Shown here: positions 1-35,282 of the stretch, one piece after another | How positions within the stretch are numbered: the first letter of the stretch is position 1 | Layout: each line of letters starts with the position of its first letter | Assembly (NCBI RefSeq): GCF_009932555.1 | Contig: NZ_BLJO01000013.1 | Location: 74,048-109,329 of the forward strand | Source: Steroidobacter agaridevorans | GTDB taxonomy: Bacteria > Pseudomonadota > Gammaproteobacteria > Steroidobacterales > Steroidobacteraceae | DNA length: 35,282 nt | Direction: 5' to 3' | Position numbers and translations under genes: made by a program | Notes under the pieces: generated by a model | Told to the model about the DNA's origin: nothing | Databases searched by the model: none | The model's input: the letters and a program-made list of their open reading frames with translations, nothing else

Positions 1-199
1 CGTCCTTCTGTCCTTCTCCGTCGTACTTGATTCTGGAAATATAGGGATCGACCAGGACGATGAGTCCGTTGGACTGCAATTCCCAACCGGCGGCGCCCAG
101 GTACTTCAGCCGCAGTGTGCCGGGCGCCTCGTCCGCTTCGGCCGCAATCGCCACCAGGCATAGAAAGATCAACCCAGACAGTCTACGGAACGATTGCAT
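1..199 (-). CDS. Secreted metallo-beta-lactamase-fold protein, N-terminal fragment
   Basis: Only the first 66 codons are inside the window; the gene continues off the left edge. The protein starts MQSFRRLSGLIFLCLVAIAA, a clear signal peptide (Arg-rich n-region, hydrophobic core, likely cleavage near AEA), so the product is exported. The mature start reads LKYLGAAGWELQSNG and then LIVLVDPYIS. This is the first beta-strand pair of UlaG/YcbX-like metallo-beta-lactamase-fold hydrolases, in which a substrate or structural Asp-Pro follows the second strand. The metal-binding HxHxDH motif would lie beyond the edge and cannot be checked. The start is supported by a GGGAG ribosome site just upstream. 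It lies 25 bases after the IMP dehydrogenase stop on the same strand and could be co-transcribed with it. The substrate is unknown. Confidence 0.7.
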   Translation of the reverse strand, partial: MQSFRRLSGLIFLCLVAIAAEADEAPGTLRLKYLGAAGWELQSNGLIVLVDPYISRIKYDGEGQKD

Positions 200-224
200 C
201 GTTACTCCCGAAGCAGAGCTCACC

Positions 225-1739
225 CTATTCGTCCGCCGACGCGGAGCGCGTCTCCTTGATCATCACGTCGTGCACGCCGCCTTCGTGGATGCTGACTGTC
301 GAGGCCAGCGTGAGGCGCGCGGTGCGCTGCAGTTCGGCAATCGTCAGTGCACCGCAGTTACACATCGTCGAGCGCACCTTGGCCAGCGTGGTCTCGAGGT
401 TGTCTTTCAGTGGACCGGCATAGGGAACATAGCTATCGACGCCTTCTTCGAACGTGAGCTCGTTCTTCTTGTTGCCGCCGCCGACATCGTAGCGCTGCCA
501 GTTGCGGGCGCGGTTGCTGCCTTCGCCCCAGTACTCTTTGACGATCGTGTGGTTGAGCCGTAGCTTGCGGCCGGGCGCTTCCTCGAAGCCGGCGAAATAG
601 CGCCCCATCATTACGAAGTCGGCGCCCATCGCGAGCGCGAGCGTGATGTGATAGTCGCGCGTGATGCCGCCGTCCGAACAGATCGGCACGTAGATTCCCG
701 TTTTGTCGAAGTACTCGTTGCGGGCCTGGGCGACCTCGATCAGCGCCGTCGCTTGACCGCGACCGATGCCCTTTTGTTCGCGGGTGATGCAAATCGAGCC
801 GCCGCCGATGCCGACCTTCACGAAGTCGGCGCCTGCTTCGACCAGATACAAGAAGCCTTCGCGATCGACGACATTGCCGGCGCCGATGGGCGTCTCATAG
901 TTCTTCTTCACAAACCCAATCGTGTCGGCTTGCCATTCCGAATAGCCGTCCGACGCATCGATGCACAACAGATCGACGCCGGCTTCGACCAGCGCTGGGA
1001 CGCGTTCGGCATGGTCGCGTGAGTTGATGCCCGCACCGACGATGAGACGCTTTTGATCGTCGACGAGCTGCAGCGGAAATTCCTGTGCAGCGTCGTAGTC
1101 CTTGCGGAACACGAGGTACTGCAGGCGACGCATCTCGTCGATGACCGGCAAGCAGTTGAGCTTGTGCGACCAGATCAGATCGTTGGCCGCTTCCAGATCC
1201 AGGCCGATTTTCCCGCAGATCAGTGCATCGAACGGCGTCATCAGCTCCGTGACCGGCTGGTTCGGCGGGGTCTTGCCAGGGCGATAATCCCGGCCGGTCA
1301 CCATGCCGACCAAGCGGCCGGTGGGCGTGCCATCTTCGGTGACTGCGATCGTCGAGTGGCCCGTGGTTTCGGTCACTGCCAGGACGTCCGCGAGTGTTGC
1401 CGACGGGCGCACATTGCTGTCGCTGACCACGAAGCCGGCTTTGTGATTCTTTACGCGACGGACCATTTCCGCCTGCGAGGCGATGGTTTGCGAACCGAAG
1501 AGGAAGGCCAGCCCGCCGCAGCGCGCGAGCGCGATCGCCATCTTGTCATCGCTCACCGCCTGCATCATCGCCGCGGTGATCGGGACATTGATTGAGAGCG
1601 GCGGCGGGCTACCCTTGGGGTAGCGGACGATTGGGGTCTTCAGATCGACACGGGCAGGAATGGTGTCCTTGCGCGTCAGATTCGGAATCAACAGGAACTC
1701 GCCGAAGGTCCGACTCGGCTGGTCGTATATATGCGCCAT
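225..1739 (-). CDS. guaB: IMP dehydrogenase, Tritrichomonas-like clade
   Basis: Oxidises IMP to XMP with NAD+, the first committed step of guanine nucleotide synthesis, in the cytoplasm. The 504-residue length is normal for the family. A (beta/alpha)8 barrel is interrupted at about residues 95-215 by a CBS pair (motifs [11 protein letters not shown] and [12 protein letters not shown]). The catalytic cysteine is C317 in [15 protein letters not shown], and the mobile-flap dyad is R416-Y417 in [12 protein letters not shown]. The usual bacterial loop reads GPGSICTTR. This [18 protein letters not shown] loop and the flap closely match, from memory, the enzyme of the protozoan Tritrichomonas foetus, which is regarded as bacterial in origin. 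No strong ribosome site is visible at the ATG. It diverges from the Nudix gene. Many bacteria with this form also carry a canonical guaB elsewhere, which this window cannot show. Confidence 0.95.
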
Positions 1740-1803
1740 GAACTAATTTACAGTAAGCCAGCGTTCAAGTCGACTGCCGACGAATCGTCCGCACGAGGTA
1801 TCC

Positions 1804-2277
1804 ATGGAGCTTCAATCAAACGTGTTCGACGTGTGGGTATTCCGACGGACACCTTCCCGCTGGGTTGAATATCTGCTCCTTCACACGTCGCAGGAGAAAG
1901 CGGATCGCTGGTTCAACGGCGGGCGTTTCTGGCAGGTGCCGAGCGATATGACCGAGCCATCGGAGCGGATCGTTCCGGCAATCGCGCGGCGCTTGCGAGA
2001 GTTCGGCCTCGAGCCGAACGCCATCTGGGCGGCTGAGCATGTCTACACCATCTACAACCGCCGGTTCGAGTGCATGCAGATCATCGCCGTCTATGCGGCG
2101 GAAGTGACCGCAGAAGTCGTTGAGATCAACCCTGCGGAACATGGGGAGTACCGTTGGTGCACGTACGAGGAAGCCCATGACCTCGTCACGTACCGCGGCC
2201 TGAAGGACGGCCTTCGTTCAACAAAGGAATATGTGACCGGCCCGGCCAGTCCGCCTCGGGAGCTTCAGTTGTTGTGA
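1804..2277 (+). CDS. Nudix-fold protein with degenerate Nudix box
   Basis: 157 residues, about the size of a single Nudix domain. The start MELQSNVFDVWVFRR with VEYLLLHTSQ is a typical first strand of Nudix hydrolases of the dATP/diadenosine pyrophosphohydrolase kind, and the C-terminal EHGEYRWCTYEEAHDLV is the usual strand-helix end. The Nudix box (GX5EX7REUXEEXGU) should fall at about residues 46-69. What is there is VPSDMTEPSERIVPAIARRLREFGL: the final E-x-G-hydrophobic is kept, but the RE and the first E of the EE pair, which bind Mg2+, appear replaced. Either it uses other ligands or it is a non-catalytic or altered-substrate member. The start is supported by AGG six bases upstream. It is divergent from guaB with a 64-base gap. 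Confidence 0.65.
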   Translation: MELQSNVFDVWVFRRTPSRWVEYLLLHTSQEKADRWFNGGRFWQVPSDMTEPSERIVPAIARRLREFGLEPNAIWAAEHVYTIYNRRFECMQIIAVYAAEVTAEVVEINPAEHGEYRWCTYEEAHDLVTYRGLKDGLRSTKEYVTGPASPPRELQLL

Positions 2278-2351
2278 GCTCCATCCGCAGTAGATGCCTC
2301 CTGCACATATATTGACAGGCTCTGCAGGTGCATGGTTTTCTTTGCATGCTC

Positions 2352-2366
2352 GCTGAAGCCTTCAGC
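2352..2366. repeat. Short inverted repeat upstream of the truncated VOC gene
   Basis: GCTGAAG and CTTCAGC flank a single base, giving 7-bp perfect arms. It sits 12 bases before the start codon and just before the AGGAG ribosome site, so it may be a regulator site, or it may be chance. Confidence 0.3.
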
Positions 2367-2378
2367 AGGAGTGCGTTC

Positions 2379-2621
2379 ATGCCCAAGCCGACGTCAACAC
2401 GGATCGAAGGCAAGCCACGACTCCTGAGCGCCGTTCCGATTCTATTTGTACGCAACGTCGAGAAGGCAGCCGCCTTCTATGAAGAGCAGCTCGCCTTCCA
2501 GGTGGATTTTCTTCATGGGAATCCGCCTTTCTATGCTTCCGTGTCCCGCGATCACTCGTGCCTGCATCTGCGGTTCGTGCACGAGCCGAACTTTTCCGGA
2601 GAGCCCAGCCGAGTGACTTGA
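2379..2621 (+). pseudogene. Truncated VOC (glyoxalase/bleomycin-resistance fold) protein
   Basis: 80 residues from ATG 2379, which has an AGGAG ribosome site eight bases upstream. LLSAVPILFVRNVEKAAAFY is the first beta-alpha-beta unit of a vicinal-oxygen-chelate domain, and LAFQVDFLHGNPPFYASVSR with CLHLRFVHEP is its second half-strand set. Family members are usually 115-130 residues, and the last strand pair with its metal or ligand Glu is missing. The frame stops at 2621 and no other frame up to the next gene (2670) restores a convincing VOC ending; only a weak QIEHVDDTEV-like stretch appears out of frame. I infer a C-terminal deletion or fusion junction that left a remnant. A short standalone half-VOC protein cannot be ruled out. 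Confidence 0.5.
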
Positions 2622-2669
2622 TCCATCTGCGCCGGTCCAGATCGAACATGTCGACGACACGGAGGTCCC

Positions 2670-3371
2670 ATGCGTACCTTGATTCTCGCAGCAGCATTGA
2701 CGCTCGCAGCTTGCGATTCGCGGCCGGCGCCGCCGCCAATGACCATCGGTGAGATCGATCAGATCGTCGGCATAGCGGATAAGGCCATCGGCGCGGTGCA
2801 GAAGATGGGAGCCGGCGCGCCCGCGGCCGACGTTGCGGCCTCGATGCGGGAAATGTACGCCGCCATCGACGCCGCCCGAGGCCAGATCAACGGGATCACG
2901 CAGCGGATCGGCGGCGGAAAATACCTGGGCAGGCATTCGATCGATCCGTTGGACGTAAGCGCCTGCACCCGTTCAGTCATCTTCAGCGTGCAAGGGCTCG
3001 AATCCGAGACGATGCGACCGCCCTTGGTGATGAGCGCCCTCGAGTGCAGCATCGATGCCAGTGTCTATTTCGAAGACGTGCCCGCCGAGTCCGGCGCCGC
3101 CGTCGCGCTGGCCATGGGCATCATCTATCCGATAGCGCTGGTTGCGAACGTCAAAGCCGGCCTGGACATCGAGCCTTCGTTGCAAGAGTACCGCTCCGTC
3201 AACGAAGCCATCATCGCCCGACTGGCGCCTAAGTGTCGTGAGCGGAAAGGCGGCGAACAGGTGCGCTATGAATGTGCAGCGTATGAAGTGGCCCTGTCCG
3301 TCCGGCCGAAGCTGGCAGCGTTGGCGGACCGAATGCCGACCACGAAGGATGTTTCAAATGCCGATCGGTAG
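2670..3371 (+). CDS. Predicted lipoprotein of unknown function (first of a pair)
   Basis: 233 residues. MRTLILAAALTLAAC is a lipoprotein signal peptide with lipobox L-A-A-C, so Cys15 would be lipidated. Asp at +2 after the Cys is the classical inner-membrane retention signal in enterobacteria, so it may stay in the inner membrane. A proline-rich linker (SRPAPPPM) follows. The body is helix-rich and alanine-rich, with four further Cys residues (in SACTRS, ALECSI, PKCRER and YECAAY) that could form disulfides in the periplasm. I do not recognise a family. The next gene starts inside its last codons, so the two are translationally coupled and probably act together. A GGAGG-like site lies just before the ATG. 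Confidence 0.75.
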   Translation: MRTLILAAALTLAACDSRPAPPPMTIGEIDQIVGIADKAIGAVQKMGAGAPAADVAASMREMYAAIDAARGQINGITQRIGGGKYLGRHSIDPLDVSACTRSVIFSVQGLESETMRPPLVMSALECSIDASVYFEDVPAESGAAVALAMGIIYPIALVANVKAGLDIEPSLQEYRSVNEAIIARLAPKCRERKGGEQVRYECAAYEVALSVRPKLAALADRMPTTKDVSNADR

Positions 3372-4095
3372 TCTGAAGCGCTGCGTTTTCGCGGCTTGTG
3401 TTGCATTGGCCGGCTGCACGACGCCGCTCGTCGATGATGGAACGGACTTCATTGCGGTAACGCCGGCGCCTTCGACGACGAGGGCGGAGATCGCCAGTGC
3501 GATTCAGGATCTGATAAAGACATACCCCGTATGCTATCCCCTTCGCGCTCTCAGGCTGGTTGGACAGCGTGCGGCGAACTTCGATCCGAACGCGGGAAAA
3601 GTGCGATATGACGACGCGGAAGCAGACTTGGATGTACTGGTCCGCCTCGGTTATCTGACGAAGACCGCCTTTCCGGAGCTCGGCGAGCACGTATTCAAAT
3701 ACGACCGCACCGAACGCGGCCAAGACGAGGACATCATCGGAACCAGCGGCTTCTGCTTGCCCGCCGAACGGGTGCTCGTGTCGGTGACGAGCATCGAACG
3801 AGAGATGGATTCCGGGCGTCTCGCCGTCAAGTTCACTCACGCCGCCGATCCGAATTCCATGTGGGTGCAGGAGCCCGCCCTCATCAAACTGGTGGGTGGC
3901 AATCGGGCGGTCCTTCTGTCTGGACCGGCCGAAGGAAGCGCGCGCTTATCCCGTGTGTGGATTCGAAGCGAGCATCCGCTGAACGGTGCGCCGGATAGTG
4001 GCGCGCTCTGGGCACTATCGTGGGACGCCGTTCACCACCGCTACGAAGGGGGCCGCTGGGGAGGCGTCTACTTGCGTTTTTGGGAGGTGAACTAG
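3358..4095 (+). CDS. Predicted lipoprotein of unknown function (second of a pair)
   Basis: 245 residues from ATG 3358. This start is chosen because MPIGSLKRCVFAACVALAGC forms a lipoprotein signal peptide with lipobox L-A-G-C. A longer open frame upstream has no signal sequence and only shadows the previous gene. The start lies 14 bases inside the preceding gene's end. The mature protein begins TTPLVDDGTD. It contains TYPVCYPLRAL and SGFCLPAERV, two Cys that may pair, and a C-terminal strand-rich part ending GGVYLRFWEVN. No family recognised. It is convergent with the LysR gene at 4142, with a 46-base gap holding no clear T-tract terminator. Confidence 0.75.
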   Translation: MPIGSLKRCVFAACVALAGCTTPLVDDGTDFIAVTPAPSTTRAEIASAIQDLIKTYPVCYPLRALRLVGQRAANFDPNAGKVRYDDAEADLDVLVRLGYLTKTAFPELGEHVFKYDRTERGQDEDIIGTSGFCLPAERVLVSVTSIEREMDSGRLAVKFTHAADPNSMWVQEPALIKLVGGNRAVLLSGPAEGSARLSRVWIRSEHPLNGAPDSGALWALSWDAVHHRYEGGRWGGVYLRFWEVN

Positions 4096-4141
4096 TCATC
4101 TGCGGGCACAAGGCCCACGGCCGCACGCCATTGCACCTCCA

Positions 4142-5071
4142 TCAGATCGCTGCTTGCCGCGCTGTCGAACGAACCGAATCGATGAATGCCCGCAGCGGTG
4201 GGGCCATCTGTCGTTGCGCGGGATAGCAAAGATAGTACCCGGGAAACGGCGCCGACCAGCGCTCGAGTAACGGCACCAGCCGGCCGGCGGCGACATGTGG
4301 CGCAATCAGCTGTTCAGAGGCGAATGCGATGCCTAGTCCGTCGACGGCCGCTTGCAGCCCGAAGTCCTTGAGGTTGGTGATGAGCGGTCCGCCGACAGCG
4401 ACCGCGAACCACCTGCCGTTCTCCACGAACTCCCATTTGTAAGGTGTCTGGTGACCGGGCCAGCGCCAGCCGATGCAACGGTGGGATGCGAGGTCGTGCG
4501 GATGCTGGGGCATCCCGCGTTGGGCGAGATAGTCAGGCGAAGCGACGGCAATCTGGCGCAGGTCAGGACCGAGTTTGATGGCGACCATGTCCTGCTCGAT
4601 GACCTCGCCGATGCGGATAGCAACGTCATAGCCGCCGGCCACGATATCCACAACCTCATCGTCCAGCGTGATATCGAGCACGACATCGGGATACTCGTCA
4701 TGAAAGGGACGCAGCAGAGGCCTCAGGAACAGACCCGCCGCTGTACGGAAGCAGTGAATGCGAACGATGCCGGCAGGGCGCGCGCGCAGCTCGCTTGTCT
4801 GTCCAATCGCTGCACCGAGCTCGTGGACCGCGGGCCTGACCCGCTGGAATAGCCGATCGCCGGCTTCTGTCAGGGAGACATTCCGAGTGTTCCGATGCAG
4901 CAGGCGGACACCGACGCGTTCCTCGAGCCCACGAACCATCTGGCTTAGAGCCGACGCAGAGACGCCGAGCGTCTCGGCCGCGCGACTGAAATTGAGCACC
5001 TCCGCGACAGCGACGAAGGCGCGGAGCTGACCGAAATCACTGGTCGAAAGAAGCGGATCGCTGGTGCTCAT
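4142..5071 (-). CDS. LysR-family transcriptional regulator
   Basis: 309 residues, a normal LysR length. The winged HTH is at about residues 12-70 (FGQLRAFVAVAEVLNFSRAA, then GVSASALSQMVRGLEERVGV, then LLHRNTRNVSLTEAG), followed by a linker helix and a two-lobed periplasmic-binding-like effector domain from about 95. The LLHRNTRxVSLTEAG and YDVAIRIGE signatures place it in the common CrgA/DmlR-like subgroup. It diverges from the NTF2-like gene at 5177, and the 105-base gap holds GCTTA/TAAGC-type repeats that fit LysR binding sites. The likely target is therefore its own promoter and the divergent gene, possibly including the secreted glycan-binding protein downstream. The effector is unknown. 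Confidence 0.9.
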   Translation of the reverse strand: MSTSDPLLSTSDFGQLRAFVAVAEVLNFSRAAETLGVSASALSQMVRGLEERVGVRLLHRNTRNVSLTEAGDRLFQRVRPAVHELGAAIGQTSELRARPAGIVRIHCFRTAAGLFLRPLLRPFHDEYPDVVLDITLDDEVVDIVAGGYDVAIRIGEVIEQDMVAIKLGPDLRQIAVASPDYLAQRGMPQHPHDLASHRCIGWRWPGHQTPYKWEFVENGRWFAVAVGGPLITNLKDFGLQAAVDGLGIAFASEQLIAPHVAAGRLVPLLERWSAPFPGYYLCYPAQRQMAPPLRAFIDSVRSTARQAAI

Positions 5072-5079
5072 CGGATGAT

Positions 5080-5112
5080 TGCTTAGCCCGGCTTACAAAG
5101 GTGCTAAGCACC
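5080..5112. promoter_or_regulatory. Candidate LysR operator between divergent genes
   Basis: TGCTTAG (5080-5086) and CTAAGCA (5104-5110) form a perfect 7-bp inverted repeat. The right arm is itself inside GGTGCTAAGCACC (5100-5112), a 6-1-6 palindrome, and a further GCTTA direct repeat lies at 5091-5095. Position nine bases upstream of the LysR start suggests autoregulation. Confidence 0.5.
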
Positions 5113-5176
5113 AGGATATTAATCGGTCCGGCCGCGAGGGCTACAGTCGTCGCGCAACAAGAGGCTTGGGAATTCT

Positions 5177-5629
5177 ATGGATACCGATGTTTGCGCTCTG
5201 GCGGATTTAGCGAAAACCTACTTCGACGCGGCCTACGAGATGGATGCTGACAAATTCGCCTCCATATTTCATCCCGCCTGCTCGGTGACGAAACTTGGCG
5301 AGGACGGCAGCGTCAGTGTGACACCGATCGAGACGTGGCTGGCGGGTGTACGAAGCCTGCAGGCCCCGAAACTGCAGGGCCTGAGCCGCCACGATGAGCT
5401 CTTATCGATAGATGTTGAGAAAGGGCTCGCGCTGTTGAAGCTGAAACTGCAGGTTCCGCCGCGCTATTTCACCGACATGCTGTCATGCCTGAGAGTCGAC
5501 GGCGCCTGGAAGATCGTTCAGAAAGTGACCGCGATCGAACGTCGTGCGACACTTGGGCTCGGGCTCGATGAACAAATCGCCGTCAAGGGATCTGATGCAC
5601 CCGAGAACCTGCGTTACTCGCACCCATAG
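5177..5629 (+). CDS. NTF2-like protein (putative lumazine-binding/SnoaL-like family)
   Basis: 150 residues, a single cone-shaped NTF2 fold. The start LADLAKTYFDAAYEMDADKF with FASIFHPACSVTKLGEDG is the helix pair and first strand typical of the putative lumazine-binding group (Lumazine_bd_2). RYFTDMLSCLRVDGAWKIVQKV is the usual final strand with a conserved Trp. Members lack a signal peptide, are cytoplasmic and have diverse or unknown activity. Divergent from a LysR regulator. The downstream secreted protein gene starts 35 bases before this gene ends, so the two are likely one transcript. Function is not assignable from sequence. Confidence 0.8.
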   Translation: MDTDVCALADLAKTYFDAAYEMDADKFASIFHPACSVTKLGEDGSVSVTPIETWLAGVRSLQAPKLQGLSRHDELLSIDVEKGLALLKLKLQVPPRYFTDMLSCLRVDGAWKIVQKVTAIERRATLGLGLDEQIAVKGSDAPENLRYSHP

Positions 5630-6944
5630 CTTCTGGCCGGCCATACGCCCTTTCTGCGTGGCCCTGCTTTGCCTTGTCCCCGCGCTCTCGTGGGCGAATG
5701 GAACTCCCATCGACCGGTCCGACGTGAACGCGACCGGCAACATCCGCATGATTCGCGAGACCAGCATCAGCCTCGAAGAGGAGATGCTGCGGATCGTGAT
5801 GGAGGGCGACTGGGCTGCGGTGCGCGCCGAGTATCACCTTGTGAACCGTGGCTCTGGCACTACGGTGGCGTATGGGTTTCCGATCGATTACGTCAATCCG
5901 GCGTGGTGTAACGATTGCGACGAACTGTCCGAAGAGGACAAGGTCAAGGCAGGCAAGCCTCTTCGCGATGTCAGGATCGAGGTGGATGGCGAGCCCATGA
6001 CGATTCGTGAGCTCATCGAACCGGCATCCGAAGCAGCCGAGCCGCCCCCTTCGCTACGCACTTGGGTGGTTACCGATCTGACTTTCGGCGAAGCGCAGCG
6101 CCGCGTTGTGACAGTGACCTACCGGGTCAGAAATCGGCTCGACGACTGGGCGTGGTCCAATCGCTTCGATCCCGCCTTCTCGCCCCGGAAGTTTCGTTAT
6201 CTGCTGAGCCCGTCCGGAAACTGGGGCGATGGCAGAATTCCCAAGCTGTCGATCAGCATCGATATCTCGGCCCTGAAGGACCTCGGTGCGACGATCAAGA
6301 CGATCAAGCCGGCGGGCTATACGAGCGACGACGATATCCTGCGTTGGCAATTCGTGAACTATGACCTCAGCAAGGCGCCCGATCTGCAGATCGAGTACGA
6401 CGACGATGTCCGCCTTCTGAGCCAGTACGTCGCACAGCACCGACTGCTCACACCCCGGCTCGCGCGCGCTCAAGCCTCGTCGACACTCGTCACGCCAGCG
6501 CAGCCTGGGAGGCACGACATCTCCAAGATGTTCGATGGCGATCTCGACACTGCATGGTGCGAAGGTGCTGCCGACGGCGGCGCCGGGCAGACCTTGACGT
6601 TCGAGTTCAACTCCGCCGGCGTCGAGGCGGTCGGTATCGTCAACGGCTACACCAAGAACCAGGACGTCTTTCAGGGCAACGGCCGCATCAAGCGACTGGA
6701 CGCCACCGCCGTCTATGAGCGCGACACGCGTCAGGTGAGCGCCACCTTGCCGCAAAGAGACGTTCGACAGTTGAATCGCAGGGCGATTGCGCCGTTCATC
6801 GACTGGCTCGAAGACATCTCCCTGCTCTACCAGTACACCCGCAAGGTCGAGCTCACCATTGCCGACGTGCATCCCGGCGCCAGGCACTCGGACACCTGCA
6901 TTTCAGAGATCTATTTCGTGGGCTTCTCCGGACCGGAAGAGTGA
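5595..6944 (+). CDS. Secreted protein with DUF4424-like region and NADase-type glycan-binding domain
   Basis: 449 residues from ATG 5595. This start is preferred over ATGs at 5544 and 5568 because AAGGGA lies four bases upstream and because it gives a signal peptide ending ALSWA-NG at about residue 33. The N-terminal half is beta-rich with YHLVNRGSGTTVAYGFPIDY and a CNDC pair, resembling DUF4424-type exported proteins. The C-terminal part from about residue 300 (MFDGDLDTAWCEGAADGGAG, TLTFEF, GIVNGYTKNQDVF, KVELTIADVHPGARHSDTCI, SEIYFVGF) is a discoidin-like beta-sandwich of the NADase-type glycan-binding kind. It probably binds carbohydrate in the periplasm or outside the cell. No catalytic domain is evident. 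It overlaps the NTF2-like gene by 35 bases. Confidence 0.75.
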   Translation: MHPRTCVTRTHSFWPAIRPFCVALLCLVPALSWANGTPIDRSDVNATGNIRMIRETSISLEEEMLRIVMEGDWAAVRAEYHLVNRGSGTTVAYGFPIDYVNPAWCNDCDELSEEDKVKAGKPLRDVRIEVDGEPMTIRELIEPASEAAEPPPSLRTWVVTDLTFGEAQRRVVTVTYRVRNRLDDWAWSNRFDPAFSPRKFRYLLSPSGNWGDGRIPKLSISIDISALKDLGATIKTIKPAGYTSDDDILRWQFVNYDLSKAPDLQIEYDDDVRLLSQYVAQHRLLTPRLARAQASSTLVTPAQPGRHDISKMFDGDLDTAWCEGAADGGAGQTLTFEFNSAGVEAVGIVNGYTKNQDVFQGNGRIKRLDATAVYERDTRQVSATLPQRDVRQLNRRAIAPFIDWLEDISLLYQYTRKVELTIADVHPGARHSDTCISEIYFVGFSGPEE

Positions 6945-7066
6945 CTGCCGCAGGTTGACGGCCCGGCCTCGGCACTCCCAGAATATCCAAGCTCGGTCGG
7001 AGCATCCACGTCCGCGGAAAGGGCTGCGCCCACGACAACCAGACCTGCTCGCGAAGGTCCGTGTTT

Positions 7067-7105
7067 CCCTTATCTGCCTGGGCGGACGCAGGTCACCGAT
7101 AAGGG
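7067..7105. promoter_or_regulatory. Inverted repeat covering the ribosome site of the DUF1835 gene
   Basis: CCCTTATC (7067-7074) and GATAAGGG (7098-7105) are perfect 8-bp arms 23 bases apart. The right arm contains the AAGGGG that would serve as ribosome site for the ATG at 7115. Transcribed, it would fold with the ribosome site in the stem; as DNA it could be a repressor site. The rest of the 170-base gap (6945-7114) shows nothing else recognisable. Confidence 0.4.
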
Positions 7106-7114
7106 GAATCTGTC

Positions 7115-8428
7115 ATGGCCGACTCGCTCGGGTCGTATTCTTACTTTCGTCTCAATTTTGAACAGCAGCGCAAACGCGCCAAGGAGCTGCTGAAAGCCGC
7201 GCGTGCAGGAGAGCCCGCAGCGCTTGCTCGCTTCACGTCACCACCCAGGCTCGCCGAAGCGCAATACCTGATTGCGCAGGAACTGCGGTTCGATAGTTGG
7301 GCCGCACTCAAGCGCCACATCGAGGCGATGACCCGTGAACATGAAGCCGTGCGAGCACAGGCGACGGCACCGCTCGACGGCGACATGCGCACGCTGCACG
7401 TCCGGTGTGGCAGCGATCTCCAGGGTCCGCTGCACGACGCCGGCTTTCGAGGCGACTTTTACGAGCACAACTATCCCTATCTGATCGGCCCTGTGCGCGA
7501 GGGGCCGAAGTGTCTCGAGGAGCGAGCACACTTTCTAGTTGATAGCTACGCCGACTCGCGCGACCCACCGCTTCAGTACGAATCCGTGTTGCGCGATCTC
7601 GAACGCGACGAACAGCGACTGCACGATTCCGCAAGCTACGACCGAGTCGTGATCTGGTCCGAGTTCGACTGCTACGACCAACTCGTACTGGCGCGGCTAC
7701 TGGGACATTACTCGACCCATCGCCGTCCGCCGCGACTGGAGCTGATCAATATCGGCGAGTTTCCGGGCGCAGTGCGTTTCATCGGCCTGGGGCAACTACC
7801 GCCCGAGGCGTTACGCATGCTCTGGACGACGCGACAACCGGCGACGCGTGCCACGTTGACGCTCGGTCTCAATGTTTGGTGCGCTCTTGTCGCTCCCGAC
7901 CCTCGCGCACTCGCTTCAATTATGCAAGGTGGCACGTCAGTACTGCCGCTGCTCGGCAAGGCGTTGCACCGGCATTTGCGTGAGCTGCCGTCGCGCATGA
8001 ACGGCCTATCCTTTACCGAGCAGATGGCGCTACAACTGCTCGCCGAAGAGGAGATGAATCTCGCTCACCTCTATGGACGCCTGACGTACCAACTAGACCC
8101 TCTCCCCGGCCAAGGCGATTTCCAGGTTCGCAATCGCGTGCTGAACATGGAGGGTGCGAGCGCTCGCCTTTATGAGCGCCGCCCAGGGATTGCGCGCAAC
8201 GGCGAGGCGCGCCCGCCCTGGACTGATGTACTGACGATTACCACGCTGGGACGAGCAGTGTTGAACGGCGACATCGATTTCCTGTCGCTCGAGCCACCGA
8301 AGCGGTGGGTCGGTGGAGTAGAGATCGGGCCCGGAATGCCCGATTGGCGCTGGGATGAGGATAGAAAAGACGCGGTGTGCGTAGATGGCTCAAAATCGCA
8401 GCGGCGCCAAAAGCGACCTCGCACATAG
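7115..8428 (+). CDS. DUF1835/DUF3658-type protein with ankyrin-associated N-terminal domain
   Basis: 437 residues. Residues 1-75 (FRLNFEQQRKRAKELLKAAR, then RLAEAQYLIAQELRFDSWAA and LKRHIEAM) match the helical leader commonly found in front of ankyrin-repeat proteins. From about residue 90, TLHVRCGSDLQGPLHDAGF, then DFYEHNYPYLIGPV and VIWSEFDCYDQLVLARLL, are the signatures of DUF1835. The C-terminal segment, with LSFTEQMALQLLAEEE and a winged-helix-like VLTITTLGRAVLNG, fits the DUF3658 companion. The family is cytoplasmic and of unknown function. The start follows AAGGGG at good spacing. The pairing of this leader with DUF1835 rather than with ankyrins is the odd point. Confidence 0.7.
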   Translation: MADSLGSYSYFRLNFEQQRKRAKELLKAARAGEPAALARFTSPPRLAEAQYLIAQELRFDSWAALKRHIEAMTREHEAVRAQATAPLDGDMRTLHVRCGSDLQGPLHDAGFRGDFYEHNYPYLIGPVREGPKCLEERAHFLVDSYADSRDPPLQYESVLRDLERDEQRLHDSASYDRVVIWSEFDCYDQLVLARLLGHYSTHRRPPRLELINIGEFPGAVRFIGLGQLPPEALRMLWTTRQPATRATLTLGLNVWCALVAPDPRALASIMQGGTSVLPLLGKALHRHLRELPSRMNGLSFTEQMALQLLAEEEMNLAHLYGRLTYQLDPLPGQGDFQVRNRVLNMEGASARLYERRPGIARNGEARPPWTDVLTITTLGRAVLNGDIDFLSLEPPKRWVGGVEIGPGMPDWRWDEDRKDAVCVDGSKSQRRQKRPRT

Positions 8429-8490
8429 GGAACCTGCCATCGCACCGATGAATTCTCATCATCTCCGACGAACGGACTTGAGAGACGCCG

Positions 8491-9351
8491 ATGTACATCA
8501 TCTTGGGTGGAACGGGGCATGTCGGCTCGGCAGTGACGGAAACGCTGCTCGGTCGTGGCGAAGAGGTGACAATCATTACGCGCCAGGCGAGCCACGCCGG
8601 CGCATGGAGCGCGAAAGGCGCAGAGATCGTTGAGGCAAGCGTCGAGGATGTAGCATCGCTCCGCGCAGCCTTTCGTCACGGCCGCCGCGCCTTCCTTCTC
8701 AATCCACCCGCGGACCCGTCGACGGACACTGATGCGGTTGAGAGACGAACGGTCTCCAACATCCTTGCCGCGTTGGAAGGTTCGAAGCTCGAGAAGGTTG
8801 TCGCCCAATCGACGGGCGGCGCGCAGCCCGGCGAGCGCATCGGCGATTTGAGCGTACTGTGGGAGCTCGAAGAAGGCCTGCGAAGACAACCCATCCCGGC
8901 CGCTATCAACCGCGGCGCCTACTACATGAGTAACTGGGACGGGCTGCTCGATGTCGTCCGCAATACGGGCAAGCTACCCACGATGTTCGCCGCCGATCTT
9001 GCTATCCCGATGGTAGCGCCGCGCGATCTCGGCACGCTGGCAGCCGAACGGCTGGTGTCCTCGCCTGATGACGTCGGTGTTCGCTATGTCGAAGGCCCAG
9101 CGCGCTATACACCAGCCGACGTGGCGAAAGCCTTCTCGAAGGCACTCGCCCGGCCAGTCGAAGTGGTCGTCACGCCGCGTGACCAGTGGAAAGAGTCATT
9201 TCTCAATCTCGGCTTCTCCGAAGCCGCCGCAGATTCGTATGCGCGAATGACGGCGGTGAGCGTGGATGGCGGCTTCGACATGTCCGACAACGCATGGCGC
9301 GGCACAACCACACTCGAACGTTACATCACCGAATTGGTGAGCAGCAGGTGA
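8491..9351 (+). CDS. NmrA/QOR2-like NAD(P)-binding oxidoreductase or sensor
   Basis: 286 residues, an atypical short-chain dehydrogenase fold. MYIILGGTGHVGSAV is the Rossmann glycine motif (GGTGHVG, residues 6-12), and TIITRQASH follows the second strand, where an Arg can select NADPH. The usual SDR catalytic YxxxK is not evident; instead there are VVAQSTGG and NRGAYYMSNW, as in NmrA-like and QOR2-like proteins. These either reduce quinones or small carbonyls or sense the NADPH/NADP ratio. It lies 62 bases after the DUF1835 gene and may be co-transcribed. It is convergent with the membrane protein gene at 9365. Substrate unknown. Confidence 0.85.
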   Translation: MYIILGGTGHVGSAVTETLLGRGEEVTIITRQASHAGAWSAKGAEIVEASVEDVASLRAAFRHGRRAFLLNPPADPSTDTDAVERRTVSNILAALEGSKLEKVVAQSTGGAQPGERIGDLSVLWELEEGLRRQPIPAAINRGAYYMSNWDGLLDVVRNTGKLPTMFAADLAIPMVAPRDLGTLAAERLVSSPDDVGVRYVEGPARYTPADVAKAFSKALARPVEVVVTPRDQWKESFLNLGFSEAAADSYARMTAVSVDGGFDMSDNAWRGTTTLERYITELVSSR

Positions 9352-9364
9352 TGCTTTCTATAGA

Positions 9365-10327
9365 TCAAAGCTCTGAAACAAAGCCTGGGCGGACCTTGCC
9401 CGGCGCGTTCGGGCCGAGCAGAGCATCGATCGAGCTGCCCGACCTGCGGCCCGCAGCTGACAGTTTTTGAACTCGCATCAGGCATTCATCGCCGTTGCGA
9501 GCCGCATCGAATTGCTCCACCCAGGACGGTGATGAGCGGATTTCGCGGCTTTCGCCGATCAGTTCGATCGCCAGAGGAGTTGCAACCATACAGGCGACGT
9601 AGCGAATCTGACTGCCGTATCGAGTTTCTTCCTCATAGGTGACCGGCCGCTGTGCCCTGCCAGGAAGAATCATCCCTTCGATCGGGTATTCCCATGACGT
9701 GGATTGGCGGTCGCTACATTCCAGCGGACTCTTCGAGCAAGAGGCGAACACCACACCCACCGGGGCGCCACACTCGTTTTCTATCGTCCAGCGGGTGAGG
9801 TCCGCCGGATCGCGATTCAACGCGTAAACGCAGTTTGTTGCCGCCCAGGGATCCGCTTCCGTGAATACAAGTCCGGCGCCATGAGGCGCCTTGGCTTCCG
9901 CGGGTGCTTCAGGTGGTTGCGGCGAAGTCAGCGCCGATGCCCTCGCAATCTCACTGCGATGCTCAGGATGCTTCTCAGCGATGGTTCGGCCAGCCGCGGG
10001 ACCGATGTCACTCTCTGCCGGTGCGGCGGTCGTCGGCGCTGCTTGCGGAGCAGCCACACGTTCTGCTGTTCCCCTGCCCCACGGTGTAGATTGTCGCCTC
10101 GGCTCCGCCGACTCGATGTTTGGTGACAGCCGCAGCTCAGATAACAAACCGACCGTGAGCACAACAATCGCCGCTGCCGCCAGCAGCAACGTGACACCAA
10201 TGCTGATCACGACCCAGCTGATGCTCACGTTGCTGTTACGAATGGAATTCCACTGGCTCAACAGATAACTGGCCAGGGAGGCTGCGGTGACGAGCAGAAA
10301 AGCGATGACCAAGGTGGAAGCGTCCAT
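9365..10327 (-). CDS. Two-TM membrane protein with Pro/Ala-rich linker, unknown function
   Basis: 320 residues from ATG 10327, which has GGAGAG five bases upstream; an in-frame TTG four codons earlier is less likely. Two hydrophobic helices, at about residues 4-24 (LVIAFLLVTAASLASYLLSQ) and 37-62 (ISWVVISIGVTLLLAAAAIV), anchor it in the inner membrane. A low-complexity Ala/Pro/Glu linker covers about 75-150. The C-terminal globular part (NCVYALNRDPADLTRWTIEN, ECGAPVGVVFASC, IRYVACM) has several Cys and looks periplasmic or extracytoplasmic. No family recognised. It is downstream of the alpha/beta hydrolase on the same strand, separated by 123 bases that could hold a promoter. Confidence 0.65.
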   Translation of the reverse strand: MDASTLVIAFLLVTAASLASYLLSQWNSIRNSNVSISWVVISIGVTLLLAAAAIVVLTVGLLSELRLSPNIESAEPRRQSTPWGRGTAERVAAPQAAPTTAAPAESDIGPAAGRTIAEKHPEHRSEIARASALTSPQPPEAPAEAKAPHGAGLVFTEADPWAATNCVYALNRDPADLTRWTIENECGAPVGVVFASCSKSPLECSDRQSTSWEYPIEGMILPGRAQRPVTYEEETRYGSQIRYVACMVATPLAIELIGESREIRSSPSWVEQFDAARNGDECLMRVQKLSAAGRRSGSSIDALLGPNAPGKVRPGFVSEL

Positions 10328-10450
10328 GGGACTCTCCAAACTGTGACACCGGACTCTGCAAGAGAGGGTATATCAAACCCGAGGCCCGAAGCACTCAGGC
10401 ACGTTGCAATGGGCGGCAACTTTCGACGAGTCATCGCTTTAGGCCCACCT

Positions 10451-11332
10451 TCATCTCGCCGCGCTCGCGATGAAACCGCGAACCGCGTCGGCGCACTCGC
10501 GGCAGTGAGTTTCCAATAGGAAATGCGCACCGTCGAGAACGTGCATCTCCAGCCGCTCCAGTTCGCGCGCGTAAGCTATGATCTCGTCCAGCGCGTAATA
10601 GACATCGTGGCGCCCCCAGATGATCAGACAGGGCGGCTGATGCTCCCGGTGATAGCGCGAGATGTCCGGGAAGCGCGCGACGTAGTTCTTATAATCTTCG
10701 AAAAGCTTGAACTGAATCTCGACATTGCCGGGCCTGCTCATGCGCTCCCAGTCGAGGTGCCAACACTCGGGTGGGAACAGCGGCTTCAGACGCTCCGGAA
10801 CTCCGTCGAGATACACGGCTCGTGCGCCTTCGAAGTTGAGCCAGTCGGGCAGCTTCGCGCGATTCTCGGGCGACGGATCGGCCCAGAAGGCCTTGGCATC
10901 GTCCCAGATCCCGACCATGCCTTCGTCATGCGCGCTGCCATTCTGAACGATGAGGCCGAGCACGCGCTCGGCGCGACGCAGCGCGAGCTGATATGCGACG
11001 GGCGCGCCATAGTCGTGAACGTAAAGAAACATCCGCTTCAGCCCGAGCACATCGGTGAGCGCTTCGATGGTGCTGGCGAGGTTCTCGAAGCTGTACTCAT
11101 AGCGCTCCTGCGGCGGCGCTTCTGAGAACCCGAAGCCCGGCATGTCCGGCGCAACGAGATACGCCGTGTCCGCGAGCAAAGGCAGGAGATTGCGGAAGGT
11201 GTGCGAAGAGCTCGGCGCGCCGTGGAGGAGCAGCACGGCGGGCCGATCGGGCTCGCCGGCTTCGCGAATGAACAACTCGAGTCCGTTGACTGAAACCGTC
11301 CGATGGCGTGTCTTGCAGGTACCGATCGACAT
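10451..11332 (-). CDS. Alpha/beta hydrolase of the haloalkane dehalogenase/epoxide hydrolase type
   Basis: 293 residues. The core fold begins AVLLLHGAPSSSHTFRNLLP, with the HG oxyanion turn. The nucleophile elbow is YVHDYGAPV, with Asp107 in place of Ser, the hallmark of dehalogenases and epoxide hydrolases, which form an ester with the substrate. A cap domain with many Trp and Tyr residues covers about 140-215. The acid is probably the Asp of WGRHDVYY and the base His is in DGAHFLLE. HDYG differs from the commoner HDWG and HDRG forms, so I would not name a substrate. No signal peptide, so cytoplasmic. A GGAGA site precedes the ATG. The 183 bases between this start and 11516 contain the divergent promoters and nothing else I can identify. 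Confidence 0.85.
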   Translation of the reverse strand: MSIGTCKTRHRTVSVNGLELFIREAGEPDRPAVLLLHGAPSSSHTFRNLLPLLADTAYLVAPDMPGFGFSEAPPQERYEYSFENLASTIEALTDVLGLKRMFLYVHDYGAPVAYQLALRRAERVLGLIVQNGSAHDEGMVGIWDDAKAFWADPSPENRAKLPDWLNFEGARAVYLDGVPERLKPLFPPECWHLDWERMSRPGNVEIQFKLFEDYKNYVARFPDISRYHREHQPPCLIIWGRHDVYYALDEIIAYARELERLEMHVLDGAHFLLETHCRECADAVRGFIASAAR

Positions 11333-11515
11333 GGCGGCGCATCTCCGTTGACCCGACCCGTAACCGCCGAATGCGCCTCTCGACGTTAAGTTCCGAAGGG
11401 CTCAGAAATCAGCGAAACGAGCGAAATGGGCGCTCCGCACGTACCAATGCTCTACTTGCTCGCAACGGATTTCGGCGTATCGTTCGCACGCTTCCCTCAG
11501 TCCAGGACACTGCGC

Positions 11516-11983
11516 ATGAGCCTTAAGACTTCGCTGACCTGCTTCATCGCTCTCGTCGCCTTCGCCGGTTCGGCCGCCGCTGATCCGACAACACTTGCCA
11601 AAGAGGTGCGCGACGCAGAGCAGGCATTTGCAGCTACCATGGCGGCTCGTGACCACGCCGCCTTCACGCGACATCTCGCGGAAGACGCCGTGTTCTTTGA
11701 CGATAAGAAAGCGACCCGCGGCAAAGCGGCGATCGCGGCAGCATGGAAGGCGTTCTTCGAGGGTCCGAATCCGCCATTCTCGTGGACGCCCGAGACCGTG
11801 GAAGTGATCGACTCCGGCACGCTGGCCCACAGCAGCGGCCCCATTTTCGATCCCAAAGGCAAGCGCGTCGGCACGTTCAATTCAGTATGGCGTCGCGAGC
11901 CGGACGGCGCATGGCGCGTCGTGTTCGACAAGGGATGCAATGCATGCGACTGTGCCAGGGCTAGCGCAAGCGCAGCGCCTTGA
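11516..11983 (+). CDS. Exported DUF4440/SnoaL-like protein
   Basis: 155 residues from ATG 11516. This start is chosen because MSLKTSLTCFIALVAFAGSA makes a clean signal peptide cleaved near AAA-DP; the in-frame ATG 90 bases earlier gives no such leader. The mature part is one NTF2-like domain: EVRDAEQAFAATMAARDHAA and FTRHLAEDAVFFDDKKATRG are the usual helix and strand of the DUF4440/SgcJ group, ending VWRREPDGAWRVVFDKG. A C-terminal CNACDC tail with three Cys is unusual and might bind metal or form disulfides. Likely periplasmic. Its end overlaps the convergent amidohydrolase gene by 23 bases. Activity unknown. Confidence 0.8.
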   Translation: MSLKTSLTCFIALVAFAGSAAADPTTLAKEVRDAEQAFAATMAARDHAAFTRHLAEDAVFFDDKKATRGKAAIAAAWKAFFEGPNPPFSWTPETVEVIDSGTLAHSSGPIFDPKGKRVGTFNSVWRREPDGAWRVVFDKGCNACDCARASASAAP

Positions 11984-12836
11984 TCGCATTCTCCTTGAAA
12001 ATCAGCGGCCGCACCTCCGGCTTGAAGCCCGCCTCCGCGAAATCCTTCATCCAGCGCTCGGGCGTGATCAGGGGATAGTCCGAGCCGAACAGCATCTTGT
12101 GCTTGAGCTGGCCGTTGGCGTACTGGATCAGTTGGGGCTGGAAATACTTGGGCGACCATCCCGACAGATCGATATAAACATTCGGCTTGTGCAAGCACAC
12201 CGACAGCGCCTCGTCCTGCCACGGCCAGGACGGGTGCGCGATGATGACATTCATCTCCGGAAAATCCGCGGCGACGTCGTCGAGATAAATCGGGTTGGAG
12301 TATTTCAGACGCAGCCCGCCGCCGCCCGGCATCCCGGTGCCAATGCCTGAGTGGCCGCTATGAAAGATCGCCGGCAACTTGTGCTCGGCGATCACCTCGT
12401 ATAGCGGATAAGCCATTCGGTCGTTGGGAAAGAAGCCCTGCGCAGTGGGATGGAATTTGAACCCGCGAATGACGCCGTCCTTCAACAGCGCCTTCGCCTC
12501 GCGCACGCCCATCCTGCCCTTGTGAGGATCGATGCTGGCGAATGCGATCATCATGTCGGCATTGTCGCGCGCCGCATCCGCCACTTCTTCGTTGGGAATG
12601 CGGCGCGCGCCGATCTGATGTTCGGAATCGACCGTGAACATCACCAGCCCGATCTTCCGTTCGCGATAGTAGGCCACCGTCTCCGCGATAGTCGGCCGGC
12701 GACTGCCGGCCTTGAAGTACACGTTCGCCGCATTCTCGTATTCCTGCCACACCTCGTCCGTCGGGCAGCGGCAGGAGACTTCGGCATGCGTGTGCACGTC
12801 TATCGCAATCAGCTCGTCGAGCTTGAGAGACGTCAT
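11961..12836 (-). CDS. Metal-dependent amidohydrolase (amidohydrolase-2 family) of the aromatic cluster
   Basis: 291 residues from ATG 12836; upstream in-frame residues only shadow ligM. TIM-barrel hydrolase of the ACMSD/LigW/LigJ superfamily (PF04909 type). Metal ligands visible: H15 and H17 in IDVHTHAE, H129 in GFKFHPT, H159 in AIFHSGHSG, H201 in IIAHPSWPW, and D253 in LFGSDYP. Enzymes of this family decarboxylate or hydrolyse aromatic acids and ring-cleavage products. As the last gene of the block, seven bases after ligM, it probably acts on an intermediate of vanillate/protocatechuate degradation or a 5-carboxy aromatic. It is not LigI-like enough for me to name it. Cytoplasmic. It overlaps the convergent DUF4440 gene by 23 bases. 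Confidence 0.8.
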   Translation of the reverse strand: MTSLKLDELIAIDVHTHAEVSCRCPTDEVWQEYENAANVYFKAGSRRPTIAETVAYYRERKIGLVMFTVDSEHQIGARRIPNEEVADAARDNADMMIAFASIDPHKGRMGVREAKALLKDGVIRGFKFHPTAQGFFPNDRMAYPLYEVIAEHKLPAIFHSGHSGIGTGMPGGGGLRLKYSNPIYLDDVAADFPEMNVIIAHPSWPWQDEALSVCLHKPNVYIDLSGWSPKYFQPQLIQYANGQLKHKMLFGSDYPLITPERWMKDFAEAGFKPEVRPLIFKENAIKALRLR

Positions 12837-12843
12837 GACAAGC

Positions 12844-16762
<3,919 letters not shown>

Positions 16763-16763
<1 letters not shown>

Positions 16764-18886
16764 CAGGCGGCGCGCTCGCTGTCCCAGCTTGCAAACGACC
16801 TTCCTTGCTGAGCGAGTGTTTCGAGCAGCGGCGCCGGCCGCCAGTAGTCGTCGCGACTCTTCATGCGCGCACCGTAGTACTCGATGCGGTCGAGAACGTG
16901 CTTCAGCCCGAGGCTGTCGGCATGAAACATCGGACCGCCAAGATGCCTCGGAAAGCCATAACCATGCACCCACACCACATCGATATCGGCAGCGCGCATC
17001 GCGATGCCGGCTTCGAGCACCTGCGCACCGACGTTAATGAGTTGCAGCAGGCACCGCTCCACGATTTCGGAGGTTTCGATCGACCTACGGGCGATGCCGC
17101 GATCGGCGGCAAACTTGGCGATGAGTTCGATCACCTCATCATCCGGCAGCGCCTGTCGCTCGCCGGGCCGATATCGATAGAAGCCCGCCAGGGTCTTCTG
17201 CCCGAGACGGTTCATCGCCGTCAGCGCATCGGCAATGACAAAATAGGGATCCGGCCGCGTCTCCCGTTTGAACAGCTCGATGCGGGTCTTGGTGCCGACA
17301 TCGGTCCCACCCAGATCGTTGACGCGCGCCGGCCCCATCGCGAAACCGAAAGATTCCATGGCGCTGTCGACCTGTTCGGGTGTCGCGCCTTCCAGCATCA
17401 ACTGCTCCGCTTCACGCCAGTAGCCGTCCAGCATCATCTTGTTGCCAATGAAGCCGAAGGCGTCGCCGGCCACGACGCCAATCTTCTTCAACTGCTTTGC
17501 CAGCGCCAGCGCCCGGCCGAGCGCGGCCGCATCGGTGCTGGGCGACCGCACGATCTCGAGCAGTTTCATCACGTGGGCCGGGCTGAAGAAATGCAGCCCG
17601 ACCACCCGTTGCGGATCGCGACAGGGCCGTGACAACTCGGCGATGGACAATGTCGAAGTATTCGACGCCAGCAAGGTCGATGCTGGGGTGAGCGAAGCGA
17701 TCTTCGACAGGATGCTTTGCTTGAGCGCCAGATCTTCGAACACCGCCTCGATCACCACATCGGCTTCGGCGGCGGCGCCAAGCTCCAGCGAATCCACGAT
17801 GCGTCCGCGGCGGCGTGCGGCTTCTTCATGAGTCAATCGCCCGCGCGCCACACTCGACTCATAGTTCGACGCGATCAACGCGAGACCGCGCTCGATGCCG
17901 TCGGCATGGGAGTCGATCAACGTAACGGCCATGCCCGCATCGGCGCAGGCTGTGGCGATGCCGCTGCCCATCGTTCCCGCGCCGATGATTGCGACCCGGG
18001 CAATCAGCGCCTTTGAGGAATCCATCGCGACACCCGGCACTTTCGCGACCTGCCGCTCGGCGAAGAACAGGTGGCGCAGTGCCTTGCTTTCCATCGACGC
18101 GATCGAACGATCGGCAATGCGACGCTCGATGGCGAGCCCCGCATCGAAATCCGATTGCGTGGCCGCAGTGACCGCTTCGAGGGCGAGCTGCTGAGTCGTA
18201 CGTCCTTTCAATGCTCGCGAATGTTTGCTGACGATGGCAGCAATCCCTGGCGCATCGAAGCCCGAAACCTCGACCGGCCGGCTGCCCGTCGGCCGGGGCT
18301 TTGCGCCCTGCTCGATCAATTGCTCGCAGAAACGTTGTGCTCCCAGCAGCAGATCTCCGTCGACCACTGCATCGACCAGTCTGAGCTTCGACGCCGCGGC
18401 GGCATCGACCGGTGCGCCAGAAACAATCATATCGAGGGCCGCCGCCGCACCGATGACTCGCGGCAGACGCTGCGTGCCGCCGGCGCCTGGAATCAGCCCC
18501 AGCGTGATCTCCGGAAGGCCGAGCTTCGCATCCGCCGTCGCCACTCGGTAGTGACATGCAAGCGCCAGCTCGACGCCGCCGCCGAGCGCCATGCCATGCA
18601 GAGCCGCGACGATCGGCTTGCTCGATGCCTCGATGGACGCGAACACCGCCTGCAGTGTCGGCTCCGCCATCGGCCCGTCGAATTCGCCAATGTCGGCGCC
18701 GGCCGAAAACGTCTTGCCGGCGCATGCGATGACGATCGCCCGCACGGACGCATCGGCGAGCGCTGCCGCAAGCGTGCGCGCAAGCCCGGCACGGACCGAT
18801 GCTCCGAGCACATTCACTGGCGGATAATCGATCAGCAAGAAGCCAACCTGATTCCTGCGCTGATACTGAACGGCTTCTGACGGCAT
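16763..18886 (-). CDS. Bifunctional enoyl-CoA hydratase/3-hydroxyacyl-CoA dehydrogenase
   Basis: 707 residues, FadB/FadJ/peroxisomal-MFE1 architecture. Crotonase domain at about 1-190: oxyanion and catalytic parts AGKTFSAGADIGEFDG, GMALGGGVELALACHYRVAT with E106, and GLPEITLGLIPGAGGTQRLP with E126, so both hydratase glutamates are present. NAD-binding dehydrogenase at about 295-480: VAIIGAGTMGSGIATACADA (302-307 Gly motif) and VVGLHFFSPAHVMKLLE with H432. C-terminal dehydrogenase helices continue to the end (GMGPARVNDLGG-like region, GGPMFHADSLGL). In this cluster it would hydrate feruloyl-CoA and oxidise the 3-hydroxy product to the 3-keto-CoA, as in CoA-dependent beta-oxidative ferulate deacetylation. 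A general fatty-acid role is the alternative. A GAGGGA site precedes the ATG, 14 bases after the receptor gene. Confidence 0.93.
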
Positions 18887-18900
18887 CGATCCCTCGCTCC

Positions 18901-21120
18901 TCAGAATTTATAACCGGCAGTCACGCCATACGTGCGCGGCGGCAAATAGGTGCCGGTGATCGTGCGCGCGGTGGATGTCACATAGATGCCGGATACGATC
19001 ATCTCATCCGAGAGGTTCTTGCCCCAGAAATTGAGCGTGAACTTGCCGCCGTCGCCCGTGTACAGCAGGTTGGCGTCGTACAACGTAAAGCCGTCCTGGC
19101 CGGTGATCTCGTCATTGAACTCCGTGTAGTACTGTTTATCCCGGCTCGACACTCCGCCGGTCAAAGCCAGCGATGCGCCGCTGGTCAGCGGCCACTCGTA
19201 GGTCGCCGACAATTCGGCCGTCCAATCCGGCGTGTTGCGAGGACGATTGCCCGTCAGGTCCTCCGGCGGCAGCGTCGAGCCGCCCGGCCCGAACAGCGCC
19301 GGGTTGATCGGGTTCTGCGACAGGAACTTGTCGAAGCGGATGTGATAATAGGTGCCGGCGAACGACATCTTGAAACGGTCGGTCGCGATCCAGCTGGTCT
19401 CGAGCTCGACGCCCTTGCCGTCGGTGGTCGCCGCATTCTCCAGTCGCGCGGCATAGAACGGCGGCGCAGTGATGGCGTAAGTGCGATCGTACTGCGCATC
19501 CTCGACCTTGTATTTGAAGGCGGCGATGTTGAGCATCAGCGAGTCCTTCAACAGCCAGCTCTTCAAGCCCGCCTCGACGTTCTCGATCGTCTCGGGATTG
19601 ACCAGATTGGGTACACGCTCGCCGAGATTGGCCGTGCCGCTCTTGAAGCCTTCCGAATAAGTGGCATACAGCATGACCGCATCCATGGGCCGCAGCTCGA
19701 CGCCGACTTCCGGAGAGAAGTCCGAATAGTCTCGCGACGCACGCTTCACAGGATCGAAGACGGCAGCCGGGTCGACCGGGCTTGCCACGGCAAAATGATT
19801 CTCCATCGCGCGCTTCTCGGCGCTGTAGCGTGCGCCCGCTTTGACGGAAAACATCTTGGTCAAGTCATAAGTGAAGTTGGTAAACAACGCCCACGCGTCC
19901 ACGTCGAGCGTCGCGGGCACGATCACGCGTGAGCGAGTCGGTTGCCTCACTGGATCGCGACCCAGCAGCACCAGGCTGTCGATGGACTCGGTCAGATAGT
20001 AGGCGGCGGCGATGCCATGCAGCCGGTCGCCTTCATAGATGAACTGGAGTTCCTGAGAAAACTGCTCGTCGCCGATAGCCTGCAATTGAGTCGTCGACGT
20101 GGGCGCCGGCGGGAAGTTGCCGTTGACCGTGTCCGAGACATCGAAGTCCTGCGTCAGCTGGTCATCGAACTCGCGATAGTTGGTCAGCGATTTGAACGAG
20201 ATCGCATCGGTGACGCCGACTGTCAGCGTCGCGGTGGCCGCCCAGGTCTCGCTTTCGAACGTCGGGCGGAAGTCACCGCCGGCGTTGCGCGAGTTCGGCG
20301 ACACGTTCGGCAGACCGGTCGCCCGCAGGCTGGGCAGCGGCGGGTTGGGAAACATTGGCGCGATGAAGTGCACCGACTTGGTGTGATCGTCTTCCTTGGC
20401 ATACTCGCCACTGAGCAACAGATCCACGTTGTCGCTGAACTTGAACTGCAAATGGCCGCGCGTGGCGATCACGTTGAGGTCGTCGATGTCCTTGCCGCTG
20501 CCGGTGTGCTTGCCGTAGCCGTCGTGGTGTTGATAGTGGACAGCGACGCGGCCGAGCAGCTTTTCTGTCAACGGCCCGCTGAGCGCAGAATCCAGGCCAT
20601 AACTCAGGTCGCTGCCGCCGACCGAAACATTGGTGTAGCCGCTGAAATTCTGCGTGGGCTTCGCGGTCACCAGATTGATGGAACCGCCGGTGGCATTACG
20701 GCCATACAACGTTCCCTGTGGGCCGCGCAGCGCTTCGACGCGCTCCAGATCGAACAGCGACGCGAACTGCGCGGACGCTTGCGCGACCACCGCGCCGTCG
20801 ACGTGCAGCGCCACGGAAGGATCGATGCCAGCAAACGAGCTGTTCAGGCCGACGCCGCGGATGAACAGCTTCGCAAACGCGAAGTCGTTGCCGAATGTGA
20901 CACCCGGCACGCGATGCTGCAGGTCCTCGATGTTCGAGATATTGCTCCGGAGCAGATCTTCGGCGGACAGCGCGGTGACGGCCAAGCTCACGTCTTGCAA
21001 CGATTGTTCGCGTTTCTGCGCCGTCACGATCACTTCTTCCAGCTCGGCAGCGCGCGCTGTCAGCGGCAGCGTCAACGTCAATGCCACAGCCATCATCGGA
21101 ACTCGTCTAGATGAATACAC
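18901..21120 (-). CDS. TonB-dependent outer-membrane receptor of the aromatic cluster
   Basis: 739 residues. A GTG start at 21120 is chosen because AGGGGG lies six bases upstream; ATGs at 21096 and 21093 have no clear site. Signal peptide RRVPMMAVALTLTLPLTARA, then LEEVIVTAQKREQSLQDV (TonB box plus plug start), plug motifs LQHRVPGVTFGNDFAFAKLF, IRGVG, LRGPQGTLYGRNATGGSINL, and a 22-strand barrel ending TYGVTAGYKF with the terminal Phe of outer-membrane proteins. It energises uptake of a substrate too large or too dilute for porins. Position between the MFS permease and the hydratase/dehydrogenase points to lignin-derived or hydroxycinnamate compounds; iron chelates are the usual alternative. 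Confidence 0.93.
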   Translation of the reverse strand: MYSSRRVPMMAVALTLTLPLTARAAELEEVIVTAQKREQSLQDVSLAVTALSAEDLLRSNISNIEDLQHRVPGVTFGNDFAFAKLFIRGVGLNSSFAGIDPSVALHVDGAVVAQASAQFASLFDLERVEALRGPQGTLYGRNATGGSINLVTAKPTQNFSGYTNVSVGGSDLSYGLDSALSGPLTEKLLGRVAVHYQHHDGYGKHTGSGKDIDDLNVIATRGHLQFKFSDNVDLLLSGEYAKEDDHTKSVHFIAPMFPNPPLPSLRATGLPNVSPNSRNAGGDFRPTFESETWAATATLTVGVTDAISFKSLTNYREFDDQLTQDFDVSDTVNGNFPPAPTSTTQLQAIGDEQFSQELQFIYEGDRLHGIAAAYYLTESIDSLVLLGRDPVRQPTRSRVIVPATLDVDAWALFTNFTYDLTKMFSVKAGARYSAEKRAMENHFAVASPVDPAAVFDPVKRASRDYSDFSPEVGVELRPMDAVMLYATYSEGFKSGTANLGERVPNLVNPETIENVEAGLKSWLLKDSLMLNIAAFKYKVEDAQYDRTYAITAPPFYAARLENAATTDGKGVELETSWIATDRFKMSFAGTYYHIRFDKFLSQNPINPALFGPGGSTLPPEDLTGNRPRNTPDWTAELSATYEWPLTSGASLALTGGVSSRDKQYYTEFNDEITGQDGFTLYDANLLYTGDGGKFTLNFWGKNLSDEMIVSGIYVTSTARTITGTYLPPRTYGVTAGYKF

Positions 21121-21159
21121 GGCAGCCCCCTGTCTATCGACCTTGTTTATTCGACCTCT

Positions 21160-22488
21160 CTACCGGCTCAGCACCAGCCGCGGTGGCGCGGCCAACATCG
21201 ATCCTCGCAACAACCAAATGGACATCGCGGACAACGCCGCGCCTAGCGCCATGATCCCCGCGACACTGGGGCGGCTCGTTCCCGCCGCCATCAGCCAGCC
21301 GCCAAGCACGGGACCGAGCATTCCGCCGAAGCGACCCAGGCCGATGGCCAGGCCCGTGCCCGTGGCGCGCAGGTGCGTCGGAAACACGCGAACGAACGTC
21401 GCGTAGAAGCCGACCGCCGACGAATAAAGAAACCAGCCAAGCACGAATGCGACGGCTTTGAGAGCAAACAAGTCGGGTTGCGTCCGACCGAAGACAGCAA
21501 GCGAGAGCGCTGTGAGAAGCATCGCGCCGCTCGCCAACGGCTTGAGATTAATGTGCCGGGCGAGATACCCGAGCAGCGCGCCGCCGATGATCCCGCCCAG
21601 ATTGGTCCATACCGACACTTCGGCGCCGACGCTCGCGGTAAAGCCCAGTGCCGTGACGATGGAAGGAATCCAGCCAAGCACGTAGTAGCACGTCATCATG
21701 TAGAGGAAGTACGCCGCACAGATCAGCGCCGTTTGCGCCACGAGCTCCTTGTCGAACGAGGCCCAAACATTCATGCGCGGCTGCCGTGTTCGAGCCGGCA
21801 TTTCCGTAATGTTTGCTCGCCCCATCCGGCGAAGAATCGTATTCACCCGCTCCAAGGCGTCCGGCGAACGTTTGAACACCAGGAACTCGATGGACTCTGG
21901 CAGGCGCCACCACACCACGACCAGGATCAAAGTCGACACCACGCCGCCTAACAGGAAGACCGAGCGCCAGTCGAACTCGCGCAGCAGCCAAGCGGCGGCC
22001 ATGCCGCCCAGCACGCCACCCAATGGATAACCGATGGTCATGAGACTGACGCAGAAGTCCCGGCGAGTGTCGTTCGAATACTCGGCGACCATCGCGTTGA
22101 TGGAAGCCAGCATCCCGCCGATGCCCAGTCCGGTGACGATGCGCCAGATCGACAGCGCGATGACATCGGCGGCAGTCGCGGACAGCAACATGCCGACGGT
22201 CATCAGAATCAAACACAGCAGGATGATGGGACGGCGGCCCATCGAGTCGGCGAGCGGCGCGAGCAGCAGCGACCCCACCGACATGCCGACCAGGCCGGTG
22301 GAAATGACGATGCCGAGCCCGCCCGGACCCAATCCCCACTCGCGCGTGATGCCCGGCCCGGCGAACGTGATCGCGAGGATATCGAAGCCGTCGAGCGCGT
22401 TGAGCGCGACACAAATCGCGACCGCCACGATTTGGAACGAGCTCATGGGCTCGCGACGCAGCTGCGCACTGGGATCGGATGGCGTCAT
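21160..22488 (-). CDS. MFS transporter, aromatic acid:H+ symporter family
   Basis: 442 residues from ATG 22488, four bases after the preceding gene's stop and with GGTGAG upstream. Earlier in-frame ATGs lack ribosome sites and lie within the upstream gene. It is a 12-helix major-facilitator protein. Helix 1 carries ALNALDGFDILAITFAGPGI, with the acidic DGFD pair typical of the AAHS group (PcaK, VanK, GalP, DdvK-like), and loop 2-3 carries PLADSMGRRPIILL, the MFS motif A. Helix 4 region: WRIVTGLGIGGMLASINAMV. C-half: YSSAVGFYATFVRVFPTHLR. Expected to move hydroxycinnamates, vanillate or protocatechuate across the inner membrane with protons, completing the outer-membrane receptor route. Confidence 0.93.
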   Translation of the reverse strand: MTPSDPSAQLRREPMSSFQIVAVAICVALNALDGFDILAITFAGPGITREWGLGPGGLGIVISTGLVGMSVGSLLLAPLADSMGRRPIILLCLILMTVGMLLSATAADVIALSIWRIVTGLGIGGMLASINAMVAEYSNDTRRDFCVSLMTIGYPLGGVLGGMAAAWLLREFDWRSVFLLGGVVSTLILVVVWWRLPESIEFLVFKRSPDALERVNTILRRMGRANITEMPARTRQPRMNVWASFDKELVAQTALICAAYFLYMMTCYYVLGWIPSIVTALGFTASVGAEVSVWTNLGGIIGGALLGYLARHINLKPLASGAMLLTALSLAVFGRTQPDLFALKAVAFVLGWFLYSSAVGFYATFVRVFPTHLRATGTGLAIGLGRFGGMLGPVLGGWLMAAGTSRPSVAGIMALGAALSAMSIWLLRGSMLAAPPRLVLSR

Positions 22489-22492
22489 GCCC

Positions 22493-23674
22493 TCACCCAC
22501 CGCTTTCGACATGCAGGAGAAAGCGCGCCTGACGGTGCGCAATGCGCCACAGTCCGTCGGAGCACAATCGCAATGTATCTTCGAACTCGCCGACGACCTG
22601 GCGCGACTGAGCACGGCGGCCGAAATCGCCGACCTCGTGATCGGCAGTGCCCGTCCACAACAACACGTTACTGATGGCGTGCGCTTCGTCGGGAGCGCGC
22701 AGATCGACGACGCTGCCGGAAACCAGATGACGAGTCAGATAGGCCGCGGGCCGCGATCGGTAGGATGCGAGCAATGCGTCGACACCGCAGAGGGGTTCTT
22801 TGCCCGGTCGTACCACGACCGCATCAGGCGTGAAAAACTGGGCGAAGCCGTCGAGATCGTTGGCGTCGAGTTTGAGTGCGGCCCGGCGGACCACGTCGCG
22901 ACAGGCCGATTCGGCGAGCTGGCGCTCCAGCAGCGCGATGGGTCGCTGCCCGACCGGAATGTCTCCTTTCCCACTCAGCCATTCCGCCAACGCGGCCGTC
23001 ACGGCCTCCGGTTGTTCCAGCGTACTCATGTGACCGCTTTCCTCGATGATGCGCAGACGCGCGCCGCGCACGATCACGGCCATCTGCAAGTGTTGCGATA
23101 AAGGACTCCAGGCGTCCTGGCGCCCGCAGGCCACGAGCGTGGGACAACGAATGGCGAGCAGCTGCGCCATCGCATTGGGTCTCGCGAGCAGCGCTTGGAT
23201 CTGTGCGGCGAATATGTCGGGCGTCTTGCGCTCGACCATGTCGACCATGGCTTCGAATAACGGCGAGCCGAGTCGCTTGGGATGCACCATCCCCGACAGC
23301 CAGCGTCGTCCCATGGAGCGCATGCCGTTGCGACGAGCCTCTTCGAGCAGCGCCAGGCGAGATGTTTGTTCCTCCTCGCCTCGGGCTCCGGGCTGGCGCG
23401 GCTGCCAGCCGGAATCGAGCAATGCCAGCCGCTCGACTCGATGAGGCGCGAGTCGCATCACTTCGAGCGCCACTCGCCCGCCCATCGAATGTCCCGCCAT
23501 TGCGAATGTTTCGGCTGGCGCATCGCGCAGGATGGCCCGCGCCATGTCGGTGAGCGAATGGATCGAGCCATGATCGGGCACCCAGATTCGAGCGTGGCTC
23601 GACAGGGCGCGCCTTTGTTCGGACCATGCGAACTCGTCGCAGAGCAATCCCGGGATGAGTACGAGCGTGGTCAT
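22493..23674 (-). CDS. Alpha/beta hydrolase fused to an NTF2/SnoaL-like domain
   Basis: 393 residues, two domains. Residues 1-235 are an alpha/beta hydrolase: LVLIPGLLCDEFAWSEQRRA, nucleophile elbow MAGHSMGGRVAL with S63, acid D187 in CGRQDAWSP and base H215 in ESGHMSTLEQP, so the triad is complete. Residues about 248-393 (LLERQLAESACRDVVRRAAL, DLDGFAQFFTPDAVVVRPGK, YLTRHLVSG, LWRIAHRQARFLLH) are an NTF2-like domain of the ring-hydroxylating-dioxygenase-beta/SnoaL kind. No signal peptide. Start ATG overlaps the stop of the feruloyl-CoA synthetase (ATGA, 23671-23674), so it is coupled to it. Possible roles: thioesterase or beta-keto-acyl-CoA hydrolase releasing vanillate, or an esterase on hydroxycinnamate esters. 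I cannot decide between them. Confidence 0.85.
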   Translation of the reverse strand: MTTLVLIPGLLCDEFAWSEQRRALSSHARIWVPDHGSIHSLTDMARAILRDAPAETFAMAGHSMGGRVALEVMRLAPHRVERLALLDSGWQPRQPGARGEEEQTSRLALLEEARRNGMRSMGRRWLSGMVHPKRLGSPLFEAMVDMVERKTPDIFAAQIQALLARPNAMAQLLAIRCPTLVACGRQDAWSPLSQHLQMAVIVRGARLRIIEESGHMSTLEQPEAVTAALAEWLSGKGDIPVGQRPIALLERQLAESACRDVVRRAALKLDANDLDGFAQFFTPDAVVVRPGKEPLCGVDALLASYRSRPAAYLTRHLVSGSVVDLRAPDEAHAISNVLLWTGTADHEVGDFGRRAQSRQVVGEFEDTLRLCSDGLWRIAHRQARFLLHVESGG

Positions 23675-25452
23675 GACAGCACCACCACGTCGCGCTCGCG
23701 ATCCGAGGAATACAACCGCTCGACCATCGCTTGACGCGCCAGGATCACGGCGCGCTGATTGATCGTGCCTTTATCAGTGATTTCGCCTGCGACGATCGAC
23801 GGTGGCTGTTCCAACACGAGGGCGCGAGTCACGCGCTGCGAGCCACCACCGGCGCGATGCGCCAGCACTTTGAGCAGATCGCCCAACCAGGTCTGCACAC
23901 CGGCAGAGGAAAGCCGTGAGCCTCCCGCACTAAGAAACACGAGCATGCCCAACTCATCGCGATCCTGGCCGACGAACACGACGTCATGGATGTATGGCGT
24001 GCCCGCAGCCAACACCGCCGCACGCATCGCACCGACATTGACCCACGTGCCGCTCGAGAGTTTGAAGTCCTCGGCAATGCGACCGTCGAAACGCAATCCC
24101 AGGCTGGGCTGAGCCGGATCGATGAAGACCGCGGCATCGCCGCTGCAAAAGAAACCTTCTTCGTCGAAAGCCTCGCGGCTGATCTCGGGCTGACGCCAGT
24201 AGCCAGGCGTGATGCTCGGACCGCGATAGCGCACTTCGAGCTTGTCCGCGACCGGCGCGAGTTTCACCTCGACGCCCGGCGCTGGCAGTCCGATCACTCC
24301 GGGTTGCCACGTCGGCAGATGCGCAGAAATTGCGAACGGCGCTGTCTCCGTCATGCCCAGTCCCATGGTCATGGGAGTTTTGCGTCCGCGCACTTGCATC
24401 GACATCTCGTCGATCGCGTCCTGCACCGGCTTCGGCAATCCGGCGCCGGCGGGAAAGATCAATTTCATGCGGCTGAAGAAATGTGCGCGAAGGCGTTCAT
24501 CCGCCCGCATGGCGTCGACCAGCATCTCCAACCCTTTCGGTACGGTGTAGTAGATGGTCGGGGCTACCTCGCGCAAATTCGCAACCGTCTGCGCCATACC
24601 CGCCGCCGTCGGCTTGCCCGCATCGATGTAGAGCGTGCCGCCGTGTGCCAGCACCGTCCCCATATTGGCGTTGCCGCCGGCCGTGTGATGCCAGGGCAGC
24701 CAGTCCACCAGCACTGGCGGCTCATCCTCGAGAAAGGGATAGCACTGCGCATACATCTGCTGATTGCACGAGAGCATGCGATGCGTGTTGATGACCGCCT
24801 TCGGCATGCGAGTGGAGCCGGAGGTAAACATGAACTTCGCCATCGTGTCGCCCGTCACTGCCTCGTGAGCGCGCTCGACATCGACGCTCGCCTCGCCGAT
24901 CAGGCTGGCAAATGGACTGTGCGGTCGCGAGGAGATGTGACCATCGAGAGCGACGACTTCTGTCTCCGCCGGTACAGCCAGAGATACCGCCGTATCGAAC
25001 GCTCGAGCGTCTTCGGCGTACACCAGTCCCGGCGTCAGCAGCGAAACTGCGTGCAGGACACGCCTTGCTTCGGGATCGACGAGCGAATATGCCGGCGATA
25101 ACGGCGCGACCGGCACGCCGATATGCATGGCGGCGAACGTGAGCAGTGCATGCTCGATGCTGTTGCCCGAGAGGATGACGAGCGGCCGTTCGGCACTCAG
25201 ATTCCGTTGCAGCAAGCCTGCAGCGATTCTCTGGATCTGTGCGAAGGCCGCCGAATAGCTGAGCTTGCGCCATTCGTCATGGGCATCGCGCTGGGCGAGC
25301 CAGACGGCATCGGGGCGCTCCTTGGCCCAGCGCGCGAGATATTCGGTGAAGCGGCGAGGATAGGAACGCAGCGGGTCGAGAGAGCGCAGCGACCAACATC
25401 CGTCGGCGCGTTGCTCAGCCACTCCTGCGTAGGGACCCAGCCTTGTGTCCAC
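23671..25452 (-). CDS. fcs: Feruloyl-CoA synthetase
   Basis: Activates ferulate (and probably p-coumarate or caffeate) to the CoA thioester with ATP and CoA, in the cytoplasm. 593 residues, the ANL superfamily. P-loop A3 motif at about 209-220 (FTSGSTRMPKAV), A5-like MTMGLGMTETAPFA, and hinge region LRFDGRIAEDFKLSSGTWVN, whose EDFKLSSGTWVNVG is the distinctive form of the feruloyl-CoA synthetase family. Near the C-terminus ITDKGTINQRAVI holds the catalytic lysine of the A10 motif. The start is GTG, with GGGGATGGA just before it; the nearby ATG is out of frame. The 118-base gap to metF is the largest within the block and may hold an internal promoter. The stop overlaps the hydrolase start. Confidence 0.93.
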   Translation of the reverse strand: MDTRLGPYAGVAEQRADGCWSLRSLDPLRSYPRRFTEYLARWAKERPDAVWLAQRDAHDEWRKLSYSAAFAQIQRIAAGLLQRNLSAERPLVILSGNSIEHALLTFAAMHIGVPVAPLSPAYSLVDPEARRVLHAVSLLTPGLVYAEDARAFDTAVSLAVPAETEVVALDGHISSRPHSPFASLIGEASVDVERAHEAVTGDTMAKFMFTSGSTRMPKAVINTHRMLSCNQQMYAQCYPFLEDEPPVLVDWLPWHHTAGGNANMGTVLAHGGTLYIDAGKPTAAGMAQTVANLREVAPTIYYTVPKGLEMLVDAMRADERLRAHFFSRMKLIFPAGAGLPKPVQDAIDEMSMQVRGRKTPMTMGLGMTETAPFAISAHLPTWQPGVIGLPAPGVEVKLAPVADKLEVRYRGPSITPGYWRQPEISREAFDEEGFFCSGDAAVFIDPAQPSLGLRFDGRIAEDFKLSSGTWVNVGAMRAAVLAAGTPYIHDVVFVGQDRDELGMLVFLSAGGSRLSSAGVQTWLGDLLKVLAHRAGGGSQRVTRALVLEQPPSIVAGEITDKGTINQRAVILARQAMVERLYSSDRERDVVVLS

Positions 25453-25570
25453 TCCATCCCCGCACTATCTAACTGTTTATATTCGATCCAAGCGGCCGAT
25501 TATTGGGAGACGGCAGAGCCTCGCGCCAATGCCGAACCGCGGCCAAGCGATAACCTTTGCTGATAGTCCT

Positions 25571-26488
25571 CTAGTCGACGCGGAAACCACCGTGCCGATC
25601 GAGCGTGAATTCCCCGGCGCCCACGCGCTGCAGCCATTCGCAGGTTCGGAGGAATCCGCCGAAAGTGAAAAAGTGCAGTCCGTCATACACATCGGGCCGC
25701 GGCACACCGGCGAGCGTTCGCATTAGCTGCTCCGGCCCGTGATCGCCGATGAGCTTCACCATCGATGTCGGCCTTGCTCCCAGCGCACGAATCGACGGCC
25801 CGACGCCACAGCGCACGGCATAGCGAAGCAGCGTCGCGATACTGGCCGGGCCAGATATGCCGGCAACGAGCCTCGCTCTGACTCCATCGGCACGTAAGCC
25901 CGCGGCCCATTCCACGAACGGCGGCGCTTCGAAGAAGAACTGTGTGAGCAATGTGGCTTGCAGTCCGGCCGCTTGCGCCAGTTCCGCCTTCTCGCGTTCG
26001 GCTCGACGGATTTCCGGCAGCGGCACTTGCGGATGCCCTTCGGGATGGCCGGCCATCGAAATCCTGCGCAAGCCGAACTCGCCCAACTTGCCGGTTCGCA
26101 AGACTTCCGCGACAGTCGAATACGGTCCGCGCGCCTGCGGATAATCCCCAGAGATCAGCAGTATCTCCGCCACCTGGGCACGGTTGGCAGCCTGGTGCAA
26201 AAACTCTTCGAGCGTGCGTGCGCTGTCGAGCAAACGTACCGGCACATGCGGCACCGGCTCGAAACCGACCTCTCGCACCTCGTGACAGGCATCGATCGTT
26301 TGCTGCCAGGTCTGCTTCGGCAGATGGCTCACATAAACCTTTTTCCCCGGTGACAGCAACGAGCGAGCGCGACGCAGCTGGGGAGCGTCCTGGACATTCA
26401 TTTCGATGGAACAGCCTCGCGCCAGCGTGGCAATGCCTGCCTGATCGACAACGGGTTCCGGCATGGCCTCGGCCTTGGGTTGTGTCAT
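25571..26488 (-). CDS. metF: Methylenetetrahydrofolate reductase, catabolic type
   Basis: 305 residues, a flavin-dependent TIM barrel. Key residues match E. coli MetF: E29 in GCSIEMNVQ (E28), D115 in LLISGDYPQ (D120) and Q183 in LLTQFFFEAP (Q183). In O-demethylating bacteria such as Sphingobium SYK-6, a metF next to ligM runs from 5-methyl-THF toward 5,10-methylene-THF, recycling the methyl acceptor. The location 13 bases after purU, in the same block as ligM, supports that role over methionine synthesis. The N-terminal 15 residues (MTQPKAEAMPEPVVD) are poorly conserved. The sequence is quite diverged from housekeeping MetF, for example SIEM in place of SFEFFPP. Confidence 0.88.
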   Translation of the reverse strand: MTQPKAEAMPEPVVDQAGIATLARGCSIEMNVQDAPQLRRARSLLSPGKKVYVSHLPKQTWQQTIDACHEVREVGFEPVPHVPVRLLDSARTLEEFLHQAANRAQVAEILLISGDYPQARGPYSTVAEVLRTGKLGEFGLRRISMAGHPEGHPQVPLPEIRRAEREKAELAQAAGLQATLLTQFFFEAPPFVEWAAGLRADGVRARLVAGISGPASIATLLRYAVRCGVGPSIRALGARPTSMVKLIGDHGPEQLMRTLAGVPRPDVYDGLHFFTFGGFLRTCEWLQRVGAGEFTLDRHGGFRVD

Positions 26489-26501
26489 GTGCGACCTGCG
26501 C

Positions 26502-27347
26502 TCAGCGAAACACGACGGTGCGATTGCCGTTCAACAAAATGCGATGTTCGACGTGCCATTTCACCGCCCGCGCCAGCACCGCACACTCCACGTCGCGCCC
26601 CACAGCGGCGCAATCGTCCGCGCTCATGGCGTGATCGACGCGAGCTACGTCCTGTTCGATGATCGGTCCTTCGTCCAGATCCTCCGTGACATAGTGCGCC
26701 GTGGCGCCGATCAACTTGACGCCGCGATCGTGCGCCTGTTGATACGGTCTCGCCCCCTGAAAGCTCGGCAGGAACGAGTGATGTATGTTGATGGCGCGCC
26801 CCTCCAGCTGTTGGCACAACGCCGGCGACAGAATCTGCATGTAGCGGGCAAGCACGACCAGGTCGGCCTGCGTTTCGTCCACGATGTCCAGCAGCTGTTG
26901 CTCCTGGCGTTGCTTGTTCTCCGGGTTCACCGGCAGATAATGGAAGGGGATGTCGTTGGCGGCGCAGAGGCGATAGAAGTCGCGATGGTTCGAGACGATC
27001 GCCGGGATCTCGATGGCGAGCGCGCCGATTCGATACCGATACAACAAATCATTCAGGCAGTGGCCGAACCGGGAGACCATCAGCACGACGCGTTGCTTTC
27101 TTGCCAGGTCGTAAAAGCTCCACTGCATGGCGAACTTCTCGGCGATGGGCGCGAACGCCGCTTGCAGGGCCTCGACCGGCTGGGCCTGCTCGCCATCGAA
27201 ACAAACCCTCATGAAGAAGCGCTGCGCCTGGTCGCCGAACTGGGCGCTCTCCACGATGTTGCAGCGGTGCTCGAGCAAAAAGCTGCCCACGGCAGCGACG
27301 ATGCCTCTGCGGTCCGGGCAGGAAAGCCTGAGGATATAACGCTGCAT
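26502..27347 (-). CDS. purU: Formyltetrahydrofolate deformylase
   Basis: Hydrolyses 10-formyl-THF to formate and THF. 281 residues, the usual size. The N-terminal ACT domain is at about 1-80 (YILRLSCPDRRGIVAAVGSF, then LLEHRCNIVESAQF). The formyltransferase-like catalytic domain follows (RVVLMVSRFGHCLNDLLYRY, LVVLARYMQILSP). The catalytic triad is N187 and H189 (AINIHHSFLPSF) plus D225 (TEDLDEGPI). With metF and ligM it would free THF from the C1 units released by demethylation, after a methylene-THF dehydrogenase/cyclohydrolase (FolD) not found here. First gene of the minus-strand block, reading away from the LysR gene at 27477. Confidence 0.95.
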   Translation of the reverse strand: MQRYILRLSCPDRRGIVAAVGSFLLEHRCNIVESAQFGDQAQRFFMRVCFDGEQAQPVEALQAAFAPIAEKFAMQWSFYDLARKQRVVLMVSRFGHCLNDLLYRYRIGALAIEIPAIVSNHRDFYRLCAANDIPFHYLPVNPENKQRQEQQLLDIVDETQADLVVLARYMQILSPALCQQLEGRAINIHHSFLPSFQGARPYQQAHDRGVKLIGATAHYVTEDLDEGPIIEQDVARVDHAMSADDCAAVGRDVECAVLARAVKWHVEHRILLNGNRTVVFR

Positions 27348-27428
27348 GCGGCGGTCTTTGTCGAGAATCCCCCAAGGCCGGCTATGCTCCTGCCCCGGCC
27401 CTCATCCGGCAACACGATCTGGACTATT

Positions 27429-27455
27429 GGCTCTATCCGTGAAATGAATAGAGCC
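27429..27455. promoter_or_regulatory. Candidate LysR operator controlling the aromatic block
   Basis: GGCTCTAT (27429-27436) and ATAGAGCC (27448-27455) are perfect 8-bp arms with an 11-base spacer. The arms include T and A placed as in the T-N11-A LysR consensus. It lies 21 bases upstream of the divergent LysR start and about 82 bases upstream of purU. The rest of the 129-base gap has no -10/-35 I would defend. Confidence 0.6.
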
Positions 27456-27476
27456 CCCTGAGCGATACATCCATAT

Positions 27477-28391
27477 ATGAGCGAGCTGGATCTGAATTTG
27501 CTGTACGCCCTGGTGGCGCTGGACGATTGCCGCAGCGTCAGCGACGCTGCTGTGAAGTTGCGCCGAAGTCAGCCGGCCGTGAGCGCGGCGCTAGGCAAGC
27601 TGCGCAAGTTCTTCGACGATCCCTTGTTCGTGCGCATCGGCAACAGCATGGAGCCCACGCCTCGAGGCCGCAGCGTCGTCGGCTCGGCCCGCGCCATTCT
27701 CGGACGCATCGGCACCGATATCATCGCGACCCCGGTCTTCGATCCCGCGACGCTGACCGGGCCCATCTCGGTGGCCATGTCCGACGTGGGCGAGATCGTG
27801 TTTCTTCCGAAGCTGCTGAAGGACCTGCGCCGGCTCGCGCCGCAAGCAAGCATCAACGCGGTCAGCCTGCCGGCGGCACAGATCGCCGAGGGGCTGGAGT
27901 CCGGCGCAGTCGATCTCGCGATGGGCTACTTTCCCGATCTGAAGAAGAACAATTTCTTTCAACAGGTGCTGTTCACGGACGGCTTCACCGGCCTGCTGCG
28001 CGCCGATCATCCGCTGTCGACGAAGAAGCTCAATCTGAAGCAGTTCCTGCAACTGGAGCACGTGGTCGTGCGTGCCGAGAGCCGCAGCCAGGAGGTCATC
28101 GAAGGTTACTTGAAGCGCAAGCGCATCCAGCGCCGCGTCGTGCTGACGACGCCCCACTTCGGCAGCGCCCCGGTGATCGTTGCGCAATCCGATCTCATGG
28201 TCACCGTGCCGGAGCCCCTGGCTCACTATTTTTCAGCCGCATCGCCTCAAGTTCGGGTCGTCGGCCTGCCGTTTCCGTCGCCGCGAATTCCATTGCGGCA
28301 GATCTGGCATCGCAAGTTTCACCACGACCCGCGCAGCCGCTGGCTGCGAACATTGACTGCGGAGTTGTTTCAGGCGCCGACTCGGGCCTGA
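27477..28391 (+). CDS. LysR-family regulator, NodD/NahR-like, divergent from the aromatic block
   Basis: 304 residues. It opens LDLNLLYALVALDDCRSVSD with AVKLRRSQPAVSAALGKLRK and FFDDPLFVRIGNSMEPTPRG. The LDLNLL start and DPLFVR wing mark the NodD/NahR/LeuO-like subgroup that often senses aromatic compounds or plant signals. The effector domain (ISVAMSDVGEIVFLPKLLKD, then ESGAVDLAMGYFPDL) follows from about 90. Divergent from purU with a good inverted-repeat operator between, so it is the likely regulator of the front of the block, while the dual-HTH LysR is embedded further down. The convergent PRC-barrel gene ends nine bases beyond its stop. Confidence 0.92.
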   Translation: MSELDLNLLYALVALDDCRSVSDAAVKLRRSQPAVSAALGKLRKFFDDPLFVRIGNSMEPTPRGRSVVGSARAILGRIGTDIIATPVFDPATLTGPISVAMSDVGEIVFLPKLLKDLRRLAPQASINAVSLPAAQIAEGLESGAVDLAMGYFPDLKKNNFFQQVLFTDGFTGLLRADHPLSTKKLNLKQFLQLEHVVVRAESRSQEVIEGYLKRKRIQRRVVLTTPHFGSAPVIVAQSDLMVTVPEPLAHYFSAASPQVRVVGLPFPSPRIPLRQIWHRKFHHDPRSRWLRTLTAELFQAPTRA

Positions 28392-28400
28392 TGCTGTCAA

Positions 28401-29180
28401 TCAGATTGGCAGCGTCCAGTCGTTGTCTTTCACGCCGCGTCGCCGATGTTCGAGCGGCCGTCCGTAGTGCCGATAGAGGGCGTCTTCCTCCGCTTCCGCA
28501 AACGATGCGGCGTCGTACTCCGGACTGTTGCGAACCTCATCGCGCGTGAGCGCCACATACGCCTTGCGCCCTTCCCAAGCGACGCGGTCGACCCAGTCCG
28601 TCGAAATCAGCACATGCCGACCCGGCAGCCAGTTGCGGGTATCGACGACGAAATAGCGCAGGCCCCAGGTGGCGTCATCGAAGATGAAGTCGTCGACGTG
28701 GCCGATCGAGCCATCTACCGCCTCGATGTGGTAACGCTCGACTTCGTTTGCGCTGCGCAGGTTCGGATCTCCTTTCTCCCGCCGCCCTGCTTCGTGCGCC
28801 GGATCGGCAATGGCCCCGTCCTTTGGGAAAGGCACCGGCCCCCATGCAAACATGCCCATCCAGTAGTACGGATAGCCGAAGTAATCCGAGTACGCGGTCT
28901 CGTACTGACGGGACACAGGTTTATCTGCGTCCATGTCCGGGCTGTTACGAACCTGCTCGCGGGTTAGCGTGACGTCCACTCGTCGCGCTCGCCAATCCAC
29001 GTCACGAATCGCCCACGGCGATATCAGCACCCGTCGCCCCGTCAACCATGAGCCCGCACTCACCACCAGGTAGCGCAGCGTCCACTCGTGATCGTCGAAA
29101 TAGGCGTCGCGGACGTGACCGATTTCACCGTCGCTCGCGCCAATCGACATCCGTTTCAAACCTGAGAGGGTCTGTAACAT
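28401..29180 (-). CDS. Tandem PRC-barrel protein
   Basis: 259 residues from ATG 29180, with GAGGGA about ten bases upstream. Two PRC-barrel-like domains, clearly an internal duplication: residues about 14-80 (DGEIGHVRDAYFDDHEWTLR, LISPWAIRDV, TLTREQVRNSPDMD) and about 147-225 (DGSIGHVDDFIFDDATWGLR, LISTDWVDRV, ALTRDEVRNSPEYD). Between them is an aromatic-rich stretch (YSDYFGYPYYWMGMFAWGP). The C-terminal end is charged. Such proteins are common in soil proteobacteria beside DUF4168 and other stress genes; they are cytoplasmic and their partner is unknown. It lies ten bases after the DUF4168 gene and is surely in one operon with it. Confidence 0.88.
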   Translation of the reverse strand: MLQTLSGLKRMSIGASDGEIGHVRDAYFDDHEWTLRYLVVSAGSWLTGRRVLISPWAIRDVDWRARRVDVTLTREQVRNSPDMDADKPVSRQYETAYSDYFGYPYYWMGMFAWGPVPFPKDGAIADPAHEAGRREKGDPNLRSANEVERYHIEAVDGSIGHVDDFIFDDATWGLRYFVVDTRNWLPGRHVLISTDWVDRVAWEGRKAYVALTRDEVRNSPEYDAASFAEAEEDALYRHYGRPLEHRRRGVKDNDWTLPI

Positions 29181-29190
29181 GGCGAATCCC

Positions 29191-29610
29191 TCAAATGGTC
29201 CGGCGCTTCTCGACCCGATCCGCGATCTTACGGCGCACATCGTTATCGAGCTCCGCCACCTCGGTGATCTGATTGAACTCATCGAGTTTCAAGCCGCTGC
29301 GCTCGATGGCCTGGATGATCGCGCCTTCCGCCTTCTCCTTGATCGCTACCGCCGCGGCTTCGTTATCCGCCTTGTCCAGCTGCGCGGACGCCTCGACTTG
29401 AATCTGTTCGATGTCGAGGTAGGCATCGGCATATTGATCGAGCTTCTTATCTTCGAGCGGCGCGGCTGCTGGCGGCACGGGTGTCGCGGACGGCGGAGGC
29501 GCCTCTTCTTTCGGCACCTGCGCGACGGCGATGGAGCCAGAACCGGCGACCAGAATTCCAGCCAGTACTAAAACGAACGATGTCCTCGAGGGGAATGTTA
29601 CAGAGTTCAT
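29191..29610 (-). CDS. Exported DUF4168 protein
   Basis: 139 residues from ATG 29610 (ribosome site GGAGGA ten bases upstream); in-frame sequence further upstream shadows the intergenic region and AraC gene. A signal peptide (SFVLVLAGILVAGSGSIAVA, cut near VAQ) is followed by a Pro/Ala-rich stretch (APPPSATPVPPAAAP) and a helical domain (LDQYADAYLDIEQIQVEASA, then GLKLDEFNQITEVAELDNDV, RRKIADRVEKRR). The LDEFNxI-x-(Q/E)-x5-D-x2 pattern is the hallmark of DUF4168. Periplasmic, function unknown; often linked to envelope or desiccation/osmotic stress. Operon with the PRC-barrel gene. Confidence 0.85.
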   Translation of the reverse strand: MNSVTFPSRTSFVLVLAGILVAGSGSIAVAQVPKEEAPPPSATPVPPAAAPLEDKKLDQYADAYLDIEQIQVEASAQLDKADNEAAAVAIKEKAEGAIIQAIERSGLKLDEFNQITEVAELDNDVRRKIADRVEKRRTI

Positions 29611-29611
29611 G

Positions 29612-29627
29612 AGCGGAGTCCTCCGCT
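29612..29627. promoter_or_regulatory. Palindrome containing the DUF4168 ribosome site
   Basis: AGCGGAG and CTCCGCT are perfect 7-bp arms two bases apart. On the mRNA this gives a 6-bp stem with a GGAC loop, and the GGAGGA ribosome site for the gene starting at 29610 lies partly in the stem, so it could mask translation initiation. As DNA it is a 16-bp palindrome and may be a protein site. The rest of the 136-base gap to the AraC gene shows nothing further. Confidence 0.4.
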
Positions 29628-29746
29628 TCGGCGTCGAGCCGTGCAACCCAGGAATCCGCCGACGCCCGCACGAGTTCCGTGCTGTGGCCGACGAACTACC
29701 GCCCGGCACTTGAATTACCGACGCGGTCGCGCCGTTCGGAATCGCT

Positions 29747-30724
29747 TCAAACCGCTCGAACGCTCTGGGCCTTGCGCTCCCGTCGATAGCGGGCCGGAGG
29801 CACTCCGAATTCGCGACGGAAGGCACGACTGAACGCTGCTTCCGATTCGTAACCTACGTCATAAGCAACTTGCAGGACTTTCCGGTCGGTGGTCGTCAAA
29901 CGGCGCGCAGCCAGTTGCAGCCGCCAGCGCGCCAGATAGGCGAGCGGCGATTCGCCCATGAGTTGGACGAACCGGTCGGCCAGCACGGTTCGCGACGTTC
30001 CGCTCTCCCGAGCCAGATCGGGCAACGTCCATGCGCGCGCCGGGTCTCGATGCAGGAGAGCAAGCGCCTGCCCGATTTTCGGATCACGCGCGGTGGCGAG
30101 CCAGCCCGTGCGCTCGGCAGGCAATTCGTCCATGTAGCAGCACAAAGTTTCCACGAACAGCGTCTCGGCCAGCTTGGCAAGCACCGCCATGCGCCCGGCA
30201 CGCTGCGGATCGATCTCGCTCACGCAGTGGCGTATGGCGCTCTCGATCCATGCGCCAGCCGGGCTGCTCCGCACATTGATCTTGAAGATCGGTGGCAAAC
30301 CGCTCAGGAACGAGCCCTCGGCGTGACGTTCGCAACCCAGGTAGCCGCAGATGATCTTCGTCACAGCTCCAGTGCCGCCCCACTTCTCGGCGGCCAGCTC
30401 ACCTTTCGCGAGCTGCGGCAACAGGCGGGCTCCAGGAAACAGCTTGGAGGTTCGTCCGTTCCACATTTCATGAGCATCGCCTTGCGGGAACACGACGATA
30501 TCTCCCGCCTCGAGCGCCACATCATCGTGACCGTCGGTACGAGCGGTCGCTACTCCGTCGATCACGAGATGAAACAGTACGAGCCGCTCGCTGTCCGGTG
30601 AAACAACGGGAGCCACCTTGTCCTGCGCCGGCGTGGCGAAACGCCAGGGAGCGGAGAACTCGCCGTTGAAAAAGAGCGCACTCGTGAGGCGCACGGCGCG
30701 CATGGCTTCAGTCAGAGCATCCAT
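29747..30724 (-). CDS. AraC-family regulator with cupin sensor domain
   Basis: 325 residues from ATG 30724. This start is preferred because family members begin MDAL-x-EAMR-x-VRL-x-ALFF as here; the open frame upstream overlaps the divergent gene. N-terminal cupin-like sensor (Cupin_6 type): FNGEFSAPWRFATP, LVLFHLVIDG, and GDIVVFPQGDAHEMWNG, where His could bind ligand or metal. The C-terminal AraC double HTH is at about 225-320: DLARESGTSRTVLADRFVQL, SPLAYLARWRLQLAARRL, VAYDVGYESEAAFSRAFRRE, FGVPPARYRRE. Divergent from the NTF2-like/VOC pair with a 102-base gap, which is its likely target. Effector unknown. Confidence 0.9.
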   Translation of the reverse strand: MDALTEAMRAVRLTSALFFNGEFSAPWRFATPAQDKVAPVVSPDSERLVLFHLVIDGVATARTDGHDDVALEAGDIVVFPQGDAHEMWNGRTSKLFPGARLLPQLAKGELAAEKWGGTGAVTKIICGYLGCERHAEGSFLSGLPPIFKINVRSSPAGAWIESAIRHCVSEIDPQRAGRMAVLAKLAETLFVETLCCYMDELPAERTGWLATARDPKIGQALALLHRDPARAWTLPDLARESGTSRTVLADRFVQLMGESPLAYLARWRLQLAARRLTTTDRKVLQVAYDVGYESEAAFSRAFRREFGVPPARYRRERKAQSVRAV

Positions 30725-30826
30725 CCAAGAAAAGCCGCCTGCAAAGAACTCCGGACTCTCGATCAATTCCGGCCGGGCGCCGCTCGGCAAACTCTCTCCC
30801 AGCCAACACCGAGTATAGGAGAGACC

Positions 30827-31231
30827 ATGAAAGCCCAACCATCCCAGACGTTACCAATCCTGCAGCGGTTCAACCAGGCGTTCATTGAGTACGACGGGTC
30901 GCTGCTCGACGATCTGATCGGCGAGGACTGCGTCATGGAGAGTGTGGAACCGGCTCCAGACGGAACCCGCTACGTCGGGCGCAGCGCCTGCCTGGAGTTC
31001 TGGCAGAAGCTGGCCGCCAACCGTGACGGCGCGTTCACTGCAGAAGACATCGTCGCCTTCGACGAGCACGGCTTCATTCGCTGGCGCTATCGCTTCGGCC
31101 CCGGAATGTCGCAGTCGGTGCGAGGCGTCACCGTAATGCGCGTGCGCAACGATCTGATCGTCGAGGCACTCGGCTACGTAAAAAGCGGCGATGCGCCTGC
31201 GGCGACGGCAATCCGTAGTGCGACGAAGTGA
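30827..31231 (+). CDS. SnoaL/NTF2-like protein
   Basis: 134 residues. A single NTF2-like domain: LQRFNQAFIEYDGSLLDDLI, GEDCVMESVEPAPDGTRYVG, RSACLEFWQKLAANRDGAFT and FIRWRYRFG. It resembles the small polyketide-cyclase-like proteins of the SnoaL group but has no assignable substrate. GGAGA lies just before the ATG. It is divergent from the AraC regulator and seven bases upstream of a VOC gene, so it is likely one AraC-controlled unit. Confidence 0.83.
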   Translation: MKAQPSQTLPILQRFNQAFIEYDGSLLDDLIGEDCVMESVEPAPDGTRYVGRSACLEFWQKLAANRDGAFTAEDIVAFDEHGFIRWRYRFGPGMSQSVRGVTVMRVRNDLIVEALGYVKSGDAPAATAIRSATK

Positions 31232-31238
31232 GCACGCC

Positions 31239-31625
31239 ATGCAGATCCGACATGTAATTATCAAGGTCGACAACCAGGACAAGGCGCTCGCGTTCTACAC
31301 GAGCGTCCTTGGCTTCAGGAAATCCCAAGACCGGCCTGGCCGCGTTCGATGGCTGACAGTAGCATCGCCGCGGGGACCCAAGGGCGTGGAGCTCGTGCTG
31401 GAATCGAACGCCCATGCGCCAGCACGAGCGTCGCAAAAGGCGCTCTACGATGCCGTCTTTCCGGCGGCGATATTATCGACGAAAGATATCGCGGCGGAAT
31501 ACCAACGACTGAAGGGCCTGGGCGTCAAGTTTCGGGGCAAGCCGAAAAAGATGGGGTCGAGCACGTTCGTATTCTTCGATGACACGTGCGGCAATTACAT
31601 CGTCCTGCTTCAGAGCGAGCCCTGA
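31239..31625 (+). CDS. VOC-fold (glyoxalase/dioxygenase superfamily) protein
   Basis: 128 residues from ATG 31239, seven bases after the SnoaL-like stop. Complete two-module vicinal-oxygen-chelate fold: MQIRHVIIKVDNQDKALAFY, TSVLGFRKSQD, GVELVLESNAHAPA, then AAILSTKDIAAEYQRLKGLG, STFVFFDDTCGNYIVLLQ. The terminal FxDxxGNxxxL is typical. A His at position 5 and a Glu near 60 could be metal ligands, but the C-terminal Glu is replaced by Val/Leu-Gln, so activity is uncertain. It is convergent with the MocR gene, two bases apart. Confidence 0.85.
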   Translation: MQIRHVIIKVDNQDKALAFYTSVLGFRKSQDRPGRVRWLTVASPRGPKGVELVLESNAHAPARASQKALYDAVFPAAILSTKDIAAEYQRLKGLGVKFRGKPKKMGSSTFVFFDDTCGNYIVLLQSEP

Positions 31626-31627
31626 CC

Positions 31628-33061
31628 TCACAGCACCTGGCGCAGCCGCCGAATTCCTTCTCGGATATCCGCTTCTTTCATACGCGAGTACCCGAGAATG
31701 AAACCGTGGCTGGCGGTCGGCGTCAGGCAGTACGGAGAGATTCCATAAATTCCAACTCCGAGCGATGCGGCCGCTTCGATCACGGCGCTCTCGGCGATGC
31801 GTCTCTTCGGCCACAGCACAATGTGAGCGCCCGCACCGTAACCGGTCACCTGGACACGGTCGCCGAGATATCGATCGATCGCGTCGAGCATCGCCTTGCG
31901 ACGCGCGGCGTTTCTCCGGCGCACACGGCGCAGATGGCGCTCGTACATGCCACTCGAAATGAACTCAGCCAATGTTTCCTGTTCCAGAGTGGCGGTGTGC
32001 CGGTCGCACAGCCATTTGGCCGACGTGAACACCGCGGTCAGCGACTTCGGCACGATCAGGTAGCCGATACGCAGCGCAGGGAAGATCGTGCGCGAGAACG
32101 TTCCTATATAAATCACGCGTCCGTCGGTATCCAGGCCTTGCAACGATTGCAGCGGCTGCTCTTCGTAGCGAAACTCGCCGTCGTAGTCGTCCTCGACCAC
32201 TAAAGCATCCGTTCGCCTCGCCCAATCGAGCAACGCAAGGCGGCGAGCCAGCGGAAGAATTGCACCGGTCGGAAACTGATGCGACGGCGTCACCAACGCG
32301 ATACGAGCTTTCTCCGGAAGGGCAGCGGGATCCAATCCATCTGCATCCACTGAAACGGGCAGCAACCGTGCGCCGATACTACGGAGGACCTCACGGCCAC
32401 CCTGATAGCAAGGATTCTCCACCGCGACTCGATCGCCCCGCTCGACCAGTACCCGCGCGATCAGATCCAAAGCTTGCTGTGAACCGCTGACGACGATCAC
32501 CTGCGATGGATCGCACACCACGGCCCGCGAGCGACGCAGGTGGATTGCCAGTGCCTCACGCAGCGCCATGCTCCCGCCTGCCGGTGCGTAATCGAGTTCT
32601 CGCACCGGCGCCTTGCGCGCATGGCGCAACAACATGCGACGCCATGTTTCGAACGGAAACAGTTCGATATCGCTGCGGCCGTAGGCAAAGTCGTATCGCA
32701 GCGAGGTGGGTCGCTTGGCGGGAATGGCTATTTTCGGCGCAGCTTCGACCAGCGATCGACCGTAGCGCGACAGGCGCACATTCGCGCGGCCGGCACGGGA
32801 GCTGGGCCGGCCAGTGTCCAGCCCTTCAGCAACGTAGGTGCCCGATCCCGGTCGGCCGCGAACAAACCCTTCGGCGAGCAGTTGCTCATACGCGAGCACT
32901 ACGACCGTACGCGAAACATTCAGATGCTCCGCCAATTCCCGGGTCGATGGCAGGCGCTCTTTGCCTTTCATCTCGTCGCGCAGGATCGCCTGCCGGAACC
33001 ACAGGTAGATCTGCCGCGAGAGCGGCTCGCCGTCGTTCAGAAGTGGTATTACGAATGACAC
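31628..33061 (-). CDS. MocR/PdxR-type GntR regulator with aminotransferase domain lacking the PLP lysine
   Basis: 477 residues from a GTG start at 33061, the normal MocR length; no ATG fits and AAAGG lies upstream. The GntR winged HTH covers about 12-78 (LSRQIYLWFRQAILRDEMKG, RLPSTRELAEHLNVSRTVVV, GFVRGRPGSGTYVAEG). The fold-type-I aminotransferase domain covers about 120-477 (GRSDIELFPFETWRRMLL, VIVVSGSQQALDLIARVL, VVEDDYDGEFRYE with the pyridine-binding Asp). The Schiff-base position, usually GTFSK, reads GTFSRTIFPALRIGY with R324, so it probably binds PLP non-covalently or another ligand. Divergent from the DUF1579-like gene. Targets in this class include pyridoxal synthesis and amine metabolism. 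Confidence 0.9.
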   Translation of the reverse strand: MSFVIPLLNDGEPLSRQIYLWFRQAILRDEMKGKERLPSTRELAEHLNVSRTVVVLAYEQLLAEGFVRGRPGSGTYVAEGLDTGRPSSRAGRANVRLSRYGRSLVEAAPKIAIPAKRPTSLRYDFAYGRSDIELFPFETWRRMLLRHARKAPVRELDYAPAGGSMALREALAIHLRRSRAVVCDPSQVIVVSGSQQALDLIARVLVERGDRVAVENPCYQGGREVLRSIGARLLPVSVDADGLDPAALPEKARIALVTPSHQFPTGAILPLARRLALLDWARRTDALVVEDDYDGEFRYEEQPLQSLQGLDTDGRVIYIGTFSRTIFPALRIGYLIVPKSLTAVFTSAKWLCDRHTATLEQETLAEFISSGMYERHLRRVRRRNAARRKAMLDAIDRYLGDRVQVTGYGAGAHIVLWPKRRIAESAVIEAAASLGVGIYGISPYCLTPTASHGFILGYSRMKEADIREGIRRLRQVL

Positions 33062-33135
33062 GGAGAATGGACCTTTGAAAGGGCCACAGTCTACGGCAGG
33101 CTCTCGACAATGAGCACACCGACGTGGAGGTCTGC

Positions 33136-33717
33136 ATGAGCTCTCACAGCAGCGTTCTGGTGACCTGCGCGCTCGCCCTGATGCTTCTGCCGTTGCCCGG
33201 CATGGCCCAGCAAAGCTCAACTGACGCGCAATCCGCCGCCGAGAAGCGCGATGGGCGCCATGATTTCGACTTCGCCATCGGCACCTGGAAAACGCAGTTG
33301 AGGCGTCTGGTGAAACCGTTGACCGGCTCCACGACCTGGGTGGCGATGCAGGGGACCACCGTCGTTCGGAAAGTTTGGGATGGCCGCGCCAACCTGGCTG
33401 AGCTCACCCTGGACACCGCCGACGGCCCCGTCTATGTGCTGTCGCTGCGCCTCTACAATCCTCAGGCCCGCCAATGGAGCCTCAATGCGGCCAACGCCAG
33501 CGGCGGCACTCTGAGCGTGCCCACGGTCGGCGAGTTCAAGGATGGGCGCGGCGAATTCTACGACCAGGAGGTCTTCGACGGCCGAACCATTCTGGTTCGC
33601 AACGTCTGGTCGGACATTACTGCGGATTCGTGCCGGTTCGAGCAGTCGTTTTCCGATGACGGCGGCAAGACCTGGGAAGTCAATTGGATAGCAGTGGACA
33701 CGCGCGTGAAGGAGTGA
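33136..33717 (+). CDS. Exported DUF1579-like protein
   Basis: 193 residues from ATG 33136, with GGAGG seven bases upstream. Signal peptide SSVLVTCALALMLLPLPGMA, cut before QQ. The mature part begins near RHDFDFAIGTWKTQLRRLVK, the HDFDFxxGxW motif of DUF1579-type calycin-like beta-barrels, and continues YVLSLRLYNPQARQWSLNAA, GRGEFYDQEVFDGRTILVRN and FEQSFSDDGGKTWEVNWIAV. Periplasmic or secreted, function unknown; the barrel may bind a small hydrophobic ligand. Divergent from the MocR regulator with a 74-base gap, so possibly its target. Confidence 0.8.
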   Translation: MSSHSSVLVTCALALMLLPLPGMAQQSSTDAQSAAEKRDGRHDFDFAIGTWKTQLRRLVKPLTGSTTWVAMQGTTVVRKVWDGRANLAELTLDTADGPVYVLSLRLYNPQARQWSLNAANASGGTLSVPTVGEFKDGRGEFYDQEVFDGRTILVRNVWSDITADSCRFEQSFSDDGGKTWEVNWIAVDTRVKE

Positions 33718-33720
33718 GAT

Positions 33721-33750
33721 CTGCTCTGAGGTGAGAAGATCTTAGAGCAG
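33721..33750. terminator. Imperfect hairpin just after the DUF1579-like gene
   Basis: CTGCTCTGAG (33721-33730) pairs with CTTAGAGCAG (33741-33750), nine of ten positions Watson-Crick plus one possible G-U, around a ten-base loop. It begins four bases after the stop codon. No T-tract follows, so termination is not certain; it may instead be part of the repeat region that follows. Confidence 0.4.
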
Positions 33751-33761
33751 GTGTCCCCCTG

Positions 33762-33856
33762 GGTGGGTGTCCAGGATGTCCTAGAAATTCGACGAACAGG
33801 GCCTCAGACACAGATGGCGTGGTGGGCACATGGCGTGGTGGGTGTCCAGGATGTCC
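33762..33856. repeat. REP-like direct repeats in an intergenic region
   Basis: GGTGGGTGTCCAGGATGTCC occurs exactly at 33762-33781 and 33837-33856, 75 bases apart. Inside the interval, ATGGCGTGGTGGG occurs at 33814-33826 and 33830-33842, 16 bases apart. An inverted copy of the core, GGACATCC, is at 34207-34214 beyond the 90-residue gene. Given a REP-associated transposase gene a few hundred bases away, these are probably repetitive extragenic elements. The 159 bases between genes hold nothing else. Confidence 0.6.
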
Positions 33857-33876
33857 CGGTCGACGAGATGACGCGG

Positions 33877-34149
33877 CTACAGTCGCTGCCAACTTCCTCC
33901 CGCGCCATGGTAGGTCTCGGCCGTGAGCTTGTATCGCTCACCAGTTTTCGGATTCGTAAAGTAGGCCTCTATGTAGTCCGGCCACGGACCGGTGTCGCTC
34001 ACCACATTGAGATCGTCCAACGCTAAAGCGGCATCGGCAGGCACAAATTGCTGCAGGCTTCCATCCGCGAGTGCGCCTTTAATCTCCCGAAGAACAGTTG
34101 TGAGCTGGTGCTGTGACTTGATCTGTATATCTGCTATTGGATAGCTCAT
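33877..34149 (-). CDS. Small protein of unknown function
   Basis: 90 residues from ATG 34147-34149, chosen because GAGGAA lies four bases upstream; an ATG nine codons earlier lacks such a site. No signal peptide or membrane segment. It starts MSYPIADIQIKSQHQLTTVL with an acidic middle (ADAALALDDLNVVSDTGPWP) and ends FTNPKTGERYKLTAETYHGA-GGSW. The pattern of a strand followed by KTGERYKL suggests a small alpha/beta protein. I do not recognise it. It sits alone between the REP-like repeats and the transposase and may be cargo of that region. Confidence 0.6.
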   Translation of the reverse strand: MSYPIADIQIKSQHQLTTVLREIKGALADGSLQQFVPADAALALDDLNVVSDTGPWPDYIEAYFTNPKTGERYKLTAETYHGAGGSWQRL

Positions 34150-34296
34150 GTCTTCCTCACTCAATCCAAGAGCCATGCAGGATTAACATTAGGCATGCTC
34201 CTCTTTGGACATCCACATACTTTGCGCCCTCGCCTTCTCCCCTATTCGCCCCCCCTCAGCATCCTTAGCACTCGTGATGCAATCGATGCCATCCAA

Positions 34297-34314
34297 GCTG
34301 TCGCTAGCGACAGC
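34297..34314. repeat. Perfect 18-bp palindrome
   Basis: GCTGTCGCTAGCGACAGC reads identically on both strands. It lies in the 276-base gap between the small orphan gene and the transposase gene. That gap also holds two GCTTACGC copies (34413-34420, 34424-34431) near the transposase stop. It could be a transposon structure, a bidirectional terminator without a T-tract, or a protein site. Nothing else is seen in the gap. Confidence 0.5.
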
Positions 34315-34425
34315 CGTGTCTTTGGGCCGTTCGATGTGTCGCCCTCCGTCGCCGAGAAAACGACACACCCCGCGGATCCGAGGATATAAGTTCAGACAAT
34401 GCTAGATCGAGCGCTTACGCTAAGC

Positions 34426-35282
34426 TTACGCCCGCTGTAACCGCCGCGCCGCCTGCAACCCTCGAATCCAGCACTGACCCAATCTTCTTGCGTGAGAGTG
34501 CAAGTGATCGAATCGACCGATGGCGCGCCCAAAGCGATTGCCACCCGGCCGCATCGTTCGCAGCCACGCATCCGGATCGATCTGTAATCTGGCGAACACG
34601 GGCGGCAGATGCTGCACCATGGCTCCGCGCTTGTCAGCACAGCGCCGCCGCCCGGTCCAATCGAGCAGTTGCAAGTAATCCAGGAATCTCATCGGGATGT
34701 GGGATCGGTCTGGATCGGCTGATTCGCTGAAGGCAAGCAATGGCGGCGATGATTGGCGAGCCGCCTGATCTCTTAGCGGCGGCTTCGTTCGCGGCCGCTC
34801 CACTGGCTCATGCCGGAACTGCTGCAAGCGTGCATAGATCGATGTGAACTCAGACTCCTCGGGCGTCGCCGCGATGCCGGCGCGCACTGGATTGAGATCC
34901 ACATAGGCCATGGCCGTCAGCAAGCCTGCTTCATCGAGCAGCGCCTGCGATCTGAATCGTCCCTCCCAGAACCGACCGGTACATTCGTCCTCGGCATTGG
35001 CTCGCCGCGCCAGATGTTCGTTCAAACAACGCATGTACCAGCTGATATCGATCAGTCGCAGGCGCCAGCGTTCGATCAACTCCTCGGCTATCACCCGTTC
35101 GGCGGCATTGATGTGGCCATCCTGCCACCGCTGGATCAACGGCGGGATCCTGAAGAGCTGAGCCCATCTCGTTACGATCTCGGCATGACTCAGGCGCGCC
35201 GCCCGGCGCCGATCCACTCGCAGCACCAGATGATAGTGATTGCTCATGATCGCGTAGGCGCACAGGTCGATCGAGAAGATCT
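34426..35282 (-). CDS. REP-associated tyrosine transposase (RAYT), IS200/Y1 family, N-terminus cut by window end
   Basis: The reading frame runs off the right edge: upstream of an internal Met at 35247, codons continue as IFSIDLCAYAIMSNHYHLVL, the hallmark of Y1 HUH-type transposases, with HYH as the metal-binding histidines. The known start would lie outside. Further signatures: WYMRCLNEHLARRANAEDEC, TGRFWEGRFRSQALLDEAGL and LTAMAYVDLNPVRAGIA, the usual RAYT core, followed by a C-terminal extension of about 120 residues ending in a basic stretch (LGQCWIRGLQAARRLQRA). RAYTs are domesticated single-strand nucleases that spread REP sequences; the nearby repeats fit this. No IS ends are visible, so it is probably a fixed chromosomal copy. 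Confidence 0.9.
   Translation of the reverse strand, partial: IFSIDLCAYAIMSNHYHLVLRVDRRRAARLSHAEIVTRWAQLFRIPPLIQRWQDGHINAAERVIAEELIERWRLRLIDISWYMRCLNEHLARRANAEDECTGRFWEGRFRSQALLDEAGLLTAMAYVDLNPVRAGIAATPEESEFTSIYARLQQFRHEPVERPRTKPPLRDQAARQSSPPLLAFSESADPDRSHIPMRFLDYLQLLDWTGRRRCADKRGAMVQHLPPVFARLQIDPDAWLRTMRPGGNRFGRAIGRFDHLHSHARRLGQCWIRGLQAARRLQRA

Follow-up and report, generated by a model that had tools for sequence, protein, structure and literature searches.

A compact twelve-gene block for putative ferulate catabolism in Steroidobacter agaridevorans

Gene content and conservation of the block

The window analyzed here is a stretch of 35,282 nucleotides from the soil bacterium Steroidobacter agaridevorans, in which twelve uninterrupted ORFs occupy positions 11961-27347 of the minus strand (Table 1). 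From purU to the amidohydrolase gene, the junctions measure +13, +118, -4, +4, +63, +14, -1, -8, -4, -4 and +7 bases, with overlaps at five of the eleven and with a single gap larger than 63 bases, that of 118 bases before fcs. The compact one-strand block of twelve genes described in an earlier note on this DNA was thus borne out by the intact frames and overlapping junctions. The note also gave all other gaps as 39 bases or less; while the 118-base gap stands, this limit holds only if the TonB receptor starts at the GTG at 21120, as the ATG at 21096 leaves 63 bases. The gene names it had proposed agree with the family matches, namely PurU, a divergent MetF, a PRK12582-type CoA ligase, an MFS carrier, a TonB receptor, a FadJ-like hydratase/dehydrogenase, LigA, LigB, LysR, LigM and Amidohydro_2.

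Table 1 Features of the block and its upstream flank, with positions in the window
Feature	Position	Strand	Match or basis
Amidohydrolase-type putative beta-ketoacyl-CoA hydrolase, CouO/HpeF-like, 291 aa	11961..12836	-	PF04909 154.9 bits
ligM, tetrahydrofolate-dependent vanillate O-demethylase, 466 aa	12844..14244	-	NF047885 739 bits, cut-off 580
LysR-type regulator with two tandem DNA-binding domains, 434 aa	14241..15545	-	two HTH_1 stretches and LysR_substrate
ligB, protocatechuate 4,5-dioxygenase large subunit, 280 aa	15542..16384	-	best solved relative 1b4u (protocatechuate 4,5-dioxygenase), E 1e-127
ligA, protocatechuate 4,5-dioxygenase small subunit, 128 aa from ATG	16377..16763	-	TIGR02792 166 bits, cut-off 108.6
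Fused enoyl-CoA hydratase/3-hydroxyacyl-CoA dehydrogenase, 707 aa	16763..18886	-	ECH_1, 3HCDH_N, 3HCDH
TonB-dependent outer-membrane receptor, 731 aa	18901..21096	-	PF00593, PF07715
MFS transporter, aromatic acid/H+ symport type, 442 aa	21160..22488	-	TIGR00895 325 bits, below 419 cut-off
desC-desD-like fusion, alpha/beta-hydrolase (about 1-240) and SnoaL_4 (about 253-381)	22493..23674	-	Pfam
fcs, feruloyl-CoA synthetase-type ligase, 593 aa	23671..25452	-	PRK12582 696 bits, below 777 cut-off
118-base gap before fcs, candidate second promoter/operator	25453..25570	-	partly conserved in G011, G002 and G010
metF-like methylenetetrahydrofolate reductase, 305 aa	25571..26488	-	best solved relative 7xg9 (5,10-methylenetetrahydrofolate reductase), E 3e-50
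purU, formyltetrahydrofolate deformylase, 281 aa	26502..27347	-	TIGR00655 353 bits, cut-off 286
Candidate LysR operator, dyad CTCTAT-N11-ATAGAG	27429..27455	.	exact match 27431-27453
Second LysR regulator, transcribed divergently from the block	27477..28391	+	HTH_1 and LysR_substrate

Sixty relatives, including 13 congeners, were searched with the hydrolase-SnoaL protein, and it should be considered that blocks without this gene would escape such a search. The gene-order comparison that the earlier note had proposed came out in favor of the block: congener G011 carries all twelve genes in the same order with 88-98% protein identity (its embedded LysR was read in two stretches), and congener G002 keeps the order of ten, ligAB being missing. 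Congener G010 has a reduced version: fcs and ligM are kept, the fusion gene gives fragmentary matches, and the amidohydrolase was not seen. As the order recurs in these three congeners in full, with ten genes and in reduced form, respectively, the block reflects more than chance. Uptake, CoA activation and O-demethylation of ferulate-type aromatics with folate recycling, as the earlier note had read the block, are in line with the family matches. Ring cleavage, however, is not a fixed part of it, since ligAB is optional in view of G002 and the later steps are found elsewhere. We consider it likely that the block serves as a catabolic unit for hydroxycinnamates (ferulate), whose side chain would be shortened by CoA-dependent beta-oxidation with hydrolytic deacetylation.

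Predicted catabolic enzymes of the block

LigM passes the LigM equivalog model and reaches 643.5 bits with the DesA model, under the cut-off of 800 for the latter; its solved relative is 5x1i (E 4e-197). The metF-like protein scores slightly under its Pfam cut-off (22.8 against 24), and its best solved relative, 7xg9, is presumably the SYK-6 enzyme. No folD lies inside the block, and the FTHFS/LigH family is absent from the four genus genomes searched (four of four); judging by gene content, PurU probably substitutes for LigH. The gene order, with folate genes in front, had been called unfamiliar, and a literature search combining purU, ligM, metF and tetrahydrofolate gave no match. Nonetheless, demethylase genes have folate genes as neighbors elsewhere too: on a Sphingobium plasmid, folD-purU-metF face the genes for a DesA-type demethylase and a DesC-type hydrolase. 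LigM matched 299 plasmid records, and in the one region examined metF adjoins the demethylase gene.

In LigB, His12, His59 and Glu240, which we take to be metal-site residues, align with 1b4u. In a LigB tree, from which matches of less than 240 residues or with stops were left out, the block LigB forms a lineage apart from the main-locus LigB of the genus and groups with the ligAB of G021, which adjoins a metF-like piece and a DesC-type gene, some deep joins being long-branch and unsure. As the tree separates the two, with the same caution for its deep joins, an origin of the block ligAB by recent duplication from the main locus was rejected.

The ORF between fcs and the MFS gene encodes a protein in which an alpha/beta-hydrolase and a SnoaL domain are joined, which the earlier note had overlooked. 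The SnoaL domain (PF13577, E 5e-19) is the one reported for MgaD, and the putative catalytic triad of the hydrolase, Ser63, Asp187 and His215, is invariant across 15 aligned sequences. Identities as PcaD or MenH were discarded, with scores far under the cut-offs. Among the 80 loci retrieved with the hydrolase as the best of 347 relatives (further stretches existed), using a separate bit-score threshold for each gene, a ligB match occurs in 32, a SnoaL match in 23 and an fcs match in one. When the loci from L033 on were considered and DesD matches of less than 80 residues dropped, hydrolase and SnoaL were neighboring but distinct genes in 17 and a single gene in two congeners, while in eight further loci the SnoaL match did not immediately follow the hydrolase. 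The hydrolase also matched 373 plasmid records, of which six regions were examined: in addition to the Sphingobium region described above, on pPDL2 the DesC-type gene adjoins an NTF2-family gene and dioxygenase genes, on two Roseomonas plasmids it lies beside an extradiol dioxygenase, one region has homoprotocatechuate genes and one has no aromatic genes nearby. The gene probably encodes a DesC-DesD-type fusion, judging by its domains and by a context with DesA, dioxygenase and SnoaL genes in several of the loci but not in all.

One could read the block as mainly syringyl-directed, with LigM also demethylating syringate, the block LigAB acting as a 3-O-methylgallate dioxygenase, the DesC-DesD-like fusion finishing the conversion and guaiacyl compounds passing through the chromosomal ligAB. 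The presence of the fusion is consistent with this, as is the position of the block LigB apart from the main-locus enzyme and with the G021 pair. However, the demethylase is LigM and not DesA by the curated cut-off and G002 has the fusion but no ligAB, and we regard this reading as unlikely.

For a ferulate unit, the side-chain genes are central. Fcs is 44 and 47% identical to the products of two plasmid genes annotated as feruloyl-CoA synthase. The hydratase/dehydrogenase fusion has the motifs holding Glu106/Glu126 and His432/Glu444, whose roles are assumed here. SYK-6 FerAB represents the lyase route via vanillin. No stand-alone hydratase-lyase of this type was found within the block, where the crotonase domain sits in a FadJ-like fusion with the dehydrogenase, and on this ground the HCHL/vanillin route was rejected for the block. 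Side-chain shortening probably proceeds, on the basis of these domains, by CoA-dependent beta-oxidation and not by the SYK-6 vanillin route.

The amidohydrolase contains the motifs DVHTH, FHSGH, IAHPSW and GSDYP, presumably metal-binding. LigI, LigJ and LigW were rejected as its identity, given that the only solved match (E up to 0.001) is an uncharacterized protein and that the lower-pathway locus holds two other amidohydrolases. Of 161 matching plasmid records, five regions were examined, with relatives at 57-76% identity. In two Rhizobium regions the gene follows hydratase and MarR genes near feruloyl-CoA synthase, and one of the Rhizobium records names the relative a 4-hydroxyphenyl-beta-ketoacyl-CoA hydrolase; in Paraburkholderia an fcs homologue immediately precedes it; in Rhodococcus opacus it is followed by AMP-binding, SDR and MaoC genes; and in P. 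putida it comes after carboxylase and HAD genes, resembling the published Hpe set. With a second amidohydrolase/fcs/fusion set in its own genome, the gene is linked to aryl-CoA ligase/hydratase genes at that locus and on the Rhizobium and Paraburkholderia plasmids. By family and context, the last gene of the block probably resembles CouO/HpeF-type beta-ketoacyl-CoA hydrolases; from context, we infer that CouO and HpeF share the amidohydrolase fold. As its relatives lie beside feruloyl-CoA synthase genes, such an enzyme would make a thiolase unnecessary.

A family search gave no thiolase match on the block's contig in four genomes of the genus (G000, G002, G010 and G011), and the thiolase route was set aside on this ground. 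Thiolase genes are, however, present elsewhere in the genome, and in G034, a family member, a thiolase adjoins a homologue of the hydratase/dehydrogenase fusion (47% identity) about 8 kb from a hydrolase homologue, so this type of fusion can also partner a thiolase. Together with the published role of Atu1421, called a beta-keto-thiolase in the available part of its source (PMC7797058), and with the alpha/beta-hydrolase inside the block, this would allow a thiolase encoded elsewhere to yield vanilloyl-CoA, the hydrolase to serve as vanilloyl-CoA thioesterase and the amidohydrolase to do something else. As the hydrolase is found with ligB and SnoaL and almost never with fcs in the 80 loci counted above, while the amidohydrolase does occur with fcs, we consider this less probable still than the syringyl-directed reading, and hydrolytic deacetylation by the amidohydrolase is preferred.

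Regulators and candidate control sites

The LysR regulator embedded in the block has two HTH_1 stretches, which the earlier note had also overlooked. The two halves align with a score of 131, compared to 16 for the best of 500 shuffles, and the structure model of the protein has a pLDDT of 86.4. The double-HTH architecture was seen in 16 of the 80 loci that the hydrolase retrieved as the best of 347 relatives. One LysR row, L105, was set aside because its stretch contained a stop. PDB matches (E up to 0.001) are at most 326 residues long among the 50 listed of 962, and among the titles listed by one literature search none describes such a regulator, from which wider absence is not claimed. The divergent LysR gene has weak LysR matches at the same position in G011 and G002, and the candidate operator dyad is intact in G011, with one arm base changed in G002. 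No consensus sigma-70 promoter was found, where 3.7 were expected by chance.

The partial conservation of the 118-base gap, even in the reduced block of G010, suggests a second promoter before fcs. This conserved sequence, the divergent regulator at the head of the block and the 20 terminator-like sites on both strands of 10300-28500 (11.6 in shuffles) could be taken to mean that the genes are expressed separately, with compactness being mere packing and the real substrate a different hydroxylated arylpropenoate, but this is highly improbable in view of the order kept in G011 and G002, the five overlapping junctions and the LigM equivalog match, which points to vanillate.

Proposed pathway and comparison with known systems

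The reactions, substrates and regulatory steps of the ferulate pathway proposed here are predicted from gene content, intact frames, family membership, synteny and neighboring genes. The TonB receptor and MFS carrier would import the aromatic acid, Fcs would form feruloyl-CoA, and the fused hydratase/dehydrogenase would hydrate and oxidize the side chain to a beta-ketoacyl-CoA, from which the amidohydrolase may release vanillate and acetyl-CoA, with neither thiolase nor vanillin. LigM would transfer the methoxy methyl group to tetrahydrofolate, giving protocatechuate, and reversed MetF, FolD (encoded outside the block) and PurU would return the folate with release of formate. The ring would then be opened by LigAB. 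The DesC-DesD-like fusion is predicted to hydrolyze and isomerize the methyl ester formed by LigAB from 3-O-methylgallate, in which case methoxygallate-type substrates may be covered as well. This 3-O-methylgallate branch has no visible source, however, as G000 shows a single LigM/DesA-like match and no VanA_C. The block alone appears incomplete, and the steps after ring opening would be supplied by a separate chromosomal locus, which holds lower-pathway genes, a parallel side-chain set and pobA, although LigC was not identified in it. Control would be exerted by two LysR regulators, one divergent and one embedded with two DNA-binding domains.

More tentatively, the block may represent a thiolase-free and aldehyde-free route from hydroxycinnamates to ring cleavage, in which guaiacyl and, via a single-chain methylesterase-isomerase, methoxygallate compounds are processed. 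It would be controlled by LysR regulators of an as yet undescribed class, devoted in Proteobacteria at large to the catabolism of protocatechuate/3-O-methylgallate. Each subunit would carry two DNA-binding domains, and a dimer could present four heads as in ordinary LysR tetramers. A compact, testable ferulate-to-protocatechuate gene set that avoids vanillin would be useful for lignin valorization, and the block and its pobA-containing twin locus suggest that guaiacyl and hydroxyphenyl units are handled by two parallel modules. By gene-fusion logic, the DesC-DesD-like fusion supports the proposed DesC-DesD partnership, and the double-headed LysR offers a testable architecture for DNA binding by LysR oligomers.

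Published systems are compared here as far as the available parts of the cited sources describe them. The earlier note took Sphingobium SYK-6 for comparison and was right that the comparable genes are scattered there, in the separate operons ligM-metF-ligH, ligJABC and ligKUI (PMC6888825). SYK-6 shares with the block LigM, a MetF homologue for which reverse operation is reported and protocatechuate 4,5-cleavage, but it uses LigH, whereas the block has PurU in a genome with no FTHFS match (PMC6888825, PMC12585457). SYK-6 is, however, not the best comparator. The closest published system is the CoA-dependent beta-oxidative ferulate cluster of Agrobacterium fabrum (SpG8-1b, Atu1415-Atu1422), which encodes a LigM-type demethylase together with a MetF homologue (PMC7797058). 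Both regions combine feruloyl-CoA synthase, hydratase, dehydrogenase, a side-chain-cleaving enzyme and these two genes, but SpG8-1b has a separate hydratase and dehydrogenase, MarR (HcaR) and GntR repressors and several transcription units (PMC7797058). The block, in contrast, compactly unites a fused hydratase/dehydrogenase, LysR regulators, purU, transporters, the DesC-DesD-like fusion and ligAB; its embedded and divergent regulators are both LysR, with no MarR or GntR repressor among them.

The Hpe pathway and the rhodococcal Cou pathway likewise use a CoA ligase and then a beta-ketoacyl-CoA hydrolase, although Hpe starts from acetovanillone by carboxylation and the block would act by cinnamoyl-CoA hydration and oxidation (PMC9618137). 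CHMOD methylesterase and SnoaL-type isomerase roles after ring cleavage are described for the DesC/DesD pair in Novosphingobium and the MgaC/MgaD pair in Pseudomonas sp. NGC7, with an alpha/beta-hydrolase and, in MgaD, a pfam13577 domain; the identity between DesC and MgaC is only 13% (PMC12314914). Among the loci examined, the single fused polypeptide occurs in the window and in two congeners. Within the same family, the Steroidobacteraceae MAG MB2.51 is reported to have a LigM/DesA-like methyltransferase and protocatechuate meta-cleavage, no operon being described in the available part of that source (PMC9296663). TsaR, CbnR and BenM share the HTH_1 and LysR substrate domains and match in fold, but each chain of the embedded LysR carries two DNA-binding domains. 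Other bacteria are known to use most of the steps; their combination, one fused enzyme and the double-headed regulator appear to be new variations.

Structure and conservation of the block

The twelve open reading frames of the block were found as the earlier note had described them, all on the minus strand and with zero internal stops, on contig C13, which belongs to a genome of 8.0 Mb. From purU to the amidohydrolase gene, the eleven junctions measure +13, +118, -4, +4, +63, +14, -1, -8, -4, -4 and +7 bases, as computed with ATG starts wherever available (fcs offers GTG or TTG only). Conservation was searched in 60 relatives, including 13 congeners, with the hydrolase-SnoaL protein as query, a search that blocks lacking the hydrolase would escape. 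The block was found in three congeners, G011, G002 and G010. G011 keeps the entire gene order, the end of the block being read from an adjoining stretch, while G002 keeps ten genes in the same order, with ligA and ligB missing between the fusion gene and the LysR gene. G010 keeps metF, fcs, a hydrolase without the SnoaL domain, the MFS carrier, the TonB receptor, LysR and ligM; the stretches that were read showed no purU, ligAB or amidohydrolase gene.

Coordinates of the block, of single features in the window and of loci elsewhere
Feature	Location	Strand	Remark
Twelve-gene block	11961-27347	-	purU to amidohydrolase
Embedded LysR	14241-15545	-	
Hydratase/dehydrogenase fusion	16763-18886	-	FadJ-like
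Hydrolase-SnoaL protein	22493-23674	-	alpha/beta-hydrolase and SnoaL_4
Divergent LysR	27477-28391	+	head of block
ORF	5544-6944		C-terminal part matches NAD glycohydrolase translocation F5/8 type C domain
ORF	11426-11983	+	DUF4440/SnoaL_2 matches; tail-to-tail overlap with amidohydrolase gene end
AraC-type regulator	29747-31231		cupin domain; adjoins and diverges from small SnoaL_2 protein
ORF	34426-35280		runs off window; weak below-cut-off match to REP-associated tyrosine transposase
Fusion gene of G010	L035, about 10346-11701		matches in separate pieces only, as if decayed
Thiolase locus of G034	L037, G034:C45:14501-34500		
Second locus, own genome	L083, G000:C1:308001-328000		
LigA/LigB-type dioxygenase, own genome	L088 (G000:C7:300001-319000), about 9722-10927		third, more distant

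Demethylation and ring cleavage

The block demethylase scores above the LigM cut-off and below the DesA cut-off, and among solved structures it matches those of LigM best. The block MetF is far from ordinary MetF and close to 7xg9, which we take to be the MetF enzyme of Sphingobium SYK-6. The FTHFS family was absent from all four genus genomes searched and present in two of three other family members searched, and the window's own genome encodes two PurU proteins above the cut-off, one of them in the block. In SYK-6, MetF is reported to oxidise 5-methyltetrahydrofolate (PMC12585457), and LigH is thought to complete the folate cycle, according to the accessible part of PMC6888825; we infer that PurU replaces LigH in the block. 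A GCV_T search of the own genome gave three matches, namely the block ligM gene, a strong one elsewhere, which is probably an ordinary glycine-cleavage protein, and a weak one. VanA_C gave zero matches in this genome and one in G002.

The hydrolase half of the hydrolase-SnoaL protein has a Ser-Asp-His triad that is invariant across 15 aligned sequences. Genome contigs held at least 347 relatives, of which the best 80 were kept as loci; within the stretches covered and at the thresholds used, matches were found to ligB in 32, ligA in 22, SnoaL in 23, LysR in 33, ligM in 2 and fcs in 1 of these 80, all of which are lower bounds, as many stretches are short. Of the loci from L033 on, 17 encode the two halves by separate neighbouring genes; G011 and G002 share the fusion of the window, and in 8 more loci the SnoaL match falls elsewhere in the stretch. 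On plasmids, 373 records matched and 6 regions were opened. Sphingobium pPDL2 has the hydrolase with an NTF2-family gene, followed by gallate dioxygenase and ligA-type genes; in Sphingobium TomTYG64 a gene above the DesA cut-off follows, with metF, purU and folD facing. The hydrolase adjoins an extradiol dioxygenase on two Roseomonas plasmids and homoprotocatechuate genes in Bosea, and no aromatic genes surround it in the region opened of Sphingobium EP60837. By analogy with DesC and DesD, which convert the 3-O-methylgallate ring-cleavage product (PMC12314914, PMC6888825), and with MgaD, which carries a pfam13577 SnoaL domain (PMC12314914), all as given in the accessible portions of these papers, the hydrolase-SnoaL protein would most likely perform both the DesC and DesD steps. 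The weak point of this reading is where 3-O-methylgallate would come from, as the own genome showed no DesA-type gene and no VanA_C match.

The second locus, L083, holds pobA, LigA, LigB, two amidohydrolases, an MFS carrier, 4-oxalomesaconate tautomerase, LigK above the cut-off and another double-HTH LysR. A parallel side-chain set in that stretch, comprising an amidohydrolase, an fcs and a hydratase/dehydrogenase fusion, is 81%, 47% and 44% identical, respectively, to the set of the block. LigC was not identified in L083, which does encode a DUF1932 protein and an aldo/keto reductase. The simplest reading is of two parallel modules, one for coumarate via 4-hydroxybenzoate (pobA) and one for ferulate via vanillate (ligM). 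In a LigB tree of 53 rows, several deeper joins of which are long-branch, the block LigB stands apart from the genus's main-locus LigB and groups with that of genome G021 (97/87), where ligAB has a metF-like piece and a gene of the DesC type as neighbours. Ring cleavage is a variable addition to the block, which most likely depends on the second locus. For a Steroidobacteraceae MAG, a LigM/DesA-like protein and protocatechuate meta-cleavage have already been published (PMC9296663, in the portion available).

Regulation

Two HTH_1 stretches were found in the embedded LysR, whose halves align far better than shuffles. Its AlphaFold model (pLDDT 86.4, 15 sequences) appears, from the order of structural elements, to contain two winged domains rich in helices, with a long helix after each, and then the effector domain. 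The longest PDB chain among the 50 matches listed of 962 has 326 residues. A LysR match of any kind was found in 36 of the 80 hydrolase loci; it spans both heads in 16, and in 17 further loci a match over 70 bits does not cover both. The region upstream of purU has the divergent LysR gene and a dyad, CTCTAT-N11-ATAGAG, that two congeners mostly retain. As shuffling the window 100 times gave a match to the dyad, with up to 2 mismatches, in 30 cases, the weight of the dyad comes from its position and its conservation. Partial conservation is also seen in the gap before fcs. The promoter scan found no sigma-70 sites; terminator-like sites numbered 20, compared with 11.6 in shuffles, some of them inside the block on the minus strand.

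Side-chain route

Fcs falls in the PRK12582 group, with a score under that model's cut-off, and shares 44 and 47% identity with two plasmid-encoded proteins that carry the annotation feruloyl-CoA synthase. The fusion (707 residues) has hydratase and dehydrogenase domains by family search, and the acidic and histidine motifs to be expected are present. For the side-chain route, the informative piece is the amidohydrolase, which matched 161 plasmid records, five regions of which were opened. Relatives of 61-62% identity in Rhizobium sp. Q54 and Rhizobium sp. TH2 come after a hydratase and a MarR gene, with feruloyl-CoA synthase nearby, and one Rhizobium record names the relative 4-hydroxyphenyl-beta-ketoacyl-CoA hydrolase. 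An fcs homologue directly precedes the relative on an unannotated Paraburkholderia plasmid, while in Rhodococcus opacus a 57% identical amidohydrolase is followed by AMP-binding, SDR and MaoC genes. In Pseudomonas putida YC-AE1, biotin-carboxylase and HAD genes precede a 76% identical amidohydrolase, a neighbourhood resembling the Hpe set for acetovanillone; the available text of PMC9618137 describes HpeF as a predicted beta-ketoacyl-CoA hydrolase and CouO homologue.

The thiolase family gave zero matches on the block's contig in four genus genomes. In G034, a more distant family member, a thiolase adjoins a 47% identical fusion homologue, and a homologue of the hydrolase lies some 8 kb off. 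In Agrobacterium fabrum, Atu1421, termed a beta-keto-thiolase, and hcaR form one transcription unit (PMC7797058, as far as its accessible text goes). The Rhizobium layout resembles this unit, so that Atu1421 is probably the counterpart of the amidohydrolase. The broad interpretation of the earlier note, a pathway from uptake and CoA activation to O-demethylation and ring cleavage of ferulate-type aromatics, is largely right; what changes is the side-chain mechanism, which is most likely beta-oxidative and hydrolytic. The best comparator of the block is the A. fabrum cluster rather than SYK-6.
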